Below, piece after piece: positions 1-64,000 of a stretch of DNA of 64,000 bases. Where the stretch lies: contig NZ_AP023366.1 of NCBI RefSeq assembly GCF_015097055.1, forward strand, positions 1,030,501-1,094,500. The letters are read 5' to 3'. Within the stretch, counting starts at the first letter, position 1; every line of letters starts with the position of its first letter. The position numbers and the translations under genes are program-made. This stretch comes from Effusibacillus dendaii (GTDB lineage Bacteria > Bacillota > Bacilli > Tumebacillales > Effusibacillaceae). Under the pieces are notes generated by a model, which did no database searches, had not been told where the DNA came from, and saw nothing but the letters and a program-made list of their open reading frames with translations.

Positions 1-532
1 CCAAAATCTGACCGGCCGTTAAGGCCAACAGACCGGCGCCAAGCCAAATAAATTGCGGGAATTGTTCCAATATGGTGCTGATACCCGCGCTTGCCACAAG
101 CATTAACACCATACTAATCGCCAGCCCTGTCAAAAGCAGCGTAAAATTCCCATCGGTCATACCGGCTAACGCAGCCACGTTGTCAAGGCTCATTGTGACA
201 TCCGCCAAAAGAACCATGCTTACGCCCGACCAAAACGTAGTGCCAGACGCCGTTTGTTTATCTGATTCTTCGCCTCCGGTCAACGTGGCGGCAATCAGAA
301 TCAATAACAGTGCGCCAACAGTTTTGACAAGCGGAACGGACATCAATTCAGCCGCGACCGCAGTTAGCAATATGCGAAGCACCATAGCCCCTATGATACC
401 GACCGTCATCGCAAGCCGCCTTTGATAGGGCGGCAGATTGGCGGTAGCCATGGCGATCAACAGCGCATTGTCCCCCGACAATACAAAATTAACGACGACC
501 AGTTCACCGACCTCCAACCAAAATTTGTCCAT
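1..532 (-). CDS. TerC family integral membrane protein, 3' part beyond the window edge
   Basis: Reading the minus strand from an ATG at 532 gives about 177 residues of a polytopic membrane protein that runs off the left edge. The family hallmarks are visible: an N-terminal LSGDNALLIAMA segment and a second DVTMSLDNVAALAG segment, the two acidic D-N motifs of TerC/YjbE proteins that lie in membrane helices and are linked to metal-ion (Mn2+ in several bacteria) export. At least four hydrophobic segments can be seen. The start is MDKFWLEVGELVVV, with a GGGGGCG-type purine stretch upstream. No yybP-ykoY manganese riboswitch could be recognised in the leader. The C-terminus is missing only because the window ends. 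Confidence 0.85.
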   Translation of the reverse strand, partial: MDKFWLEVGELVVVNFVLSGDNALLIAMATANLPPYQRRLAMTVGIIGAMVLRILLTAVAAELMSVPLVKTVGALLLILIAATLTGGEESDKQTASGTTFWSGVSMVLLADVTMSLDNVAALAGMTDGNFTLLLTGLAISMVLMLVASAGISTILEQFPQFIWLGAGLLALTAGQIL

Positions 533-753
533 CACGCTCGCCCCCGGTCAAATGGTTTCCTCTAATAGACGCCGCTTCTTCTTGAAAATGTTCCGCGCAG
601 AAGCCTTTTTTAACCTATGCGGGAGAAGGGGACGAGTATGCCGAGCAATCCTATAAACAAAACTTGCGTTTTTCCAAGCCCAAAGGCGCAGGCGGAAACC
701 AAATTGTCTAACGCATGGATGCGCTTATGCCGATAGGATAAATATATAATTTC
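533..753. other. intergenic region, no firm feature
   Basis: About 220 bases between the TerC start and the prepilin peptidase stop. The expected leader of a TerC gene (a yybP-ykoY-type manganese riboswitch) was looked for and not recognised. A short inverted repeat (CGATAGGA at 731-738, TCCTATCG at 752-759) overlaps the stop codon of the prepilin peptidase gene and could form a weak hairpin, but it has no T tract. Short open frames on both strands have no ribosome site or recognisable protein. Confidence 0.4.
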
Positions 754-1533
754 CTATCGACTGAAAAATGACAGATAGTGCCGCCAAAAAATATCCCCTG
801 CCAGATACGAAAGGATCCCGCCCAATGCCAAACAGGGACCAAACGGAAAGTAGGATCGTTTCGTCAGCTTTCCCCTTGCCATCCGTAAACCGCCGAGCAC
901 GACTCCCGTAAATGAACTGATGAAAAGCGACAAAAACGTTTCCTGCAGACCCACCGCCATACCGATTCCTGCCATCAGTTTTACGTCGCCAAGCCCCATC
1001 CCCTGCATCCCAAACAGATAAGGACTGATTCTGTGTAAAGCGAACAGCACGCCTGCTCCCGTAAGGCCTCCCGCTGCATAATAAGAAAAAGATTCTGTGT
1101 CTGTCAGCGATCGGAACAGGACCGCTAGCAAAATCAGCGTATAGGACAACTCATTTGGCAGTATCATTGACTTTTGGTCAATCAGCGCCAGCGGGATTAA
1201 CAGACTGGCAAAAGCAAGACCAAAACCTGTTTCCCAAGAGATGCCGTACCGCCACGCGACGGCAGCCCAAACAGTAGCGGTCAGCAGTTCAACCGCCGGG
1301 TATTTCCAATTGATCGACGCCCTGCAGGTTCGGCATCTGCCGCGCAAAAGCAGCCAGCTGAAAACGGGAATCAAATCGAACGGGCGAAGAGTCGTTTGGC
1401 AATGAGGACAATGAGAGCGAGGAGTTACAAGTGATTGACGTTTGGGAAGCCGACAGGCCACCACGTTTAGAAAAGAACCGACCAGCAGGCCGGCAAGCGT
1501 GAAACAGAATAAATCAAGCGGGGAAAGAATCAT
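754..1533 (-). CDS. comC: prepilin peptidase (A24 family, type IV leader peptidase and N-methyltransferase)
   Basis: A 259-residue membrane protein that cleaves and N-methylates type IV prepilin-like proteins, such as the ComG pseudopilins of competence. The N-terminal helix GSFLNVVACRLP is followed by two CxxC pairs (CPHC near residue 42, CRTC near residue 68), the zinc-binding cytoplasmic domain of full-length bifunctional enzymes. The two catalytic aspartates of the family are seen in the ALIDQ segment and in GLGDVKLMAG. Several hydrophobic helices follow. The ATG at 1533 has AAAGGA upstream. It stands alone; no pilin genes are in the window. PilD is an equally valid name; comC follows Bacillus usage. 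Confidence 0.9.
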   Translation of the reverse strand: MILSPLDLFCFTLAGLLVGSFLNVVACRLPKRQSLVTPRSHCPHCQTTLRPFDLIPVFSWLLLRGRCRTCRASINWKYPAVELLTATVWAAVAWRYGISWETGFGLAFASLLIPLALIDQKSMILPNELSYTLILLAVLFRSLTDTESFSYYAAGGLTGAGVLFALHRISPYLFGMQGMGLGDVKLMAGIGMAVGLQETFLSLFISSFTGVVLGGLRMARGKLTKRSYFPFGPCLALGGILSYLAGDIFWRHYLSFFSR

Positions 1534-1604
1534 GTTTTTCGTCCTTTACAATCTACCATTCTTCCGGGTTGTTTCCAGTATAGCCGATTCTTTGTCCGAC
1601 TGAA

Positions 1605-1642
1605 ATAAAGAAAAATAAAAGAAACTTGGCTTTCGCCAAGCC
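1605..1642 (-). terminator. intrinsic terminator of the cobalamin operon
   Basis: On the minus strand, just after the cobA stop, CTTGGC-GAAA-GCCAAG forms a 6-bp stem with a GAAA tetraloop (1625-1640), followed by TTTCTTTTATTTTTC. Position and composition fit the end of the cbi operon. Confidence 0.75.
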
Positions 1643-1645
1643 TGT

Positions 1646-2413
1646 CTATACTTCCATTACCAATTGCTTTTCAAACCAGGCGATCCGCTCCCGCAACCGC
1701 ACCACATCGCCGATTACAATCACCGCCGGATTCTGAAAATGTGAGCGGGCGGCTTCCTCCGCAATATTTGCCAATGTGCCCACCAGCGTGGTTTGTTTTT
1801 GGCAGGTGCCCCAATGGATGAGAGCGACGGGCGTAGCGGATGACCGGCCATTTGCGATAAGATTCTCGGCAATCAAAGATAGATTGCCAATTCCCATCAA
1901 GATCACCAGCGTCTCCTGATCGTTCGCGTATCGCGCCCAATCGATCGCTGAGTTTTCCTTCTCAGGATTTTCGCAACCCGTTAAGACGCAGAATGAGGAA
2001 GCGATTCCCCGGTGGGTAAGCGGAATCCCCGCATAGGCCGGTACGGCGACAGCAGATGTAACTCCGGGAATTACCTCAAATTCAATGCCATGTTCTGCCA
2101 GAGCGGCCGCTTCTTCTCCGCCGCGGCCAAACACGAATGGATCTCCGCCTTTCAGCCGGGTGACCGTTTTTCCCGCAAGCGCTTTTTCGACCAGCAGCTT
2201 GTTGATTTCCTCCTGCCGTAACGTGTGATGGTTGGGGAATTTACCGGCAAACACGAATTCGGCATGCTCTGGCGCGTACTTCAACAGTTCACGGGAAACA
2301 AGCCGGTCATAAATCAACACATCGGCCTGTTGAATACTTTCCAGCCCTTTTAACGTGATGAGTTTTGGATCACCGGGCCCCGCACCGGTCAAATAGACTT
2401 TTCCTTTTTGCAT
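1646..2413 (-). CDS. cobA: uroporphyrinogen-III C-methyltransferase (SUMT)
   Basis: A 255-residue SAM-dependent enzyme that methylates uroporphyrinogen III at C2 and C7 to give precorrin-2, the branch point to sirohaem and cobalamin. The N-terminus VYLTGAGPGDPKLITLKG is the family SAM-binding loop; GGDPFVFGRGGEE and GIPLTHRG are further signature segments. Length is typical of a stand-alone SUMT without the CysG oxidase/ferrochelatase part. The ATG at 2413 follows a long G-rich ribosome site. It is the last gene of the riboswitch-controlled operon, 72 bases after cbiH60, and is followed by a terminator. Confidence 0.95.
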   Translation of the reverse strand: MQKGKVYLTGAGPGDPKLITLKGLESIQQADVLIYDRLVSRELLKYAPEHAEFVFAGKFPNHHTLRQEEINKLLVEKALAGKTVTRLKGGDPFVFGRGGEEAAALAEHGIEFEVIPGVTSAVAVPAYAGIPLTHRGIASSFCVLTGCENPEKENSAIDWARYANDQETLVILMGIGNLSLIAENLIANGRSSATPVALIHWGTCQKQTTLVGTLANIAEEAARSHFQNPAVIVIGDVVRLRERIAWFEKQLVMEV

Positions 2414-2485
2414 ATCGCTTCCCCCCCTTTTATATTACGGCTTCAGACAGCTGAATTGCTCATCAGCAGCGCGACTCTCCTCTGT

Positions 2486-4168
2486 TCAATCCCCGCAGTT
2501 CGGTTCGACATTGAGAACTGGCACCGAACCGTCCCAGCGGAAGCCGGACACTTCTCCCTGACGCTTCATATATTTATGGAATCGCTCTTTCGGATGCGCA
2601 TTTTCCAGGTATTCCGCGACAATTTGCTGCACAATGCCAACCACTTCTTCAGGCGGAACTTTTTCCGCCACTTTCTGGCCAGGGTGAGGGGCGCAGCCGC
2701 CTCTTTTGCCGCCAAGATAAATTTCGAAAAATCCACGTCTGTACACCACGCCAATATCTTCCATCACTGCTCCGTAGCAGGCCATCGCACAACCGTTCAC
2801 GCCGATTTTCAATTCGTTTGGCGTTTCAATCCCTTGAAACAAGCGGTGCAGTTCTTCCGCAAAAGGGATCGCTTCTGTTTTCTCCCCTTCGCAAAAATCG
2901 CATGCCACCACTTTGGCAGTCAAACCGGTAGGTGAAATCAACAAGCCCATGTCGGTCAGTTTTTTGCTGATTTCGTCCGGATTGGCAGCCGGAATTTTGA
3001 GCACCATTTCGTGGAGGGTCGTGTAGGTAATACTCCCTTCTTCGCCAACCAGCTCCGCCATGCCAATCAACTGCGCGGGGGTAAAGTTCTTATTGGCGAC
3101 GCCCGGTGAAACCGCAATTTCCAAAACCGGCAGATAGTCCGGGTGGAGCGGCATTGTCGGATTTTGAGTTGCGTAAGCAGTTTCCGGTTGCCGTTCCGCC
3201 GTTGCAACAGAAGAGACCGAGGGGCGGGAAGCATCGGCCACGCCAAAAGAAGAACCAGATGGGCGGGAAGCATCGGCCACGCCAACAGAGGAACCAGACG
3301 AACCGGCAAGGTCAGCCTTTTCAACAGATACGGCAGGGGAATCGTTAGCGTCGAGCGACCACGGGCTTGGCAAAAGACCACGCGGTTGCCCTTCCAGCCG
3401 TCCTCCCTCACGGGACAATGTATACTTGCGCTGATAACCGCGCGGCGTGACAATCAGATCATGGTAATTGATCGTCGATGAATTGCCTATAATGACCGTT
3501 GTCAACATGCCGATCTCATGATTCAACATATCTTCCAACGTTGTGACCACAACATTTTGCGCTTCCCGGTAGGCGCTTTTCACCAGTCCGACCGGCGTTT
3601 TCGGCGAACGGTACTTCAGCAATATTCGCTGTGTCTCCACGATTTGGCGTGTCCGGCGGCCGCTTTTCGGATTGTACAAAACGACCACAAAATCCCCCAT
3701 TCCGGCCGCTTCCACCCGTTTTGCGATGACCTCCCAGGGAGTCAAGAGATCGGACAGGGAAATCGAGACAAAATCGTGCATCAGCGGAGCGCCCAACAAC
3801 GAGGCGCAGGATGCGAGAGCAGGTACGCCCGGCACAATTTCGACCTGTGGATTGTCACCCGGCTTCCATCCCTGTTCTATTAACACTTCGTATACGAGCC
3901 CCGCCATGCCGTAGATGCCCGATTCACCAGACGAGATGACGCTGACGATACGGCCCGATTTTGCCTGTTTGACCGCTTCTTGCGCTCTTGAAACCTCTTC
4001 TGTCATGCCCGTTCGAACAATCTGTTTCTTGTTGAGCAGACCGCTGACAATATCGACATACGTTTTGTAGCCGATCACCATTTCGCTTTGTTCGAGGGCA
4101 TAACGGGCCCGCTCTGTCATTTGCTCATAGGAGCCGGGACCAAATCCAACGACGAAAATTTTCCCCAC
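2486..4168 (-). CDS. cbiH: cobalt-factor III C17-methyltransferase fused to an Fe-S sulfite-reductase-like domain (CbiH60 type)
   Basis: 560 residues. Residues 1 to about 245 are a CobJ/CbiH tetrapyrrole methylase (VGFGPG at 6-11; SSGESGIYGMAGL), which makes the ring-contracting C17 methylation of the anaerobic pathway. Residues about 345-560 resemble half of a nitrite/sulfite reductase, with cysteines in ACDFCEG (near 424) and NGCAMACYG (near 459) that could hold a 4Fe-4S cluster. The same fusion is known from Bacillus megaterium CbiH60. Between them lies a serine/alanine-rich linker with tandem 13-residue repeats. The start is GTG at 4168 with AAGGAGGT eight bases upstream; it begins 5 bases after cbiX ends. 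Confidence 0.93.
   Translation of the reverse strand: MGKIFVVGFGPGSYEQMTERARYALEQSEMVIGYKTYVDIVSGLLNKKQIVRTGMTEEVSRAQEAVKQAKSGRIVSVISSGESGIYGMAGLVYEVLIEQGWKPGDNPQVEIVPGVPALASCASLLGAPLMHDFVSISLSDLLTPWEVIAKRVEAAGMGDFVVVLYNPKSGRRTRQIVETQRILLKYRSPKTPVGLVKSAYREAQNVVVTTLEDMLNHEIGMLTTVIIGNSSTINYHDLIVTPRGYQRKYTLSREGGRLEGQPRGLLPSPWSLDANDSPAVSVEKADLAGSSGSSVGVADASRPSGSSFGVADASRPSVSSVATAERQPETAYATQNPTMPLHPDYLPVLEIAVSPGVANKNFTPAQLIGMAELVGEEGSITYTTLHEMVLKIPAANPDEISKKLTDMGLLISPTGLTAKVVACDFCEGEKTEAIPFAEELHRLFQGIETPNELKIGVNGCAMACYGAVMEDIGVVYRRGFFEIYLGGKRGGCAPHPGQKVAEKVPPEEVVGIVQQIVAEYLENAHPKERFHKYMKRQGEVSGFRWDGSVPVLNVEPNCGD
3222..3300. repeat. 39-bp tandem repeat inside cbiH60, coding the interdomain linker
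   Basis: Two near-identical 39-bp units (beginning GGGCGGGAAGCATCGGCCAC at 3222 and 3261) with a degenerate third one encode the 13-residue repeat SGSSxGVADASRP. The unit is a multiple of three, so copy number can vary without a frameshift. Confidence 0.85.
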
Positions 4169-4173
4169 TTCGA

Positions 4174-5103
4174 TTACCTCCTTCCCGTCGGATGCACGTG
4201 ATGCGTTGCTTCGTGGTGGTCACGATGCGGATCATGAGTTCCATGATCGTGATGGTGATGTACCGCTTCCAGCCGATATTTGCACAGGTCGCAATTCATT
4301 TGTGCTTCGCCTGTGGCTACTTCCTGTACCCGATCGTGGATAATGTCGATCAGTTTGGGGTGGTATCCGAAATACTGAGCAAGCGTGAACTGCACATGAG
4401 AAACTTCAGTTGCCAGTTCGGCCAGCATTTCTTCCATCCGCTTCATCAGAATGCCTGTAAACAGGAAGTAGGGGAGTACAATTACATGGGACGTTCCCGT
4501 TCGAACTGCACGTTTTATACCCGTTGGAAAATCGGGCCAGGTAACGCCAATAAAACAAACTTCCACATTAGCCACTCCCGTCCGTTCCCACAAAATCCGA
4601 GCCAGTTTATATAAATCCCCGTTCGCGTCCTGATCACTCGACCCCCGGCCGACAAGCAAAATTGTCGCATTGCTGCGGTCATAGGATGCACCTTTGGCAT
4701 CCTCCTGCAGATCGCCTTCACTGTAAGTCTGCAGTGAAACCTCCGCCTCCTGCAGTCGTTCTTCCAGAATGGTCAGAACTTCCTCATGCAGCCCCAAATG
4801 ACGTCCGTACTGAATTGTCAGATGAGGATGACGCAGCCTTGCCTGATCTAAAATATGTGGGATTTCCACCTTTACATGGCCGGCCGCCAAAAGGATCACA
4901 GGCACGGTGGTAATGTGTGTTACCCCTTCGGCTGCCAAACGATCAATTGTTTCTCCAATGGAGGGGTCCGCCAATTCGAGAAAGCAAAGTTCGATTCTCG
5001 TCTGTCTGTTGCGCTCCCGGACCTTTTCGACAAACTGTTCAAACTGACTGTTTCCTTCCGGATCCCGGCTCCCGTGCCCGATTAACAGAACCGCTTCCTG
5101 CAT
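4174..5103 (-). CDS. cbiX: sirohydrochlorin cobaltochelatase with His-rich tail and MxCxxC motif
   Basis: A 309-residue long-form CbiX that inserts Co2+ into sirohydrochlorin, the committing step of the anaerobic B12 route. Two chelatase-like halves are visible; the first opens with LLIGHGSRDPEG (His at about residue 10), the second with ILLVGRGSSD. The C-terminus carries MNCDLCKYR, the MxCxxC motif that in B. megaterium CbiX belongs to a 4Fe-4S site, then a run with about a dozen histidines (HHHHDHGTHDPHRDHH), probably a cobalt store. An upstream ATG at 5190 is possible, but GAGGGG lies six bases before the ATG at 5103, which fits the family N-terminus. Confidence 0.93.
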   Translation of the reverse strand: MQEAVLLIGHGSRDPEGNSQFEQFVEKVRERNRQTRIELCFLELADPSIGETIDRLAAEGVTHITTVPVILLAAGHVKVEIPHILDQARLRHPHLTIQYGRHLGLHEEVLTILEERLQEAEVSLQTYSEGDLQEDAKGASYDRSNATILLVGRGSSDQDANGDLYKLARILWERTGVANVEVCFIGVTWPDFPTGIKRAVRTGTSHVIVLPYFLFTGILMKRMEEMLAELATEVSHVQFTLAQYFGYHPKLIDIIHDRVQEVATGEAQMNCDLCKYRLEAVHHHHDHGTHDPHRDHHEATHHVHPTGRR

Positions 5104-5137
5104 GGACATCCCCTCAATTCTTTCATTAATAGTATTT

Positions 5138-6625
5138 TCAATAGTTTTTCCGATAAGCCTCACAACGTTTGATGAACGATTGAACCACATTCAGATTGGA
5201 CGCAAAATGCAAATGTGTATAGCTCGCCAACAAATTCCCGGCCGCATATCCTTCCGGCGTTTCGCCTTTGCGTCCCGACAGACGCCACGCCCAAGGGTAA
5301 GGATCGACTTCCGGTGTCAACAGGGAGTAGTGAAACTCATGCCCTTTTGCATGTTCCCCTGCTTGCAAAAGCAGGTGATCTTGTGCGGCAGCCGCCTCGC
5401 GATAACCGAGCTCCGCCAGCCTTGCCTGCATTTGGACGCTGGCTGGCAGCAAACCGACCATCGGGAACGAATGGCCCGCTCGATCCGTCAACTTTCGGCA
5501 CAAAAACATTAACCCGCCGCATTCCGCGTAAATCGGCATGTTGTCAGCATGCGCCTGCCGAATCTCCTCAAACAGACAGGTCTTGCCGGACAATTTCGCC
5601 GCAAATTCTTCCGGAAAACCGCCGCCGATATAAAGTCCGTCTATCCGATTCGGCAAATGTTCATCCGTCAAAGGAGAGAAGTAGACCAATTCGGCGCCAA
5701 ACGATTCGAGCAGTTCCAGATTTTCCGGATAGTAAAAATTAAACGCGCTGTCCCGCGCCACCGCGATTCGCACCCGTGGTTCCTGTTTCTCGGCAGGAAA
5801 CAACGAAACGGAAGGCGGCTCCAGTTCGGAAACGTCTGCTGCCAATCTCGCCAGCTGTTCCAGATCGATCGTGGACGATACTTTGTCCGCCAAGCGATCA
5901 AACAGACCGTTTAATTCTCCACGCTCGACGGCCGGAATCAAGCCGAGGTGCCGTTCCGGCAGCGTGATCGCATCGTCCCGCTCCAGATACCCGAGACAGG
6001 GTATGCCGCACTCCTGCTCAATCGCCGCTTTTACAATCTCAAAATGTCCCTTTGACCCGACTTTGTTTGCAATGACGCCGACAATTCGGCAGGCAGGGTC
6101 CATTTTTTGAAAGCCAAGCACAATGGCAGCCGCCGAGCGGGCCATCGACTGGGCGTTAAGCACCAAAACGACGGGGGCATCCAACAGTTTGCCGACTTCC
6201 GCCGTACTTCCCTGGTCATTGAGCGGATTTTTCCCGTCATAAAATCCCATGACGCCCTCAATAACCGCCAAATCGGCCGATTCTGCCGCGCGCAGAAAAC
6301 ATTCCCGCATTACGTCGTGCGTCAGCATCCAGGTATCCAGATTGCGGGACTGCCTGCCCGTCACAGCGGTATGATAGGAAGGATCAATATAATCGGGCCC
6401 CACTTTAAACCCTTGTACGACAACCCCTTTTTTTCGAAAAGCGGCCATTAAGCCTACCGTCACTGTCGTTTTGCCAGCGCCCGAGCCGGTGCCCGCCACC
6501 ACCAGGCGGGGAACCCGGCTGTTTTGTGCGGCGGTAGGCCGCCCGCTGCCCGGTGCAGCAATCCACTCGCCCCCCGCTGCGGCACCGCTCGCTCCAGGTA
6601 TTCGACTATCCCCCGTGCGGCTCAT
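5138..6625 (-). CDS. cbiA: cobyrinate a,c-diamide synthase
   Basis: A 495-residue glutamine-dependent amidotransferase that amidates the a and c side chains of cobyrinate using ATP. After a low-complexity Gly/Ala/Ser leader of about 38 residues comes the dethiobiotin-synthetase-like ATPase half with P-loop VAGTGSGAGKTT, then the type I glutaminase half with nucleophile Cys in IYAECGGLMFL (near residue 366). The ATG at 6625 overlaps the cbiG stop as ATGA and has GGAGGT upstream, which supports keeping the unusual leader. Also called cobB in the aerobic nomenclature. The gap to cbiX is 34 bases. Confidence 0.94.
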   Translation of the reverse strand: MSRTGDSRIPGASGAAAGGEWIAAPGSGRPTAAQNSRVPRLVVAGTGSGAGKTTVTVGLMAAFRKKGVVVQGFKVGPDYIDPSYHTAVTGRQSRNLDTWMLTHDVMRECFLRAAESADLAVIEGVMGFYDGKNPLNDQGSTAEVGKLLDAPVVLVLNAQSMARSAAAIVLGFQKMDPACRIVGVIANKVGSKGHFEIVKAAIEQECGIPCLGYLERDDAITLPERHLGLIPAVERGELNGLFDRLADKVSSTIDLEQLARLAADVSELEPPSVSLFPAEKQEPRVRIAVARDSAFNFYYPENLELLESFGAELVYFSPLTDEHLPNRIDGLYIGGGFPEEFAAKLSGKTCLFEEIRQAHADNMPIYAECGGLMFLCRKLTDRAGHSFPMVGLLPASVQMQARLAELGYREAAAAQDHLLLQAGEHAKGHEFHYSLLTPEVDPYPWAWRLSGRKGETPEGYAAGNLLASYTHLHFASNLNVVQSFIKRCEAYRKNY

Positions 6626-7746
6626 ACCGGTACCTCCGCTTTCGAAAAGTTAACCCGTGCAATCGAGAGAGTCAGGTTCCCGCTTTTCACTTTTTCGACC
6701 AGCAGTTGATCCGTGTTTGCGGCCAGCATGGCAGCCGGTTCGCTGACTCCGTAAGCGCCCGTATATTTGTAAACCGTCTCGGACGGATTTGGAAAATCGA
6801 CCTGATTCAATTGATCCGGTTCGTATGCCTGCAAGGGCCAGCCGTATTTTTCACAGACGGCAAGCAGACCGGCCTCGTCTTTCTTCAGTGAAATGGTGGC
6901 GACGCATTTCACGCTTTTAAACGACAACCCCTGCTGCTCCAACGTTTCGAGTACCGCGCTTTCAATTTCTTCCATAGAGGTGCCGCGATTGCAACCGATC
7001 CCGAGTACAATCGATTGGGGACGGTAGACAACGCGATACGCAGCAATCGATAATTCTGCTTCTGTCAGAAGCCGGTCTGTAATCCACAAAACCGCATGGT
7101 ATCCTTCCGGTCGGCTGTCACGGGCTTCCTGCAGGCTGCCCGCTACCCGGATCTGTTTCGGGATCGCGCCTTTTCGCTTCCACCAATCCGGTTCCCCCGT
7201 CTCTTGAATCACCGCCACCGGTTCTTCGTTGACCACGGCGGCGGAGGCAGGCGTGACCTGCCGGTCATCGTCGATTCGCCAGCCAAATTCACGGCCCAGT
7301 AAATCGACAGCGATCGTATTGGATACGTCCGATGCGGTTGTGACAACCGGCGCTGCGCCGAGCGCTGCCGCCACCCGCTCCGTCAGAGCATTCGCACCGC
7401 CCAAATGGCCGGATAACACCGAGATGGCAAACTGCGCTTTGTCGTCTACGACGACTACAGCCGGGTCGACTTTTTTATCTTTCAGGACGGGAGCGATCAT
7501 CCGCACCACCGCACCAAGTGAGATCAACAAAATCCATCCTTCGTAACGGTGAAACATCTGCTCCAAAAGCAGCCGCACATTGGTCGGAAAAGAGTATACC
7601 GTCTGTTCCTCACCCGGCTGCAAAAACTTTTCGGACAGATACAAGTCAGCGTCCGGCATTGATGCAGCCAAGCGGCGCGCCAGTTCTGCCCCGTGTTTGG
7701 TAATCCCTACAATGGCAAACGATTTCGGCTGCTCGGCCACCCGCAT
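6622..7746 (-). CDS. cbiG: cobalt-precorrin-5A hydrolase
   Basis: 374 residues. CbiG opens the delta-lactone of cobalt-precorrin-5A, releasing acetaldehyde; it is diagnostic of the anaerobic route. The N-terminal and middle parts contain ISLGAVVRMIAPVLKDKK and VLSGHLGGANALTERVA, family signatures, and the C-terminal CobE-like domain starts at VLGIGCNRGTSMEEIE. GGAGGTGA precedes the ATG at 7746, which overlaps the cbiF stop by one base (TAATG), indicating translational coupling. Confidence 0.94.
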   Translation of the reverse strand: MRVAEQPKSFAIVGITKHGAELARRLAASMPDADLYLSEKFLQPGEEQTVYSFPTNVRLLLEQMFHRYEGWILLISLGAVVRMIAPVLKDKKVDPAVVVVDDKAQFAISVLSGHLGGANALTERVAAALGAAPVVTTASDVSNTIAVDLLGREFGWRIDDDRQVTPASAAVVNEEPVAVIQETGEPDWWKRKGAIPKQIRVAGSLQEARDSRPEGYHAVLWITDRLLTEAELSIAAYRVVYRPQSIVLGIGCNRGTSMEEIESAVLETLEQQGLSFKSVKCVATISLKKDEAGLLAVCEKYGWPLQAYEPDQLNQVDFPNPSETVYKYTGAYGVSEPAAMLAANTDQLLVEKVKSGNLTLSIARVNFSKAEVPV

Positions 7747-8564
7747 TAGCGGTCACCTCCGCTGTTTGCGACAGCCGTCCCATCCTGTTTGACCGCGCGA
7801 CGATAGCGGTGTGCAAACGTCTTATCGTACAGTTTCGATTTGTGTTCATGCGACCATTGCAGTTTCTCATCCAGCGCTTTGCCCGCCAGCACCATCGCGT
7901 GTGAACGGATGCCGTGCCGTTTCATGTCGGCAGCCACTTCCCCCACCGTGGAACGAACCACAACCTGATCCGGCCAAGTCGCCCGCTGTACTACCGCGAC
8001 TGGTGTATCATCGCTCCAACCGGCCGCCCGCAGTTCAGAAACTACTTTTTCCATTAAAGTGGCTGATAGAAACAGCGCAATCGTCGCGCCATGCTTAGCC
8101 AAATCGGCCAATTTTTCCCCGTCCGGAACAGGCGTGCGCCCTTCTGCCCTTGTCAAAATCAGCGTTTGTGTCAATTCGGGAATCGTCAATTCGGCCCCCA
8201 ATACGGCCGCAGCCGCAAAAACAGAGGATACGCCCGGCACGATTTCCCACTCGACACCCGCCTCATTCAAATGAACAATCTGCTCCATAATCGCTCCGTA
8301 CACGGCTGGATCGCCTGTATGCACCCTGGCCACCGTACCGCCTGCCTTCGTCACTTCCACCATCCGCTGGACAATTTCTTCCAGTGCCAAGCCGGCGCTT
8401 TTCTCAACCACAGCCCCCGGTTTTACGTCTGCCACCACTTCGTCGCTGACCAATGAATCGGTGTATAAAATCAAATCGGCTTCCCCGATCAGCCGTTTGC
8501 CTTTTACCGTGATCAGTTCGGGATCGCCGGGGCCTGCCCCGATAATGTACACCTTGCCTGCCAT
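7746..8564 (-). CDS. cbiF: cobalt-precorrin-4 C11-methyltransferase
   Basis: 272 residues of the tetrapyrrole methylase fold: SAM loop VYIIGAGPGDPELITVKG, then TGDPAVYGAIMEQ and EIVPGVSSVFAAAA. It methylates C11 of cobalt-precorrin-4. A GTG at 8573 overlaps the cbiL stop, but the ATG at 8564 is better placed behind AAGGGG and at the family's usual N-terminus. CobM is the aerobic equivalent; the neighbouring cbiX, cbiG and cbiD make the anaerobic name appropriate. Confidence 0.93.
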   Translation of the reverse strand: MAGKVYIIGAGPGDPELITVKGKRLIGEADLILYTDSLVSDEVVADVKPGAVVEKSAGLALEEIVQRMVEVTKAGGTVARVHTGDPAVYGAIMEQIVHLNEAGVEWEIVPGVSSVFAAAAVLGAELTIPELTQTLILTRAEGRTPVPDGEKLADLAKHGATIALFLSATLMEKVVSELRAAGWSDDTPVAVVQRATWPDQVVVRSTVGEVAADMKRHGIRSHAMVLAGKALDEKLQWSHEHKSKLYDKTFAHRYRRAVKQDGTAVANSGGDR

Positions 8565-8569
8565 ACGGC

Positions 8570-9277
8570 TCACGCCCCTTTTTTGACAATCATCAGGGTC
8601 AAATATTCCAGCTCCTGTCCTTCCAACGCCAGCATATCGCGGTAAATCACTTCGTCCGGCGACCCTGCCTTCGTCACAACGGTCGCTTTATCAACCAGAT
8701 CCAGTTCTTTCAGCAGTCCGATCACTTCGGTCAACACTTTCGCCACCTTGATAAAAACGACCGTATCATGTTCGATCAGCGCTTTTCGCATCGCGTCCAT
8801 ATCGTAGGTAGCAGGAATGATGCCCAATTGTTGATCGCCGTCCGCCAACGGAATATCCAGCCTCGATGCCGCTCCGTTAATCGATGAAATGCCGGAAACA
8901 ATCTCAATTTCGACTTCCGGATGACGCTCTTTCAAAAGCCGTGTCAGGTGGATCGCCGTACTGTACAGATACGGGTCGCCTTCCGTAACAAACGCTACGT
9001 TGCGCCCATCGGAAAGCTTTTCCCACACATCCTGCACAATCGCTTCCCATTTGGCCTTCAAAAGTTCTTGGTCGCGCGTCATCGGGAAATGCAGGCCCAG
9101 GCGGTCGACTCCTTCCGGCAGGTAATCTTCCACAATCGATAGGGCGTAGCTGTCGCCGTTCAATTTGCGGGGATATGCCACCACGTCAATGTTTGACAAA
9201 ATCCGATATGCTTTTAACGTAACCAGTTCTTTATCGCCCGGTCCAACACCCAGCGCATACAGTTTTCCGATATTCAT
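8570..9277 (-). CDS. cbiL: cobalt-precorrin-2 C20-methyltransferase
   Basis: 235 residues with SAM loop LYALGVGPGDKELVTLKA, TEGDPYLYSTAIHL and EIVSGISSINGAASR, all typical of CbiL/CobI, the C20-methylating enzyme acting right after cobalt insertion. The ATG at 9277 overlaps the cbiET stop by four bases (ATGA), and GAGGAG precedes it inside the upstream coding region. The length is normal. Confidence 0.94.
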   Translation of the reverse strand: MNIGKLYALGVGPGDKELVTLKAYRILSNIDVVAYPRKLNGDSYALSIVEDYLPEGVDRLGLHFPMTRDQELLKAKWEAIVQDVWEKLSDGRNVAFVTEGDPYLYSTAIHLTRLLKERHPEVEIEIVSGISSINGAASRLDIPLADGDQQLGIIPATYDMDAMRKALIEHDTVVFIKVAKVLTEVIGLLKELDLVDKATVVTKAGSPDEVIYRDMLALEGQELEYLTLMIVKKGA

Positions 9278-10617
9278 TCTTCGTCGATCTCCTCTCGATC
9301 TTCCATTCTGACCGCCTTTACGATATAGACCGGATCGTACGATTCAAACCGTGTCAGATTGAGAATCGGCTTGCTCCGTGCAATCTGCATCATGGTCACT
9401 TCCACATGCATGTCAAGACGTTTAAAACCGTCCACCGCTCCGTACAGACTTTCAATGGTGGCGGCGTTTAGCACAATGCGTCCGCCAGGTTTCAGCTTGC
9501 GTACGCACAGTTCCAAAAGCGGCTGCATCTGTCCCGACGTGCCGCCGATAAAAATCGCATCCGCGTCCGGCCATTCCTCCAGGCCATCTGGCGCTTTTCC
9601 CGTTTGGAACGACACGTTCGTCCGCCCAAACTTTTCGACATTGGCTCGGATAATGTCCTGATCGTCCTCGTTTTTTTCAATCAGATAGGCATGCCCGAAC
9701 GGCGCCAGCATCGACGCCTCAATGCCGACCGAGCCGGTTGCCGCCCCGATGTCCCAAATCACGTCATGCGGCCGAATCTGCATCTTGGCCAATGTCACAG
9801 CCCGCACTTCCGTTTTGGTAATCAATCCTCGCTTTGGTTTGCGCTGGTGAAACTGATGTTCCGGAATCCCCATCGGGAAAAACGGGACCACTGCAGCCGT
9901 ATCAGAGGCAGCCGCAACGGATGCAGCCGTCCGCCGGAACGCGGACACCGCATCGGAATTCGCCGGAATCGCCTCTGTTCCCCCGCTATCCTCACCCCGC
10001 AGCAGAATCACCACGTTCAAATCGGAAAACGATTCTGATACCGCCTCCTGAAGCGTATACCTGCCGGTCCGCTCGTTTTCACTGCCGAGATTTTCTCCGA
10101 CAAACATCGTGACATGGTCAAATCCTGCCGCCAGCAAATCGCCTGCAATCGCGGCCGGACTGTTATCCGGATCGGTCAGCAGCGCCACTTTCGGATGCTC
10201 TCTCACCCACTGCACAATATGTTCTCTCGTTTTCCCGTGTACAGAAGCCAAAAACGCATCATGCCAGCTTTCTTTCAACCGCGCAAACGCCAATTGTACG
10301 GATGACAGCCCCGGATGGATTTCAATTCGCTGTTTGCCCAGTTTTTTGCCGATAAATCCTGCAATCCCATGAAAATTCGGATCGCCTGACGCCAGCACCA
10401 CCACACGTTTGCCTTCCCGCTGCGCCTCGTCAATCACCTGCACCGCTTTTACCAATCCGTCCTGCAGGGCAAATTTGTCCGCCCGCGATTCAGCGAAAAA
10501 GGAAAGGTGCCGCTCGCCGCCGACCAACAGGTCCGCATCTTCCACATGCTGCCGCCCAGCCGCCAAAAGACTGTTCGCGCCGTCATCGCCAATCCCGATA
10601 ATTCGGACTGGATGCAT
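9274..10617 (-). CDS. cbiET: fused precorrin-6Y C5,15-methyltransferase (CbiE-CbiT)
   Basis: 447 residues. Residues 1 to about 200 are CbiE (C5 methylation; VRIIGIGDDGANSL, VVLASGDPNFHGIAGF). After a linker of about 60 residues rich in Ala and Ser comes CbiT (C15 methylation with decarboxylation of the C12 acetate), with the class I SAM motif IWDIGAATGSVGIEAS and AIFIGGTSGQM. The fusion equals CobL. A longer upstream frame exists, but AAGGGGG lies seven bases before the ATG at 10617, where the family sequence begins; this makes the gene overlap the cbiD end by 35 bases. Confidence 0.94.
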   Translation of the reverse strand: MHPVRIIGIGDDGANSLLAAGRQHVEDADLLVGGERHLSFFAESRADKFALQDGLVKAVQVIDEAQREGKRVVVLASGDPNFHGIAGFIGKKLGKQRIEIHPGLSSVQLAFARLKESWHDAFLASVHGKTREHIVQWVREHPKVALLTDPDNSPAAIAGDLLAAGFDHVTMFVGENLGSENERTGRYTLQEAVSESFSDLNVVILLRGEDSGGTEAIPANSDAVSAFRRTAASVAAASDTAAVVPFFPMGIPEHQFHQRKPKRGLITKTEVRAVTLAKMQIRPHDVIWDIGAATGSVGIEASMLAPFGHAYLIEKNEDDQDIIRANVEKFGRTNVSFQTGKAPDGLEEWPDADAIFIGGTSGQMQPLLELCVRKLKPGGRIVLNAATIESLYGAVDGFKRLDMHVEVTMMQIARSKPILNLTRFESYDPVYIVKAVRMEDREEIDEE

Positions 10618-11869
10618 CTGTAGACCCCCTTCCGATAATGCGGCCGTCGAATTCCGCCAAAATCGTATCCACTTCAAATACGCTCCCCGCGTGCTTCTTG
10701 CATTCTTCACTGATCATCAAACATAGCAGGGCAAAAAACTTGTCATACCCGGCCGCTTCCAGCATATCGCCAACCTGTTTGGCCGTGTTGGCCTGTAAAA
10801 TTTCCTGCCGCAGCTCAGCCTGAACCCCAACGCGCCCGGCCACTTCCGCCAGAAATTCAAAATCGACCTGTGATCCTTTGGAATGCAGATTCATCTGGCC
10901 GGCCGCCAATTTTGAAAATTTGCCCATCATGCCCGACATCGTCACCTGTTTCACCGATTGTTTGGCACAATGTTTGAGGGCGATGCCCGCAAAATCGCCG
11001 ATCTGGATGAATGCTTCCTCCGGCAGATCAGGGAGCTCTTGCTGGGCGATTTTTTCACTGCGGCCACCGGTTGTCAGCACCAGATGGTCGCATCCGTTCG
11101 CGACCGCCACATCAATCGCCTGTACAACGCTTGCAATATAGGCGGCCGATGAAAACGGTTTAACAATTCCGGTGGTGCCAAGAATCGAAATGCCGCCGAT
11201 AATTCCCAGGCGGGCGTTCAATGTTTTTTTGGCAATCTCTTCACCTTCCGGAACGGAAATGACCACTCGCAGTCCACGGACAGATACCGCGCTACCGAGC
11301 TCAGCGAATACTCCGGCGGGAAACCCTTCTGTCAGGAAGTCCCCTGCTGTGATCCCCTTCTCCTTAAGAAACCGGTCCACCTCTTCCGCTACGGTGGTGG
11401 TAATCATTTTACGCGGCACCGGATTGATCGCCGCATACCCTACCGGCAGATCAAGCCCCGGTTTCGTGATGCGCCCCACACCCGTTCCGCCGTCCAATTC
11501 AATTCCCGCCTTGTCGTTCAGGGTAACAGTCGCAAAAATATGCGCCCCATGCGTCGCATCCGGATCGTCGCCGCCGTCTTTAATCACCGAGCAGGATGCC
11601 ATGTCGCGCGTAAATTCCAGATTGTGAATGTCAAACGTAACATCTTCGCCAGCCGGAATCCGAATGGTGACAGCAGATACCTGCAGTCCCGTCAACAGGG
11701 CATGCGTCGCCGCTTTTGCGGCTGCTGTCGCACAGGACCCCGTTGTATACCCGTGTCGAAGCGGTTTCTCGCTATCAGCCTGCCCTTCCGTGTCCGCACG
11801 GCCAGATTCGGACGGCTGCTTCCCCCGGTTAACGTTGCTGCTTGTATTCTGGTCAGCATCGCTTGCCAT
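10583..11869 (-). CDS. cbiD: cobalt-precorrin-5B C1-methyltransferase
   Basis: 428 residues. CbiD is the C1 methylase of the anaerobic pathway and is unrelated in fold to the other methylases. The signature LRHGYTTGSCATAAAKAA lies near residue 40, after a polar, probably disordered leader; TTGGRSEKIAQQELP, MSGMMGKFSKLAAG and HSKGSQVDFEFLA are further family segments. A GTG at 11878 is possible, but the ATG at 11869 has AAGGAG at eight bases. The tail overlaps the start of cbiET. Confidence 0.94.
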   Translation of the reverse strand: MASDADQNTSSNVNRGKQPSESGRADTEGQADSEKPLRHGYTTGSCATAAAKAATHALLTGLQVSAVTIRIPAGEDVTFDIHNLEFTRDMASCSVIKDGGDDPDATHGAHIFATVTLNDKAGIELDGGTGVGRITKPGLDLPVGYAAINPVPRKMITTTVAEEVDRFLKEKGITAGDFLTEGFPAGVFAELGSAVSVRGLRVVISVPEGEEIAKKTLNARLGIIGGISILGTTGIVKPFSSAAYIASVVQAIDVAVANGCDHLVLTTGGRSEKIAQQELPDLPEEAFIQIGDFAGIALKHCAKQSVKQVTMSGMMGKFSKLAAGQMNLHSKGSQVDFEFLAEVAGRVGVQAELRQEILQANTAKQVGDMLEAAGYDKFFALLCLMISEECKKHAGSVFEVDTILAEFDGRIIGRGSTDASSPNYRDWR

Positions 11870-11874
11870 ACGGG

Positions 11875-12513
11875 TCACTCCTTATCCGCTAACAGAGAAA
11901 GGGCATTGACAATCGATACGGCAACCGGCGAACCGCCTTTTCGCCCGACATTTGTAATAAACGGAACTCCCTTAAGCTTCGCAAGCAGTTCTTTCGACTC
12001 AGCCGCTGACACGAATCCGACCGGAACTCCGATGATCAAACCCGGTTTCGCTTCTCCGCTCTCGACCAACCGGATCAATTCGAGCAGTGCGGTCGGCGCG
12101 TTGCCGATCGCAAATATGCCGCCTTCACAAAGCTGGGCTGCTTTCCTGGTAGCGACGATCGCCCGCGTCGTGTTCAATTTTTTCGCTTCCTCCATAACGT
12201 CCGGGTCGGAAATAAAACAGTGCACAGAACAGCCGTACTTGTTCAAACGGGGCTTGGAAATGCCCGACTCGATCATCTGCACGTCAGCAATCACGGCGCG
12301 TCCTGCGCGGATCGCCTGAATTCCCGCCTGTACCGCATCGGGCGAGAAGACCACTGAACGGCCCAGTTCAAAATCGGCAGAGGCATGAATCACCCTTTGC
12401 ACAACCGGAAACTGTTCATCTGTAAACGGGTGTTCTCCCAATTCCTCTTTAATAATCTCAAAACTTTTCGCTTCGATTTCCTGCGGTTGTGTGGTTACAG
12501 GCACGAAAGACAT
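11875..12513 (-). CDS. cbiC: cobalt-precorrin-8 methylmutase
   Basis: 212 residues. CbiC/CobH moves the C11 methyl group to C12, giving cobyrinate. Visible signatures are VQRVIHASADFELGRSVVFS (the histidine of the HASAD motif is the catalytic acid), VIADVQMIESGI and GNAPTALLELIRLVESG. First gene of the minus-strand operon; AAAGGAGG precedes the ATG at 12513. Its leader holds a cobalamin riboswitch and a terminator, so the whole operon should be shut off when B12 is plentiful. Confidence 0.95.
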   Translation of the reverse strand: MSFVPVTTQPQEIEAKSFEIIKEELGEHPFTDEQFPVVQRVIHASADFELGRSVVFSPDAVQAGIQAIRAGRAVIADVQMIESGISKPRLNKYGCSVHCFISDPDVMEEAKKLNTTRAIVATRKAAQLCEGGIFAIGNAPTALLELIRLVESGEAKPGLIIGVPVGFVSAAESKELLAKLKGVPFITNVGRKGGSPVAVSIVNALSLLADKE

Positions 12514-12583
12514 TACACATCCTCCTTTGTTTTTCTATCATCCTATCTGACTCGAAACTGGCTGCCTAACAATCCCGCCTAGC

Positions 12584-12610
12584 AAAAACCCCAGCCAAAG
12601 GCTGGGGGTT
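12584..12610 (-). terminator. intrinsic terminator, expression platform of the cobalamin riboswitch
   Basis: On the minus strand CCCCAGCC-TTT-GGCTGGGG forms an 8-bp GC-rich stem (12589-12607) followed by TTTTTGC. It lies between the aptamer and the cbiC ribosome site, so ligand binding most likely causes premature termination. Confidence 0.88.
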
Positions 12611-12679
12611 CATCAGTCGAACAAGCATTGCGGGCCGCAAGATCAACAAATCCACACCGTACCTTTTCCTCGAAGGAAC

Positions 12680-12850
12680 CATGGTGTTCGCCTGGGTAGG
12701 TCTCCTGGCTCTCGGCTCTTCTCCTGCGCTTCTGCTCACCTTCCCCGAATTTCGAGTGGCATTTTGAACAGAAACTGGCCGATTACAGTGGCGGGACCGC
12801 TCGGGTCTTTCACCCGATTCCCTGTTACCCCCTTAACGGGGCACCCATAC
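12680..12850 (-). ncRNA. cobalamin (B12) riboswitch
   Basis: On the minus strand the aptamer runs from GGTGCCCCGTTAAGG through GGGAATCGGGTGAAAGACCC, the conserved B12 box GCCACTGTAATC (12781-12792) and ends with GAGCCAGGAGACCTACC (about 12695-12712), the standard 3' core. These elements in this order define the class. It faces the cbi operon; the divergent cbiJ gene is not under it. The outer limits of the pairing stems are estimated. Confidence 0.95.
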
Positions 12851-12961
12851 GACAACGATATGTAATTTTTATGACAAGCAGGAATTTTATATTCTTTATT
12901 AGAATACATGTTTTTAGGAAACATTGCCAGAATTATTTCGCAAACGCGCAGATTCAAGGCT

Positions 12962-12990
12962 AGAAGGGGAATTGCCGCCCTTCTTTTTTT
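12962..12990 (+). terminator. terminator-like hairpin in the cbiJ leader
   Basis: AGAAGGG (12962-12968) pairs with CCCTTCT (12978-12984), followed at once by a run of T to 12990. It sits only ten bases before the cbiJ ribosome site and has no plus-strand gene upstream, so it would attenuate cbiJ itself. No competing antiterminator helix was identified. Confidence 0.55.
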
Positions 12991-13012
12991 GATCAGAATA
13001 GGAGTGATCGAA

Positions 13013-13834
13013 ATGATTTTCTGTTTGGCGGGAACCAGCGATGCACGTGAATTGGCCCTGCAGTTGCAAGCGGCGGGTTACCCACTGTTGACCTCCGTTG
13101 TCACCGAATCGGCTGCCGATTCTTTGCGGAAAGCAGGTTTGACAGTAACAGTCGGCCGCAAAACGGCGGATGAGATGGTGCAGCTTTTGAAAGAACAACA
13201 CATTGCCGCCATTGTCGATGCCAGTCATCCATTTGCGGAAATTGCTTCGCAAAACGCGATGCAGGCAGCCGAGCAATTGAAGATTCCGTATTTTCGCTAC
13301 GAACGGCCCGGTACGATTTTATCCGATCATCCGCTGATCACGTATGTACGGGATTATCAGGAGGCGGCAGAGGTTGCGCTTGAGCAGAAAGGGACCATTT
13401 TCTTGACGACCGGATCGAAAACGCTGGACATTTTTGCCCGCGTGCTAAACGGCGTGGACGGAATCCGGATGATCGCCCGCATGCTTCCGAATGAAGAAAA
13501 TATGCGCAAATGCGCGGACCTCGGCATCCCGCAAAAAAATATTGTCGCCATGCAGGGCCCCTTTTCGGAAGAATTGAACCTCGCATTCTATCGGCATTAC
13601 AAGGTGTCAACCCTGATCACAAAAGAATCGGGCGCGGAGGGGTCTGTGCAGGAAAAAGTAAAGGCGGCGCTCGATGAAGGAATTCGCATCATTGTGATCT
13701 GCCGTCCCGGCATCGAATACGGACAAATTTACCAATCGGCCGGTGCACTGTTGTCTGCTTTACAGGAAACACAAATTTCTCCGGAAAGGTGTGCTCCGTC
13801 AGACTTCACCACATCAGGAGGTCGATCCGAATGA
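13013..13834 (+). CDS. cbiJ: cobalt-precorrin-6A reductase
   Basis: 273 residues. CbiJ/CobK uses NADPH to reduce the macrocycle of (cobalt-)precorrin-6A. Signatures: FCLAGTSDARELALQLQ at the N-terminus, DASHPFAEIASQNA and FLTTGSKTLDIF. An open frame in the same phase reaches back to 12908, but AGGAG sits eight bases before the ATG at 13013, where the homologues begin. It is divergent from the cbi operon and overlaps the next gene by four bases (ATGA). Confidence 0.93.
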   Translation: MIFCLAGTSDARELALQLQAAGYPLLTSVVTESAADSLRKAGLTVTVGRKTADEMVQLLKEQHIAAIVDASHPFAEIASQNAMQAAEQLKIPYFRYERPGTILSDHPLITYVRDYQEAAEVALEQKGTIFLTTGSKTLDIFARVLNGVDGIRMIARMLPNEENMRKCADLGIPQKNIVAMQGPFSEELNLAFYRHYKVSTLITKESGAEGSVQEKVKAALDEGIRIIVICRPGIEYGQIYQSAGALLSALQETQISPERCAPSDFTTSGGRSE

Positions 13835-14427
13835 GCATTTACACACGAACAGGCGACAAGGGCAAGACTGCTCTGGTTGGCGACAGACGAAACAAGGACG
13901 ATCTGCGGGTGGAAGCATACGGCACGGTCGATGAGGCCAACTCGTTTGTTGGCGATGCACTGTCCGCATTGGAAGAATCGGCTTTTGATTTCTCCGATAT
14001 GATTGAAGTATTGGATGCCGTTCAGCAAGAACTGTTTGATACAGGCAGCGATCTGGCTACAGTCGGCGAAGTGCGTCCTTACAAAGTAAGCCCGGAAATG
14101 GTGGATCGTCTTGAGCCGCTGATTGATCTGTACATGTCACAGGCGGTTCCGGTCAAGAAATTCATCATTCCCGGAGGCTCCCGGATTTCCAGTAAGCTGC
14201 ATCTATGCCGGACCGTAACGCGGCGGGCGGAACGCCGGGTGGTCGCCCTTGCCCATGCAGAACCGATCAACCCTGAATGTTTACGCTACCTGAATCGGCT
14301 GTCCGACCTGTTCTTTGCCATGGCACGAGCGGCCAATGCCCGCTGCAACCGGCCTGACCGGGAATACGTCCGCTCCCGCAACGTGTTCCGTCATGCAATG
14401 GGGAAGAATGAGGAGGCTGAATCATGA
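13831..14427 (+). CDS. pduO: cob(I)alamin adenosyltransferase, PduO type
   Basis: 198 residues. Transfers the adenosyl group of ATP to the corrinoid cobalt. The N-terminal MSIYTRTGDKGKTALVGDRR contains the TRTGDxGxT nucleotide loop, and the helical part carries the corrinoid-contacting RTVTRRAERRVV and YLNRLSDLFFAMAR segments. CAGGAGG precedes the ATG at 13831. The start overlaps cbiJ and the stop overlaps the bluB stub (ATGA at 14424), so the three form one translationally coupled unit. B. subtilis YvqK is the nearest well-known homologue. Confidence 0.94.
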   Translation: MSIYTRTGDKGKTALVGDRRNKDDLRVEAYGTVDEANSFVGDALSALEESAFDFSDMIEVLDAVQQELFDTGSDLATVGEVRPYKVSPEMVDRLEPLIDLYMSQAVPVKKFIIPGGSRISSKLHLCRTVTRRAERRVVALAHAEPINPECLRYLNRLSDLFFAMARAANARCNRPDREYVRSRNVFRHAMGKNEEAES

Positions 14428-14540
14428 ATCAACACGCATTTACACCCGAAGAAAAAGCCGCTGTTTACAGAGCGATTTATGAACGTCGCGACATACGTTC
14501 TTTTTTGCCGGACCCCATCGAGGAAGAGGTGCCACTCCAG
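14424..14540 (+). pseudogene. bluB: bluB remnant (5,6-dimethylbenzimidazole synthase), 5' end only
   Basis: The frame starting with ATG at 14424 (overlapping the pduO stop) reads AFTPEEKAAVYRAIYERRDI followed by RSFLPDPIEEEV, the beginning of BluB, the flavin-destroying enzyme that makes the lower ligand of B12. After about 35 residues similarity ends abruptly; the frame continues with unrelated sequence and stops at 14639. Normal length is a little over 200 residues, so at least 80% of the gene is gone. The flavin site and catalytic residues are absent. Confidence 0.85.
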
Positions 14541-14770
14541 ATACAAGGTTGCTTGGACAATTCAGTTTCCAGGATGAAACCGCCCGATGATTTTCAAATA
14601 TTTCGCTTTCGTTTCCAAATTTCCTTGTTGCTTCTTTGAACTCTTCTTTTCCCTGAATCTCGTCTCTTCTTTGAACCTCATCCTATTTTCGGAATAAAAC
14701 CGCTTTTTCCAAGAAATACTAATGGCAAAAGGTCCGACAGACCCTAACACTACACGAGGAGAAGGCCACC
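14541..14770. other. unexplained AT-rich stretch between the bluB stub and the next gene
   Basis: This stretch replaces the rest of bluB. It is pyrimidine-rich on the plus strand and resembles neither bluB nor the flanking genes. Short frames on both strands have no ribosome site or recognisable family. No terminal inverted repeats or transposase fragments were found. Confidence 0.4.
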
Positions 14771-14995
14771 ATGAAAGTGAATGAAACCAGACTGTTGCAA
14801 CCGTACGAGGAAGTGGAGTTTTTCGATGAATTGGGGACAGCTGACGCGTACAACCTGAGTGTCACGCTGGAGCAAAATCAACAGGAAACGTTTGATCCGA
14901 ACAGTTATGTGGATTGCCGTTGGGAACAAAACAAGCTGAGAATCCGCAACACCACCGGAAGTCCCGTGTATCTGACCGTGAAAGCCAACTCGTAA
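14771..14995 (+). CDS. small protein of unknown function, 74 residues
   Basis: Starts at an ATG behind a GAGGAGAAGG ribosome site and ends just before a hairpin terminator. The protein is acidic and polar (YEEVEFFDELGTADAYNLS; later WEQNKLRIRNTTGSPVYLTV), with alternating hydrophobic residues that suggest a small beta-rich soluble domain. No signal peptide, membrane helix, cysteine pair or known motif. I do not recognise the family. The clean ribosome site and terminator support it being expressed. Confidence 0.6.
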   Translation: MKVNETRLLQPYEEVEFFDELGTADAYNLSVTLEQNQQETFDPNSYVDCRWEQNKLRIRNTTGSPVYLTVKANS

Positions 14996-15042
14996 TTGCG
15001 AATTCTCCCATCCCGGTTTTGCCCAAACCGTCTTTCCAAACA

Positions 15043-15077
15043 GAGTGCCACCCTGCTTGCCCCTTGGGGTGGCACTT
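15043..15077. terminator. bidirectional hairpin terminator
   Basis: GAGTGCCACCC (15043-15053) pairs with GGGTGGCACTT (15067-15077), with a loop of 13 bases and T-rich sequence on the plus side. It lies between the convergent 74-residue gene and the SgcJ-like remnant and can serve both. Confidence 0.75.
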
Positions 15078-15087
15078 GCATTTCATT

Positions 15088-15438
15088 TCACTTAAGCAGC
15101 TGTCTTAACTCTTCCGTCATTTGTTCCACTAATTCAGGTCTTCCATGAAACTGAGCTGGGGTATTCTGAAAAAGTTGGATACGGTAATTTCCTTCCTTAT
15201 TTATGACAACTAGAGTGTGATGTGTATTGACATTCGGATTGAGGTCCGATTGTCCTGGCGGCACCATACCTGCTATAGCACGTAAAATGGCTACAGCAGA
15301 ACCCAGAAAACGCACACTTTTCACTTTGCTGACGAACCGTGCGGTGGGGGTGATGCACCCATCAAAACCAATGCTCTCGCCGTCTTCTGTGAACAGCTCA
15401 GCCATGCTACGGGCACTGCGGTTGTTCCACGCATCTAG
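15088..15438 (-). pseudogene. SgcJ/EcaC-like (NTF2 superfamily) gene with N-terminal and internal deletions
   Basis: The frame reads LDAWNNRSARSMAELFTEDG, then GFDGC directly followed by ITPTARFVSKVKSVRFLGSA and the well-preserved end GMVPPGQSDLNP, LFQNTPAQFHGRPELVEQM. Members of this SgcJ/EcaC-type family (about 130 residues) have a leading helix of about 20 residues, missing here, and about 15-20 more residues between the GFDG and FVSKVKSV segments, also missing. The frame runs back into the biotin-carrier stop region without its own start or ribosome site. Function of the family is poorly known. Confidence 0.65.
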
Positions 15439-15440
15439 GT

Positions 15441-15653
15441 CTACTCCAGTTCGATCAAAACAGCTCCTTCATTCACAAAATCACCCTCCTGAATTTTGAT
15501 TTCCTTTATCGTACCATCCGTTTCTGCCGCAATCGGAATCTCCATTTTCATCGATTCAAGAATGACAACCTCTTGCCCTTCTTTCACGATGTCTCCCTGC
15601 GAAACAAGAACTTTCCATACGTTACCTGCCATGCTTGCCACCACTTGACTCAT
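15441..15653 (-). CDS. biotin carrier protein of an acyl-CoA carboxylase, 70 residues
   Basis: A single biotinyl/lipoyl domain: VASMAGNVWKVLVSQGDIV, then the biotin site VILESMKMEIPIAAETDG (the lysine of MKM is biotinylated) and a closing GDFVNEGAVLIELE hairpin. Such 70-residue stand-alone carriers accompany AccC-like subunits (YngHB in B. subtilis). It is nearly the same length as the carrier at 46314-46526 and about three-quarters identical to it. Here it lies directly downstream of a CoA ligase with no carboxylase subunit nearby, so it may serve the enzyme encoded at 44-48 kb. Confidence 0.88.
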   Translation of the reverse strand: MSQVVASMAGNVWKVLVSQGDIVKEGQEVVILESMKMEIPIAAETDGTIKEIKIQEGDFVNEGAVLIELE

Positions 15654-15672
15654 TTGTATACCCCTTTCTGTT

Positions 15673-17247
15673 CTAAGTCTGTTGCCCGATATGAGTGCCT
15701 AACGATTTAAGCCTTTCACGCAAAACGTATTTCTGAATTTTGCCAGATGGCGTACGTGGGATTTCATCGACAAATACAACCCGGCGCGGTTTTTTGTAAC
15801 CGGCCAAATGGTCCGTGCAGAATTGAACAATCAGTTCTTCCTTAATATCGGAGCGCTGTTTGGGAACAATCACAGCACAGACAGTCTCCACATATTTCGG
15901 GTCTGGAATCGCAATAACCGCCACATCTTTGACAGCCGGATGACGGATCAGCACATCTTCGATTTCAATCGGGTAGATGTTTTCACCCCCGCTGCGGATC
16001 ATATCTTTCTTTCGTCCGGCAATCATCAAATACCCGTCCTCGTCAATTTTCCCAAGATCTCCCGTATGACACCATCCATCTACAAAAGTGGCGGCGGTCG
16101 CCCCCGGTTTCTGCCAGTACCCGAGCGACACAACCGGATTTTTAATGCAAATTTCACCTGCTTCCCCTGTGGGAACGGGCCGATTTTGCTCATCTACCAC
16201 CTTAATTTCGGTTAACGGCATCGGTTTTCCAACTGTATGTCCTTTTCGTTTGGCGTCTTGCGGGTCTAGGCTCGCGGCGATCGGCGACCCTTCCGTAAGC
16301 CCGTAGATCTGCACCAAACCGACGTGCGGGAACCGTTCGTGAATCCGTTCGATCGCCCACGGAATGACCGGATCCCCGCCTGACACGATTCGTTTCAGAC
16401 ATGACAGTTTGAAATCGGCCAACCGAGGAGCGTTGAGCATCTCATAGATCATAAAGGGAAACAGCAGAACATCGGTGACCTGTTCTTTCTCTACGACTTC
16501 CACAACCCGTTCAATCGAGAAACCGCCGCTGCGGGTGATAATCACCGTCCCCCCTGCCAAAAGCGTAGGCAGCGCCAAATCTTCCATGCCGCCGACATGA
16601 TAAAGCGGCCCGGCAGTCAAGCAGATGGTCTCCACCGACAAATTCCACTTCATAATTTGAATGGCGCAAAACCAAAGAGTGTTGGCATGTGTCCAAAGCG
16701 CTCCTTTTGGCCTTCCGGTGGTTCCCGATGTATACATCAGCATCACCGGATCGGCAAGCTCGACGGGAACATCCGTAATCTCGGACAAATCGCCTTCCTC
16801 CATAACGTCCCACGGTTCTGCCCACTGCGGTACCGGTTTGTTTTCAAAAGGGAGACTGACATAACGCTCGACTGGCACCATCGCCCGGATTGGATCAAGC
16901 TTTTCCGCCAACGACGAGTGAAAACATAACACTTTCGTGCCCGAATCGCTTAGCGCATATTGAAACTCCTCACTTGCCAGCCGAAAGTTCAGTCTCACTG
17001 CGATCGCCCCAATTTTGGCACAAGCAAAGTATAAAGCCCAATATTCAAGACAGTTGTACAGCAGAATGCCCACTCGGTCTCCTTTTGCAATCCCCATTTC
17101 GCACAGCGCGTTCCCATAGGCGTTCGACCTGCGGTGCAACTCTTCATAGGTCCAGGCCTCATCGCTTTCCAATTTCAAAGCGATCTTTGATGGTTCGACC
17201 GTTTTCAAATTCCCCAAAATCTGCCTTGTCAAAAACCCTACATTCAT
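15673..17247 (-). CDS. AMP-forming acyl-CoA synthetase
   Basis: 524 residues. Activates a carboxylic acid to its CoA thioester via an acyl-adenylate. The P-loop is LMYTSGTTGRPKGALW, the A5-type motif QIYGLTEGSP, the hinge region WCHTGDLGKIDEDGYLMIAGR and the catalytic lysine near the end in RTPSGKIQKYVLRERL. Full length for the family. GGGAGG precedes the ATG at 17247. It follows a transporter gene, so the substrate may be an imported carboxylate; chain length cannot be told from sequence. Confidence 0.92.
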   Translation of the reverse strand: MNVGFLTRQILGNLKTVEPSKIALKLESDEAWTYEELHRRSNAYGNALCEMGIAKGDRVGILLYNCLEYWALYFACAKIGAIAVRLNFRLASEEFQYALSDSGTKVLCFHSSLAEKLDPIRAMVPVERYVSLPFENKPVPQWAEPWDVMEEGDLSEITDVPVELADPVMLMYTSGTTGRPKGALWTHANTLWFCAIQIMKWNLSVETICLTAGPLYHVGGMEDLALPTLLAGGTVIITRSGGFSIERVVEVVEKEQVTDVLLFPFMIYEMLNAPRLADFKLSCLKRIVSGGDPVIPWAIERIHERFPHVGLVQIYGLTEGSPIAASLDPQDAKRKGHTVGKPMPLTEIKVVDEQNRPVPTGEAGEICIKNPVVSLGYWQKPGATAATFVDGWCHTGDLGKIDEDGYLMIAGRKKDMIRSGGENIYPIEIEDVLIRHPAVKDVAVIAIPDPKYVETVCAVIVPKQRSDIKEELIVQFCTDHLAGYKKPRRVVFVDEIPRTPSGKIQKYVLRERLKSLGTHIGQQT

Positions 17248-17297
17248 TCTCGCTTCCTCCCCGCCTTGTCAGTTGGCACCTGTTTCCCGTCTGTCTT

Positions 17298-18764
17298 CTA
17301 CCCTTCGATAACCTCAAGCAGCTGACGATCCAATTTTTTCACGGATGACTGTGTCAACAGCGACACCGCCACAAAAACGAGAATCGCCAAAGTAAACGCA
17401 AACGCGCCGTTGATGATTCCTGGAGGCAGCGGTTTAAATCCATATTTGGCACCCACTTCCAGCACAAAATTCGCCAACAGGCTGACCGCAATGCTGGCTA
17501 CCGCTCCCTGTTTGGTCGCTTTTTCCCAAACAAGCCCCAGTACGACTGGCGGGAAAATGGCGGATGCGAACGTTCCCCAGCCAAACACGCCCAACAACGC
17601 GACCAGTGTATCCATATAAAGGGCAAACAGGGTCGAAACGACCAACAGCGCGGCAACCGCCACACGGCTCCAGAACAGTTCCCGTTTTACTTCCTGATGG
17701 AATGCTTTTGGAATATCTCGAATCAGGCTGGCGGCACCCAACGTAACAAAACTGGAACCGGTCGACATGATGGCTGCCAGCAGACCGGCAATCACGAGGC
17801 CCGCGATCACGGGCGGCGTAAATTCGGTCAAAAATGCGGTCAAAGTATCATCAGGCGACTTGACGGCCGGAAACTTACCTTGGATCTTTAACACCAATGC
17901 ACACAATCCAATCCCAATCACCAAAAACGTGGTCATTACGTAAGCCAACCCCGCTGTGAACGCTCCCCATTTCAGGTGTTTCGTGTCTTTGATCATCAAA
18001 AACTTGGTGATAAAATGCGGCTGTCCGGCCGCTCCCAAACTGAACAGGAAAAACCAGCACACGATGCTCAGTATCGGATACGAGCCATAAGGCGAAGCGA
18101 GCAGCGGTTTAGAGGAATACAGGGTTTCCGTCATATGGGGAATTCCGCCTCCCGCATCAATCGCCAGAAAGAACGCAATGATTGATACGATGGCCATCAA
18201 GACTCCCTGAAACAGGTCGGTATAAACTCCCGCTACCATACCGCCTCCGATACAGTAAAACGCTAAAATCGCCAACCCGATGACCGCTCCGACGTTTGGC
18301 GATACCCCAAAGATTGTGTTCATAATCACTCCCATCGCCTGCACCTGAGTGCCCAAATATCCAATCACGCCCAGCACCACGGCAACCCCCATCCACCCGC
18401 GCGCCGCTTTGCTGCTGTATCTCTTTTCCATAATGTCACCAAGCGTGTACACTTCGCCCAATGCCCCCAACTTCCAAATCCGTTTGCCAACCAGAAACCA
18501 TGCCAATGCAAACCCGAGCGGAGCGGCCACCATAATCCCGGCAGCAAACCCCAATCCGCCGCTCAACGTGAGACCGGTGCCGCCGACCATGCCAAACCCG
18601 CTCTGAATAGAGGAAAAAGCGGCAATTGCCATAACAAACATGCCAAGGTTGCGGCCCGCAATGTAAAAATCACTGCTCGATTTGGTCCGTCGAGTCGCCC
18701 ATATGCCGATCAAAACGCAAACCAACAAATAAAGAACCGCAATGATCACAATGGTCGTCTGCAT
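17298..18764 (-). CDS. sodium:solute symporter family protein
   Basis: 488 residues, about 13 hydrophobic segments. Family features: DFYIAGRNLGMFVMAIAAFSS near the N-terminus, YTLGDIMEKRYSSKAARGW, and a late GLLAAIMSTGSSFVTLGAAS segment that contributes to the sodium site. Such SSS carriers take up carboxylates (acetate, propionate, pantothenate) or amino acids with Na+. Located between a CoA ligase and a MaoC hydratase, a fatty- or branched-acid substrate is likely. GGGGG before the ATG overlaps the end of the small membrane protein upstream. Confidence 0.9.
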   Translation of the reverse strand: MQTTIVIIAVLYLLVCVLIGIWATRRTKSSSDFYIAGRNLGMFVMAIAAFSSIQSGFGMVGGTGLTLSGGLGFAAGIMVAAPLGFALAWFLVGKRIWKLGALGEVYTLGDIMEKRYSSKAARGWMGVAVVLGVIGYLGTQVQAMGVIMNTIFGVSPNVGAVIGLAILAFYCIGGGMVAGVYTDLFQGVLMAIVSIIAFFLAIDAGGGIPHMTETLYSSKPLLASPYGSYPILSIVCWFFLFSLGAAGQPHFITKFLMIKDTKHLKWGAFTAGLAYVMTTFLVIGIGLCALVLKIQGKFPAVKSPDDTLTAFLTEFTPPVIAGLVIAGLLAAIMSTGSSFVTLGAASLIRDIPKAFHQEVKRELFWSRVAVAALLVVSTLFALYMDTLVALLGVFGWGTFASAIFPPVVLGLVWEKATKQGAVASIAVSLLANFVLEVGAKYGFKPLPPGIINGAFAFTLAILVFVAVSLLTQSSVKKLDRQLLEVIEG

Positions 18765-18767
18765 TCT

Positions 18768-19154
18768 CTATTCCCCCTGCATGGAATCAGAGTGAGATGA
18801 AAACGTCAGCCCATAAAGCAAGCTTACAAGAATCGCAATCGGCCAGATGCCAAGAAAGAACAAGGCGGTAGTCGGTACCATTCCGAAGACGAGTGTACTG
18901 CCTCCTGTCGGGGAATGAAGCGACAAGACGTCCAACCATACATATAAAATCAGGTACAGAACTGTAATGCTTACTGGAACCCATATCAATTGCGGTTTTC
19001 TTTTCAGTTGTTGCCAAAGACCCAACAGGACGCCAATTCCGATAATGAACAGATACGGATACAAAATGATTCGCCACGCCCCTGTCAGCATTCCAATCAA
19101 AATTAGTATGACAAGGCCCGTAAACGCATAGATCCATTTGTCGGCTGAAAACAT
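18768..19154 (-). CDS. small four-helix membrane protein paired with the symporter
   Basis: 128 residues, with four predicted helices: YAFTGLVILILIGMLTG, IILYPYLFIIGIGVLLGLW, WVPVSITVLYLILYVWLDV and FGMVPTTALFFLGIWPIAIL. Its stop is three bases before the symporter start. Small membrane partners of this kind are common next to SSS carriers (compare YwcB next to YwcA, YhdT next to PanF), and this is probably an assembly or accessory subunit. A TTG at 19160 is in frame, but GGGGGG fits the ATG at 19154. Exact family not recognised. Confidence 0.75.
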   Translation of the reverse strand: MFSADKWIYAFTGLVILILIGMLTGAWRIILYPYLFIIGIGVLLGLWQQLKRKPQLIWVPVSITVLYLILYVWLDVLSLHSPTGGSTLVFGMVPTTALFFLGIWPIAILVSLLYGLTFSSHSDSMQGE

Positions 19155-19187
19155 TTTCAATCCCCCCGGTCGTCCGGATCACTTCCG

Positions 19188-19628
19188 TTACTTCTGCGGA
19201 CTCCTGTTGATCATCAGCTTCATCGTGGCAACCGCCGCTATATCCCCATTTTGTTTTTTAATTTCCTGCAAAATGGTTATTACGCCACGACCGCCTTCTT
19301 TTTCCGTGATATCGATCACTTTTGTTTCTATATGAATGGTGTCGCCGATAAATGTCGGGTTAACAAACCGCACATTTTCCATACCATAAAATGCCACCAC
19401 GACATCCGGATCAAACTGAAACAGGCCAGATGCGGCCGACAGAACCAGCATGCCATGTGCAATTCGTTGTTTGAACGCTGTGTTTGCTGCATACTCTTTG
19501 TCCGTATGCAGCGGAAACCAGTCTCCACTGAAGGCGGCAAACATTACCAGGTCCGACTCGGTGATCGTTCTTCCCCTTGACACCCAAGTTTCTCCTATCA
19601 CAAACTGATCCAGATATTTTGTAAACAT
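19188..19628 (-). CDS. MaoC-like (R)-enoyl-CoA hydratase
   Basis: 146 residues, one hot-dog domain. The catalytic Asp-x4-His is in FSGDWFPLHTDKEYA, followed by IAHGMLVLSAASGL, the usual active-site loop. The protein should hydrate trans-2-enoyl-CoA to (R)-3-hydroxyacyl-CoA or, as a small MaoC protein, act on a specific branched acyl-CoA. AAGGGGG precedes the ATG at 19628. It lies between the symporter pair and a broken CoA ligase. Confidence 0.88.
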   Translation of the reverse strand: MFTKYLDQFVIGETWVSRGRTITESDLVMFAAFSGDWFPLHTDKEYAANTAFKQRIAHGMLVLSAASGLFQFDPDVVVAFYGMENVRFVNPTFIGDTIHIETKVIDITEKEGGRGVITILQEIKKQNGDIAAVATMKLMINRSPQK

Positions 19629-19678
19629 CGAATTACCCCCTTATAAGATTTCATCCCCCACAACGTCTGTTGGAAATG

Positions 19679-20199
19679 TTACCCATGCACCGAGTGATCC
19701 GCAAAATATTCCGCATACATCTGGCGCAGCACGTTTTTCTGGATTTTGCCGGTAGCGGTGGACGGAAACTGTTCCAAAATGACAACCGCTTTCGGCACCT
19801 CATAATTGCCGAGCGATTTTCTGCAGTGCGCAATCACCTCTTCCGCCGTAACGGTTTCGCCCGGTTTCGGAGTCACAAACGCGGTGACCGCTTCGCTCCA
19901 GAGCGGGTGCGGAAGTCCTACAACCGCACAGTTGGCAATTCTGGAATCGTTTAAAATCACGCCTTCCACCTTGACAGACGGTACGTTCTCGCCGCCGCTC
20001 TTGATCATGTCCTTTTTGCGGTCGACAAAAATCAACTGTCCGTCTGCGTCAAACATGCCAAGATCGCCGGTATGGTGCCATCCGAATTTTCTCGTTTTTC
20101 TCCGTCAACCGCCGCCATCTTTTGCGGATAGCGATGCGCGGGACGGCGAACGATGTCTCCGATGACGATCCGGCTGATGCGTTCCCATGTGGCTTCCAC
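19679..20199 (-). pseudogene. acyl-CoA synthetase with the middle deleted and a frameshift
   Basis: From a GTG at 20199, behind a good GGAGGGAGGAG site, the reading is VEATWERISRIVIGDIVRRP through PQKMAAVDGEKR, the start of an AMP-forming ligase. It is then joined, out of frame, to FGWHHTGDLGMFDADG and DMIKSGGENV, and continues to the normal end ATGKIQKNVLRQMYAEYFAD. Roughly 350 residues of the adenylation domain (P-loop and substrate pocket) are missing, close to 1 kb. The C-terminal subdomain alone cannot adenylate. The junction lies around 20085-20095. Confidence 0.88.
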
Positions 20200-20267
20200 C
20201 CTTGACTCCTCCCTCCGCCAACAGAAATCGAAATAGTCCGATAATTTTTATGCAATCGAAACCTGGT

Positions 20268-21416
20268 TCAGACCAGGCCCATTCGCTTTACCAGAATTTC
20301 ATTCATAATTTCGGTCGTTCCGCCGCCAATTGGCTGCAATCGGGCATCCCGCCAGTACCGCTGAACGGGATATTCCATCATATACCCATTGCCCCCATGA
20401 ATCTGGATGGCCATATCGGTTACTTCCCTGGCCATCTCTGCTGCAAGCGCCTTCGCCATCGTCGTCTCCGTCACCGCATCCTCGCCGTTTGCGTACAAAT
20501 ACAAGGCGTGATAGGTCAGATGGCGCGCCCGTTCAATCTCAACTGCCATATCCACCAACATATGTTGGATCACCTGAAACCGCCGAATCGGTCCGCCAAA
20601 CTGGGTTCGTTCGCCCGCATATTGGATGGCTGCTTCCAATGCAGATTCTGCTGTACCGACAGACATGATGGCGAGTGTAATCCGTTCCCACTGAAAATTT
20701 TGCATAATGTAATAAAATCCCTTGTTTTCTTCCCCCAACAAGTTGGCTGTCGGCACTTTCACTTCATCAAAAATCAATTCCGCCGTATCAGACGCCCGCC
20801 ACCCCAACCTTTTCAGTTTCCGGCCAACGGAAAATCCGGGCGTGTTGGTTTCCACAAGAAACAGGCTGATCCCCCGATGACCGGCAGCCGGGTCCGTTTT
20901 GGCGGCTACGACTGCGACATCAGCCCGTACGCCGTTTGTAACAAACATTTTGCTGCCATTTAAAACGTAACAATCCCCTTCTTTGCGAGCCGTCGTCCGG
21001 ATTCCTGCCACATCCGAGCCGGCGTATGCTTCCGTAATCGCAAACGCCGTTATTTGCTCACCGCGAATCCCTGGTGTCAGATATTTCCGCTTCTGTTCCT
21101 CATTGCCAAACCGCCAGATGGGCGGCAGACCGATTCCGATATGTCCGCCGATTCCGGCTGCCACACCATTGGAACCGCATTTGGCCAACTCTTCCAAAAA
21201 CACCGTCTCCATGATCAGATCGTCGCCACTGCCCCCATATTCTTCCGGAAACTTGATGCCCAAATAGCCCAACTCGCCCGCCCTTTTGAAAAGATGCGCA
21301 GGAAACTCCTCCATCCTTTCCCAATCGTCCACATAAGGAATAATTTCTTTTTTGACCCAACTGCGGACCGCATCCCGTAACATCTCATGTTCCCTGTTAA
21401 AAATCCAATGCGCCAT
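20268..21416 (-). CDS. acyl-CoA dehydrogenase (IVD/LCAD/AtuD-like active site)
   Basis: 382 residues, complete. FAD/substrate motifs FAITEAYAGSDVAGI and GGNGYMMEYPVQRYWRDARL are present. At the position where short- and medium-chain enzymes carry the catalytic Glu (YEGT) this protein has GGGT; instead WERITLAIM in helix G offers the Glu used by isovaleryl- and long-chain-type enzymes. This suggests a branched or terpenoid-like acyl-CoA. It is 13 bases downstream of a second dehydrogenase and belongs to the AtuA operon. Confidence 0.92.
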   Translation of the reverse strand: MAHWIFNREHEMLRDAVRSWVKKEIIPYVDDWERMEEFPAHLFKRAGELGYLGIKFPEEYGGSGDDLIMETVFLEELAKCGSNGVAAGIGGHIGIGLPPIWRFGNEEQKRKYLTPGIRGEQITAFAITEAYAGSDVAGIRTTARKEGDCYVLNGSKMFVTNGVRADVAVVAAKTDPAAGHRGISLFLVETNTPGFSVGRKLKRLGWRASDTAELIFDEVKVPTANLLGEENKGFYYIMQNFQWERITLAIMSVGTAESALEAAIQYAGERTQFGGPIRRFQVIQHMLVDMAVEIERARHLTYHALYLYANGEDAVTETTMAKALAAEMAREVTDMAIQIHGGNGYMMEYPVQRYWRDARLQPIGGGTTEIMNEILVKRMGLV

Positions 21417-21429
21417 GCAAGCACCCCCT

Positions 21430-22578
21430 CTACAGTTCCATCTGTTTGGCTATAATTTCTTTCATGACTTCATCCGTCCCTGCCCCGATCCGGTACAAAC
21501 GCACATCACGCCAGATTCGTTCAATCGGGTTTTCCTGCATATACCCGTTGCCGCCAAAAATCTGCAGCGCCCGGTCTGCCACCCAGCAAGCGGTTCTTGC
21601 TGCTTCCAGCTTCGCGATCGAAATTTCTTTTGACGGCACTTCTCCCCGCGAAAACCGGTAGGCGGTCGCATATGTCAACTGCCTTGCGGCTTCAATCCGT
21701 GTCGCCATCTGAACCAAAAGGTGACCGATCACCTGATTCTGTCCGATACTTCTGCCGAATGCCTGACGGCGTTTCGCATACGCAAGCGCCAGCTCGTAAG
21801 CGTGCTGCGCCATGGCCACCGAACCGGCTGCCGCAATCAACCGTTCCCCCTGCAGTTCCCACATAATCTGATAGAATCCTTTGCCTTCTTCCCCCAACAG
21901 ATTCGCATGCGGTACCCGCACGTTTTCCAGAATCAACTCCGCTGTATCTGAAGAGCGCATCCCCACCTTATCCAGTTTGCGGCTGACCGAAAAACCAGGC
22001 CGGTCAGTCTCAACCAGAAACAGACTGATTCCCTTATATCCCTCACCGGGTGAAGTACGCGTCACCAATACGACAAAATCGGCCCGCGGCCCGTTTGTAA
22101 TAAACATCTTGCTGCCGTTAATTACCCATTCGTCCCCGTCGCGAACGCCTTTCGTTTCAATCGCGGCGACGTCCGAACCGTGATTCGGTTCCGTAATGCC
22201 AATCGCCGCCAGTTTTTTGCCTTCCAGTGCCGGTCGCAGAAATCGTTCATGCTGGTCTTTATTGCCAAACTGCAAAATCGGCGGCGTCGCCATCTCCACC
22301 TGTACCGATACGGCCATCGGGAATCCGCCCGCCCCACATCGCGCCAATTCCTCGGCAAGCACAATCGACATAAAATAATCGCCGCCCTGTCCGCCCACTT
22401 CCACCGGATAACGCAGCCCCAGAAATCCCAGTTCCCCCATTTGCCTGATCACTTCAAGCGGAAACTCGCCTTTTTCTTCCCACTCATTGATGAAAGGGGT
22501 CACCTCTTTGGCGACAAACTGGCGGATCGCTTTCCGGACCTCATCATGCTCCTTCTTAAAAAAAGGACTTTTCGTCAA
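21430..22578 (-). CDS. acyl-CoA dehydrogenase (IVD/LCAD-like active site)
   Basis: 382 residues, complete. GITEPNHGSDVAAIETKG binds FAD and substrate, GGNGYMQENPIERIWRDVRL is the C-terminal signature. The canonical YEGT Glu is replaced (GAGTDEV); a Glu in GERLIAAAG of helix G is the likely base, as in isovaleryl-CoA dehydrogenase. The start is a TTG at 22578 behind GGAGGG. It differs clearly from its neighbour at 20268-21416, so the two are not a recent duplication and may act on different substrates or chain lengths. Confidence 0.92.
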   Translation of the reverse strand: MTKSPFFKKEHDEVRKAIRQFVAKEVTPFINEWEEKGEFPLEVIRQMGELGFLGLRYPVEVGGQGGDYFMSIVLAEELARCGAGGFPMAVSVQVEMATPPILQFGNKDQHERFLRPALEGKKLAAIGITEPNHGSDVAAIETKGVRDGDEWVINGSKMFITNGPRADFVVLVTRTSPGEGYKGISLFLVETDRPGFSVSRKLDKVGMRSSDTAELILENVRVPHANLLGEEGKGFYQIMWELQGERLIAAAGSVAMAQHAYELALAYAKRRQAFGRSIGQNQVIGHLLVQMATRIEAARQLTYATAYRFSRGEVPSKEISIAKLEAARTACWVADRALQIFGGNGYMQENPIERIWRDVRLYRIGAGTDEVMKEIIAKQMEL

Positions 22579-22599
22579 CTGTTCTTCCCTCCGTTTCTT

Positions 22600-22932
22600 T
22601 CACCACCAACTGTTATCCGGCACTTTTACTTCCATCCGAAGCAGATTCGAGCTGAAACATTTACCCAGATTATCCATCCGAATCGACGCAGAACCGCCGC
22701 CATTCAATGCTTCCCGGCAGATAAAATTGATCGCCCGCACATTTGGCAGCAGGTAACGGGTAACCTCCCCCTCTACCAATCCGGCAAAATGGGCTTTCAC
22801 CCGTTCGCAAGTCACTTGCTCTACAAATAGATGGTACAGATCGTCGTTCGGGGCAAATAAAGCCACATTTACCGTGTTGCCTTTGTCGCCCGAGCGGGCC
22901 TGCGCCAAATAACGGAGCTGCATGTTCGCCAT
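22600..22932 (-). CDS. AtuA C-terminal-domain-like small protein
   Basis: 110 residues, beginning RYLAQARSGDKGNTVNVALF and ending in a NLLRMEVKVPD strand. This is the small ferredoxin-fold domain that forms the C-terminus of AtuA in pseudomonads but is often a separate gene in Bacillota. The ATG at 22932 directly follows the stop of the large AtuA gene with GGAGG ahead, so the two are coupled and probably form one complex. The biochemical role of the family is not established. Confidence 0.85.
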   Translation of the reverse strand: MANMQLRYLAQARSGDKGNTVNVALFAPNDDLYHLFVEQVTCERVKAHFAGLVEGEVTRYLLPNVRAINFICREALNGGGSASIRMDNLGKCFSSNLLRMEVKVPDNSWW

Positions 22933-24300
22933 TCAATCCACCTCCGAAATCGATACCTGTACACGACTTTCTATCAAATCACGGGGAATCAGGCACGACC
23001 ACATCCCCAACAGCTCCCTCGGCTGCATCATGCCGGTAAAACCGCTCATCGTCGGCGGTCCATTCAGTGCCAACGGCGGAAACAAACGGCCTAATTTGGC
23101 CGCCTCTTCTTTCGTCCGTGTTCGGACAGCCACCCGCAGATACACTTCGTTTAACTCTTCCTTCGGCAGATTCACCGTCGGCCCGTGCAATGAGTTGTAT
23201 CCCATATAATCGGTACGGATTTCATCATACTTCAATCCCATCCGATCGATCTGCTTGCGAACGATTCGGTCGGCTGCCTCCGCTTTGGCCAATGCGTCCG
23301 GCCAGGAATAACCGGCGATTGCCTGCCCGACAAATCCATCCAGATAACCCATGACCACCTTCAAATGATCAGGCCGGCGTTTGCCGCGCGCACCGGTGAC
23401 GCGAACCTGATCAGGTCCCGTGTCTTCCAGCCGCACATCGGTCATGTCGAGCACCACATCAGGCGTCACGTAGGCGGACGGATCGTGAATTTCATACAAC
23501 ATTTGCTCTTTAACCGTATCCACGGAGACAAGTCCACCCGTGCCATCCGTTTTGGTGATCAAAAACTCGCCGTTTTCACGCACTTCCGCCACCGGAAAGC
23601 CGATCCGGTCCAGATCGGCAACCGCCTGCCAATTGCCGCTGAAGTTGCCGCCTGTCGCCTGACCGGAACATTCCATCAAGTGCCCCATCAGGATGCCATG
23701 CGCCATACGATCCCAATCATCTTCCCGCCAGCCAAACTCATGCACCAACGGTGCCAAAAATTGCGCCGAGTCGGTGGTCCGCCCCGTCACTACAATATCG
23801 GCGCCTTGCCGCAACGCCTCTACGATCGGCTGCACCCCGAGGTACGCATTGGCAAACTGGATGCGATCCAGCACCTTGTCAATTTTTTGGCCGGTTTCCA
23901 TATGATCAAGCGTTATACCCTGCTGCCGCAGTTCCGGAAGCCGATCCAACAGATCATCCCCCGTGACAACCGCCACTTTTAGCCCTTTGATTCCCAATTG
24001 GCGAGCGACGCGGATCACTTCCTGCTGCGCTCCCACCGGATTGATACCGCCTGCGTTGGTGAGGATCCTGATCCCTTTCTCCTTCACGTACGGCAGCAGA
24101 GCGTGCATCGCCGCCGTAATATCCCGCGTATACCCTTTCGTCGGATCTTTCTGGCGATCTTTTTGCAAAATCGCCATCGTCAACTCCGCCAAACAGTCAA
24201 AGCACAGATACTGCACGTTGCCCCGTTGGGCAGTTTCAACAGCAGGGAAAATCGAATCGCCGTAAAACCCTTCCGCCGCTCCAATCCGTATGCTTCGCAT
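22933..24300 (-). CDS. atuA: AtuA-like acyclic terpene utilisation protein (DUF1446)
   Basis: 455 residues. Signatures: RIGAAEGFYGDSIFPAVE at the start, CFDCLAELTMAILQKD, NAGGINPVGAQQ and GRTTDSAQFLAPLVHEFGW. AtuA is needed for citronellol/geraniol growth in Pseudomonas, but its reaction is unknown; DUF1446 proteins are widespread in acyl-CoA gene clusters. Its neighbours (two dehydrogenases, a hydratase, a CoA ligase, a biotin carrier) make an Atu/Liu-like branched-acid pathway plausible. GGGGAGGAGG precedes the ATG at 24300. Confidence 0.88.
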   Translation of the reverse strand: MRSIRIGAAEGFYGDSIFPAVETAQRGNVQYLCFDCLAELTMAILQKDRQKDPTKGYTRDITAAMHALLPYVKEKGIRILTNAGGINPVGAQQEVIRVARQLGIKGLKVAVVTGDDLLDRLPELRQQGITLDHMETGQKIDKVLDRIQFANAYLGVQPIVEALRQGADIVVTGRTTDSAQFLAPLVHEFGWREDDWDRMAHGILMGHLMECSGQATGGNFSGNWQAVADLDRIGFPVAEVRENGEFLITKTDGTGGLVSVDTVKEQMLYEIHDPSAYVTPDVVLDMTDVRLEDTGPDQVRVTGARGKRRPDHLKVVMGYLDGFVGQAIAGYSWPDALAKAEAADRIVRKQIDRMGLKYDEIRTDYMGYNSLHGPTVNLPKEELNEVYLRVAVRTRTKEEAAKLGRLFPPLALNGPPTMSGFTGMMQPRELLGMWSCLIPRDLIESRVQVSISEVD

Positions 24301-24346
24301 GAAACTCCTCCTCCCCTCGCGTAAAACTCCTGCTCAAGCTGCCTGC

Positions 24347-24985
24347 CTATCTCCCTTTAAATTGCGGCGTGCGCTTCTCGATGAAGGCACTGGCTCCTTC
24401 TTGCAGGTCTTCACTTAAGAAACTGACCACCCGCAGCGTGTTCAAATAATCCATGCTTTTTAACAAATCCATATCTTCCGTCGTATAGAACGCATCCAAT
24501 CCGAGGCGGATGGCAAGCGGACTGTACTCGGCGATTGTACAGGCCAGCGACGCCGCTTCCTCCGCCAGTCTGTCAGCTGGGACAACGCGATGAACCAATC
24601 CCATTTCCTTCGCTTCCTGAGCGCTTAAAATATCGCCTGTCAGCATCATTTCAAGCGCTTTCCGATGCCCTACCGCCCGCCGAATCCAGGGCAAAATCAC
24701 AAACGGCATCAGCCCCACTTTAATCTCCGTCGTACCAAACTTGGCTGTTTCCGACGCGATCGCAATGTGGCACATAGCGACCAAACCGCAGCCGCCTCCC
24801 AACGCGTGGCCGTTGACTGCCGCAATCAGCGGCTTTTTGACAGTGGCCCCCAACCGGAACAGCTCCGTGTTCGCTTTTCCCTCCTGATGATGCTGCGGAG
24901 CTGACATTAAAGCGCTTTGTGAAAAGGCGGCCAGGTCGCCGCCCGCTGAAAAAGCGCTGCCCGCTCCCTTATAGAAAACTCCCAT
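24347..24985 (-). pseudogene. enoyl-CoA hydratase lacking its N-terminal about 50 residues
   Basis: The frame from ATG 24985 reads GAGSAFSAGGDLAAF, AAVNGHALGGGCGLVAMCH and the complete C-terminal half GLVHRVV through FIEKRTPQFKGR. A normal crotonase of about 260 residues has another 50 residues before the GAGSAFSAGGD strand, including the first CoA-binding strands. These are missing, and upstream the frame is stopped within a few codons. The break coincides with a short direct repeat (CCCTTATAGAAAA twice, 24966-25001). Some activity cannot be ruled out, but a 212-residue crotonase with no first strands should not fold normally. Confidence 0.75.
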
Positions 24986-25001
24986 TCCCCCTTATAGAAA
25001 A
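24966..25001. repeat. short direct repeat at the broken hydratase end
   Basis: CCCTTATAGAAAA occurs at about 24966-24978 and again at about 24988-25000, 22 bases apart, exactly where the enoyl-CoA hydratase gene loses its 5' part. Confidence 0.7.
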
Positions 25002-25064
25002 CCTCGATTTCCCCATTCAAATCCCGCTCATTTTGCGGTACAATTGTAATAACATTCAGACAAC

Positions 25065-25082
25065 TGTTCGGAAAAGTATACA
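25065..25082 (+). promoter_or_regulatory. putative activator site, same motif as the sites at 42.9 kb
   Basis: An 18-bp element beginning TGTTCGG and ending TACA matches the pattern TGTYCGR-N8-ACA of the two sites at 42894 and 42924. It lies just upstream of the sigma-54 activator gene, where autoregulation or control of the divergent operon would be expected. Confidence 0.5.
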
Positions 25083-25101
25083 TTTGCCGGAGGGGATCGG
25101 G

Positions 25102-27249
25102 ATGCTCGTATCAGACTTCATGACCCGTAATTTTGTAAGATTGCAACCGGAAGATTCGGTTCGTTCCGCGTTTGCTAAATTTTTACAGTATCGGCTCGAT
25201 ATCGGTTGTGTACTGCATGCAGACGACCTTTTGGACGGAATTGTGACCAAATACAATCTGTACCGGATGCTGGTAAACGGGTGTTCCCTTGAAGAACCGA
25301 TAGGCCCGGCCATGATCCGGGACGTCGTGACTGTTCCTCAACATATCCCCATGCAGCAAGCCCGCGATATTCTGATTACCTCGCAGGTTGCGCATGCGGT
25401 GGTCCTCGACCAACGGCAAAAGGTAGTCGGCATTATGGCCAAAGCGGACCTGATTCAAGCTTTTCTGATGGAGTCTGAACGGTTGAACAATCAGGTCACA
25501 GCGCTCATCGAACACCTGGAAGATGCTGTCGTGGCCATCGACAACCAGCACAAGATTATCACGTATAATTCGGCAGCCGAGCGGCTTTTTCAGCAGAGAC
25601 CGGAACATGTGTTAGGCGGACCTGTCGAAACGCTGCTCCCGCAAATCGGCGAAGACATTACATCTGCCCTGCAGAACCGGTTTCCGCTCGACGCCAAAAA
25701 AATTTTCCTGCCGACCGCCATTGCGCTCGCTACCTATGCCCCTGTCACCTTTCGCCAGCAGGTGATTGGAGCGATTGCGGTGTTAAAAGACCTTACCGCA
25801 TACGAAAAGGTGGCCAAAGAGCTGGAAACAACCAAAAAACTGGAACGAACGCTGGAAAGCGCATTGGAAATTGCTTATGACGGGATTGCCATTATCGGTG
25901 AAGAGGGACGGATTACGATGGTGAACGACGCGTTGCTGGAACTGTATCAGATCAAACGGCATGACCTGCTGGACCGTGTCGCGGAGGACAAATTGCCGGA
26001 ACTGGGGCTTTCTGAAACGCTGCGGACCGACCAGGAACGGACGAGTGATATTCAGGAAATCAAAGGACGGAAGTGCTTGATCACACGCACCCCGATCATA
26101 CGTGACGGCAAGCGTGTCGGGGCCATTGCGAAAGTGATGTTCCGCCAACTTGATCATTTGAAAGACCTGTTTTTGCGGCTGGAAGATTTGGAAAACGAAT
26201 TGACGTATTACCGCTCCGAATATATCCGGGCCTCCACTCAGGGAACCGCGCTTGATTACATCATCACACGCAACCCGGTGATGGAATCTCTCAAAAAACA
26301 GACCTACCTGGCGGCACAAAGTTTTTCCACGATATTGATTACAGGGGAAAGCGGCACAGGCAAAGAACTGTTCGCACAAGCGGTTCACGAAATTTCCGGC
26401 CGTCCCGGCAAGTTTGTCAAAGTGAACTGTGCCGCGATCCCTTCTGAACTGCTGGAATCGGAGTTTTTCGGATATGCGGACGGGGCTTTTACCGGAGCGA
26501 AGAAAGGGGGCAAGCCGGGAAAATTCGAACTGGCAGACGGCGGTACCCTGTTCCTCGATGAGATCGGTGATATGCCGCTCTCACTGCAGGCAAAACTGTT
26601 GCGAGTCCTGCAGGAACGGTCCTTTGAGCGAGTAGGCGATGTTCACACCCGGCATGTCAACGTTCGGATTGTAGCAGCTACCAACAAACGGCTGGAAGAA
26701 CTGATTGAGCAGGGGAAATTCCGCGAAGATCTTTACTACCGAATCAATGTCATTCACTTGACCGTTCCGCCGCTTTGCGAGCGGTTGGAAGATCTTCCGG
26801 TCTTATGCGACCACCTGGTCCGCAAGCTGAACCGCATACTGGATAAAGAAGTGATCGGCGTGCGTCCGGCCGCATTAGAACTTATGCGGAATTATCGCTG
26901 GCCCGGCAACGTACGGGAGCTGGAAAACGTACTGGAACGTGCGATGAATCTGGAAAGTTCAAACTGGATTGAAGCGCATCACCTGCCGCAAAACTTGCTG
27001 TCTGTCAATACGGGAAACCCTCCTGCTTCTTTTCTGCCTCTTGACCGCTTCCGTGCGTTGCCTGCAAACGCAGCCAACAAGCGCGACATTATAGCAGCCG
27101 CAGAAAAAGACCTGATTTTACGCGTGTTGCAGGAATGCGGCGGCAATCGCACACATGCGGCCAAGCATCTCGGCATCAGCCGCTCCACCCTCTACCAGAA
27201 AATGCGTATGTATCACATTACAGAAAAAAGCCTGTTTCAGGCGGAATGA
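25102..27249 (+). CDS. sigma-54-dependent activator with CBS, PAS, AAA+ and Fis-type domains
   Basis: 715 residues. Two CBS repeats (about 5-125; ligand such as an adenyl nucleotide or acyl-CoA is possible), two PAS domains (about 130-230 and 250-350), the AAA+ domain with Walker A GESGTGKE near 415, the sigma-54-contacting GAFTGA loop near 461, Walker B LFLDEIGDM near 485, and a C-terminal helix-turn-helix (HAAKHLGISRSTLYQKM). It should open RpoN promoters. A longer frame starts at 24919, but GGAGGGG and the domain start point to the ATG at 25102. It lies between two acyl-CoA operons; the likely target is the operon at 42.8 kb. Confidence 0.93.
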   Translation: MLVSDFMTRNFVRLQPEDSVRSAFAKFLQYRLDIGCVLHADDLLDGIVTKYNLYRMLVNGCSLEEPIGPAMIRDVVTVPQHIPMQQARDILITSQVAHAVVLDQRQKVVGIMAKADLIQAFLMESERLNNQVTALIEHLEDAVVAIDNQHKIITYNSAAERLFQQRPEHVLGGPVETLLPQIGEDITSALQNRFPLDAKKIFLPTAIALATYAPVTFRQQVIGAIAVLKDLTAYEKVAKELETTKKLERTLESALEIAYDGIAIIGEEGRITMVNDALLELYQIKRHDLLDRVAEDKLPELGLSETLRTDQERTSDIQEIKGRKCLITRTPIIRDGKRVGAIAKVMFRQLDHLKDLFLRLEDLENELTYYRSEYIRASTQGTALDYIITRNPVMESLKKQTYLAAQSFSTILITGESGTGKELFAQAVHEISGRPGKFVKVNCAAIPSELLESEFFGYADGAFTGAKKGGKPGKFELADGGTLFLDEIGDMPLSLQAKLLRVLQERSFERVGDVHTRHVNVRIVAATNKRLEELIEQGKFREDLYYRINVIHLTVPPLCERLEDLPVLCDHLVRKLNRILDKEVIGVRPAALELMRNYRWPGNVRELENVLERAMNLESSNWIEAHHLPQNLLSVNTGNPPASFLPLDRFRALPANAANKRDIIAAAEKDLILRVLQECGGNRTHAAKHLGISRSTLYQKMRMYHITEKSLFQAE

Positions 27250-27251
27250 TA

Positions 27252-27770
27252 ACCTCGTCCCAAGTCCAGTTCCTTTTTCTTTCGTCGAATAATAAGGGGT
27301 TCCCAGCCGATTGATTTGCTCTGGGGTCATACCAATGCCCGTATCGCGAATTAACAATACAACCGTATTTCCTGTCCGGTTTGCCTTAAATTCCAGAATA
27401 CCTTCCTTCCGGCGAGCGAGAAAGGGGTTGTACACAAACCGGCAACACTGATGGTATGGCGAATTTTCCGCTCCTGTTCTTTTACAAGAACATTATTAAA
27501 TAAAAGTTCGATTTTATCGGTCAATGAGAGATAGATCATAAGCGTCACCAGTTTAATAAGAGTACATATAATCATTGCGTTAATAATTTTACAGCGCAAT
27601 TTTAAAGAGTGATATTTTTCCAAAAATAAAATAACCAATAAATATGTTGGAATGATGGAAATACTATACAGAAGATTATTTGGATTTCCTAACTATATAG
27701 AATTTCGACCAAACCATAGCAGATCCTCTCCCGTAATTCCGTAAGATATCACTCGATTCAGCAATCCCAA
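27252..27770 (-). pseudogene. sensor histidine kinase remnant
   Basis: Minus-strand pieces in different frames: a hydrophobic segment (LLVILFLEKYH... IICTLIKLVTLMIYLSL), a short piece DKIELLFNNVLVKEQERKIRHT, then a kinase ATPase core LEFKANRTGNTVVLLIRD, TGIGMTPEQINRLGTPYYST, KEKGTGLGT. The phosphoacceptor helix and the front of the ATPase domain are missing between them, and the end after GTGLGT runs into the neighbouring activator gene. Most of the N-terminal sensor is unrecognisable. A clear dead gene. Confidence 0.75.
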
Positions 27771-27835
27771 TTATGGATATTTACCCCAACAAGATAATGG
27801 TGCCAGCCAGTAAAAAGTGAATTGGTTTCAGCAAA

Positions 27836-27880
27836 AACGAAACGAAATGGCTCCTGCGGTACGAGGAACCATTTCGTTTT
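27836..27880 (-). terminator. intrinsic terminator of the MBL hydrolase gene
   Basis: AACGAAATGG (27841-27850) pairs with CCATTTCGTT (27869-27878), with an additional inner TCCT/AGGA helix. On the minus strand the stem is followed by T-rich sequence. It lies 70 bases after the hydrolase stop. Confidence 0.75.
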
Positions 27881-27951
27881 ATCCAGCATTATATGGATTT
27901 CCGATACCCGCCACACCGGGCTGTGCTGACACCTAAGGATGCTGTTTATTA

Positions 27952-28938
27952 TTACCGCGCCAGATACCATATGACTCCATCTTGCTCCTCCGCCACCGCT
28001 TGACCGCGTTCCAGCAGCAGGTCAAGGTGGCCGATCACCTCTGACATCGTCAATCCCAGCTCTTTCTCATAGGCCCGCGGGAACAGGCGCTTACAGATCG
28101 CAAACGGAGTGAGCGGTTCTTCCAGCAGCCAGCTTCTGATTTTAGCCGCACGTTCATCTTGCTGTTGCAACCGTATATCGACAAGATCCGCCACATCAAA
28201 TACCTCTTCCCCATGACCGGAAAACACGGTTGTGATCGGCAGCGCTTTGCACTTCAACAAAGATTCCCGATACTGCAGAAGCGTTTTCGGTCTTTCTTCA
28301 CCGGGACTCGCTGGAGGTTCAACAATCGCGTTCGATGAAACATGTTTGATAATATGATCGCCGCCGATCAGCACACCGTCGCTTTCCCGAAACAGCCCAA
28401 TATGAGACTGGGCGTGACCGGGCGTCTCGTAAACATGCCATTCCTCCAGACCTGGGATCAGTTCCCCTTCCCGGAATGTATCGGTCAACCGAACACGGCA
28501 AGAAACACGATTGATCATCTTCTGCTGGTGTTCCAATCGAACGATCAAATGCTCTTCCACGTCCATTCGACGATACAATTCTTCAAAGTACTCCCGATGT
28601 TTCCGGAAAAATTCTTCCTCCTGCGCTACCCACGGAACCGCCAACGGGTGGCCATAAATCGGCAAATCCTTTTGTTCCAAAATCCGGTCCAACAGACCGC
28701 AATGATCCACATGATGATGCGTCAACACCACCTGGTCAATATCCGCCAGGGAAAATCCGGCCTGTTTCAACTGACTTTCAAATGCCTGCCAAGCATCCTC
28801 CGTTTTCGGACCGGCGTCGACCAGCGTCACCGCATCCCCTTCCACCACATACACATTCACAGGACCAACAGGAAAAGGAGTCGGAATGACCAATTTATGG
28901 ACATTTTCGATCTTCGTCATCAACTGCGCTTTACCCAT
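27952..28938 (-). CDS. metallo-beta-lactamase-fold hydrolase
   Basis: 328 residues. The metal-binding HxHxDH motif is in VVLTHHHVDHCGLLDR, with further ligands in YETPGHAQSHIGL, IGGDHI and VFSGHGEEV. After the MBL domain a winged-helix-like C-terminal region (residues about 240-328) resembles that of the LACTB2-type/glyoxalase II-like group. Hydrolysis of a thioester or phosphoester is likely; the substrate cannot be told. GGAGG lies seven bases before the ATG at 28938. A perfect palindrome stands 25 bases upstream. Confidence 0.88.
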   Translation of the reverse strand: MGKAQLMTKIENVHKLVIPTPFPVGPVNVYVVEGDAVTLVDAGPKTEDAWQAFESQLKQAGFSLADIDQVVLTHHHVDHCGLLDRILEQKDLPIYGHPLAVPWVAQEEEFFRKHREYFEELYRRMDVEEHLIVRLEHQQKMINRVSCRVRLTDTFREGELIPGLEEWHVYETPGHAQSHIGLFRESDGVLIGGDHIIKHVSSNAIVEPPASPGEERPKTLLQYRESLLKCKALPITTVFSGHGEEVFDVADLVDIRLQQQDERAAKIRSWLLEEPLTPFAICKRLFPRAYEKELGLTMSEVIGHLDLLLERGQAVAEEQDGVIWYLAR

Positions 28939-28962
28939 ACGGCATCCTCCTTTCACTTATAT

Positions 28963-28982
28963 AAATGAATAACCATTCATTT
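28963..28982. promoter_or_regulatory. 20-bp palindrome, probable TetR/FadR-type operator
   Basis: AAATGAAT-AACC-ATTCATTT, perfect 8-bp arms. It resembles the TGAATGA...TCATTCA boxes bound by Bacillus FadR (TetR family, released by acyl-CoA) and lies just before the MBL hydrolase gene. No TetR-family gene is in the window, so the regulator would be encoded elsewhere. Confidence 0.6.
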
Positions 28983-29026
28983 TATGGCGTAAAAAAAATG
29001 AAGTTCAACGAATTGTTTTCTTATTC

Positions 29027-29425
29027 CTATATTATCGGCTTTTCAGCCAAATGACAACCGTACAGCAAAACCGGATGAGGTTTTCCCCTCATCCGGTTTC
29101 CGATGGCAGCTGATTGAATAGGTGAAAAGGTGGTCGGATAGAGAATCTTGGATTCCTGCTTTTCGAGTAATGGCAACGCCTTTGAAATGAAGTTTTCCAA
29201 CCATTCGGGATCGTTATACAGCGCTTTCCTTCTTTCAGACCGAATATCGAGACTCTCATATTCCCATATATGGATGATTTGATTTAACTCGCCAATTTCC
29301 GTATACCAGTAGCCAATCAATTTTGCGTATTTTGCAATGATGGGAAGCCCAATCTTCTCAAAAAGCTGCAGGTACTCCTGCATTTTACCGATTTTGACCG
29401 AGTACGTTCTCATTTCGTAAATCAT
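29027..29425 (-). CDS. NIPSNAP family protein with an unusual C-terminal extension
   Basis: 132 residues from the ATG at 29425, which has AAGGAGG at five bases. MIYEMRTYSVKIGKMQEYLQ and IIHIWEYESLDIRSERR are typical NIPSNAP segments (a ferredoxin-like alpha/beta dimer of about 105 residues, role uncertain). Homologues usually end around PTTFSPIQ; here the frame continues for 31 residues through a strong terminator-like hairpin, suggesting that the original stop codon was lost or shifted. The fold itself appears complete. Confidence 0.8.
   Translation of the reverse strand: MIYEMRTYSVKIGKMQEYLQLFEKIGLPIIAKYAKLIGYWYTEIGELNQIIHIWEYESLDIRSERRKALYNDPEWLENFISKALPLLEKQESKILYPTTFSPIQSAAIGNRMRGKPHPVLLYGCHLAEKPII
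29063..29101 (-). terminator. hairpin terminator inside the NIPSNAP reading frame
   Basis: AACCGGATGAGG pairs with CCTCATCCGGTT over a short GGAAAA loop, followed by TTGCTG on the minus strand. It is a strong 12-bp stem lying before the present stop codon. Confidence 0.7.
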
Positions 29426-29450
29426 TTCTTCCTCCTTGTTATTTACGCGA

Positions 29451-29850
29451 TTACCCATGATAAGACCGCTGAATGATACCTTGTATATCACTGGCCGTTG
29501 TCAGTCGCGGATTGACCAAGACATTGCCGCTTCGCATGGCATCCTCCACAAGCTTTGGCAATACGTCTAATGAAACTCCGATCCATCACGGCTTCAATTG
29601 CCTTTTCCGCCGCTTCCGGTACGGATAGCCCGGACGTATCTTTTCCCAATGCTTCCCAATCAGTTTCATTGCTTGCAGAGCGAAAGCCTCACTGACCGGA
29701 TTCGCTGCTTTGGAAACATAAGATTCGATCGCATGCGTCAGCACGTCCATACCTGTCGCCGCTGTAATTGCCGGAGGCAGCTTGATGTAAGAAGCGGATC
29801 CAGAATCGCAAATTTCGGAAACAGGTAGGCAGAGTCATAGACAGATACCC
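29451..29850 (-). pseudogene. iron-containing alcohol dehydrogenase remnant
   Basis: Pieces of a group III alcohol dehydrogenase: YDSAYLFPKFAILDP in one frame, then KLPPAITAATGMDVLTHAIE and SYVSKAANPVSEAFALQAM in another, then AAEKAIEAVM and the C-terminal SGNVLVNPRLTTASDIQ in further frames. The motif TGMDVLTHAIE with metal-binding His is preserved, but the N-terminal nucleotide domain (about 150 residues), roughly 60-100 residues of the helical domain and the reading frame are lost. The remnant is squeezed between the carbonic anhydrase and NIPSNAP genes. Confidence 0.82.
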
Positions 29851-29854
29851 TGTT

Positions 29855-30382
29855 TCAAATTCCGGTTACATCGCCGATCCCCTGTTTCAGATACCGGTCT
29901 TTCAATTCGACATACGCTTTCGAGCTTTCCTGCACCCACCAGAGGGATTTCCCCTCCAGCGTTTTTTTCACTTGTGCGGGTGTACCGGCTGCCAGAACAC
30001 GGCTGGGAATGTCGGCATTGTTTGGCACTACACTGCCAGCCGCGATCACCGTTTCCTCCCCGACGGTCGCCCCGTCCAGCACAACCGAATTCATGCCGAT
30101 CACCGAACTGCGCCCGATTTTGCATCCGTGCAAAATGGCGCCGTGGCCGACCGTAACGTCTTCCCCTACATAACAGGGAGTATCTCCGATGTGAATGACA
30201 CAGTTATCCTGAATGCTGGAACGGGCTCCCACCACGATCGGGCCAAAATCTCCTCTGAGCACGGCACCAAACCAAATACTGGCTCCTTCTTCCACCGTCA
30301 CGTCGCCAATCAAAACGGCTGTCGGTGCGAGAAACACATTGCTTGCAATCTTCGGCCGTTTTCCGTTAAATTCATAGATCAT
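29855..30382 (-). CDS. gamma-class carbonic anhydrase-like hexapeptide-repeat protein
   Basis: 175 residues of left-handed beta-helix: FLAPTAVLIGDVTVEEGASI, the metal-ligand motif region VIHIGDTPCYVGEDVTVGHG with a further His in AILHGCKIG, and a C-terminal helix. Members (YrdA/PaaY/CaiE group) bind a metal; PaaY is a thioesterase of phenylacetate catabolism, so a thioesterase role beside CoA ligases is also possible. ATG at 30382. Its 3' end touches the alcohol dehydrogenase remnant. Confidence 0.9.
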   Translation of the reverse strand: MIYEFNGKRPKIASNVFLAPTAVLIGDVTVEEGASIWFGAVLRGDFGPIVVGARSSIQDNCVIHIGDTPCYVGEDVTVGHGAILHGCKIGRSSVIGMNSVVLDGATVGEETVIAAGSVVPNNADIPSRVLAAGTPAQVKKTLEGKSLWWVQESSKAYVELKDRYLKQGIGDVTGI

Positions 30383-30441
30383 CGAAAATCCTCCCTGGCA
30401 ATCATCAGTTGCGAAAAAAGGGTCAGGAGCAATTGACTGCG

Positions 30442-32058
30442 CTACATACGTATTAGATGATCTTTATACTGCTCCCGCAATGAACGTTTGAGAAATTTGC
30501 CAACCGAAGTTTTGGGGATTTCGTCAAGGAAAACGATATCATCCGGCACCCACCACTTGGCAAACTGACCCGCCAAATAGTCGAGCAGTTCCTGTTTTTC
30601 CACTTGATCCTTAAAATCCGGTTTTAGCGCAACAAATGCAACCGGCCGTTCATCCCATTTCGGGTGCGGCACGGCAATCACGGTCGCTTCAAACACTTTC
30701 GGATGAGCCATCAGGGCATTTTCCAGATCAACCGACGAGATCCATTCGCCGCCGCTTTTCACCAGGTCTTTTGTGCGGTCAACCAACTTCAGATATCCTT
30801 CTTCATCGATTGTTGCCACATCGCCCGAATGGTACCATCCGTCAATAAACGTTTCTTTGCTGCGCTCATCGTTATAATATTCGTCGGCCACCCAAGGACC
30901 GCGCAGCCAGACTTCGCCCATTTCCTGGCCATTCCAGTTGACGTCGCCGTTTTGACCGACCACCCGCATTTCCAAACCCGGTACCAACATGCCCTGCAGA
31001 GACCTGATATCGAGCAACCGGTCGACCGGCAGGTGTTGATGATTGCTGCGCAGGCGGGAGACGGAAGCAACAGGCGCCGTCTCTGTCATTCCATATGCGT
31101 GGATGAAGGGGATGCCGAATTTTTCCTCGTACGCTTTGATTAGGCCGCGCGGCGCTGCTGAACCGCCGCACAATACGGCGCGCAGGCTGGATACATCATA
31201 CGGCTGCTTTTCCAGCACCTGCAGGACACCTGTCCAGATCGTGGGCACGCCGGCTGCCGCCGTTATTTTTTCTGACTGGATAAGTTCAAGCAGAATTTGC
31301 GGTGTGGGGCCTGCTCCCGGCAGAACCAGCTTGGAACCGAACATGACAGCTGCAAACGGTATTCCCCATGCGTTAGCATGGAACATCGGGACAACAGGCA
31401 TCACTGTATCGTTTTCCGAGTAGGCGATTGTGTCTGCCAACCCCATGCACATCGTGTGCAGATAAATGCCCCGGTGAGAATAGACAACTCCTTTTGGATT
31501 GCCGGTAGTTGCCGATGTGTAGCACATGCCAGCCGCTTCATTCTCATCGATATCGCTGCGGAATTGGAAACCCGGATCGCCCGCCTCCAGCAGCTGTTCA
31601 TACGAATAGACCGGATGCAGCGCGGTTTCCGGCAGCTCCGGGTTGTCTGTCATGATGACAAACGCCTTTACCGTCGGAATCTGATCTTTTACTTTCTCGA
31701 TCAAGGGAATCAGATCTTCATCAATCATCAACACCTTATCTTCCGCATGATTGATGATGTAGGCGATATGTTCGGACGACAAGCGAATATTAATCGTGTG
31801 CAAAACCGATCCAATGCACGGAATGGCAAAATACGCTTCCAGATGACGGTGCTGGTTCCAGGCAAATGTAGCTACCCGATCACCGCGCTGCACCCCAAGC
31901 GTTTGCAACGCACTGGCAAGACGCCGGGCGCGTTTGCCAAAATCGGCGTACATGTATCGAAAAATACCGGAAGCCTTGCGGGTGACCACTTCTTTTTTCG
32001 GAAAGTATTTTTCCGCGCGTTCGATCAACAAGCGAAGTGTCAACTGCGTGTTCATCAT
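30442..32058 (-). CDS. long-chain fatty-acid--CoA ligase (AMP-forming)
   Basis: 538 residues, complete. The P-loop is CYTSATTGNPKGVVYSHRG, the A5 motif HAYGMTETAPVASVSRL, then WYHSGDVATIDEEGYLKLVDR and the catalytic lysine in KTSVGKFLKRSLREQY. This variant (TSATTGNPKG) is typical of the medium/long-chain FadD-like group found in Bacilli and Thermus. GGAGGGGG precedes the tandem ATGs at 32056-32058. Separated from the next upstream gene by 231 bases containing a large inverted repeat, so it may have its own promoter. Confidence 0.93.
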   Translation of the reverse strand: MMNTQLTLRLLIERAEKYFPKKEVVTRKASGIFRYMYADFGKRARRLASALQTLGVQRGDRVATFAWNQHRHLEAYFAIPCIGSVLHTINIRLSSEHIAYIINHAEDKVLMIDEDLIPLIEKVKDQIPTVKAFVIMTDNPELPETALHPVYSYEQLLEAGDPGFQFRSDIDENEAAGMCYTSATTGNPKGVVYSHRGIYLHTMCMGLADTIAYSENDTVMPVVPMFHANAWGIPFAAVMFGSKLVLPGAGPTPQILLELIQSEKITAAAGVPTIWTGVLQVLEKQPYDVSSLRAVLCGGSAAPRGLIKAYEEKFGIPFIHAYGMTETAPVASVSRLRSNHQHLPVDRLLDIRSLQGMLVPGLEMRVVGQNGDVNWNGQEMGEVWLRGPWVADEYYNDERSKETFIDGWYHSGDVATIDEEGYLKLVDRTKDLVKSGGEWISSVDLENALMAHPKVFEATVIAVPHPKWDERPVAFVALKPDFKDQVEKQELLDYLAGQFAKWWVPDDIVFLDEIPKTSVGKFLKRSLREQYKDHLIRM

Positions 32059-32156
32059 GGGAGTTCCCCCTCCTTGGTTGAATATAATAAATTTTCTGAT
32101 AAATAACGCTTCTATCGAAGCATATTCAAGAAGAAGCGGCGTCGAATAGAGGAAGT

Positions 32157-32228
32157 CTTTTTCAACAGCCGAAAGTATAAAAATGGTGATGGAATATCAC
32201 ATTTTTATACTTTCCAAGCTGTTAAAAT
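32157..32228. repeat. 72-bp imperfect palindrome
   Basis: GAAAGTATAAAAAT (32171-32184) matches ATTTTTATACTTTC (32201-32214) exactly, with TGAT/ATCA inside and AACAGC/GCTGTT (32164-32169, 32218-32223) outside. One bulged base interrupts an otherwise continuous stem of about 19 bp. It has no T tract, so it is not a usual terminator; a short mobile palindrome or a large operator is possible. The remaining bases of the 231-base gap hold nothing recognisable. Confidence 0.75.
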
Positions 32229-32289
32229 ATTCTGTGCAGAGAGGAAATTTCCCTTCTTTTCCATGAAACCCACACAATTTTTGTAAGAC

Positions 32290-33447
32290 TCATACGACCC
32301 CCTGATTCCTTAACTCCCCGATTTCCTCCGCTGAAAGCTTCAGCACGGTGGCAAGCACTTCCTCTGTATCCCGCCCCAGAAAAGCGGCAGGTTCAGTGCG
32401 CAAATCAGGCTGGTAGCCGCCTGCCGATGTATGGGTAACCGCCAAAGAGATCCCATCAGCCGATTGTTGACGTTCGACAAGTCCTTTTTCTGCCGCCTGC
32501 CGATGTTTCATCATCTCACTTGTTGTCAGAATGGGCGCCATACAGCAATCCACTTCTTCCGCAAAACGGCTCCACTCAGCGAACGTTTTACTGCGAAACG
32601 TTTCTTTCACCTGCACAAAAATCGGATTCGTGTCCGCTGCCGCGCTAAAATGAGCTGCGATCCACTCTTCACGCCCGACGGCGCGGCAAAAGTTCTCCCA
32701 AAACTTTACTTCCAGCGCACCCAGACTGATAAACCGTCCTTCTTTTGTTTCATAGATGCAGTAGGAAACGATACTGCCGCCTAACTGCGGAACGCCTGTC
32801 TCTATCCCGGTCAGGTGCTGAATCATTACATGGTTGGCCATCAGTCCGATCATCGCATCTGTCATGGAAATGTCGAGAAAGGATCCTTCTCCTGTCAACT
32901 GCCGTTTGACAAGCGCCGCGCAAATCGCTTCCGATGCGGTTATGCCGCCAATCAGATCGGCGAACTGGATGCCCGGCTGGATAGGACGCCCTGCCTGATC
33001 CCTTAATTGGGACAGCACGCCGCTGTACGACATATAGTTGATATCATGACCGCCAAGATCTTTAAGCGGTCCAGTCTGTCCGTAACCGGTGAGCGAACAG
33101 TAGACAATGTCCGGTTTCGCCTGCCGCACTTTTTCATAACCGATTCCCATCACATCTGCCACACCGGGCCGGAATCCTTCGATCACGACATCTGCCCGGC
33201 TTGCCAAACGAAACGCCAATTCCTGACCGCTCGGGTGTTTCAGATTGATCGTAATACTTTTCTTGCTGCGGTTATTGGCGAGAAAAACAGGACCCGTCCC
33301 CGACTGCTGACCTACCAATCGAGCCGGATCGCCGCTTTTGGGAGGTTCCACCTTAATGATTTGCGCCCCCATTTCCGCAAGCCGCTCAGTGGCATAAGGT
33401 CCTGGCAAGTACCGCGAAAAATCGGCCACAACGATCCCCTTTAGCAT
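32290..33447 (-). CDS. CaiB/BaiF-type CoA transferase
   Basis: 385 residues, family III CoA transferase moving CoA between acids through an Asp-anhydride intermediate. VVADFSRYLPGPYATERLAE at the N-terminus, VEPPKSGDPARL, the nucleotide-contacting NNRSKKSITINLKHPSG and the catalytic Asp in KDLGGHDINYMSYSG. An ATG exists at 33465, but GGGAGTGA fits the ATG at 33447. Last gene of the R-specific beta-oxidation operon; it could activate the substrate by CoA exchange in place of a ligase. Confidence 0.92.
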   Translation of the reverse strand: MLKGIVVADFSRYLPGPYATERLAEMGAQIIKVEPPKSGDPARLVGQQSGTGPVFLANNRSKKSITINLKHPSGQELAFRLASRADVVIEGFRPGVADVMGIGYEKVRQAKPDIVYCSLTGYGQTGPLKDLGGHDINYMSYSGVLSQLRDQAGRPIQPGIQFADLIGGITASEAICAALVKRQLTGEGSFLDISMTDAMIGLMANHVMIQHLTGIETGVPQLGGSIVSYCIYETKEGRFISLGALEVKFWENFCRAVGREEWIAAHFSAAADTNPIFVQVKETFRSKTFAEWSRFAEEVDCCMAPILTTSEMMKHRQAAEKGLVERQQSADGISLAVTHTSAGGYQPDLRTEPAAFLGRDTEEVLATVLKLSAEEIGELRNQGVV

Positions 33448-33531
33448 CGGCGTCACTCCCTTCATTCAAAACACTTATGTATCAATCCTGCGGCAACCCG
33501 GTTCCAACGGGCTGCCGCAGCTTACTTGCTC

Positions 33532-34341
33532 TTACGTGTAGGATCCTCCGTTCATATGCACCACTTGGCCGTTCGTGTAGTTCGAAAGCGGGGACGCCAG
33601 AAACAAAATGACCGACGCTGCTTCTTCCGGCGTGCCTGCACGGCGCTGCGGAATGGCTTGTTCAAACATTTTACGAACTTTGCTGGGAATCCCGACCGCC
33701 ACGCCTTGAACGGTCTCGCCTTTTTCTTTTTCCTGCGTCAAACGGGTATCTACTAAACCGTATGCCACCGCATTCGTATTGATGTTAAACGGTCCCCACT
33801 CTTTGGCAACCGTTTTGGTCAGACCGATCAAGCCCGATTTTGCGGAAGAATAGTTGGCCTGCCCCACGTTGCCAAATGCGGCAACAGACGTTACATTGAC
33901 GATTTTCCGGTAGTTGGTGATGCCTTGCTCGATTTCCGTTTTTGCGGCGTCCCGCATATAAGGAGATGCTTCCCGGATCATGCGGAACGGTGTAATCAGA
34001 TGTACATCGAGCATTTTCTGGAACTGTTCATCTGTCATTTTGTGAATCAGAGCGTCCCACGTATAACCCGCATTGTTGACCAATATATCCAGTCGGCCGA
34101 ACGAGTCGATCGCGGCCGCAATCGCCCGTTTTGGAAAATCAGCCGCTGTTACATCCCCTACAACGCTGACGCCTTCACTTCCTTTTGCACGGATGGCAGC
34201 GATCGTTTCCTCTGCCGGACCCGCATCGAGATCATTTACGACGACTTTGGCGCCGTGTTCGGCAAACAATTCTGCAGTTGCCCGACCGACACCTCGCCCG
34301 GAGCCGGTAATAATGGCTACTTTACCTTCCAACATTTTCAT
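33532..34341 (-). CDS. SDR dehydrogenase, probable (R)-3-hydroxyacyl-CoA dehydrogenase (MFE-2-like)
   Basis: 269 residues, NAD(P) Rossmann fold: AIITGSGRGVGRATAELFAE, acidic VVNDLDAG after strand 2 (suggests NAD preference), NNAG, and the catalytic Ser-Tyr-Lys set with YSSAKSGLIGL. The segment FGNVGQANYSSAK resembles the dehydrogenase part of peroxisomal MFE-2, which oxidises (R)-3-hydroxyacyl-CoA. Two MaoC-type hydratase halves lie immediately upstream, consistent with an R-specific beta-oxidation spiral. A FabG-like reductase role is the alternative. Confidence 0.88.
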   Translation of the reverse strand: MKMLEGKVAIITGSGRGVGRATAELFAEHGAKVVVNDLDAGPAEETIAAIRAKGSEGVSVVGDVTAADFPKRAIAAAIDSFGRLDILVNNAGYTWDALIHKMTDEQFQKMLDVHLITPFRMIREASPYMRDAAKTEIEQGITNYRKIVNVTSVAAFGNVGQANYSSAKSGLIGLTKTVAKEWGPFNINTNAVAYGLVDTRLTQEKEKGETVQGVAVGIPSKVRKMFEQAIPQRRAGTPEEAASVILFLASPLSNYTNGQVVHMNGGSYT

Positions 34342-34403
34342 TTGCTTCCCTCCCCTTTAACGATAATAATTGGCTGCTTCTCCTGCTTTCCATCGCCCTG
34401 ATA

Positions 34404-34811
34404 CTACAGGGCCACTTCAAACTCACCTTTCAGTTTGGTTTCACCCGCCTGATTTTTCGCCTCGACTGAACAACGAAGACGGTTTTCCGAACCCGCCGTG
34501 ATCTGCTCCAACACTTTCCCTGTGACGATAATCTGTTCACCCGGTCTTGTCATGGCGGTGAAACGAACACCGAATCGGCGCAGATTTTTGCGCGGAATCC
34601 AGGTGGTAATCGCCCGGCCGGCCAATCCCATAATCAGCATGCCGTGTGCAATAACGCCGCCCAGACCCGCTTTTTCCGCGATCGGAACCACCGTGTGAAT
34701 CGGGTTGAAATCGCCCGATGCACCCGCATATTTGACAAGTTGGATGTGTGTGATTTCCGGCGACTCAACAACAGGAAATTCCTGCCCGACTGTTACTTGC
34801 GATTGTTGCAT
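34404..34811 (-). CDS. MaoC-like hydratase subunit (catalytic half)
   Basis: 135 residues, a single hot-dog domain with the catalytic Asp-x4-His in ASGDFNPIHTVVPIAEKAG and the following VIAHGMLIMGLAG loop. Its partner upstream (34830-35285) has the MaoC N-terminal type sequence. Such two-gene pairs (HadA/HadB, ChsH1/H2 in actinobacteria) form heteromeric (R)-enoyl hydratases. GGGGGCA precedes the ATG. The 18-base gap to the partner supports co-expression. Confidence 0.9.
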   Translation of the reverse strand: MQQSQVTVGQEFPVVESPEITHIQLVKYAGASGDFNPIHTVVPIAEKAGLGGVIAHGMLIMGLAGRAITTWIPRKNLRRFGVRFTAMTRPGEQIIVTGKVLEQITAGSENRLRCSVEAKNQAGETKLKGEFEVAL

Positions 34812-34829
34812 CGCTTATGCCCCCTTTGG

Positions 34830-35285
34830 CTAATGTCTTTCGATAATCACCGAACGGGCGACCAACACTTTCTCTCCCGCCTGGTTGGTGTATTCCGTTT
34901 CCAGCGTGAACAGGTTCATGCCGCCGCTGCCGCTCGCTTTGGAAACCGCATTTTTGACCGTTGTCCGGCCCGTAATCTGATCGCCCGGATAGATATCGCC
35001 AAGGTATTCATATTCCTGCTCTCCGTGCAGCACCTTCAGCGGATTGATATCAAGCGCCTTGGTCATCTCAAAAAAGTCGGTACCGCCCCACATTTCAATC
35101 ACCGTCGCATAGGTGGGCGGGATCGGCGAATCGGCAAATCCCTCCTGTTCCGCGCGCAAACGGTCATAATAAATCGGATTCCCGTCGCCGATCGCCATGG
35201 CGAACTCGCGGATTTTACCGCGTTCGATGGCAAACGTAAACGGTTCAAACTGTTTGCCGATGATGCCGCTGAAGTCTCTGCTCAT
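34830..35285 (-). CDS. MaoC N-terminal-type hydratase subunit (FAS1-like dehydratase domain)
   Basis: 151 residues: PFTFAIERGKIREFAMAIGD, GNPIYYDRLRAEQEG and IPPTYATVIEMWGG, then GEQEYEYLGDIYPGDQITGR. This is the non-catalytic or regulatory hot-dog half seen as the N-terminal domain of double hot-dog hydratases; the Asp-His pair is not complete. It probably pairs with the product of 34404-34811. ATG at 35285 with AAGGAGG upstream, 12 bases after the dehydrogenase gene. Confidence 0.88.
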   Translation of the reverse strand: MSRDFSGIIGKQFEPFTFAIERGKIREFAMAIGDGNPIYYDRLRAEQEGFADSPIPPTYATVIEMWGGTDFFEMTKALDINPLKVLHGEQEYEYLGDIYPGDQITGRTTVKNAVSKASGSGGMNLFTLETEYTNQAGEKVLVARSVIIERH

Positions 35286-35297
35286 GCATGTTCCTCC

Positions 35298-36443
35298 TTA
35301 CAGCCCCATGTTTTTGGCTATGATCGTTTTCATGATTTCATTCGTTCCGGCATAAATCGCCGAAACGGGGATGTCCCGGAAACGGCGTGCAATCGGATAT
35401 TCTTCCATATATCCATAGCCGCCGTGCAGCTGTACGCATTGGCTGGCCACCCGTTTGGCCATATCAGTAATCCACCATTTTGCCATCGAGACACGTGTCA
35501 CGATTTCTTTTCCTGCCATATGATCCGCGATTAACTGATCGAGGAAGGCGCGACCGACTTCTGCTTCGGTCGCCATTTCCACAATTTTGAACTGTGTGTT
35601 CTGGAATTTGCTGATCGGTTGACCAAACGCTTCCCGCGTTTTCACATACTCGACCGTCATTTTAATCATTTCTTCCGCCGCCACCTGCGCCGCGATCGCC
35701 ACAATCAGCCGTTCCTGCTGCAGCTTATCCATCAGATATTTAAAACCTTGGCCTTCTTGTCCCAACAGGTTCGAAACAGGCACACGGCAATCTTCAAAAA
35801 TCAATTCTGCCGTGTCCTGGCTGTGCAGCCCGATTTTGTTCAGTTTGCGTCCTCGGGAGAAACCGGGTGTATCGCGTTCCACCCAGATCAAACTAATTCC
35901 TTTGTGTTTGGGAACCGCATTCGGATCTGTTTTAACCACGACAAGCACCAGATCGGATTGAATGCCGTTTGTAATAAATGTTTTCTGGCCGTTTAACACA
36001 TAATGATCGCCGTCTCGAGCCGCCGTCGTGCGGACGTTTGCCAGATCGGAACCTGTACCCGGTTCAGTCATTGCAATGGCGGTGATGATGTCGCCGCGGG
36101 TGCAGCCGGGCAGCCAGCGCTGTTTCTGTTCTTCCGTTCCGTATGAAGTGAGATACGGAACCACAATATCGTTGTGCAGGCCGATTCCCACCATACCGGA
36201 GCCGACCCTCTCCAATTCCTCGTTAATAACCACCGAATAGCCCCAGTCCGCTCCGGAACCGCCGTATTTTTCATCGACATCGGGACAGAGGTAGCCTTGA
36301 TCCCCCATCTTTTTCCAGAAGGAACGGGGAATCATCCGCTCTTCCTCCCATTGGTCAAAATAGGGAACCGCTTCCTTCTCCAAAAACTTGCGCAGCGTGT
36401 TTCTAAACATACGATGTTCTTCTTTCAAATATAAATGACTCAT
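35298..36443 (-). CDS. acyl-CoA dehydrogenase, copy 1 of a tandem pair
   Basis: 381 residues. AIAMTEPGTGSDLANVRTTA and LHGGYGYMEEYPIARRFRDI are FAD/substrate motifs. The end reads IYAGTNEIMKTIIAKNMGL, with Ala instead of the YEGT Glu; the Glu in LQQERLIVAIA is the likely base, as in long-chain and isovaleryl-type enzymes. It is about three-quarters identical to the dehydrogenase at 38083-39228 of the same operon, with the same length and termini, so the two arose by duplication. GGAGGAG precedes the ATG. Confidence 0.93.
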   Translation of the reverse strand: MSHLYLKEEHRMFRNTLRKFLEKEAVPYFDQWEEERMIPRSFWKKMGDQGYLCPDVDEKYGGSGADWGYSVVINEELERVGSGMVGIGLHNDIVVPYLTSYGTEEQKQRWLPGCTRGDIITAIAMTEPGTGSDLANVRTTAARDGDHYVLNGQKTFITNGIQSDLVLVVVKTDPNAVPKHKGISLIWVERDTPGFSRGRKLNKIGLHSQDTAELIFEDCRVPVSNLLGQEGQGFKYLMDKLQQERLIVAIAAQVAAEEMIKMTVEYVKTREAFGQPISKFQNTQFKIVEMATEAEVGRAFLDQLIADHMAGKEIVTRVSMAKWWITDMAKRVASQCVQLHGGYGYMEEYPIARRFRDIPVSAIYAGTNEIMKTIIAKNMGL

Positions 36444-36502
36444 AGTTCTCCTCCAGTCTTCACATGATGTTTATGGATTTTCGGCAATCTGTCAGAGAGG
36501 CG

Positions 36503-38065
36503 TCAATTCACCTGTCGTCCGTTCGTGCTCCAGTATTGGTCGCGGAGTGTCCGCTTGAGAATTTTGCCGGCCCCTGACTTCGGCAATGCATCAACAAAAT
36601 CCACCGATTTCGGAACCTTGTAATTGGCCAGCGACAACCGGCAGTGCGCCATCAATTCTGCCTCACTCGCCGATTGACCCGGTTTCAGGACGACGACCGC
36701 TTTAATCGCTTCGCCCCATTTTGCGTCCGGAATTCCAATGACAGCCGCTTCTAAAACAGCCGGGTGGGTGTAAATGACGTTCTCTACTTCCACCGAGTAG
36801 ACGTTCTCCCCGCCGGTAATGATCATGTCTTTTTTGCGGTCGACAATGTAAAGAAAACCGTCTTCATCTATCGTTGCCATGTCACCCGTATAATACCAAC
36901 CATCCTTCAATACGGCAGCCGTTTCCTCCGGCCTGTTCCAGTATCCTTTCATGATGTTGGGAGCTCTGGCAACAATTTCGCCAACTGTGCCGGGTGGAAC
37001 AGGATTTCCGTCAGGATCGACCACCTTGATCCGCACCTGAAAAACGGGCAATCCGCAGGACGACAAGCGTCTTGCATCCCGTTCATCACCATCCAGCACG
37101 TGATGTTCCGCAGACAGGGAGGTAAGCAACGGAGACGCTTCTGTCATACCGTATCCCTGACCGAATTCGCAGTTTAGAACCTGCATCGCTTTGCGCAACA
37201 CTTCCGGCGGAATCGGCGACGCCCCGTACGCGAGCCGTTTCAGCGAGGACAAATCGTATTGATCCAAATCGGGATCGTTGACCAGCATGTTGATCATCGT
37301 CGGTACCAATAACGTATGTGTGACTTTGTCTCGCTCAATAGTTTCCAGCACCTTCTGCGTGTCGTACATGCGAACATGAGAATGGGTGCCGCCAAGCATC
37401 GTCAAAGCAAATGTGCTGCCGCCGTCCGCCAGATGGAACATCGGTGCTGCATGCAGATAGACGGTATCTTTATTGTATTCGGAGTTCATCCCGACCTGGA
37501 ATGCGTTGACAGTCAGATTTTTGTGTGTCAGCATCACGCCTTTCGGCGCTCCGGTGGTGCCGCCTGTATAATAAATCCCGGCCACGTCCTGCTCGTCGAT
37601 CTCGACAGACTGCCAGACTGACAGCCGATCGATCAGATCTTCATAGGATAAGGCATCCACCCCTTCTGTCATTTGCGGTGCCGCCAGTACATAGTGGTTA
37701 ACCGTTTGCATCTCTTGCCGCACCGCCTGAATAACGGGTACAAATTCACGATGAAAGAACAATACTTTGGCGCCCGAATCGTTGATCATAAACGATACTT
37801 CCGGCGGCGCCAACCGCACATTTAACGGAACCACGATCGCTCCGCAAACCAAACTGGCGTACAGAATCTCAAGATAATGAAAGCTGTTCAAGAGCAGCAT
37901 GCCGACCCGGTCGCCTTTTTGAATTCCCATTTCCTGCAGGGCGCCCGCCAATCGCGTCACACGATGCCCGAATTCGCCGTATGTGAACTGCACATCACCG
38001 TCAAGTATGCCGATTTTATTCGGTTTGTTGCGTACCGTATTCCAAAAGCCCGTGGTCAAGATCAT
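36503..38065 (-). CDS. AMP-forming acyl-CoA synthetase
   Basis: 520 residues, complete: P-loop IYYTGGTTGAPKGVMLTHKN, A5 motif QGYGMTEASPLLTSL, WYYTGDMATIDEDGFLYIVDR and the C-terminal lysine in KSGAGKILKRTLRDQYW. An open frame extends upstream to 38263, overlapping the neighbouring dehydrogenase, but GGGGG lies seven bases before the ATG at 38065, where the family begins (LTTGFWNTVRNKPNKIGI). It is the only intact ligase of this operon; the one at its head is broken. Confidence 0.93.
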   Translation of the reverse strand: MILTTGFWNTVRNKPNKIGILDGDVQFTYGEFGHRVTRLAGALQEMGIQKGDRVGMLLLNSFHYLEILYASLVCGAIVVPLNVRLAPPEVSFMINDSGAKVLFFHREFVPVIQAVRQEMQTVNHYVLAAPQMTEGVDALSYEDLIDRLSVWQSVEIDEQDVAGIYYTGGTTGAPKGVMLTHKNLTVNAFQVGMNSEYNKDTVYLHAAPMFHLADGGSTFALTMLGGTHSHVRMYDTQKVLETIERDKVTHTLLVPTMINMLVNDPDLDQYDLSSLKRLAYGASPIPPEVLRKAMQVLNCEFGQGYGMTEASPLLTSLSAEHHVLDGDERDARRLSSCGLPVFQVRIKVVDPDGNPVPPGTVGEIVARAPNIMKGYWNRPEETAAVLKDGWYYTGDMATIDEDGFLYIVDRKKDMIITGGENVYSVEVENVIYTHPAVLEAAVIGIPDAKWGEAIKAVVVLKPGQSASEAELMAHCRLSLANYKVPKSVDFVDALPKSGAGKILKRTLRDQYWSTNGRQVN

Positions 38066-38082
38066 ACTTTTTCCCCCTACGG

Positions 38083-39228
38083 TTACAACCCCATATTTTT
38101 GGCGATGATCGTTTTCATGATTTCGTTGCTGCCGGCAAAAATGGCGCTGACCGGCGTGTCGCGAAATCTTCTGGCGATTTTGTACTCTTCCATGTACCCG
38201 TAACCGCCATGCAGTTGCAAACACTGGGAAGCGACTCGCTTGGCAAGCTCTGTGGTCCACCATTTGGCCATTGACACTTTGGTGACGATGTCTTTGCCTG
38301 CCATATGTTCTTCAATCAGTTGATCGACAAACACGCGCCCAATCTCGATTTCTGTAGCCATTTCGACGATTTTAAACTGTGTGTTTTGGAACTTGCGGAT
38401 CGGCTGTCCGAACGCTTCCCGCGTTTTGACATAATCGACCGTCATGTTTAACATTTCCTCCACGCCAATCATCGCGCCAATGGCCACCACCAGCCGCTCC
38501 TGCTGCAGTTTTTGCATCAGGTATAGGAATCCTTGCCCTTCACGGCCGATCAGATTGTCGGTCGGCACCCGCACTTCTTCAAAAATCAGTTCTGCCGTAT
38601 CCTGGCTGTGCAGCCCGATTTTGTTCAATTTGCGGCCCCTCGTAAAACCGGGCATGCCGCGTTCCACCACTAACAAGCTGACCCCTTTATAGGCCGGAAC
38701 TGCTTTCGGATCTGTTTTGCAGGCGACAATCACCAGATCGGACTGAATCCCGTTTGTAATGAACGTTTTCTGGCCGTTCAGTACATAATGGTCGCCGTCC
38801 CGGATGGCGGTGGTACTGATGCGGGCCAGATCAGAACCGGTTCCCGGCTCTGTCATGGCAATCGCGGTGATGATTTCGCCTGTTGTACATTTCGGCAGCC
38901 AGCGCTGTTTCTGTTGATCCGTTCCGTATGCTTCGATGTAGGGAACGACAATATCATTGTGCAGACCGAATCCTCCCAAGCCGCCGCCGATTCGTGACAT
39001 TTCCTCCGAGATGACCACCGAATACAGCCAATCTGCGGATGCACCGCCATACGCTTCATCAAGTGTCGGGCAGAGGTATCCCTGTTGGCCCATTTTGATC
39101 CAAAGAGAACGGGGAATCAGCCGATCTTCCTCCCACTGGTCATAATACGGCGCCACTTCTTTGTCCAGAAACTGACGGAGCGTTTTGCGAAACAGTTGGT
39201 GTTCTTCCTTAAAAATCGTACGGTTCAT
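38083..39228 (-). CDS. acyl-CoA dehydrogenase, copy 2 of a tandem pair
   Basis: 381 residues. AIAMTEPGTGSDLARISTTA, LHGGYGYMEEYKIARRFRDT and the end IFAGSNEIMKTIIAKNMGL. Active-site logic as in copy 1: Ala at the YEGT position and Glu in LQQERLVVAIG. The opening MNRTIFKEEHQLFRKTLRQF is nearly parallel to copy 1. The two copies flank the CoA ligase. Divergence between them suggests that both are kept for different acyl chains. The start is ATG at 39228. Confidence 0.93.
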   Translation of the reverse strand: MNRTIFKEEHQLFRKTLRQFLDKEVAPYYDQWEEDRLIPRSLWIKMGQQGYLCPTLDEAYGGASADWLYSVVISEEMSRIGGGLGGFGLHNDIVVPYIEAYGTDQQKQRWLPKCTTGEIITAIAMTEPGTGSDLARISTTAIRDGDHYVLNGQKTFITNGIQSDLVIVACKTDPKAVPAYKGVSLLVVERGMPGFTRGRKLNKIGLHSQDTAELIFEEVRVPTDNLIGREGQGFLYLMQKLQQERLVVAIGAMIGVEEMLNMTVDYVKTREAFGQPIRKFQNTQFKIVEMATEIEIGRVFVDQLIEEHMAGKDIVTKVSMAKWWTTELAKRVASQCLQLHGGYGYMEEYKIARRFRDTPVSAIFAGSNEIMKTIIAKNMGL

Positions 39229-39323
39229 CCAACCCTGCCCCCTTTCGCATTTGCCTTGCGAAACAACTACTTCCCTGTTTCACTGACTCCCCTGTCTGAG
39301 TGACTCCCCTCTCCCTTGCTCTG

Positions 39324-40508
39324 CTACCCGATTTCCTTGCCGACGATCGAAATGAACGATACGCACTGCCAGGGAAATCCGCCGAGATTGTGCGTCAGGC
39401 CGATTTTCGGATTGTCGAGCTGCCGTTTGCCGGCTTTGCCTTGAAATTGCAGCCACATTTCATACAGCATCCGAAGCCCGCTGGCACCTATCGGATGACC
39501 GAACGATTTTAATCCGCCGTCCGGGTTGACAGGCAGTTCGCCCTCCAGATCAAAAACACCGTTTAACACATCTCTCCAGGCCTGCCCCCGTTCGCTGAAA
39601 CCAAGATCTTCATAAATCACCAGTTCGGTCGGGGTAAAGCAGTCGTGTACTTCCGCCATGCTGATCTGTTTGCGCGGCTCCGTAATACCGGCCTGTTGAT
39701 AAGCATCTTTGGCGGCCCACACATTTTCCCGGATCGAAGTAAAATCAAAATCCTGCCGCAGTCTGCCGTCCCCAGGCCCGGCGGCAATCGTCAACGCTTT
39801 CACATACATCGGGTCTTTCCGGAATTTGTGAGCATCCTCCGCGCGGACGATAATCGCTGCCGCTGCACCATCCGCCACGCCCGAACAGTCCATAATCCCA
39901 AGCGGAGCAGCGACCGTCGGCGATTTCAGGATCGATTCGATCGGCACCTCGCTGCGGAACTGCGCTTTCGGATTGAGTGAACCATTCCGGTGGTTTTTCC
40001 AGGCGATACGGGCCAACACCTCTTTGCCCTGCTCCGAATCCAAACCGTACTTGTTAAAATAGGCCGGTGCCAAAAACGAGAAGGCAGCAGGCGCCGTAAT
40101 GTCAGGTGCTGTCCCGTCCGAATCGGGGCCCGTGACCGCCAATCCGCTGTAGCCGGAATCTTTTAGCTTTTCGACGCCGATGGCCAACACCATATCGTAA
40201 GCACCCGCCGCCACCGCATAGCACGCGTTGCGAAACGCTTCGGAACCGGTCGCACACATGTTTTCCACCCGGGTTACCGGCAAGTATTGTGTTTTCAAGG
40301 GACCTGACAATGTCAATCCGGCAAGCCCGGATGTGAATGTGCCCAACCAGCATGCTTCGATGTCGGTTGGTTCGACGCCCGCATCGGCAAACGCTTCATA
40401 TGCGGCCTCTACCAGCAAATCTTCGACGCTTTTGTCCCAATGTTCAGCAAACCGGGTGCAGCCCATGCCGATGACAGCTACCTGATCCTTGATTCCTTTG
40501 CGTCTCAT
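39324..40508 (-). CDS. SCP-x-type thiolase (acetyl-CoA C-acyltransferase)
   Basis: 394 residues. Catalytic Cys in RVENMCATGSEAFRNACYAV, HDCFTPTELVIYEDLG, and GGLKSFGHPIGASGLRM with the conserved His. The lineage resembles SCP-2/Ltp2-like thiolases, which cleave branched or sterol-side-chain 3-ketoacyl-CoA and usually need a DUF35/OB-fold partner; the gene immediately upstream ends in just such a domain. Overlaps that gene by four bases. AGAGGGGG precedes the ATG. Confidence 0.91.
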   Translation of the reverse strand: MRRKGIKDQVAVIGMGCTRFAEHWDKSVEDLLVEAAYEAFADAGVEPTDIEACWLGTFTSGLAGLTLSGPLKTQYLPVTRVENMCATGSEAFRNACYAVAAGAYDMVLAIGVEKLKDSGYSGLAVTGPDSDGTAPDITAPAAFSFLAPAYFNKYGLDSEQGKEVLARIAWKNHRNGSLNPKAQFRSEVPIESILKSPTVAAPLGIMDCSGVADGAAAAIIVRAEDAHKFRKDPMYVKALTIAAGPGDGRLRQDFDFTSIRENVWAAKDAYQQAGITEPRKQISMAEVHDCFTPTELVIYEDLGFSERGQAWRDVLNGVFDLEGELPVNPDGGLKSFGHPIGASGLRMLYEMWLQFQGKAGKRQLDNPKIGLTHNLGGFPWQCVSFISIVGKEIG

Positions 40509-42013
40509 GACCGTACCCCCTCTGTTGCTTTCGTTTTGTTCGACTCATCTGCAGATTGCGGATTTTGCGCTGCCTGGTTGGCACCTTGCCCGCCTGCAAC
40601 CGCGCGCTTTGGTTTCGCCTTCCAGAAGTAATTGTGAATACTGCCGGCCGCATACAAACGACGGAACGTCATATCCAATTCCATGCCGATTTTCATTTCG
40701 GCAGGATCTACATCTGTCACTTCGCAAATCACCCGGCCGCCGCCGTCAAAATCAACTACCGCAACAACGCTCGGTGGCGCCGGAGTGGCCGCCAGGTGAT
40801 CGATTGTAAACGTAGCCACCTTTGCCGATTTGCCGTAAAAACGGTATTCGACCATCTGGTCGACCGCCTGACACTGCACACACACCCGCTGTTTCGGAAA
40901 CTGCGGCGTCCCGCAGGCCAAACATTTCGATCCGTAAAACCCCAGATTCTGACGATAATTGCGCTGCATGGCCGGTACCGATGGACGCGGTGTTTCCGGT
41001 CGTCTGGCCGGTTCGGTCTGCAGAATTCCTTTCCATTTCAGATAGTTGTTATATTCCAGATGGTTGTCTTTCGGCTCCAGATGACCGCTGATCGCGCGTC
41101 GGGGAGACAGGTTGCGGATCGCGTCGGTCACTTCAAACAGAATGGCATCGCATCCTTCGCCGAAATTCACAAACAGGATTCGTTCACCCGGTTGCGCCTG
41201 TTCCATTGCGGCAGCCAACATCATCGGCGCATGAGCGGTACCGGCCATTCCCACCCAATCTACCAACTCATCCTGAATCTGCTGCGGCTGAAAACCGAGT
41301 CCGTTCGCCACTGCCAAAGCAGCGCGCGGATTCGGGCCAGTGATCACCAGTTTGGCAAAATCGGCTGGCTGCAGCCCGCTTGCCACCAGAATCGTTTGCA
41401 CCGTCTGTGCGACAGTTTCGGCATACACTTTTTGCACGAAGCGGTCTTCCCAGCTTTTTTCGAACCGATCGTCCTGACTGCGCCAGTTTCCGATTTGTTC
41501 CTGTGTGCGGCTGCTGATCGACTTGACTTCCGCTATCACTTCCGGGCCTTGCCCGATCAAAAATGCGGCTCCCCCGTCCCCGAACAACTGCTCATTTTGG
41601 CCCTGCGGAGCGCCTAACCGGCAATCTGCCGCTGCCACCAGTACGCGGGTTGCCCCTGCTTTTACCGTATCAAAAGCGGCAATCATCGCCGAAGAAGCGG
41701 CGCGCAAGGATCCGCCAAAATCGGATGCACGGACTTCCGGCTGCAGATCAAGCGCAGACGCAATCGTCGCGGAAGACTGTTTTTCCAGATAAGGCGCTGA
41801 CGTGGTGGCAAAATACAGCGCGTCCACCGAATCGGTTTCAAATCCCTGCAGGCTGTCAAGCGCGGCGCTGACAGCCAGCGATACACTGTCTTCGTCAAAG
41901 TTGGCTACCGCTTTCTCCCCTTTGCCGGGGCGATCGCCGAACGCCTGGCCGATTTTTTTTCGTTCCAGACGGTTATAGGGTATATAGGCGCCATAGGAAA
42001 CCAATCCCACCAT
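40505..42013 (-). CDS. HMG-CoA-synthase-like / thiolase-fold protein fused to a DUF35 OB-fold domain
   Basis: 502 residues. Residues 1 to about 320 have the thiolase/HMG-CoA synthase fold (VSYGAYIPYNRLERKKIGQA, QNEQLFGDGGAAFLIGQG, VKLVITGPNP-like segment). Residues about 345-470 are a rubredoxin-like zinc ribbon (KCLACGTPQFPKQRVCVQC) plus OB fold, the acyl-CoA-binding DUF35 module. The strand where synthases carry their nucleophilic Cys reads ASDFGGSLRAASSAM, without a Cys, so condensing activity is doubtful; it may be a scaffold for the adjacent thiolase. The tail is low-complexity. Confidence 0.82.
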   Translation of the reverse strand: MVGLVSYGAYIPYNRLERKKIGQAFGDRPGKGEKAVANFDEDSVSLAVSAALDSLQGFETDSVDALYFATTSAPYLEKQSSATIASALDLQPEVRASDFGGSLRAASSAMIAAFDTVKAGATRVLVAAADCRLGAPQGQNEQLFGDGGAAFLIGQGPEVIAEVKSISSRTQEQIGNWRSQDDRFEKSWEDRFVQKVYAETVAQTVQTILVASGLQPADFAKLVITGPNPRAALAVANGLGFQPQQIQDELVDWVGMAGTAHAPMMLAAAMEQAQPGERILFVNFGEGCDAILFEVTDAIRNLSPRRAISGHLEPKDNHLEYNNYLKWKGILQTEPARRPETPRPSVPAMQRNYRQNLGFYGSKCLACGTPQFPKQRVCVQCQAVDQMVEYRFYGKSAKVATFTIDHLAATPAPPSVVAVVDFDGGGRVICEVTDVDPAEMKIGMELDMTFRRLYAAGSIHNYFWKAKPKRAVAGGQGANQAAQNPQSADESNKTKATEGVRS

Positions 42014-42053
42014 GTGTACCTCTCCTTTTCGTGATTCGTCTAAGAGCTTGCTC

Positions 42054-42765
42054 CTACTTCACCTGCGGCTGTTCTATCAATTCCTCGCGCAGTTTGTATT
42101 TCAACACTTTCCCCGATGCGTTGCGGGGAATTTGATCGACAAGGAAAAGTTTGCGAGGGATTTTGTAGCCTGCCAGAGACTGACGGCAAAACGCTTGCAA
42201 TTCCTCCAGATCGATCGTCTGGCCCGGTTTTGGCACAATGACGGCCGCCACCATTTCACCCCAAACTTCGTGCGGCACACCGATTACCGCTGCTTCCAGC
42301 ACGGACGGATACCCGTACAACACCTGCTCGACTTCCACCGAATACACATTTTCACCGCTGGCCCTCGATTGCCGGTTGACCGACAACGATCACATGGGCG
42401 TCGGCGGGTACCGTTGATCGCGCCTCTTCAATCAAATTTGCAAATTCCGCATCACAGACCACCATCACGGAATCGGAATGATCGAGAATGTAATTGACTT
42501 CTGTGGCGGTTAGCCGAAAATTGACCGGAACCAGCACCGCCCCCGCTTTGGCGGCCGCAAAGAAAGCGATTGCAAAATAATCCGAGTTTTTCATCATCAG
42601 GGACACTTTTTGACCTTTTTGCAGCCCGAGCGCTATCAACCCGTGCGACAATCGGTTCACCAACCGGTTAAACTCTCCGTACGTGTAATCGCGCCCTTCA
42701 CAGGTCAGCGCCCATTTATCCGGGTGCCGTCTTGCATTTCTCGCCAAACAACTGCCGATGTCCAT
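42054..42765 (-). pseudogene. acyl-CoA synthetase with the middle deleted and a frameshift
   Basis: Starts properly at ATG 42765 with GGGGTG ahead (GSCLARNARRHPDKWALTCE), runs about 137 residues to VIVVGQPAIEG, then jumps at about 42357-42365 into another frame at ASGENVYSVEVEQ and continues to the normal end RNASGKVLKYKLREEL. About 270-290 residues are lost, including the P-loop and most of the adenylation site. It is the first gene behind a sigma-54 promoter, so the remaining operon may still be transcribed. Confidence 0.88.
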
Positions 42766-42804
42766 GTTTTCACCCCATGTGTGTTCCATTGTGTTCCCTG
42801 AGAT

Positions 42805-42821
42805 TGCAAATTTTGTGCCAA
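42805..42821 (-). promoter_or_regulatory. sigma-54 (-24/-12) promoter of the R-specific beta-oxidation operon
   Basis: The minus strand reads TTGGCACAAAATTTGCA: GG and GC are exactly ten bases apart and both core elements (TGGCAC and TTGCA) match the RpoN consensus. Transcription would begin near 42794, about 30 bases before the ATG at 42765. Confidence 0.85.
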
Positions 42822-42893
42822 TGGTTTCATTGTTGATTTTGTACGCGGTCCGCAGGGAACAATGTTCAAATTCGTCCCGTTTCTTACACCAAA

Positions 42894-42941
42894 TGTTCGA
42901 TTATCCGGACACTCAACAACAAGTGTCCGATTTTTTGTACA
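42894..42941. promoter_or_regulatory. two 18-bp activator sites, 30 bp apart, upstream of the sigma-54 promoter
   Basis: TGTTCGATTATCCGGACA (42894-42911) and TGTCCGATTTTTTGTACA (42924-42941) share TGTYCGATT and a terminal ACA. They are spaced 30 bp (about three turns), 73-136 bp upstream of the promoter, as expected for an enhancer-binding protein. The end of the first and the start of the second also form CGGACACT/AGTGTCCG. Confidence 0.65.
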
Positions 42942-43041
42942 GTTGTTTTTTTCAAACAGCAAGGATTTTTACAGACCACAAGGAATTTTGCTTATCATTT
43001 CTAAGTAATGTTTACAAACCAACATATGGGGGGAGTTTATG

Positions 43042-44031
43042 ATGCGCCACATCGTTAACGATTTCATACATCAGGCGGGAGTCCATTGCGGTTCTACGGC
43101 GCTTGCCGACGTAATGCGATACAACGGATTTTCCTTGTCGGAACCGATCTGTTTTGGGCTCGCCTGCGGATTGGACTTTCTTTATATCGAATCGGACACC
43201 GCATCTCCTTCCCGTTTCTTTAACGGACGTACACACACAATGGAACCGGTGTTGTTTCAAAATATCGGCATGGACATCCACTGGCAGTCTGGCGATGAGT
43301 TTCCGGCAGCCGCCATCAAGCAAAATTTGGACAAAAACATTCCGGTACTCGCTCTGACCGATCTGCATTACCTGGAATACTACAACACGAAGACCCATTT
43401 TTCGCTGCACGGCATTGTAATCGCCGGGTACGATGACGAACGGCGCGTCTTTTTCGTCGCAGACACGGAACGTGACGGTTTGCAGGAAACTTCTTATGAC
43501 AACCTGGCCCATGCGATGGACTCCAAGGAAGGTTCGGTGCCGCTGGCAAATCATTGGATGGCTATCGAACAGATCCCTGCTTTTGATTTGGTTGTCTCCA
43601 TGCAAAAGGCAATTGTAATGAATGCGAAACGGATGCTGCAGCCGCCTGACCAAACGAGCGGTTTGCCCGCCCTGCGATCGTTTGCCTCCCGCATGGAAAA
43701 ATGGGATCAACTGCCCGATTGGAAATGGGTCGCCCGATTCGGCTATCAGGTGATCGAAAAACGCGGCACGGGCGGCGGCGCTTTTCGTAAGATGTACGCC
43801 ACCTTTTTGCAGGAAGCGGAACAACTGTTGAAAAACGAATCGTTCCGTCAACTGCAGCCATCCGTTAAAATGAATCAACTCTCTCTGAAGTGGACCGATT
43901 TGGCAATGGTTCTGAAAGAAATCAGTGAATCTGACCAGCCCGATTTTACACCGGCCGTTTCGATTGCCCGCGAAATCGCGGATAGTGAACAACTGTTTTT
44001 TGAAAACATAGAGCTTGCTTTCCGTGCCTGA
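43042..44031 (+). CDS. BtrH N-terminal-domain protein (butirosin BtrH-like)
   Basis: 329 residues. QAGVHCGSTALADVMRYNG, FGLACGLDFLYIES and HFSLHGIVIAGYDDERRVFF match the BtrH family (peptidase-C39-like fold with Cys and His residues as candidate active site). In butirosin synthesis BtrH transfers an acyl group from a carrier protein to the aminoglycoside; many relatives stand outside antibiotic clusters with unknown substrates. No aminoglycoside or peptide carrier genes are near; it is flanked by CoA genes on the opposite strand. A second ATG at 43039 is too close to GGGGGGAG; 43042 is preferred. Confidence 0.82.
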   Translation: MRHIVNDFIHQAGVHCGSTALADVMRYNGFSLSEPICFGLACGLDFLYIESDTASPSRFFNGRTHTMEPVLFQNIGMDIHWQSGDEFPAAAIKQNLDKNIPVLALTDLHYLEYYNTKTHFSLHGIVIAGYDDERRVFFVADTERDGLQETSYDNLAHAMDSKEGSVPLANHWMAIEQIPAFDLVVSMQKAIVMNAKRMLQPPDQTSGLPALRSFASRMEKWDQLPDWKWVARFGYQVIEKRGTGGGAFRKMYATFLQEAEQLLKNESFRQLQPSVKMNQLSLKWTDLAMVLKEISESDQPDFTPAVSIAREIADSEQLFFENIELAFRA

Positions 44032-44042
44032 CTTCCCAAAAA

Positions 44043-45572
44043 CTAAACCGGATACACCGGATGTTTTCGGTCCGAGAACGTCAAGTGCTTGGAGGCATAA
44101 GCGGCAAACCGGGCGGATAGCTCGTCGCGCAGGGAATTCGCCGGTATAATGCCATCGATCACCATTTCAGACGCCAATCGGTAAAGATCGATGTCTTTTC
44201 GGTATTCCTCCCGTTTCTCTTCGATAAACGCGGCCCGCTCTGAATCTGGCAGTTCTGCGATTTTGTTGGCATATACCGCATTCACCGCCGCTTCTGGTCC
44301 CATCACTGCAATCTGGGCGGTCGGCAGCGCCAGGCAGCAGTCCGGTTCGAAGGCGGGTCCTGCCATCGCATAAAGCCCGGCACCATAAGCTTTCCGAACA
44401 ATCACAGAGATTTTGGGTACGGTCGCTTCCGACATGGCAGAGATCATTTTTGCGCCATGCCGGATAATACCGGCCCGCTCCACTTTGGTGCCAATCATGA
44501 AACCGGGCACATCCGCCAGAAACAAAAGCGGAATGTGAAACGCATCGCACAACGTAATGAACCGGGCCGCCTTATCGGCCGAATCGTGAAACAGCACACC
44601 GCCTTTGACGCGCGGCTGATTGGCGATAATCCCAATCGGCCGCCCTTCCATGCGCGCCAGTCCGGTAATCAGTTCCGCTGCAAACAGCTTCTTGATTTCC
44701 AGAAACGATCCGTCATCCACAATCCGTTCAATCAGATCGTACATGTTGAACAGCGCATTCTGATTTACCGGGATGATCTCTTCCAGCGATTTTTCAAACG
44801 GTTTTACCGGTTTTGCTTCCACACAGGGCGGCCGCTCTGCAAAATTGGCCGGAAAATAAGACAAATACCGGCGCGCAAACGCGATCGCTTCCTGCTCGTT
44901 GGCCGCCAGAACATCGCCGCAGCCGGATACAGAGCAGTGCATGCGGGCACCGCCCATTTCCTCCAGACTGACCTGTTCGCCGATTACCATTTCTGCCATG
45001 CGTGGCGATCCCAGATACATGGAGGCGTTTCCATCGACCATGACGACAATGTCGCAAAACGCCGGGATATACGCTCCCCCCGCAGCTGACGGTCCAAACA
45101 GTAGACAGATCTGGGGAATTTTGCCCGACAGCTTCACCTGATTGTAAAAAATTCGCCCGGCTCCCCGTCGGCCTGGGAACATTTCAATCTGGTCGGTGAT
45201 TCTCGCACCTGCCGAATCGACCAAATAGAGCAAGGGCACCCGCATTTTGTCAGCCGTTTCCTGAATCCGGACGATTTTCTCCACCGTGCGCGCTCCCCAA
45301 GAACCGGCTTTCACCGTCGAATCATTGGCCATCACGCAAACCGTCTGTCCGTTAATTTTGCCGATCGCTGTCACCACCCCGTCTGCCGGCAGGTCGTCCG
45401 CCAGACAGTTGGCAAACAGAGCATCCTCCAGTTGGAAGCCGGGATCAAACAGCAACTCTAACCGCTGCCGGACAAACAGTTTGCCGTCCTCTTCATTCTT
45501 CCGGTGATATTTGGGAGCTCCGCCTTGCTTGATCCGCTCGATCCGTTCCTTTAATTCTTTTTCCAATGACAA
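44043..45572 (-). CDS. acyl-CoA carboxylase carboxyltransferase subunit (YngE/PccB/MccB-like)
   Basis: 509 residues, both carboxyltransferase halves. FVRQRLELLFDPGFQLED, VYLVDSAGARITDQIEMFPG, GPSAAGGAYIPAFCD, then KGGVLFHDSADKAARFITLC, DVPGFMIGTKVERAGIIRHG and MAGPAFEPD. It transfers the carboxyl group from biotin to an acyl-CoA (propionyl-, methylcrotonyl- or geranyl-CoA class); subtype is uncertain. The TTG at 45572 has GGAGGGAG upstream. Forms a cluster with a hydratase, a carrier and a biotin carboxylase. It is convergent with the BtrH-like gene, with only 11 bases between. Confidence 0.92.
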   Translation of the reverse strand: MSLEKELKERIERIKQGGAPKYHRKNEEDGKLFVRQRLELLFDPGFQLEDALFANCLADDLPADGVVTAIGKINGQTVCVMANDSTVKAGSWGARTVEKIVRIQETADKMRVPLLYLVDSAGARITDQIEMFPGRRGAGRIFYNQVKLSGKIPQICLLFGPSAAGGAYIPAFCDIVVMVDGNASMYLGSPRMAEMVIGEQVSLEEMGGARMHCSVSGCGDVLAANEQEAIAFARRYLSYFPANFAERPPCVEAKPVKPFEKSLEEIIPVNQNALFNMYDLIERIVDDGSFLEIKKLFAAELITGLARMEGRPIGIIANQPRVKGGVLFHDSADKAARFITLCDAFHIPLLFLADVPGFMIGTKVERAGIIRHGAKMISAMSEATVPKISVIVRKAYGAGLYAMAGPAFEPDCCLALPTAQIAVMGPEAAVNAVYANKIAELPDSERAAFIEEKREEYRKDIDLYRLASEMVIDGIIPANSLRDELSARFAAYASKHLTFSDRKHPVYPV

Positions 45573-45614
45573 AAGACTCTCCCTCCTTCTCCGCCCTCGC
45601 CAAGTGTCACGTGT

Positions 45615-46289
45615 TTACTCTCCTCGATAGACAGGGGGGCGCTTTTCCCGAAACGCCTGCAACCCTTCCAACCGATCTTTCGTAGGAATCGTAAGTTCAT
45701 AGGCGCTTCCCTCAATGGCCAACCCGCTGTGCAAGTCGACATCATATCCCCTGTCAACTGCAAACTTTGCCTGCGCCACCGCAATGGGCGCATTGCGGGC
45801 AATTTGTTCTGCAATCTGCAGCGACTTGGCAATCAGTTCTCCACCGGGCATTACATATTCAACAAGACCGATTGCCAACGATGTTTCGGTAAGGCCGAAT
45901 TTTGCCTGTTCGGACGCGATTCGAATATCACACGCCAGGGCGAGTTCGGTGCCGCCGCCAAACGCAACGCCGTTCACCGCCGCAATAACCGGCTGCGGCA
46001 GCAGTTCCAGTTCGTTGATGTTGTTTCTGATTAAAGAGAGCGTTTTGCGAACCTGTGTAGGATCCATCGCCGCCCGCTCTTTCAAATCCGCTCCGGCACA
46101 AAATGATCGATCGCCCGCCCCTGTTACAATTACACAACGAACAGAACGGTCAAATTTGATGTCAAAAATCGCCTCGTGCAGTTCATAAAGGAGCTGCAGC
46201 GAAAGAGCATTGGCCGCCTGCGGCCGGTTGAGTGTCAGAACCGCGATGCCGCTGTCCCGTTTTTCCAATAACACCGATTTTGTCTGCAT
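45615..46289 (-). pseudogene. enoyl-CoA hydratase (YngF-like) with an in-frame internal deletion of about 37 residues
   Basis: The frame is open from the ATG at 46289 (GGAGGGG six bases upstream) to the normal end EGLQAFREKRPPVYRGE. IAVLTLNRPQAANALSLQLL, DRSFCAGADLKERAAM and VNGVAFGGGTELALACD are intact. But FGLTETSLAI is followed directly by GLVEYVMPGGELIA; homologues have IPGAGGTQRLPR and a further helix pair between these points. The missing part packs the active-site back wall and trimer contact. The remaining 224 residues compare with about 260 normally. Annotated as damaged, though still translated. Confidence 0.72.
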
Positions 46290-46313
46290 CTGCATCCCCT
46301 CCCGCTCCTCCGG

Positions 46314-46526
46314 CTACTCGAATTCAACCAGCAGATCCCCCTCGTTCACAAAATCCCCTTCCTGCACCTTTACCGCTTTCACCGTGCCGGCTGTCTCCGC
46401 CTCAATCGGGATTTCCATTTTCATTGATTCAAGAATGACAACTTCCTGTCCCGCTTCTATCTGGTCACCTGCCTGCACCAACACTTTCCAGACGTTTCCT
46501 GCCATACTTGCCAATACCTGATTCAT
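46314..46526 (-). CDS. biotin carrier protein of an acyl-CoA carboxylase (YngHB-like), 70 residues
   Basis: One biotinyl domain: VLASMAGNVWKVLVQAGDQI, biotin site VILESMKMEIPIEAETAG, closing GDFVNEGDLLVEFE. An upstream frame extends to 46604, but GGAGGG lies next to the ATG at 46526. It sits between the biotin carboxylase and the damaged hydratase in the order of the B. subtilis yng operon (yngHA-yngHB-yngG-yngF-yngE), except that the HMG-CoA lyase gene (yngG) is missing. A second, very similar carrier is encoded at 15441-15653. Confidence 0.92.
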   Translation of the reverse strand: MNQVLASMAGNVWKVLVQAGDQIEAGQEVVILESMKMEIPIEAETAGTVKAVKVQEGDFVNEGDLLVEFE

Positions 46527-46600
46527 GAGAATCCCTCCACACCTATTTAAATAAAAACATTTGTTTGTGACTGCTGCCGCTTGGCGTTGCGGCACATCCT

Positions 46601-47944
46601 TCACTTCCTCTGCAGATGAACCGTTACAAAATCGGTTGTCGTATCCCCGCTCCGAAATGCCGGATGTGCGGCCACCTGCTGCAGCATCGGGATATTTGTT
46701 TTAATCCCTTCCACGTGATAATCGGCAAGCGCTGACTGCAACCGGTCAATCGCTTCCTCTCTCGTATCGCCCGTTACAATCAGTTTTGCAATCATCGGAT
46801 CGTAAAAAGGGGTTACGACCGAGCGTTCGTTCACCGCAAGCTCATGGCGAATTCCCTTGCCTTCCGGAACTGAAAACTTTGTGATGGTACCAGGCGACGG
46901 GAAAAATGTTTTCGGATCTTCCGCATAAATCCGCACTTCAATCGCATGTCCCTGCCGTTTTACGTCAGATTGTCCAAAAGTGAGCAATTGCCCTGCCGCA
47001 ATTTGCAGCTGCCATTCCACCAGATCCAGGCCGGTAATCTCTTCTGTCACCGGATGTTCTACCTGCAAGCGCGTGTTCATCTCCAGGAAATAAAAATTTC
47101 TGTCCGTATCGACCAAAAACTCAATCGTGCCGGCATTGGAGTAACCAAGCGACTTGGCTGCCCGGACGGCCGCCTCCCCCATTGCGATGCGGGTTGTTTC
47201 ATCCAAAAAAGGCGAGGGCGCCTCTTCCACCACCTTTTGGTGGCGGCGCTGAATCGAACATTCCCGCTCCCACAAGTACACGGTGTTTCCCGCTTTGTCA
47301 GCAAGAATCTGTATTTCGATATGGCGGGGATTCTCGATATATTTTTCAATATACATGGCCCCGTCCCCGAAAAAGTCGGTCGCCCGTTTTTGGTTCCCCG
47401 CAAACGCCTTGCGAAGTTCCTCCTCGCTGCGGACGATCTGCATGCCGATGCCGCCACCTCCGGCAGACGCTTTCAGCATCACCGGATAGCCCATTTTGCT
47501 TGCGACTTGCGCCGCTTCTTCCTCATCAGCGAGTGGATGGGTGATGCCGGGAACCACTGGTACACCGACCTCTTCCATCGCTTTGCGGGATTCAATTTTG
47601 CTTCCCATGCGGGCAATTACGTCAGGGCTCGGGCCAATAAACACAATCCCCGCTTCTTCACAGCGGCGGGCAAATGCGGAGTTTTCCGATAACAGCCCAT
47701 ACCCCGGATGGACCGCTTCCGCCCCCGTCTGTTTTGCGATTTCAATAATTTTATCAATGTTCAGATAACTATCGTTGACACGAGACCCTCCAATCAAATA
47801 AGCCTCATCCGCTAACTTGACGTGCGGCGCTTCCGCATCTGCTTCCGAGTAAACGGCCACTGTCTTTACATTCATCCGTTTGCAGGTGCGTATGACGCGA
47901 ACCGCAATTTCTCCGCGATTGGCAATCAAAATTTTGTCGAACAT
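46601..47944 (-). CDS. accC: biotin carboxylase subunit of acyl-CoA carboxylase
   Basis: 447 residues. MFDKILIANRGEIAVRVIRT at the start, then SEADAEAPHVKLADEAYLIG, HPGYGLLSENSAFARRCEEA, ATP-grasp glycine loop KASAGGGGIGMQ, RECSIQRRHQKVVEEAPSPF and EMNTRLQVEHPVTEEITGLD (catalytic Arg and Lys/Glu ligands). It carboxylates the biotin of the 70-residue carrier. A longer frame begins at 47974; GGGGG before the ATG at 47944 fits better. First gene of the carboxylase cluster; a palindromic operator-like site lies about 85 bases upstream. Confidence 0.94.
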   Translation of the reverse strand: MFDKILIANRGEIAVRVIRTCKRMNVKTVAVYSEADAEAPHVKLADEAYLIGGSRVNDSYLNIDKIIEIAKQTGAEAVHPGYGLLSENSAFARRCEEAGIVFIGPSPDVIARMGSKIESRKAMEEVGVPVVPGITHPLADEEEAAQVASKMGYPVMLKASAGGGGIGMQIVRSEEELRKAFAGNQKRATDFFGDGAMYIEKYIENPRHIEIQILADKAGNTVYLWERECSIQRRHQKVVEEAPSPFLDETTRIAMGEAAVRAAKSLGYSNAGTIEFLVDTDRNFYFLEMNTRLQVEHPVTEEITGLDLVEWQLQIAAGQLLTFGQSDVKRQGHAIEVRIYAEDPKTFFPSPGTITKFSVPEGKGIRHELAVNERSVVTPFYDPMIAKLIVTGDTREEAIDRLQSALADYHVEGIKTNIPMLQQVAAHPAFRSGDTTTDFVTVHLQRK

Positions 47945-48026
47945 CCGTATCCCCCTATCCACGCTGAATGCCATCCTCGTACACTTTATTCTCCTATTTC
48001 TACAATATACAGAAAAAATCCTCTCA

Positions 48027-48045
48027 TGAGCGAGCGCTCGTTCGC
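48027..48045. promoter_or_regulatory. palindrome upstream of the acyl-CoA carboxylase cluster
   Basis: GAGCGAGC-GCTCGTTC (about 48029-48044) is a dyad with one mismatch and a perfect CGAGCGCTCG core. Its form resembles TetR-family operators of the AACGA..TCGTT type that govern leucine and fatty-acid catabolism. It lies about 85 bases upstream of accC. The regulator is not in the window. Confidence 0.5.
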
Positions 48046-48063
48046 TTTTTTTTTTTTTTTTTT
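48046..48063 (+). repeat. homopolymer of 18 T
   Basis: An uninterrupted run of 18 T directly follows the palindrome at 48027-48045. On the plus strand, palindrome plus T run looks like a terminator, but no plus-strand gene precedes it. Length may be uncertain because such runs are error-prone in sequencing. Confidence 0.85.
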
Positions 48064-48075
48064 AACAGGCAGGTA

Positions 48076-48864
48076 TCACGATCGATCCTGCCCACGTGAA
48101 TCTGCTTCTATCATTCGTTCCGTTTTGCCAATCTTTCGTTCCATTCTTTCCTGCCATAACAGAAATATAAAAGTGAAGAAGAAAGCCAAAAAAATGACGA
48201 TCAAGAACAACGCCAGAATGGCTGACGTTTGATTCAGTGCCATGTAGTGCGTGAGGCGATACCCTAACCCCTTATAGGAAGCAAACATTTCAGACAATAT
48301 CAGTCCCAGAAAACAGAGACTGAACCCCATCCGCAACCCGACAACCAACTGCGGAAGTATCGCCGGAATGATAATGTATCTAACCTTCTGGACAAAAGAC
48401 ATTTGGTAAGCTGTAGCCAATTTTAAATACGTTTTGGGAATCATCCGAGTTGCTTCCATACAGATGATACAAATCGGGAATATTCCGTGGAAAACAGAAA
48501 ATGCGATTCGTCCTTCCACCGTCAGGCCAAACACTAACAGAAACACCGGGTATAAGGTAACTTTGGGAATTGAATAGAGCGCCAGCAGGATGGGGTGAAT
48601 CGTCTGCGTCCAAAAAGAACTCAATCCAACAAAAAACCCGAAAATCGTTCCCATAACAGCACAAATCGCAAAAGAAACAAGCAGCGCAGTCAAAGTGATG
48701 CCGATATCGGTGAGCCATTCCCCGGCATTGTTAACTAGCGCAACAATACTTTGCCAAGGAGAAGCCATTGCCGGTTCTTTCACGAGCAAATACAGGGCTT
48801 CCCACAAAATAAACAACCCGACAGGGAGTGTATAACGGCCGACAGAATGCCAAGTGTTTGACAC
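48076..48864 (-). CDS. ABC transporter permease (SsuC/TauC-like), second subunit
   Basis: About 262 residues and six hydrophobic segments. The coupling-loop motif is EATRMIPKTYLKLATAYQMS. It pairs with the permease encoded just upstream as a heterodimer. Typical for NMT1/SsuABC-type importers of sulfonates, thiamine precursors or aromatic and dicarboxylic acids. A TTG at 48870 is in frame, but AAGGAG suits the GTG at 48864. Last gene of the sigma-54 operon beginning at 54244; its end is followed by the T run. Confidence 0.88.
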   Translation of the reverse strand: MSNTWHSVGRYTLPVGLFILWEALYLLVKEPAMASPWQSIVALVNNAGEWLTDIGITLTALLVSFAICAVMGTIFGFFVGLSSFWTQTIHPILLALYSIPKVTLYPVFLLVFGLTVEGRIAFSVFHGIFPICIICMEATRMIPKTYLKLATAYQMSFVQKVRYIIIPAILPQLVVGLRMGFSLCFLGLILSEMFASYKGLGYRLTHYMALNQTSAILALFLIVIFLAFFFTFIFLLWQERMERKIGKTERMIEADSRGQDRS

Positions 48865-48880
48865 ATCCAATCTCCTTCCC

Positions 48881-49651
48881 TCAATGTCCTTTCATATTTC
48901 GATTATAGAGTGCTGATTCGAAATAACCTAAAATCGTGTTAACAACTAGGATGATTGCAATCACAAGTAAAATACCTCCGTACATTCCCTTTAGATCAAA
49001 ATTGTTGTAGGCAAACGCAATGCTGTGGCCCAATCCCCTTGTAGAAAGAATAAATTCAGTGGCGACTACTCCAATAATGGAATAGGCAAGGGCCAGTTTC
49101 AATCCTGTAAAAATGTAGGGCCAAGCCGCCGGGATGTAAACATGAAATAACATCTGGCGGAAGTTCAGATTTAAAGACTTTCCGACTTTTATAAAAACAT
49201 TTTTTGTTTCCCGAAAACCGATAGCCGTGTTGGTGATAACAGTCACCACCGCAAATAAAAATCCAACGATTATGACCGGTAACGGCCCCGTGCCAAACAG
49301 GCTGATGAACACCGGGTAAATAGCAAAAACCGGTACGGCATAAAAAAGCATCAAGTAAGGCTGTACCGTGTGATAGAGAGAATCAGATCTCCACAACACA
49401 ATCCCGAAAAGGATACCGATAACCGCGGCGGAAATAAAACTTGCCATTGCCTCACCAGCGGTAGGGATGATACTGTCGGAAACAAACTGTTGGGTCATCA
49501 ACAGTTTTCCCATGGTGCGGATCATTTCAGTGAACGGAATAAACGTAAACGGATCCAAAATCCGCATGCGAACCAACACTTCAAATAAAAGCAACGGAAG
49601 CAAGACGATCAATATCCGAACCGTAATTCTTGTCAGCCTTTCATTCCGCAT
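48881..49651 (-). CDS. ABC transporter permease (SsuC/TauC-like), first subunit
   Basis: 256 residues with six hydrophobic segments: TVRILIVLLPLLLFEVLV, AMASFISAAVIGILFGIVL, PYLMLFYAVPVFAIYPVFIS and others. The coupling-loop region is FRETKNVFIKVGKSLNLNFR. It lies 30 bases after the ATPase gene. Together with the second permease it forms the channel of the importer; two different permeases are unusual for the SsuC family, where homodimers are common. Confidence 0.9.
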   Translation of the reverse strand: MRNERLTRITVRILIVLLPLLLFEVLVRMRILDPFTFIPFTEMIRTMGKLLMTQQFVSDSIIPTAGEAMASFISAAVIGILFGIVLWRSDSLYHTVQPYLMLFYAVPVFAIYPVFISLFGTGPLPVIIVGFLFAVVTVITNTAIGFRETKNVFIKVGKSLNLNFRQMLFHVYIPAAWPYIFTGLKLALAYSIIGVVATEFILSTRGLGHSIAFAYNNFDLKGMYGGILLVIAIILVVNTILGYFESALYNRNMKGH

Positions 49652-49681
49652 TCGGTTCCCCCCAACTTTACCTGTTTCAAA

Positions 49682-50449
49682 TCACTTGGAAAGCAAAGAC
49701 TTCTCCTCTAGATTGGACCATATTTTTTGCGTAATGAAAGCAAACTCATCAGTCGTCAAGGCGGATGCATCACGGGGTTTTGGCAATGTGCTTGGGATCA
49801 CGGTTTTGATCTGACCAGGCCGTGCGGTGAGCACTACAATTCGATCTGACAATAAGGCTGCCTCCTGTATGCTGTGAGTGACAAGTACAACAGTGGCGTT
49901 CGTTTTATCCATAATATTCAAAAGTTCCCCGCCCAACAGGAGCCGCGTCTGTTCGTCAAGCGCTCCGAACGGTTCATCCATTACTACGATCTCTGGTTCT
50001 GTTACCAGTGTTCTGGCAATCGCCACACGTTGCCGCATGCCTCCCGACAGTTGATGCGGATAGGATTTTTCAAACCCCTCCAATCCCACCAGTTTAATCA
50101 TTTCATGCGATTTTTCCCTGCGTTCCGCTTTTTTGACCCCCTGCATCTGCAGCCCAAACTCCACATTCTCCAAAACGGTTCGCCATGAAAAAGTAGATTC
50201 TTCTTGGAATACGATACCGATCTCTTGCAGCGGTCCTTTCACCTCCCTCCCTTTCACCTTGACACTGCCCGCAGTGGCGGAACGAAGCCCACTGAATATT
50301 TCCAACAGAGTCGTTTTCCCACATCCGCTCGGCCCTACAATTGAGATAAATTCTCCTTTCTCAACTTGCAAATTGATGTCTTGCAAAGCAATTACTTCCT
50401 TGTCGCCGCTTGTATATACCTTTGTCAGGTTTTGGACATCGAGGATCAT
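49682..50449 (-). CDS. ABC transporter ATP-binding protein (SsuB/TauB-like)
   Basis: 255 residues. Walker A VGPSGCGKTTLLEIFSG, Q-loop VFQEESTFSWRTVLEN, signature LSGGMRQRVAIARTL, Walker B EIVVMDEPFGALDEQ and switch His in VLVTHSIQEAALLSD. It energises import by the two permeases downstream. The order substrate-binding protein, ATPase, permease, permease is complete. The ATG at 50449 follows the binding-protein gene by about 85 bases. Confidence 0.93.
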   Translation of the reverse strand: MILDVQNLTKVYTSGDKEVIALQDINLQVEKGEFISIVGPSGCGKTTLLEIFSGLRSATAGSVKVKGREVKGPLQEIGIVFQEESTFSWRTVLENVEFGLQMQGVKKAERREKSHEMIKLVGLEGFEKSYPHQLSGGMRQRVAIARTLVTEPEIVVMDEPFGALDEQTRLLLGGELLNIMDKTNATVVLVTHSIQEAALLSDRIVVLTARPGQIKTVIPSTLPKPRDASALTTDEFAFITQKIWSNLEEKSLLSK

Positions 50450-50534
50450 CCAACACCATCCTCTCCTGTTCGAAAGTGGAAAAAACAGCCCACCATTCCA
50501 TCCGGCACGATGGGCTCCTGGCAGAAAGCTTAGA

Positions 50535-51590
50535 TCAGTTGCCTATTAATTTAGATGTGTCAATTTGCTGATCCTGCGGCAGAAATGTCTGGTTCATCAA
50601 TTCTTTCCAATCAATTTTCGTTCCGGTTTTGAGCGTTCCCGTATACTGCATCCCTTTCAGAACGTTGTTCATACCATCAACGTCCACTTTAGTAGTCCAG
50701 TGGTTGAGTTTTACCAACCCCTTCACAGCTTCAATTGAAGCTGTTTCATCGATTTTCCCGTATTTCGCAAAAATCTTTCCTGCTTCTTCCGGATTTTGAT
50801 AGATCCATTGATCCGCTTTTTGTATAGCGGTCAAAAACCGTTTGACCAGACTCGGGTTTTGTTGAATTAGTTGGGGACTCGTCACAATCACCGACTGCTC
50901 GAATTTCGGTACATAGTCGGATAAGCGGAAAAGGGTTTTGTAATCATTCTTTTTCGTTGAATACAATGGCTCCCCGATTACGGTCGCATCAACCCCGCCC
51001 TTTTCGAGCAGTGTCAATCCCTCATTTATTCCGCCTGAAGAGACAAATTCAAGCGATTTCGGATCGATGTTCGCTTTCTCAAAGATCAACCGGGATACGG
51101 CTTCTGTCGCTGACCCAGGACTGGTAAAAGCCCATTTGTGTCCCACTAAATCCTCCGCTTTCTGAAAAGGGGCATCCTTTCGAGTCACATAAAATGAATC
51201 ACTAAACGTTTGCACAGAACCAGCCACAATCACAATGGGTGCGCCGGATAAAAACGACTGGGCGGCAGCTGAAGTCGCTACATCCCCAAATGGCAATTTG
51301 CCGGAGAGCACATTCCGAACCGTTGTTCCGCCGCCGCTGCCCGGCACGATACCACCAATTTCAATTTTCTCTTCTTTGAAAAAACCTTTATCAACAGCAA
51401 CTTCATAAGGCAAACTGTACAACCCGGTTGGATAATGGGTAACGGTAATCTCAATTTTGTCAATTTTGTCACCCGATTTTTCAGACGAAGCTGGCTTTGA
51501 TTCGCTTTGACCGCAACCGAAAACCAAAGCAGAAACCAGCATGAAAGATGCCAACATACTCAATTTTCTATTCCAAGAAATCCGGATCAT
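50535..51590 (-). CDS. substrate-binding lipoprotein of an NMT1/SsuA-type ABC importer
   Basis: 351 residues. A type II signal peptide (KLSMLASFMLVSALVFGCGQ) ends with a lipobox LVFG-C, so the mature protein is tethered to the membrane. The NMT1/periplasmic-binding II fold is visible in YSLPYEVAVDKGFFKEEKIE, GDVATSAAAQSFLSGAPIVI and KWAFTSPGSATEAVSRLIF. Longer frames upstream overlap the lyase gene; the ATG at 51590 (or a TTG six bases earlier, nearer GAGGGG) fits the signal peptide. Its ligand is unknown; operon context suggests the substrate of the hydratase/lyase pathway. Confidence 0.9.
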   Translation of the reverse strand: MIRISWNRKLSMLASFMLVSALVFGCGQSESKPASSEKSGDKIDKIEITVTHYPTGLYSLPYEVAVDKGFFKEEKIEIGGIVPGSGGGTTVRNVLSGKLPFGDVATSAAAQSFLSGAPIVIVAGSVQTFSDSFYVTRKDAPFQKAEDLVGHKWAFTSPGSATEAVSRLIFEKANIDPKSLEFVSSGGINEGLTLLEKGGVDATVIGEPLYSTKKNDYKTLFRLSDYVPKFEQSVIVTSPQLIQQNPSLVKRFLTAIQKADQWIYQNPEEAGKIFAKYGKIDETASIEAVKGLVKLNHWTTKVDVDGMNNVLKGMQYTGTLKTGTKIDWKELMNQTFLPQDQQIDTSKLIGN

Positions 51591-51606
51591 TGACAAACTA
51601 CCCCTC

Positions 51607-52470
51607 TCAATTTTCTTTATACCGGCTGCGCAGTTCATCCCATTCATCAGAACCGAACCGTCTGAACTTCTCGCGGATCGTAATATTTTTGCTAAATGTC
51701 GGGTGTGCATGCGTAGTCTTGATCTGTTCCAAAGCATCGTCGCAGGCTAATACGGTGGCAGCAAGCAAAACTCCTGGAAGAATCGCCAGCTTATATCCGA
51801 ACTGCTCCGCCTCTTTCAGATTGATCTGAGGGGTTTTCCCGCCCTGTACCACGTTAAGCAGGCAGGGACCGTTCACCCGTTTGGGGATTTCTTTTATTTC
51901 CTCTATAGTTTGCGGTGCTTCCACAAACGCCATGTCCGCACCTGCTTCCAGAGCCGCATTTGCACGCTGCACAGCTTCCTCAAAACCGATCACTGCACGG
52001 GCGTCCGTCCGGGCAATAATTAGGAAATCTGGGTTGCGGCGCTCATGTGCTGCCGCCCGGATTTTGGAAATAAACTCCGGCATAGGAATTACTTCTTTAT
52101 TGTCAAGATGACCACATTTCTTGGGGAACTCCTGGTCTTCAATATGAATCCCGGCCACATTTCTGCTTTCATACTCATGTACTGTACGAATCACGTTCAG
52201 TTCATTTCCATAACCGGTGTCCGCGTCTGCCACCAGAGGAATTTGTACGGCGGCTGCAATTCGTCCCGCATTTTCTACCATTTCTGTCATCGTTGCAAGT
52301 CCATAATCGGGAAAACCCAAACGGCTTGCCGAGGTACCCGCCCCGGTCATATATATGGCCTCAAAACCGGCCTGTTCAATCAGTCGGGCGGTTATACAGT
52401 CAAAAGCACCCGGCGCCAACAGCATTCCCTCTTTATTTAACAATTCACGCAATTTTTTCGCCCCGTTCAT
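51607..52470 (-). CDS. isocitrate lyase/PEP mutase-superfamily C-C lyase (dimethylmalate- or methylisocitrate-lyase-like)
   Basis: 287 residues, TIM barrel. LAPGAFDCITARLIEQAGFE, YMTGAGTSASRLGFPDYGL, LVADADTGYGNELNVIRTV (Mg2+-binding Asp pair), EDQEFPKKCGHLDNKEV with the lyase-type KKCGH loop whose Cys is the catalytic acid, and ARTDARAVIGFEEAVQRA. The Cys loop points to a lyase rather than a phosphomutase. Eubacterium barkeri 2,3-dimethylmalate lyase and PrpB belong here. It overlaps the LeuD-like gene by four bases, and that enzyme pair would supply a 2-alkyl-malate substrate. Confidence 0.88.
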   Translation of the reverse strand: MNGAKKLRELLNKEGMLLAPGAFDCITARLIEQAGFEAIYMTGAGTSASRLGFPDYGLATMTEMVENAGRIAAAVQIPLVADADTGYGNELNVIRTVHEYESRNVAGIHIEDQEFPKKCGHLDNKEVIPMPEFISKIRAAAHERRNPDFLIIARTDARAVIGFEEAVQRANAALEAGADMAFVEAPQTIEEIKEIPKRVNGPCLLNVVQGGKTPQINLKEAEQFGYKLAILPGVLLAATVLACDDALEQIKTTHAHPTFSKNITIREKFRRFGSDEWDELRSRYKEN

Positions 52471-52976
52471 GCTAAATACCCCTCTCTTTTCAGTTGTTCG
52501 ATAATGCCGCCCGCCTCAATAATCCCTAAAAGAAACTGGGGAACTTTCTGGCCGGTAATCAGTTTTTGCGTGTCTAGGTTCGTAACCGTTCCCTCATGAA
52601 AATGGATACGGAGTCTGTCTCCCTCGGTCACCAGTCCTGAAATGCCGGGACACTCCATGACAGGCAATGCGTAATTGACACAGTTCCGGTAGAACAATCC
52701 GTTAATCGAATCGGCTATCAGTCCGCCGATTCCCAATTTTTTTAACAGCATAGCGCCTGGACGACTGGAACCGGTTCCAAAATTTTTTCCGCCGACTAAA
52801 ATATCACCCGGTTCAACCAGATCCACCCATCCAGGACGATTTGCCGAAAAAATCAGTTTGACCTGCTCTTCCACGGTCTTATTAAATGCTGTCTGCGGCA
52901 TAATCAAATCCGTATTGATGTTGGGTTCGGAAAAAACCCATGTTCTGCCCTCAACAACCTTCTTGATTTCATTCAT
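52467..52976 (-). CDS. aconitase-family small (swivel) subunit, LeuD/DmdB-like
   Basis: 169 residues. NINTDLIMPQTAFNKTVEEQ, the substrate loop GGKNFGTGSSRPGAMLLKKL and ADSINGLFYRNCVNYALPVM are LeuD/homoaconitase swivel-domain segments. It completes the active site of the large subunit encoded upstream (overlap of four bases). Such LeuCD-like pairs include isopropylmalate, citraconate/citramalate and dimethylmaleate hydratases. No other leucine-biosynthesis gene is near, so a catabolic hydratase is more likely. Confidence 0.9.
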   Translation of the reverse strand: MNEIKKVVEGRTWVFSEPNINTDLIMPQTAFNKTVEEQVKLIFSANRPGWVDLVEPGDILVGGKNFGTGSSRPGAMLLKKLGIGGLIADSINGLFYRNCVNYALPVMECPGISGLVTEGDRLRIHFHEGTVTNLDTQKLITGQKVPQFLLGIIEAGGIIEQLKREGYLA

Positions 52977-54244
52977 GCGGATACCACTCCTTCCAGATGC
53001 GGACGGGGATCGGTGATATATCCCTCAATCGCAGATGCCGCCACTGTCGCCGATGAGCCGATGTAGATTTTCGCTTCCGGACTTCCCATCCTTCCTTTAA
53101 AGTTACGTGTACTTGAAGTAATACATGTTTCTTCTGGCGCCAATACCCCCATATGCCCACCGTAACAAGCGCCGCAGGTGGAATTTGTCACTACAGCTCC
53201 CGCCTCCAGAAGAGTTTCCACATACCCTAATCGAACTGCCTCTTTGTATATTTTTTGCGAAGCGGGTGTGACAATTAACCGGACGCCTGGTGCGACTTTC
53301 TTACCTTTTACAATGCTGGCGGCAATCCGCAAATCCTCCAATTTTCCATTCGCACAGGAGCCTACAAACGCCTGTTGGATTTTCACTTTATCGGCAAGCG
53401 TGTCGACAGTGACCGTATTATTTGGCACAAAATCGGGTAATGCCACATACGGTTTCAGTTCTGAAAGATTGATCGTGTGAACGGCCGCATATTCTGCATC
53501 CGGATCGCTATCAGCCGGTTCAAACGGTTCATCGGTAACCGTTTTCAAATGATTGATGATCAGGTCATCTGCCGGAAATGTAGCAAATTCAGCGCTAATT
53601 TCGGCACACATGGTAGCCAATGTCGCTCGGTCGTCAATCGTCAGGCTGCTGATCCCTTCACCGGCAAATTCCACACTATACCCTTCCGCACTGCCGAACG
53701 TACCTGCGATATGCAGAAAAATGTCTTTGCCAAACACATTGTCAGGCTTCTTGCCCTCCACAACAAATTTAATGGTGGGCGCCACTTTGTACCAGGTTTT
53801 CCCGGTGCATATGATTTGTAAAATCTCCGCGAGGCCAACTCCTCTTGCCGCACAGTTAAACGCTCCTGACGCACAGGTATGAGAGTCGGTGCATGCCAAA
53901 ATCTGTCCCGGCAATGCGAGGCCGTTTTCCAGTATCACCTGGTGGCAAATCCCGTGATTGCCCACGTCGAAAAACTTCTTGATGCCAAATTTTTCAACAA
54001 ACTCCCTGGCTCTTTTGTGTCCCATTGCGTCAAGGACACTAGGGGACGGAACGGTGTGATCCAATACCACAGCAATACGATCCGGGTCTGCAATCCGAAA
54101 CGGCATCATGTTCATTCCTTGAACTGCGAAAGCCAAATCCAACTGGATCACTTTATCCACTTCGCATACAACGATATCCCCCGGCTTAACCCGATCCACC
54201 CCAGCATGCCGGGCCAAAATTTTTTCAATCATGGTCATGCCCAT
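52973..54244 (-). CDS. aconitase-family large subunit, LeuC/DmdA-like
   Basis: 423 residues. ACTDSHTCASGAFNCAARG, VGSCANGKLEDLRIAASIVK and TNSTCGACYGGHMG supply the three Cys ligands of a 4Fe-4S cluster. It resembles the short (about 420-residue) LeuC2/HacA type. The open frame reaches 54355, but the sigma-54 promoter at 54305-54321 would start the RNA near 54294, so translation must begin later; the ATG at 54244 has GAGGAG at seven bases. First gene of the operon with leuD-like, lyase and ABC genes. Confidence 0.9.
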   Translation of the reverse strand: MGMTMIEKILARHAGVDRVKPGDIVVCEVDKVIQLDLAFAVQGMNMMPFRIADPDRIAVVLDHTVPSPSVLDAMGHKRAREFVEKFGIKKFFDVGNHGICHQVILENGLALPGQILACTDSHTCASGAFNCAARGVGLAEILQIICTGKTWYKVAPTIKFVVEGKKPDNVFGKDIFLHIAGTFGSAEGYSVEFAGEGISSLTIDDRATLATMCAEISAEFATFPADDLIINHLKTVTDEPFEPADSDPDAEYAAVHTINLSELKPYVALPDFVPNNTVTVDTLADKVKIQQAFVGSCANGKLEDLRIAASIVKGKKVAPGVRLIVTPASQKIYKEAVRLGYVETLLEAGAVVTNSTCGACYGGHMGVLAPEETCITSSTRNFKGRMGSPEAKIYIGSSATVAASAIEGYITDPRPHLEGVVSA

Positions 54245-54304
54245 ACCTGGACTCCTCACTTCTCTTAAAGTTTCGTTTCTGCAAACGAACTGAAACCTAA
54301 GAGA

Positions 54305-54321
54305 AGCAAGAACTGTGCCAA
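54305..54321 (-). promoter_or_regulatory. sigma-54 (-24/-12) promoter of the hydratase/lyase/importer operon
   Basis: The minus strand reads TTGGCACAGTTCTTGCT, with GG and GC ten bases apart and both TGGCAC and TTGCT intact. The predicted start of transcription is near 54294, 50 bases before the ATG at 54244. The gene of a PrpR-type sigma-54 activator is immediately upstream. Confidence 0.9.
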
Positions 54322-54375
54322 GCGACTCCGGGCTCGGTTCCTCGCGCTCTGACACACATTATAAAAATAGGGTCA

Positions 54376-54422
54376 GTTTCAAAAGTGAAACATTCGTTTA
54401 AAAGCCTAAACGTTATGTTTCA
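54376..54422. promoter_or_regulatory. cluster of TGAAAC/GTTTCA dyads, probable activator-binding region
   Basis: GTTTCA-AAAG-TGAAAC at 54376-54391 is a perfect dyad. Its right half also begins a wider one: TGAAACAT (54386-54393), CGTTTA (54395), TAAACG (54107 in the hundreds count, i.e. 54407-54412) and ATGTTTCA (54415-54422). They lie 55-115 bp upstream of the -24/-12 promoter and overlap the stop codon of the activator gene. Confidence 0.7.
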
Positions 54423-56354
54423 AAAGTTCAATTTCCGCCAAAGAGTTGCACGGCTGATACCGAGATAACGGGCAGCTTCCGTTTTATTTCCGTTACATTT
54501 GGCCAAGACCTGATGAATCATTTCCCGTTCGTTCTGTTTTTTGAATTCTGTAAGGTTTGGATATTCGGTTTTATCGCTTTTGACGAGGGACACACCTTGT
54601 TGGGAATTGTCTGATGATGAAGTGAAAGTCAATTGACCTATAGACAGATCGTAGAAGATGATATCTGACAAGGACTGCTCTTCGGAGAACGATTCTCCCT
54701 GTTTGACCACAACCAAACGTTGAACCGTATTTTCCAGTTCCCTCACGTTCCCAGGCCAACCGTATTGTTGGACTCTGGGTAAAAGTTCGGACACAATCTC
54801 ATCCGCCTGATCCGCAACGCCGTATTTTGCACACAGACTTTTAATCAAATGCGGAAGATCATCAGGGCGTTCACGCAACGGTGGAACTTTAAGATGTAAA
54901 ACATTCAGCCGGTAATACAGGTCCTGTCTGAATTTGCCCTGCAAAACCATTGTATTTAAATCACGATTTGTCGCAGCTAGAATCCGAACATCGACCGGCA
55001 TTAAATTGTGACCGCCGACCCGCCGGACCTGTTTTTCTTGTAATACACGAAGCAATCTTGACTGCAGTTCTAAGGAGAGTTCCCCTATTTCATCAAGATA
55101 TAATGTTCCTTCGTGTGCCATTTCAAACAGGCCTGGTTTTCCTCCTTTTTTTGCGCCTGTAAAGGCGCCATCTTCATATCCGAACAGTTCGCTTTCCAGT
55201 AAATGCTCTGTAAACACGGCGCAATTTATGGCAACAAACGGTTTCCCTTTCCTCCCGCTGGCATTATGAATACTTTGCGCAAACAATTCCTTTCCTGTCC
55301 CTGATTCCCCTGTGATTAACACCGTGGAATCGTTTTGCGCATATAGTTTGGCCAGATGAATCGTTTTTCGCATTTCTTGCGATTGACCAATAATGTCGCA
55401 AAACTGATATCGTGCAAAATGACCACTGTCGTAGAGATTTTGCCTGATTGTACGCTCCGCTTTTTGGACAGTGGCAAAATCTTGGAACACAATCATACAG
55501 CCTGACGGGTTTTTATTCACAATGGTTGGAATATAATCGACCAAATACTGCTTACGGTGAATCGTTTCGATTTGTTGAGTATACGGTTCACCATGCGCAA
55601 GAGATTCGGCCAGTTTTGAAATTGGCCAAAACGATTTCATTTTTCTGCCGGTCAATTCAGACCGCTTCATATTGAGCATTTCTTCCGCTTTCGAGTTGAC
55701 CAGTACACAAACCCCTTGCTTGTCTGTGGTAATAATCCCCATTCCCGAATGTTCGACAATCAGTCTAAATTGCTCGCGCTTTTCAATTTCCTCCCTTCGG
55801 CTGTGCGCCAATTGCAAGGCGTTATCCAACGCCTGAGAGATTGAATCTTTTGAGTATATGTAAATGGCCTTACCTCCCATTTCACTGACAAGATCACACA
55901 TCAAGCTGGTACCGATAAAAGTTCGGTACCCGAATCGAAAGTACCGATCAATTTTTTCCCGGGCATCTTGTCTATCCATATAGCAATCGGACACAATTTT
56001 CATATCGACAAGTTCCGAATAGCAGCTTAAATTCTCAAACGGAGTTCCGTAACGCATGACCACAACCTGACGATCGATCCGCTTCGCTTCTGACATTGCG
56101 TTTAACAAATCAAAGCTCGTCACCTTAATCAAAACCACAGGAATGTTTAGATCCCCGAGAAAAGCGGCATGGCCCCAAGCAGTTACAATTACATCGATAT
56201 TTTTTTCTTCCCGAATGGTCGCCAGAATCGGGCACAAATTACCAAACGTGGCTTCAAAGTACAAAACCGAATCATTCAACTTTTTTTCTTCAACCAACTC
56301 CCGAAAAATCGGCCCAGTCAACGGATGGCTAATAATCGCCAATTTTACATTCAT
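54420..56354 (-). CDS. PrpR-type sigma-54-dependent activator (PrpR_N-PAS-AAA+-HTH)
   Basis: 644 residues. An N-terminal PrpR_N sensor (about 1-190; binds small acids in PrpR, e.g. methylcitrate), a PAS domain (about 195-300), AAA+ core with Walker A GESGTGKE near 350, GAFTGA near 396, Walker B LYLDEIGELS, and an HTH_8 C-terminus (NKTEAARYLGISRATLWRKL). GGGAGGGG precedes the ATG at 56354. It is transcribed towards the hydratase/lyase operon, whose promoter follows 100 bases after its stop. The ligand is probably an acid of that pathway. Confidence 0.93.
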   Translation of the reverse strand: MNVKLAIISHPLTGPIFRELVEEKKLNDSVLYFEATFGNLCPILATIREEKNIDVIVTAWGHAAFLGDLNIPVVLIKVTSFDLLNAMSEAKRIDRQVVVMRYGTPFENLSCYSELVDMKIVSDCYMDRQDAREKIDRYFRFGYRTFIGTSLMCDLVSEMGGKAIYIYSKDSISQALDNALQLAHSRREEIEKREQFRLIVEHSGMGIITTDKQGVCVLVNSKAEEMLNMKRSELTGRKMKSFWPISKLAESLAHGEPYTQQIETIHRKQYLVDYIPTIVNKNPSGCMIVFQDFATVQKAERTIRQNLYDSGHFARYQFCDIIGQSQEMRKTIHLAKLYAQNDSTVLITGESGTGKELFAQSIHNASGRKGKPFVAINCAVFTEHLLESELFGYEDGAFTGAKKGGKPGLFEMAHEGTLYLDEIGELSLELQSRLLRVLQEKQVRRVGGHNLMPVDVRILAATNRDLNTMVLQGKFRQDLYYRLNVLHLKVPPLRERPDDLPHLIKSLCAKYGVADQADEIVSELLPRVQQYGWPGNVRELENTVQRLVVVKQGESFSEEQSLSDIIFYDLSIGQLTFTSSSDNSQQGVSLVKSDKTEYPNLTEFKKQNEREMIHQVLAKCNGNKTEAARYLGISRATLWRKLNF

Positions 56355-56393
56355 CACGTCCCCTCCCATTTGACCAAATAGCGCAAAATTTAT

Positions 56394-56405
56394 GCTGAAA
56401 TTTCA
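56394..56405. promoter_or_regulatory. 12-bp palindrome upstream of the PrpR-type activator gene
   Basis: CTGAAATTTCAG is a perfect palindrome in an AT-rich stretch 40 bases before the activator start. It contains TGAAA/TTTCA half-sites like those at 54376-54422, so autoregulation is possible. Confidence 0.4.
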
Positions 56406-56460
56406 GAATTTATAACCCACTACTCATCATACCCCTATTTTTGAATTTTTGCTACACTCG

Positions 56461-57372
56461 CTATTTCCCTCGCCTTGCCGCCTGTAATTCTTCATACAAC
56501 CCAAACAAAAACTTGCGGATTTGGATGCGGCAGCTGCTGTTTTTTTCGCCCGCCTCGATTTCCAGCATACGTTGCCGAACTTCCTGAAAGTCGAACAAAC
56601 GCGGTGCATAATGTTCAAAAATCGGATTGCCGTAATCAGCCAGACCAAGCGATGCCAAATGCCCCAACGCATGCAGTATGGCACGGCGTATCCTTTGTTC
56701 CATAGCCCGAATTTCTTTTTGCAAACGTTCCTCGTTCAAATCGCCTTCTGTACGCAGTACAACTGCCTGATAAAGCTCTTTCATGGACAGATTGACGGGA
56801 AACGGATCGCCCTGCCTGGCTGTTTCGTCCAAATAAACCAGCAAAAGCAGCAAATCCCTCGCCCCCGCTTCACCCGCAATACCCAATTGGGAAAAAACAG
56901 GCCCGATTGCCTGTTCAACCGGTTCATTGACTGTCAGAGACTGTTCGGGTGTCTCATCCAGTCGGGTCAACATTTTCCGGATAGTGGCAAGCGATTGTTC
57001 AAGCGCCATATGTTCTCTGACCCGGCGTATGACCGCAAGTACTTCCGAACGGTTGATCGGCTTATAGATAAACGTATCGACCCCTGCCTGATAGGCGGAC
57101 GCCACCATTTGTTTGTTTTCCACTTGCGAAATCATCACGAAGCGTCCGCGAAACCCCTGTTTTTTCAGTTCCCGGATCGTTTCAATGCCGTCTCTGCCCG
57201 GCATCAATAAGTCGATCAGGATCAGGTCGGCTCCCTCCACGTTTTCCAGCTGCACATGTTCGCCATCCGCCGCTTGGCCAATCACCACAGCCAAATCGCT
57301 TTCCTGCAGAATACGTTCCAACATACGGCGAGTCGCAGCATCATCTTCAATCATGTATACTCGCAGCTTCAT
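56461..57372 (-). CDS. glnL: response regulator, GlnL (YcbB) type
   Basis: 303 residues. Receiver domain: acidic pair in VYMIEDDAATRRML, phospho-Asp in DLILIDLLMPGRDG (near residue 57), conserved Ser and Lys in MISQVE and FIYKPINRSE. The C-terminal YcbB-type DNA-binding domain contains AGARDLLLLLVYLDETARQG and EKEIRAMEQRIRRAILHALG. In B. subtilis GlnK-GlnL induces glutamine uptake and glutaminase. It overlaps the kinase gene by 26 bases, and the transporter genes upstream fit this role. Confidence 0.9.
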   Translation of the reverse strand: MKLRVYMIEDDAATRRMLERILQESDLAVVIGQAADGEHVQLENVEGADLILIDLLMPGRDGIETIRELKKQGFRGRFVMISQVENKQMVASAYQAGVDTFIYKPINRSEVLAVIRRVREHMALEQSLATIRKMLTRLDETPEQSLTVNEPVEQAIGPVFSQLGIAGEAGARDLLLLLVYLDETARQGDPFPVNLSMKELYQAVVLRTEGDLNEERLQKEIRAMEQRIRRAILHALGHLASLGLADYGNPIFEHYAPRLFDFQEVRQRMLEIEAGEKNSSCRIQIRKFLFGLYEELQAARRGK

Positions 57373-58699
57373 GAACGATCTCCTTCTCTCTTGTCAATAA
57401 ATGGGATGTCGGAATCCGAACGCGAAAAACGGTTTTTGGCTGGCACTCCAAATCGATGGACCCGCCGAACGAATCGACCATATGCTTGACGTAACTAAGC
57501 CCGATTCCGGTCGAAGATTGTCCCTGAGTATCGTATTTGGTAGTGAAACCGGGCGCGAAAATCAACGCCCGGTCGGCTTCCTGAATGCCGGGGCCGTCAT
57601 CCTCCACAATAAATTCCACGCTGCCGTCCCTAAGTCCCGTCTGCAGCCAAATATTGCCTGTTTCTTCGATAGCCTCCACCGCATTTGCCACCAGGTTGTT
57701 CAGAATGGATATCAGCCCATAGATCCTGCTGGTGGCCAGGTCCAAATCTGTATATACCGTAAAATGAATCTTTTTTCCCAGCATTTCCGCATATTGCTGA
57801 TTGGCGCCGACCACCAGATTCACAACCGTTTGCAACGGCATGCGGGGCGCCAGCGTTTCCTGCTGGATAATTTTGGAGAGTCCCGCCAGAATCCGTTGAC
57901 AATCTTTTTTCACCTCGTGCACTTTCTGGGCGACCGCCAACGCCATCTGGGATAACCGGCCGTCTTCTTTTGAAGTTGTATCACCGCGTAAAGTCGAATC
58001 GTCACGCGAGGGTGCCTCTCTTTGCATCAAACGACGGTACAATTCATATCCCTCGCGTGTAATGTCTTCAATATGAGACATTGATTTCTGCAGCCAAATT
58101 CCTTCTTCATAAAGATTGGTATTAATTAGAAGCAGCTCGTCCATCCGGTTCTGCTGCTCCTCCCCAATCGCTCGCAACTGCCGGATCATCAGCATATTGT
58201 AAAGACCCACGACAAAAAACGAACGAGGCACAGCAAACAATGTTAAAACAAGCAACGTATGAAACCCGAATCGGTATGGTTCACCGAACAAAACACGAAC
58301 CAGCAGTTCACTGTAGTTACCCAGTAATTCGGCAAAAATACCGATTAATCCTGCCAGAACAGGAGCATCCAACCGCTTCCGCACATTCAGCAGCTGCAGG
58401 ATGCAGGCAAACACAATATAGAAAACGACTGCCGGCAAATGCATCTGCACCAGTTCCTGCCAAGTACCGCCCGCCAGCAGTCCTGTCAAAACCATACGAA
58501 ACAGGCCGACAAACGCGCCGACGATTAGACCCACAATGATCGGAGAAACAGAGGTAAACCAGATGATACCGAAGAAAAAAGCGGCTGTCCCGAGTGAAAA
58601 ACGGAACGATCCGCCAGCAAGCGGATTCATTTTTAATTCGCCGAGAAAGATCGTGGCCAGACTAATCAACAGGATGATCCCGATCTGTTTTTTGGTCAT
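57347..58699 (-). CDS. glnK: sensor histidine kinase, GlnK (YcbA) type
   Basis: 450 residues. About six membrane helices (residues 5-190), a coiled-coil-like linker, DHp His in KVHEVKKDCQRILAGLSKII, then ATPase boxes NNLVANAVEAIE (N), VEDDGPGIQEADR (G1) and SSTGIGLSYVKHM (G2). The short HEVKKD DHp form is that of the GlnK/CitS-DcuS-like group. GGGAGGAGG precedes the ATG at 58699. A terminator separates it from glnP, so the pair has partly independent expression. Confidence 0.9.
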   Translation of the reverse strand: MTKKQIGIILLISLATIFLGELKMNPLAGGSFRFSLGTAAFFFGIIWFTSVSPIIVGLIVGAFVGLFRMVLTGLLAGGTWQELVQMHLPAVVFYIVFACILQLLNVRKRLDAPVLAGLIGIFAELLGNYSELLVRVLFGEPYRFGFHTLLVLTLFAVPRSFFVVGLYNMLMIRQLRAIGEEQQNRMDELLLINTNLYEEGIWLQKSMSHIEDITREGYELYRRLMQREAPSRDDSTLRGDTTSKEDGRLSQMALAVAQKVHEVKKDCQRILAGLSKIIQQETLAPRMPLQTVVNLVVGANQQYAEMLGKKIHFTVYTDLDLATSRIYGLISILNNLVANAVEAIEETGNIWLQTGLRDGSVEFIVEDDGPGIQEADRALIFAPGFTTKYDTQGQSSTGIGLSYVKHMVDSFGGSIDLECQPKTVFRVRIPTSHLLTREKEIVHEAASIHD

Positions 58700-58721
58700 G
58701 CTCGTCCTCCTCCCAAAACAA

Positions 58722-58757
58722 AAACCCTCCTTCTATCGTACATGAGAAGGAGGGTTT
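58722..58757 (-). terminator. intrinsic terminator after glnP
   Basis: AACCCTCCTTCT (minus strand, 58756-58745) pairs with AGAAGGAGGGTT (58734-58723), a 12-bp stem with a ten-base loop, followed by TTTGTTTTG. It separates the transporter genes from the two-component genes. Confidence 0.88.
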
Positions 58758-58773
58758 CCGGCAAAAGATTATG

Positions 58774-59427
58774 TCAGGTTGCCAACCGCTTTTCCAAACG
58801 CAACGCAAGCAGCGACAGCAGATAATTCAGCACAAAGTAGGTGAGCGCCACCAGGAGCAAAATTGGAATTACATACGTGATATTGCTGTTGTAAATAATT
58901 TGTCCGTTGTGCATCAGTTCCGGCAAAGCGATAATGACGGCCAGAGATGTGTCTTTAATGAGTGAGATAAACTGGCTCACTAAGGGCGGAATCATCCGTT
59001 TCAACGCTTGCGGCAGGATAATGTGCCAAAGCGTTTGCAAAGCAGTCAAACCAGACGATCTGGCCGCCTCAATCTGTCCCCGTTCAATCGAGTTTAGCCC
59101 GCTGCGGACAATCTCCGCAATCAACGCCGATTCAAAAATAGTCAAAGCCAGAATGGCCGCTGGTGTCACCGCCAATTTAATCTTGACTTCCGGCAGGGCA
59201 AAATACACAAAGAAAATAATCAGCAGCAAAGGAAGATTGCGAATCGTTTCGACAACGATCATCATCAGTTTGGATACGACTGGAATTCGCATATACCGCA
59301 GAACACCGATCAGCGTACCAATCAAAAACGAGAAAACAATGGAAAGGAAGGCTACTTCCAGCGTCACCAAAAAACCGCTGAACAGGAAGCGCAGATTGTC
59401 AAACTGGTAAGCTCCTGCGAAATCCAC
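58774..59427 (-). CDS. glnP: glutamine-type ABC transporter permease
   Basis: 217 residues, His/Glu/Gln permease family. SFLIGTLIGVLRYMRIPVVS, VETIRNLPLLLIIFFVYFAL and the coupling loop EAARSSGLTALQTLWHIILP. GTG start at 59427 behind AAAGGGGGAG. Pairs with the permease encoded upstream (15-base gap). A terminator follows. Confidence 0.93.
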   Translation of the reverse strand: MDFAGAYQFDNLRFLFSGFLVTLEVAFLSIVFSFLIGTLIGVLRYMRIPVVSKLMMIVVETIRNLPLLLIIFFVYFALPEVKIKLAVTPAAILALTIFESALIAEIVRSGLNSIERGQIEAARSSGLTALQTLWHIILPQALKRMIPPLVSQFISLIKDTSLAVIIALPELMHNGQIIYNSNITYVIPILLLVALTYFVLNYLLSLLALRLEKRLAT

Positions 59428-59441
59428 GTTGCTCCCCCTTT

Positions 59442-60095
59442 CTAGTAACTTTTCGCCAATCGCTTCTCAAGCGAATTGACGAACAAGCTGACAGGTATCG
59501 TAATCACCAGGTAAAATAATGCTACAAAAATATACACGTCAAACACTACGTAAGTTTTTGCAGAAATCAGGTCACCTTGATACATCAGATCCATTCCGGA
59601 AATCACGGCGAGAACGGACGAGTTTTTGACAAGGTTGAGAAATTGGTTGCCAATCGGCGGAATCACCAATTTGATCGCTTGCGGCAAAATGATATGGCGC
59701 ATGGTCTGTGAGTAACTCAAGCCCGATGCTCTGCCGGCTTCCATCTGGCCGCGCGACACCGACTGAATGCCGGCCCGGATCGCTTCCGCAATGAAGGCCC
59801 CCGTATACACGGTCAATCCTAATGTTCCACTTACGAACGCACTGAGTTGAATTCCAATGGCGGAAAGACCGAAATAAAAGAAAAACACTTGAAGCAAAAA
59901 GGGAATGTTACGAACAAACTCTACAATCACATAAGATATCCCATTCAACGGCTTGAACGGGGCGATGCGCATGACGGCAAGCACCACTCCAACCAGGAAA
60001 CTGCCTGCCAGCGCCAACAGACTGACTTCCAGCGTCGTGAAAAATCCGCTCAGAAACTCTCCTATGTGATTGACAAGAATGGAGAAATCAGGCAA
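59442..60095 (-). CDS. glnM: glutamine-type ABC transporter permease
   Basis: 217 residues, same family as the next gene: VEFVRNIPFLLQVFFFYFGL, coupling loop EAGRASGLSYSQTMRHIILP, VIPPIGNQFLNLVKNSSVLA. The start is a TTG at 60095 with GGAAAGGATG upstream. It forms the heterodimeric channel with glnP. The 72-base gap to glnH holds a weak GGGC/GCCC hairpin without a T tract. Confidence 0.92.
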   Translation of the reverse strand: MPDFSILVNHIGEFLSGFFTTLEVSLLALAGSFLVGVVLAVMRIAPFKPLNGISYVIVEFVRNIPFLLQVFFFYFGLSAIGIQLSAFVSGTLGLTVYTGAFIAEAIRAGIQSVSRGQMEAGRASGLSYSQTMRHIILPQAIKLVIPPIGNQFLNLVKNSSVLAVISGMDLMYQGDLISAKTYVVFDVYIFVALFYLVITIPVSLFVNSLEKRLAKSY

Positions 60096-60167
60096 CTTTT
60101 CTCATCCTTTCCGGTGCTGTTAAAGCGGAAGGGACGGGCAGACTCCAGCCCATCCCCCCGAAAAACA

Positions 60168-61013
60168 TTATTGCTGCGGCTTTTCTTTGAACCATTTTTC
60201 GTAAATTTTGTCATAGTCGCCACTGTCATGCAGCTTCTTCAACACTTTGTTGACTTCATCGACCATTTCCTTATCGCCCTTGCGCACCGCAATTCCGTAC
60301 GGTTCATCGGTAAACAGGCCGCCCACCAGTTTGAAGTTCGGGTCTTGCTGCTGCATGCCGAGCAGGATCGCGTTGTCAGTGGTCAGCGCATCGCCTTTTC
60401 CGGATTTCAGCGCGGTGAATGCTTCCGCATAGTTTTCATATTCGGTTACATTGGCTTTCGGCGCTTTTGCCCGAATGTTGTTGGTTGATGTGGAACCTTT
60501 TACAGCGATCACCGTTTTGCCGTCAAGATCCTGAATGCCTTTGATCGGAGAGTCTTTTTTGACCAGCAAAGATTGTCCCGCTTTGAAGTACACATCGGAG
60601 AAATCGACTTCTTTTTTACGGTCTTCGGTGATCGTCATGGTAGCCACAATCATATCGATATCGCCGTTTTTCAACATCGGAATGCGCGTTTTGGAGGTAA
60701 CCTCTTTCAGTTCGATTTTGTTCGGGTCACCCAGAATGTCTTTCGCAACTTCCCGCGCAATATCAATGTCAAACCCTTTCACCTGGTTATCCTGCGGATC
60801 TTTCAGTCCGAACAGGTTGGTGTCGTATTTCACCCCTGCGACCAATTTGCCGCGATCCTTAATCGCTTGCAGGGTGCCTTTTGCCGCGTTTTGACCGCTG
60901 CCGGAAGGCGCCGACTGGTTCGACTGGTTTTGGCCGCCGCCGCAGCCAACCGTGACAGCACCCAGGAACGCGGTTGCGACACCGATGCTGAGTACTTTTT
61001 GCCATTTTTTCAT
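60168..61013 (-). CDS. glnH: glutamine/polar amino-acid-binding lipoprotein
   Basis: 281 residues. Signal peptide with lipobox GAVTVGC-G, then a Gln/Ser/Gly-rich spacer and the family 3 binding fold: GFDIDIAREVAKDILGDPNK, LVAGVKYDTNLFGLKDPQDN, DMIVATMTITEDRKKEVDFS and the hinge TVIAVKGSTSTNNIR. The Arg in TRIPMLKNGDID and the Asp in ALTTDNAILLG contact the amino-acid ends in homologues. ATG at 61013. Confidence 0.94.
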   Translation of the reverse strand: MKKWQKVLSIGVATAFLGAVTVGCGGGQNQSNQSAPSGSGQNAAKGTLQAIKDRGKLVAGVKYDTNLFGLKDPQDNQVKGFDIDIAREVAKDILGDPNKIELKEVTSKTRIPMLKNGDIDMIVATMTITEDRKKEVDFSDVYFKAGQSLLVKKDSPIKGIQDLDGKTVIAVKGSTSTNNIRAKAPKANVTEYENYAEAFTALKSGKGDALTTDNAILLGMQQQDPNFKLVGGLFTDEPYGIAVRKGDKEMVDEVNKVLKKLHDSGDYDKIYEKWFKEKPQQ

Positions 61014-61045
61014 TTGACTTGCCCCCTTGTTTCTTTGTTTGTTAT

Positions 61046-61774
61046 TTAGTGATTCAGGATTCGGCTGAGGAATAGCCGGGCCCTGTCATCAGACGGGTTG
61101 GTGAAAAACTGTTCGGGCGTGGTATCTTCCTTGATTTGCCCCTGATCGACAAACACGATGCGGTCCGCCACTTCCCGCGCAAATCCCATTTCGTGTGTGA
61201 CAACCACCATCGTCATGCCTTCTTTGGCAAGCGTTTTCATAACATCCAGCACTTCCCCGATCATTTCCGGGTCGAGGGCAGATGTAGGTTCATCAAACAG
61301 CATAATCTTCGGTTTCATGGCAAGCCCCCGGGCAATTGCCACCCGTTGCTGCTGACCGCCTGACAGACTGGACGGATACACGTCCGCTTTTTCCGGGATT
61401 CCCACTTTTTCCAAGTATGACATGGCCGTTTGACGAGCTTCTTCAGCGGATACGCCCCGTACCTTGATCGGCGCCAAGGTAATGTTTTGCAGCACCGTTT
61501 TGTGCGGGTACAGATTAAAATGCTGGAAGACCATGCCAATTTCCTGCCTCAGTTTGTTAATATCGGTTTTTGGGTCATTGACTTTCGTTCCGGCCACAAC
61601 CAGTTCACCGGATGAAATGGTTTCCAAACGGTTGATGCAGCGCAACAGCGTGCTTTTTCCGGAACCGGAAGGACCGATAATGACCACTACTTCGCCTTCC
61701 TTGATAAACAGATTGACATCTTTCAACACATGAAATGAACCATAATATTTGTTAACCTGATGGAATTCAATCAA
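61046..61774 (-). CDS. glnQ: glutamine-type ABC transporter ATP-binding protein
   Basis: 242 residues. Walker [22 protein letters not shown]-loop [18 protein letters not shown], signature [19 protein letters not shown], Walker [16 protein letters not shown] and switch His in [15 protein letters not shown]. The frame extends to a TTG at 61798, but AGGGGG stands properly before the TTG at 61774. First gene of the operon; its leader holds 10-bp-phased repeats. Confidence 0.94.
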
Positions 61775-61846
61775 GAGGATACCCCCTATTGCCTGCAAGT
61801 GCCAAAAGTTTGGCTGATTTATGTCTAATATTTGAATCTTACTGAC

Positions 61847-61876
61847 AAACCTACGAAAATCTACAGGAACCTACAG
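61847..61876 (-). promoter_or_regulatory. three direct repeats with an exact 10-bp period upstream of glnQ
   Basis: On the plus strand AACCTACGAA, AATCTACAGG and AACCTACAGA (61848-61877) place CTAC at 61851, 61861 and 61871. On the minus strand this reads CTGTAGGTT-like units on one face of the helix, directly before a TTGTCA that could be a -35 element. Likely a binding site for the GlnL-type regulator encoded in the same cluster. Confidence 0.65.
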
Positions 61877-61877
61877 A

Positions 61878-62007
61878 AAAAATTTTTTCAACTTGAACAT
61901 TTCTATTGCCATAAAAAAATAAGTGACACCGATTGTGACGGTGCTAACATCTGTCCGTTTTTAATGTAAAATGTTCCTATATCTGTATTTGGAAAAGAGG
62001 ATTCCGA
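61878..62007. other. divergent intergenic region between glnQ and the SDR gene
   Basis: Contains a CACCG/CGGTG dyad (about 61927-61943) and AT-rich sequence with TAAAAT-like elements, but no promoter pair of good quality could be assigned on the plus strand. Confidence 0.35.
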
Positions 62008-62766
62008 TTGAATAACCATGCTCATCCACTCAGGGAACAAGTCGCCATCGTTACCGGTGCTTCACGCGGCATTGGACGGGCTATTGCGGAAACGTTGGCC
62101 CGGCTGGGAGCTTCTGTAGCTATTAACTATCAGCATTCAAAGGAACAGGCGGAAGCCGTCGCGCATGCTTGCCAATTGTATGGAGTGGAAGCCATTCCTG
62201 TACAAGCCAATGTGACCGACGGGGCTGATGTAGCGCGTCTTTTGGAAACTACATCTTTATATCTCGGCAAACCGGATATTTTAATCAACAATGCGGGAAT
62301 CGCCAGTCACAGTCTGCTGATCGATACGAGCGAAGCGGAATGGGATCAGGTTATGGAGGTCAATCTGAAAGCCGCTTTTCTCTGTACGAAAGCGGTGATG
62401 CCCGAGATGATCCGCAAACGGTACGGACGGATTGTCAACATTTCTTCGATCTGGGGAATGACAGGCGGTTCCGGCGAGACCGCCTACTCCGCCGCGAAAG
62501 GCGGACTGATTGCCTTTACAAAAGCATTGGCAAAGGAAATGGGACCGTCCGGTATCACCGTCAACGCCGTCGCGCCAGGCGTGATTGAAACGGACATGCT
62601 GGCAGGTCTGCCGCAAAGCGACAAACAAACGCTGGTAGAGGAAACTCCTGCCGGGCGGCTTGGTACACCGCAAGACATCGCATCGGTTGTCGCTTTTTTG
62701 ACGCTGCCGTCTTCCGGTTTCATCACCGGGCAGGTCATTTCGCCAAACGGCGGATTTTTGACATAG
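62008..62766 (+). CDS. SDR family oxidoreductase (FabG/YmfI-like)
   Basis: 252 residues. AIVTGASRGIGRAIAETLAR is the NADPH loop, NNAGIASHSLL, SSIWGMTGGSGETAYSAAKG gives the catalytic Ser-Tyr-Lys, and APGVIETDMLAGLP the substrate loop. 3-oxoacyl carrier reductase or an EF-P 5-aminopentanone reductase (YmfI) are both possible; ymf neighbours are not present. The start is TTG at 62008 with AAAGAGG eight bases upstream. It is divergent from glnQ. Confidence 0.88.
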   Translation: MNNHAHPLREQVAIVTGASRGIGRAIAETLARLGASVAINYQHSKEQAEAVAHACQLYGVEAIPVQANVTDGADVARLLETTSLYLGKPDILINNAGIASHSLLIDTSEAEWDQVMEVNLKAAFLCTKAVMPEMIRKRYGRIVNISSIWGMTGGSGETAYSAAKGGLIAFTKALAKEMGPSGITVNAVAPGVIETDMLAGLPQSDKQTLVEETPAGRLGTPQDIASVVAFLTLPSSGFITGQVISPNGGFLT

Positions 62767-62769
62767 CTT

Positions 62770-62993
62770 CTGTACAATCAGTAAACGTTTCTTGAAATCC
62801 GGTTTTCCCAACTGCTGTAACTTTTATGGCGCGTGTGTCAGGCACACGTTGAATCCAATTAAGTTCCAACAACCGTACCACCATGGCGCTGACTAACGCA
62901 CCCGCCAGATGATCATAACAGGTTCGCGCATGACGGATCGCTGATGACAGATGCTATTTTGAATACGCTTGAATGCCTCGCCAATTCATTCAC
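62770..62993 (-). pseudogene. ArsR-family regulator with its middle deleted
   Basis: From a GTG at 62993 the minus strand reads NELARHSSVFKIASVISDPS, the first helix of an ArsR repressor, and at about 62926-62940 passes, with a frame change, into RHARTCYDHLAGALVSAMVV and RLLELNWIQRVPDTR, the conserved C-terminal part. The winged-helix DNA-binding region (about 80-110 residues) and the extreme C-terminus are missing. The junction bases ATCCGTCATGCGCG can encode both DPS-R-A-like and IRHAR-like sequence, so recombination at a short homology is likely. Confidence 0.75.
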
Positions 62994-63148
62994 CTTCCGT
63001 TTGACTCCAGTTCATTCCCTATTTCGATTGTGCATCCATATTTCGATGATAGTTGAAATTTATCCGATTTACAATGAGTCTGCCACATAGGGAAAACAAA
63101 TTTACATAGGAATGGGTGTACAAACAGATGTGAGGGTTTTCTTCCGGT

Positions 63149-63342
63149 ATGCTCGCATTTATTTTTGCCGTTTATATGTGGTGATTTATATAGGGGTCGG
63201 GATACCGGTGCTGGCTGTCGGTTTCGCAGCAGAACGAGTAGGTTTGTACAATACGGTCCTTCTCTTTTCCTGTTTAATCGGCGCAATCAGTGTCGTACTG
63301 TTCCTGTTATTGTCGAAGAAAAACGTATCCGTCAGACGGTAA
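63149..63342 (+). pseudogene. MFS transporter remnant, C-terminal end
   Basis: VVIYIGVGIPVLAVGFAAER and VGLYNTVLLFSCLIGAISVV with LFLLLSKK match the last two helices of a major-facilitator permease. Normal length is about 400 residues; the rest is absent, and the short sequence before it shows another hydrophobic piece (MLAFIFAVYMW) in a different frame, perhaps the original first helix. It lies next to the ArsR remnant. Confidence 0.65.
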
Positions 63343-63365
63343 CCTTGTCTCCCAGTGCAGTGCTT

Positions 63366-64000
63366 TTAAAGGAGGACTGCTTCGGAACAAGTGATTCGCT
63401 CCGGATGTGTGTAAATATTGAATCGGCCACCGCGGATAAACCCGACCGTCGTAATGTTCAATTCTTCTGCCAGATCGAGAGCGGTCTCAGTAGGGGCCGC
63501 CTTCGAAAGCAGGATGGCGACCCCGATTTTGGCGATTTTGAGGAGCACCTCAGACGAAATGCGTCCGCTGAAAGCAAGCATCGTGTCATCTAACGGAATC
63601 CGATTTTGCAGGATATGCCCATAGATTTTATCGATGGCGTTATGCCGTCCTATGTCGGTGCGGCTGATGAGAATCCCGTCGGGTCCGCATAAGGCCGCAT
63701 TGTGAACACCACCTGTCCTTCTGAAAATAGCAGACTGACTCTGCAAAAGCCCGATCAGCCGAATGCAATCTTCCGCTGAAATGGCCGCCTGACTTCTGAC
63801 TTTTTTGGCCGTTCGGGCATCGTTTTGAAAATAAAACGATTGTCTGCTTTTGCCGCAGCAGGAACCGATGATCCGCTTGGAATAGGATGTTGGATCGATC
63901 ATCCTTGGCGTGGCGGTTTGTACATAGGCGAATCCGTTTTTCTCTTCGATGCAGATAGAAGTGATCTGATCTATGGAGCGAATCACTCCTTCCGCCGCCA
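63366..64000 (-). CDS. fdhD: formate dehydrogenase accessory sulfurtransferase, N-terminal part beyond the window
   Basis: FdhD carries sulfur from a cysteine desulfurase to the molybdenum cofactor of formate dehydrogenase. The visible 211 residues run from AAEGVIRSIDQ to the stop at 63366. The redox-active Cys pair is in IIGSCCGKSRQSFY; TGGVHNAALCGPDG, SRTDIGRHNAIDKIYGHI and SGRISSEVLLKIA are family signatures. The frame is open to the window edge and homologues have about 55 more residues, so the gene is only cut by the window. An internal GTG at 63986 is not the true start. Confidence 0.93.
   Translation of the reverse strand, partial: AAEGVIRSIDQITSICIEEKNGFAYVQTATPRMIDPTSYSKRIIGSCCGKSRQSFYFQNDARTAKKVRSQAAISAEDCIRLIGLLQSQSAIFRRTGGVHNAALCGPDGILISRTDIGRHNAIDKIYGHILQNRIPLDDTMLAFSGRISSEVLLKIAKIGVAILLSKAAPTETALDLAEELNITTVGFIRGGRFNIYTHPERITCSEAVLL

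Follow-up and report, generated by a model that had tools for sequence, protein, structure and literature searches.

Which operon is served by the sigma-54 activator with CBS and PAS domains that is encoded at 25 kb in this stretch of the Effusibacillus dendaii genome, and does the protein also act on its own gene? We analysed the whole stretch of 64,000 nucleotides (the window). The initial annotation had noted that an 18-bp element in front of the activator gene fits TGTYCGR-N8-ACA, the pattern of two sites at 42.9 kb, and on that ground had paired the regulator with an operon 17 kb away and suggested autoregulation. The features that bear on these questions are listed in Table 1; relatives in other genomes are designated by genome (G) and locus (L) numbers.

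Table 1. Features of the window that are discussed in the text
Feature	Position	Strand	Basis
AtuA (22933-24300), small ORF (22600-22932) and two acyl-CoA dehydrogenases, remainder of the divergent AtuA operon	20268..24300	-	Pfam
Enoyl-CoA hydratase remnant, ~56 N-terminal residues missing; head of the divergent AtuA operon	24347..24985	-	sequence comparison
Sigma-A-like promoter of the activator, TTCAAA-17-TACAAT, 9 of 12 consensus bases	25016..25044	+	promoter scan
Second 18-bp site, TGTCTGAATGTTATTACA on the minus strand, 20 bp from 25065	25045..25062	.	rank 3 of 63,983
18-bp palindromic site TGTTCGGAAAAGTATACA	25065..25082	.	pattern match; rank 4 of 63,983 with the clade-A matrix
Sigma-54 activator: 2 CBS, 2 PAS, AAA+ with GAFTGA, Fis-type HTH; 715 residues	25102..27249	+	Pfam; clade A in the tree
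Operon remainder: acyl-CoA dehydrogenase, acyl-CoA ligase, acyl-CoA dehydrogenase, 2 MaoC-type hydratases, SDR, class III CoA-transferase, acyl-CoA ligase	30442..39228	-	domain matches
Thiolase (acetyl-CoA acetyltransferase PRK06157, over its cut-off)	39324..40508	-	family match
ACP_syn_III_C + ChsH2-type OB protein (HMG-CoA-synthase-like)	40505..42013	-	Pfam
Operon gene 1, acyl-CoA ligase, internal deletion of ~270 codons	42069..42774	-	sequence comparison
Perfect -24/-12 sigma-54 promoter TTGGCACAAAATTTGC	42806..42821	-	pattern match
Candidate enhancer site 2, 18 bp, TGTTCGATTATCCGGACA	42894..42911	.	rank 2 of 63,983
Candidate enhancer site 1, 18 bp, TGTCCGATTTTTTGTACA	42924..42941	.	rank 1 of 63,983
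BtrH_N/DUF4872 gene, divergent from the operon, shares the sites' gap	43039..44031	+	Pfam

The activator and the elements in front of its gene

Pfam bore out the description of the protein as a sigma-54 activator with CBS and PAS domains (Sigma54_activat, PF00158, 231 bits, with GAFTGA in the translation) and placed an HTH_8 (Fis-type) domain at its C-terminus (residues 665 to 704); the genome itself encodes sigma-54 at one place (PF04552, 213 bits). The protein resembles PrdR, its best NCBIfam match (NF041552), in the PAS-AAA-HTH part, but scores 523.6 bits against a family cut-off of 795, and the best-matching stretch covers residues 246 to 705 only, with the CBS part outside it. The coupling to adenine nucleotide or acyl-CoA levels that had been attributed to the CBS domains would be an extrapolation from other CBS proteins. 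The minus strand also encodes a further sigma-54 activator, PrpR-like, at 54420-56369, with a perfect -24/-12 promoter (54306-54321) just downstream of its gene.

The element at 25065-25082 is present on the plus strand as described, with no mismatch to TGTYCGR-N8-ACA and 19 bp between its end and the ATG at 25102, and both 42.9-kb sites fit the pattern equally well, the one at 42894 on both strands. To these we add the site at 25045-25062, since the initial annotation had named 25065 alone in this gap. Elements resembling the 25-kb pair are present in G002 and G382.

The proposed search of the 3.45-Mb genome gave 44 matches to TGTYCGR-N8-ACA, 21 on the forward and 23 on the reverse strand, and the reversed control gave 30 (7 and 23), a slight enrichment that leaves the loose pattern close to chance frequency. 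Taken alone, this pattern is weak ground for pairing regulator and operon, and we dropped the genome count as a way of judging it because the pattern is too degenerate. A stricter palindrome with an A/T core (TGTNYRNWWWWNYRNACA), composed after the sites had been seen, occurs at 6 places in the genome (control, 3), half of which are the sites described here; of the others, two are internal to coding ORFs and one precedes a small gene, and a sigma-54 promoter was found at none of these three loci. Perfect 18-bp palindromes of the form TGTYCGR-N4-YCGRACA occur at least once in 18 of 61 genomes. We set such counting aside as a test; a match ~48 bp after the G035 activator had provided the first lead, yet it is terminator-like too.

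The promoter and operon at 42.8 kb

Across the genome, TGGCACN5TTGCW is matched perfectly at eight places, one of them the promoter upstream of the operon. The two 42.9-kb sites, offset by 30 bp, are centred ~110 and ~140 bp before the expected start, a usual distance for enhancers. Judged by its genes, the operon is of the acyl-CoA beta-oxidation type, and to that extent its earlier reading as one for fat catabolism stands. Its first gene is probably broken; here as in the operon divergent from the activator, open genes follow a damaged leading gene (42069-42774 and 24347-24985, respectively). The operon genes that the window shares with G095 are in identical order in both.

Two further observations concern the gap upstream of this operon. 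A homologue (52 percent) of its BtrH_N/DUF4872 gene lies directly behind the activator in G052 (L251), and on the plus strand the two sites together form a terminator-like hairpin (42906-42929; 8 pairs, a loop of 8 and a T run).

Relatives of the activator fall into two clades

We assembled 34 CBS-PAS activators from three sources: 41 genomes, a search of 398 genomes in which an alignment of the N-terminal half was the query (E was below 1e-60 in 29), and one collection scan with the whole protein. The scan returned mostly unrelated activators, and we kept the 4 of its 80 loci that match across the CBS part (L140, L141, L142 and L144); G090, which ends at a contig edge, was left out. A tree that included one paralogue from the E. 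dendaii genome placed 14 rows, the window among them, in clade A, 15 in clade B and 5 in neither, with each clade forming one side of a branch with support 100 (asterisked). The N-terminal CBS pair, the PAS domains and the place in the tree all assign the window activator to clade A. By eye, a tail of the form I-x-x-[EK]-x-x-[FY], or close to it, follows the recognition helix in 14/14 clade-A and 0/15 clade-B rows. Of the three CBS-PAS activators in one genome, G041 (L255, L256, L272), two belong to clade A and the third to neither clade.

In the window, G002, G184, G252, G303 and L142 (Alkalihalobacterium chitinilyticum), the clade-A activator is divergent from an operon with AtuA and acyl-CoA dehydrogenase genes, which also holds an enoyl-CoA hydratase and often a carboxyltransferase gene; G041b has acyl-CoA dehydrogenases and a carboxyltransferase in the divergent position, without AtuA. 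With G041b counted, a divergent operon of the AtuA/carboxylase type is found in 6 of the 13 clade-A relatives, five of which have a sigma-54 promoter between activator and operon. Such a promoter, present in the gaps of G002, G041a, G041b, G382, G230, G252, G303 and L142, is common in clade A, not universal. A biotin carboxylase operon lies behind the activator in G033, G052 and G081, and in G033 (L069, 15339-15356) and G081 (L257) we noticed a TGT..ACA palindrome between the sigma-54 promoter and the biotin carboxylase gene, ~100-130 bp past the promoter.

In clade B, the activators of G035 and G095 directly precede an operon of the 42.8-kb type, in which the thiolase is 84 and 89 percent identical, respectively; the gap between activator and operon holds sites and a sigma-54-like promoter. 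G228 has a similar operon of weaker identity by its activator, and most other clade-B rows have an acyl-CoA dehydrogenase homologue nearby. When the G035 activator was compared with the E. dendaii genome, the window activator was the best match, at 526 bits (next, 410). Several clade-B loci (L074, L075, L134, L276, L265) carry a palindrome, AAGTGTCC...GGACACTT followed by T, directly after the activator gene, terminator-like and enhancer-like in one.

The divergent AtuA operon of the window has the gene order seen in clade-A relatives. Its gap contains no sigma-54 promoter at up to two mismatches, contrary to most clade-A relatives with an AtuA operon. At the broken head of its enoyl-CoA hydratase gene, CCCTTATAGAAAAC occurs twice (24960-25005), a short tandem duplication.

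A motif from other genomes picks out the sites

For motif discovery we used expectation-maximisation with a palindromic model; the input was 12 gaps from clade A and 14 from clade B, without any DNA from the window. The gaps came from 12 of the 14 clade-A rows (the window being kept out as the test and G033 as a near-copy of G052) and 14 of the 15 clade-B rows (without G317). Gap limits were set by hand from predicted sigma-54 promoters. The gap upstream of the activator served for G052, which showed no promoter, and for G081, despite the downstream position of its promoter; G018 and G184 showed no promoter either, and upstream stretches of 200 and 180 bp, respectively, were taken.

The best width for clade A was 18 (59.9, against 54.2, 39.6 and 46.1 at 16, 17 and 19), and the motif was an 18-bp palindrome, TGT-N12-ACA, with an A/T core. 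For clade B, a width of 17 was strong (100.8, against 44.5 and 52.6 at 16 and 18), while a width of 19 gave 103.4 and proved to be the 17-mer flanked by a single base at either end. When widths of 14 to 21 were tried from a bare TGT..ACA start, the likelihood was highest at 18 in clade A (56.9, followed by 46.3) and at 17 in clade B (100.8, followed by 57.8). The clades are not cleanly split by width, because the best site of G002, a clade-A member, is a strong 17-mer (17.6).

Applied to the window, the clade-A matrix placed the two 42.9-kb sites and the two 25-kb sites at the first four of 63,983 positions (Table 1), with 10.9 for 25065 against 14.3 and 17.9 for the 42.9-kb sites; the clade-B matrix run over the window did not single out these four. 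In a Markov null of 2 million bases, the score of each 42.9-kb site was reached once (5e-7 per position), that of 25045 at 1.25e-5 and that of 25065 at 1.8e-5 per position. Because G002 shares descent with the 25-kb gap, we also removed G002 and G382 from the training set, and the ranks were then 1 (42924), 2 (42894), 3 (25065) and 4 (25045).

Unguided leave-one-out runs converged on TGT..ACA in 5 of 12 cases and on ACAATTGT in 7, which we read as the junction of neighbouring sites (for example, ACA-AT-TGT in the 25-kb gap); the bare TGT..ACA start for leave-one-out was chosen after those seven runs had drifted. In the 12 rounds started in this way, 42924 ranked first every time, 42894 ranked 2-7, 25045 ranked 2-8 and 25065 ranked 3-11, while 12 shuffled sets gave likelihoods of 28.5-36.5 and placed no site better than rank 627. 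The left-out clade-A gaps scored 3.7 to 17.8, with L142 (3.7) and G052 (4.9) at the low end, and some clade-A gaps are poorly described by the matrix.

Site and sigma-54 promoter occur together

Among the eight perfect sigma-54 promoters of the genome, that at 42.8 kb alone is preceded within 300 bp by a clade-A site scoring more than 7.4 bits; its site scores 17.2. We also compared nine copies of the target operon from eight genomes, allowing one mismatch in the sigma-54 promoter. Promoter and site were both present in 3/3 (best site scores, 17.2 in the window and 18.3 and 20.8 in G035 and G095) and both absent from the other 6/6: the copies in G001, G002, G018, G041 (two) and G106 have no sigma-54 promoter before the operon and no site above 6.6. 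No CBS-PAS activator was found in G001 at E below 1e-60. Both 42.9-kb sites have the 18-bp width preferred by clade A, the clade of the window activator.

By eye, TetR-type AATGA/TCATT repeats lie upstream of the operon in G001, G002 and G018 (L128, L130, L131). Elsewhere in the E. dendaii genome, the perfect promoter at 3078271 (L065), with a further activator gene ~2 kb away, has a 17-bp site upstream (TGTTCAGAAAATGTACA; TGT-N11-ACA, 15.8 with the clade-B matrix), which may be a related site read by a different activator.

The sites at 25 kb and control of the activator gene

The sigma-A-like promoter of the activator gene predicts a start near 25051, so that the sites at 25045 and 25065 fall over and just behind it; by eye, TACAAT stands at the equivalent place in G002. 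No sigma-54 promoter with up to two mismatches was found in the gap before the activator gene. Autoregulation is plausible, though not in the form that had been implied, since the promoter just before the sites is sigma-A-like and no sigma-54 promoter precedes the gene. Because the sites flank the predicted sigma-A promoter, binding at 25045 and 25065 would be likelier to repress the activator's own expression.

G002 has a near-identical sequence, TACAATTGTAGTAACATTCAGACAA, with a TGT..ACA palindrome behind it and the AtuA sigma-54 promoter ~130 bp off on the other strand. As in relatives, the 25-kb element is probably also what remains of an enhancer of the divergent AtuA operon. In the simplest history that we infer from the sequences, one deletion would have taken the promoter and the gene head and spared the enhancer pair.

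Discussion

The pairing of regulator and operon suggested by the initial annotation is supported by motif discovery in other genomes, by conserved gene order and by co-occurrence. We consider it very probable, from sequence comparison, that the CBS-PAS protein is the enhancer-binding protein of the 42.8-kb operon and that it also binds the twin sites of its own gene, likely limiting itself. Activator dimers would bind the 18-bp palindromes TGT-N12-ACA at 42894 and 42924, and the AAA+ domain would open the sigma-54 promoter, from which the operon would be read leftwards. A metabolite sensed by the CBS/PAS half would in this way induce the acyl-CoA oxidation operon. The twin sites at 25045 and 25065 would be bound too, most likely limiting expression of the activator from its sigma-A promoter, and would represent a relic of the AtuA enhancer, the divergent operon being without its sigma-54 promoter in the window.

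Several findings count against this explanation: the activators that adjoin the operon in G035 and G095 belong to clade B and the window's to clade A; the loose pattern is close to chance frequency; most unguided leave-one-out runs drifted from TGT..ACA, gap limits were hand-set and some left-out gaps scored low; G002 has its strong 17-bp site; the 42.9-kb pair can form a hairpin; and TGT-N10-12-ACA is common to many activators, with ~14 other strong activator hits in the genome. One of these other activators could drive the 42.8-kb promoter by reading TGT-N-ACA, the likeness at 25 kb being coincidence or cross-binding. Enhancers of the TGT/ACA type with 10-12 bp spacers belong to 15 of 39 Clostridiales activator groups, whose activators include some with CBS domains, in the portion of that survey considered here (PMC6615313), and the site at 3078271 fits the idea of a different reader. 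The nearest candidate, however, the PrpR-like protein, has a perfect promoter of its own at 54306 with no such site upstream (best, 6.7), CBS-PAS orthologues adjoin the operon in G035 and G095 and, at lower identity, in G228, and the width of the sites fits clade A, so that we regard control by another activator as improbable. Far less credible still is the reading of the 42.9-kb pair as an intrinsic terminator (stem CGGACACT/AGTGTCCG, then T) whose likeness to 25065 is due to chance. A hairpin scan was indeed positive there on the plus strand, and the clade-B palindrome directly after the activator gene is terminator-like in several genomes; but no plausible plus-strand gene ends at that point, the pair is flanked by divergent genes and precedes a perfect sigma-54 promoter, the outer halves of both sites fall outside the stem and yet fit the matrix, and the 25-kb sites have no such hairpin.

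A narrower doubt concerns the 25-kb element, which might be an inherited remnant that is no longer bound, leaving the activator to act at 42.9 kb alone. Both the sigma-54 promoter and the head of the first gene are gone from the divergent operon, and 25065 fits the matrix less well than the 42.9-kb sites do. The 25-kb pair nevertheless still ranks third and fourth in the window, and similar sequence is kept in G002 and G382; we think loss of binding rather unlikely, though less so than control by another activator. Taking the CBS-PAS protein as the regulator of the 42.8-kb operon, we suggest tentatively, as possible rather than probable, that the family reads enhancers in two registers, of 18 bp for clade A and 17 bp for clade B, and that an operon which elsewhere goes with clade-B regulators was taken over here by a clade-A regulator, its enhancer now being 18 bp wide and the original AtuA operon having lost its sigma-54 promoter. 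The C-terminal tail of clade A is a possible cause of the change in register.

Like the one-component enhancer-binding proteins of the FhlA, NifA and PrdR types, as far as the considered portion of PMC6615313 describes them, the window family combines an AAA+ domain and a Fis-type HTH with an inverted TGT/ACA enhancer upstream of a -24/-12 promoter, and like those that read TGT-N10-12-ACA, it appears to assign one regulator to a local catabolic operon. It differs from them in its input of two CBS and two PAS domains, in its targets (AtuA/carboxylase or acyl-CoA ligase/thiolase operons) and in a preferred site width that varies by clade. In Bacilli and Clostridia, genes behind predicted sigma-54 promoters are enriched for lipid genes and are reported to include acyl-CoA dehydrogenases and acetyl-CoA acetyltransferases such as those of the window operon; unlike here, the sections of that study drawn on assign them no activator or enhancer (PMC12316311). 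In the sigma-54 systems of Bacillus thuringiensis, according to the excerpts used (PMC4428206), the activator usually adjoins its target promoter, sometimes in opposite orientation, as in the clade-A relatives, whereas in the window the promoter with the sites lies 17 kb from the activator. A search of open-access papers found no description of a CBS-PAS sigma-54 activator of such operons. TGT/ACA enhancers and predicted sigma-54 control of lipid genes are already known; the newer part is possibly the difference in site width between clades and the operon with a changed regulator.

The analysis assigns a target operon and a candidate binding site to the CBS-PAS family of sigma-54 activators, and in doing so it puts a guess made from one sequence to the test by motif discovery in other genomes. 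If the change of register is true, the family would offer a natural comparison of how activator and enhancer change jointly as an operon changes hands.

Follow-up and report, generated by a model that had tools for sequence, protein, structure and literature searches.

A sigma-54 leader with paired activator sites before an acyl-CoA degradation operon of Effusibacillus dendaii, and a candidate substitute for its missing activator

Introduction

Sigma-54 control of acyl-CoA genes is already known or predicted, as the accessible parts of two publications make clear (PMC6615313, PMC12316311). One of them, a matrix-based survey from 2025, predicts that beta-oxidation genes are enriched in the sigma-54 regulons of Bacilli and Clostridia, and it resembles our case in placing predicted sigma-54 promoters before genes for acyl-CoA dehydrogenase, thiolase, enoyl-CoA hydratase and acyl-CoA synthetase; it remains, however, at the COG level, and its accessible text names no activator, binding site or operon of the present kind, and neither Brevibacillus nor Alicyclobacillus (PMC12316311). 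The other publication includes crt-hbd-thl-maoC-bcd-etf operons in the sigma-54 regulons of Clostridiales. Its CrbR, XcgR, YctR and LeuR regulons hold hadAIBC-acdB-etfBA among their operons, and CrbR and XcgR are assigned TGT-N10-12-ACA inverted repeats, both of which recall the locus described here. These regulons serve butyrate synthesis or leucine catabolism, however, and in the accessible text none of the four regulators is described as a CBS2-PAS2 activator beside an HMGS/DUF35-thiolase-HadA/MaoC-CoA-transferase operon (PMC6615313). Given what these two sources say, as far as their accessible parts go, the statement of an earlier note on this DNA that sigma-54 control of such an operon is unusual in Bacilli was too strong.

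Two further systems are close to ours. The BkdR-SigL-controlled bkd operon of B. thuringiensis likewise has a PAS-type EBP and a -24/-12 element before an acyl-CoA-forming operon in Bacilli, but it serves branched-chain amino-acid degradation and its activator is without CBS domains (PMC4428206). The text on the experimentally defined SigL regulon of that organism is without fatty-acid genes, and relative to this regulon a sigma-54 acyl-CoA operon remains new (PMC4428206). PrdR (NF041552), with a reported UAS of the TGT/ACA type, is the best NCBIfam match of the activator encoded at 25102 in our DNA; that protein, however, falls below the family cut-off (523.6 bits against 795) and proline reductase genes are absent nearby, and an identity as PrdR was rejected. 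In the limited set of open-licence literature searched, no earlier report was found of the activator groups, their sites or the operon that we describe below.

The DNA analysed is a stretch of 64,000 nucleotides, here called the window. Strain skT53 was reported as Effusibacillus sp. (PMC8297450) and afterwards described as E. dendaii (PMC8502169). The genome searched consists of one contig of 3,454,394 bases. Orthologous operons were gathered by means of the HMGS/DUF35 protein, and activator loci by means of the 25102 protein.

Results and Discussion

A -24/-12 element precedes the operon

The leader carries the following promoter, about 40 bp upstream of the ATG at 42765:

42805 to 42821, minus strand: -24/-12 sigma-54 promoter TTGGCACAAAATTTGCA

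Its GG-N10-GC core is set in a TTGGCAC-N5-TTGCA context, and under a -24/-12 matrix it ranks at the top of the 64-kb window. Exact copies of TGGCAC-N5-TTGC number 14 in the 3.45-Mb genome, while the reversed pattern, used as a control, occurs once; among these 14, scanned over 260 bp upstream, only the element at 42805 has both of the 18-bp sites described below. The sigma-54 gene itself is encoded (PF04552, 213 bits, G000:C1:1835707), and a candidate EBP is predicted at 25102, the Walker A and GAFTGA motifs of which are both intact. The earlier claim of an RpoN promoter is thus borne out by the exact element, its genome-wide excess and the presence of sigL. No good sigma-70 element was found in a scan of the leader between the activator sites and fadD1.

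The window holds a second exact -24/-12 promoter, TTGGCACAGTTCTTGCT (54305-54321, minus strand), flanked on one side by a PrpR_N-type activator gene and on the other by an aconitase/isopropylmalate-dehydratase-like pair with a methylisocitrate-lyase-like gene; the interval 54420-56369 (minus strand) was noted together with it.

The operon is broken at its 5' end

The genes behind the promoter are, in order of transcription:

42054 to 42789, minus strand: fadD1 remnant, acyl-CoA ligase without residues 135-406, its ends in different frames; intact orthologues come first in the operon in Brevibacillus sp. SYP-B805 (L142) and in G035 (L086)
40505 to 42013, minus strand: HMG-CoA-synthase-like protein fused to a ChsH2/DUF35 OB domain
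39324 to 40508, minus strand: thiolase, PRK06157-type, 85-90% identity in the nearest orthologous operons
38083 to 39228, minus strand: acyl-CoA dehydrogenase acadA, 76% identical to acadB
36503 to 38065, minus strand: acyl-CoA ligase fadD2, start set at an internal Met (the listed ORF starts at 38263)
35298 to 36443, minus strand: acyl-CoA dehydrogenase acadB
34830 to 35285, minus strand: HadA-like hydratase subunit
34404 to 34811, minus strand: MaoC-type hydratase
33532 to 34341, minus strand: SDR / FabG-like dehydrogenase
32290 to 33465, minus strand: family III CoA transferase
30442 to 32058, minus strand: acyl-CoA ligase fadD3, probable distal member, located after the CoA transferase in Brevibacillus

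The first gene is dead. It retains residues 1-134 (74% identity) and 407-504 (81%) of the Brevibacillus protein, but about 270 central residues of the ligase are gone and the frame is broken. The gene set fadD1-HMGS/DUF35-thiolase-ACAD-HadA-MaoC-SDR-CoAT3 is otherwise present, and the full beta-oxidation set claimed earlier is therefore there as to its genes, with fadD2 and fadD3 remaining, though not as to its 5' end, where fadD1 lies in two frames. As judged from the predicted proteins, the ligases, dehydrogenases, HadA/MaoC pair, SDR and thiolase with its HMGS/DUF35 partner are consistent with R-specific beta-oxidation. The thiolase/DUF35 pair and the family III CoA transferase would suit branched or aryl-substituted acids no less than ordinary fatty acids.

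Two peculiarities of the cluster may be added. The two dehydrogenase genes flank a ligase gene (35298-39228), and since orthologous operons have a single copy there, a local duplication is likely. A C-terminal fragment of another acyl-CoA ligase lies at 19679-20056 (minus strand), which, with fadD1 and a truncated hydratase described below, brings the broken acyl-CoA genes of the cluster to three.

Two sister groups of activators accompany two kinds of acyl-CoA operon

In an IQ-TREE phylogeny, the CBS2-PAS2-AAA-Fis activators split into two sister groups, A (support 100/99) and B (92/93). Group B adjoins fadD1-HMGS-thiolase-acad-hadA-maoC-SDR operons or subsets of them, and its loci are found in Brevibacillus sp. 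SYP-B805 (L142), G035 (L086), G228, G103, G192, G318 and G102 as well as in Desulfotomaculum copahuensis, Desulfotruncus arcticus and alcoholivorax, Desulfofundulus australicus and two MAGs. Group A, which includes the 25102 protein of the window, mostly adjoins AtuA (PF07287)-acyl-CoA dehydrogenase-carboxylase operons. The main difference between the HTH domains lies in the recognition helix, which reads SRSTLYQK in 25102 and SRSxLYEK in group B.

The operon of the window belongs with group B by its genes, but no group-B activator gene adjoins it. In this genome the L086 activator finds its best match in 25102 (41%, full length), no other protein of the genome matches the CBS region of that activator, and no remnant of a group-B gene was found between 42801 and 43600.

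The group-B leader is conserved in other genera and absent from two congeners

Group-B operons have leaders with one or two TGTCC-N7/8-GGACA-like dyads upstream of the -24/-12 element, and such leaders were seen in Brevibacillus, other Bacilli and Desulfotomaculum-type Clostridia. Where paired, the dyads have a centre spacing of 20-24.5 or 32-34 bp, with one exception at 44 bp. In a motif-free count, TGTCCG/CGGACA was the most enriched 6-mer, being present in 11 of 16 leaders against 1.06 expected (z = 9.7). Loci were chosen by protein relationship and not by promoter, and a -24/-12 element together with a group-B site 30-200 bp upstream occurred at 13 of 14 group-B-type activator loci, at none of 10 operon copies without a group-B activator, at 1 of 14 group-A loci and at 2 of 66 loci of other phyla. 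The term orthologous operon holds strictly for nine of the group-B loci, as L087, L293, L294, L295 and L296 are without an HMGS gene in the stretch read; L087 (G024) was placed in group B by the tree. The window is an exception to the association, having dyads of the TGTCCG/CGGACA type at 30-200 bp upstream of its -24/-12 element and no group-B gene. Its parts follow the same order as in L086, which has two sites 32.5 bp apart, the -24/-12 element, an intact fadD1, ligase, HMGS, thiolase and ACAD.

For group A, an unbiased k-mer count gave no strong 6-mer, and group-A site scores are thus weak evidence. Recognisable sites were absent from the Kyrpidia-sized group-A loci (G033, G052) and from G081, all of which have promoters.

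Conservation of promoter and sites in orthologous leaders thus held in other genera and failed inside the genus. In the congeners G001 and G002 the operon is present without fadD1, without a -24/-12 candidate and without sites of the 18-bp type, and the leaders hold TGAATGAATACTCATTTA / TGAATGATCATTCA and ACGACCGTTYGGTT instead (L089 11749-12010; L090 7216-7460). We take these palindromes to be similar to the operators to which FadR-type and other TetR-family repressors bind. If so, there has been an apparent regulatory replacement within the genus, with TetR/FadR-like palindromes in place of the sigma-54 leader in two congeners.

The paired sites of the window are of the group-B type

Two 18-bp sites lie upstream of the promoter:

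42894 to 42911, no strand assigned: proximal activator site TGTCCGGATAATCGAACA (minus-strand reading), 16.5 bits under a group-B matrix made without the window
42924 to 42941, no strand assigned: distal activator site TGTACAAAAAATCGGACA (minus-strand reading), 14.4 bits under both the group-B and the group-A matrix

Both were found where the earlier note had put them, with centres exactly 30 bp apart. Of the claimed distance of 73-136 bp, the lower figure stands, while the upper one had been measured from 42805; counted from the first base of the -24 box, the sites lie 73-120 bp upstream. The claimed helical phasing is approximate, 30 bp being 2.86 turns, and the spacing is nearest to the three-turn class of group-B leaders.

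The half-site matrix was built from group-B sites of other genomes, chosen by eye with the window left out, and it ranks the proximal site first and the distal site second in the 64 kb. As their summed score was matched by none of 1000 dinucleotide shuffles of the leader, two sites of such quality are not due to chance. A matrix from Bacilli alone also puts them on top, with a margin of about 4 bits, as does the pooled matrix, whereas one from the Desulfotomaculum-type (Clostridia) sites alone does not rank them first. Under the group-A matrix the proximal site fits poorly (10.1 bits). A genome-wide scan in which the site pattern was allowed one mismatch was uninformative (609 matches against 396 in the reversed control). 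Taken together, it is nearly certain that both the sigma-54 promoter at 42805 and its activator sites are genuine.

A terminator in place of activator sites is very improbable, even if the motif, read on the plus strand as CGGACACT-N8-AGTGTCCG followed by ATTTTTTG, scans as one: the two sites combine into a hairpin that has a T run (42906-42929, plus strand). In several Bacilli a T run accompanies the group-B site, which directly follows the activator gene and may there double as the terminator of that gene. No plus-strand gene ends at the motif of the window, however, and the motif tracks the activator gene. It was on the Desulfotomaculum-type leaders that this explanation was rejected: there the sites are flanked by divergent genes, the dyads are imperfect and have no T run, and their position upstream of the -24/-12 element is retained.

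The region around 25102 points to a rearrangement

The activator gene lies 17 kb from the promoter, in the following surroundings:

24347 to 24985, minus strand: enoyl-CoA hydratase without its first ~50 codons
25045 to 25062, no strand assigned: group-A-type activator site upstream of the activator gene
25065 to 25082, no strand assigned: second group-A-type site upstream of the activator gene
25102 to 27249, plus strand: EBP-A, CBS2-PAS2-AAA-Fis HTH activator with intact GAFTGA, the proposed substitute

The truncated hydratase gene is the start of the AtuA-type operon, and no -24/-12 element was found before it. This operon seems to have lost both its sigma-54 promoter and the 5' part of the first gene, with the sites at 25045-25082 still in place. 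On the other side, the gene flanking the sigma-54 promoter, at 43039, encodes a BtrH_N/DUF4872 protein, a relative of which in G052 sits between a group-A activator and its sigma-54 promoter. We infer a rearrangement by which parts of the two clusters came together no more than about 100 bp from the distal site and the group-B gene was removed, probably at the time when the operon became joined to the AtuA-type cluster. On the strand opposite the 25102 gene, an ORF of 105 codons (27118-27435, minus strand) overlaps that gene at its 3' end; the ORF resembles the ATPase end of a histidine kinase and looks like a gene fragment.

Which activator acts at the promoter

The earlier note had named the 25102 protein as the activator of the operon. 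The tree speaks against this as first put, as the protein is a group-A member and not the orthologue of the activator that accompanies such an operon elsewhere. Because group B is absent from the genome, 25102 can at best be a substitute, and its role is one that we infer. In its favour, it is the best full-length match of a group-B protein in the genome and the only match covering both CBS and PAS regions. The distal site scores equally under both matrices, and the group-A leader of G002 has a site, TGTTCGATTTCCGTACA, whose first nine bases are shared by the proximal site of the window (plus-strand reading TGTTCGATTATCCGGACA) and which reaches 14.5 with the group-B matrix. The difference in the recognition helix agrees with a mixed site preference without proving it. 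On the other hand, group-A activators elsewhere adjoin AtuA-type operons, and their sites are mostly without a TGTCC half. We put the odds that 25102 activates the 42805 promoter at about even.

Another activator could act here, which we regard as improbable. The promoter beside the gene of an AcoR-like protein near 3.02 Mb carries TGTCCGTTGTCCGGACA, which scores 19.8 bits under the group-B matrix, but a transposase-like ORF pair separates the gene from this promoter, and the N-terminal domains of the protein and the downstream hydrolase/sulfite-reductase-like operon are unrelated. (At this locus, L132 / L299, G000:C1, ~3.022-3.032 Mb, the -24/-12 promoter with the TGTCCGTTGTCCGGACA site drives the hydrolase and sulfite-reductase-like genes.) A PAS-only activator at 1.2528 Mb is the second-best group-B relative in the genome, with 46% over the central and C-terminal part, but its recognition helix is different (SKSGFYQK). 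Somewhat less improbable, though still unlikely, is that without a group-B activator nothing fires the promoter, its elements being relics and the operon read from another promoter or silent. The single-contig genome is indeed without group B, the congeners are without the sigma-54 leader and fadD1 is dead; with its first gene broken, the leader could be on its way out. A functionless element should erode, however, and here the two boxes and the two sites stay close to consensus, the genes downstream have open frames, and no good sigma-70 element was found ahead of fadD1.

We thus prefer the reading that the acyl-CoA degradation operon has inherited its sigma-54 switch, with 25102 as the likeliest activator, and give this a probability of roughly 0.55. 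The anatomy of the locus suggests standard sigma-54 activation. SigL-RNA polymerase would stay silent at the -24/-12 element. A CBS2-PAS2-AAA-Fis activator would occupy the two TGT-N12-ACA sites, which lie ~80 and ~110 bp upstream, loop over to the promoter and, once its CBS and PAS domains have registered an internal signal, use ATP hydrolysis to melt it. In relatives with the same leader this activator would mostly be the group-B protein encoded beside the operon; here the group-A sister protein 25102, the sole CBS2-PAS2 activator found in the genome, would be the likeliest substitute. A full takeover, in which group B was lost, 25102 runs the group-B operon after the loss of its own AtuA-type promoter, and the congeners control the operon without sigma-54, is a more tentative proposal that we hold to be somewhat doubtful.

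What the findings mean lies at two levels. Two sister groups of CBS-PAS activators are defined with a testable motif, and they pair with two acyl-CoA operons across Bacilli, group B also in Clostridia, which gives a concrete activator and site to the COG-level prediction of sigma-54-controlled lipid catabolism in Bacillota. The locus in Effusibacillus offers a natural experiment, in which a sigma-54 operon, unable to fire without an activator, has outlived the loss of its own; possible outcomes are capture by a paralogue, silence, or another type of promoter, as the congeners seem to show.
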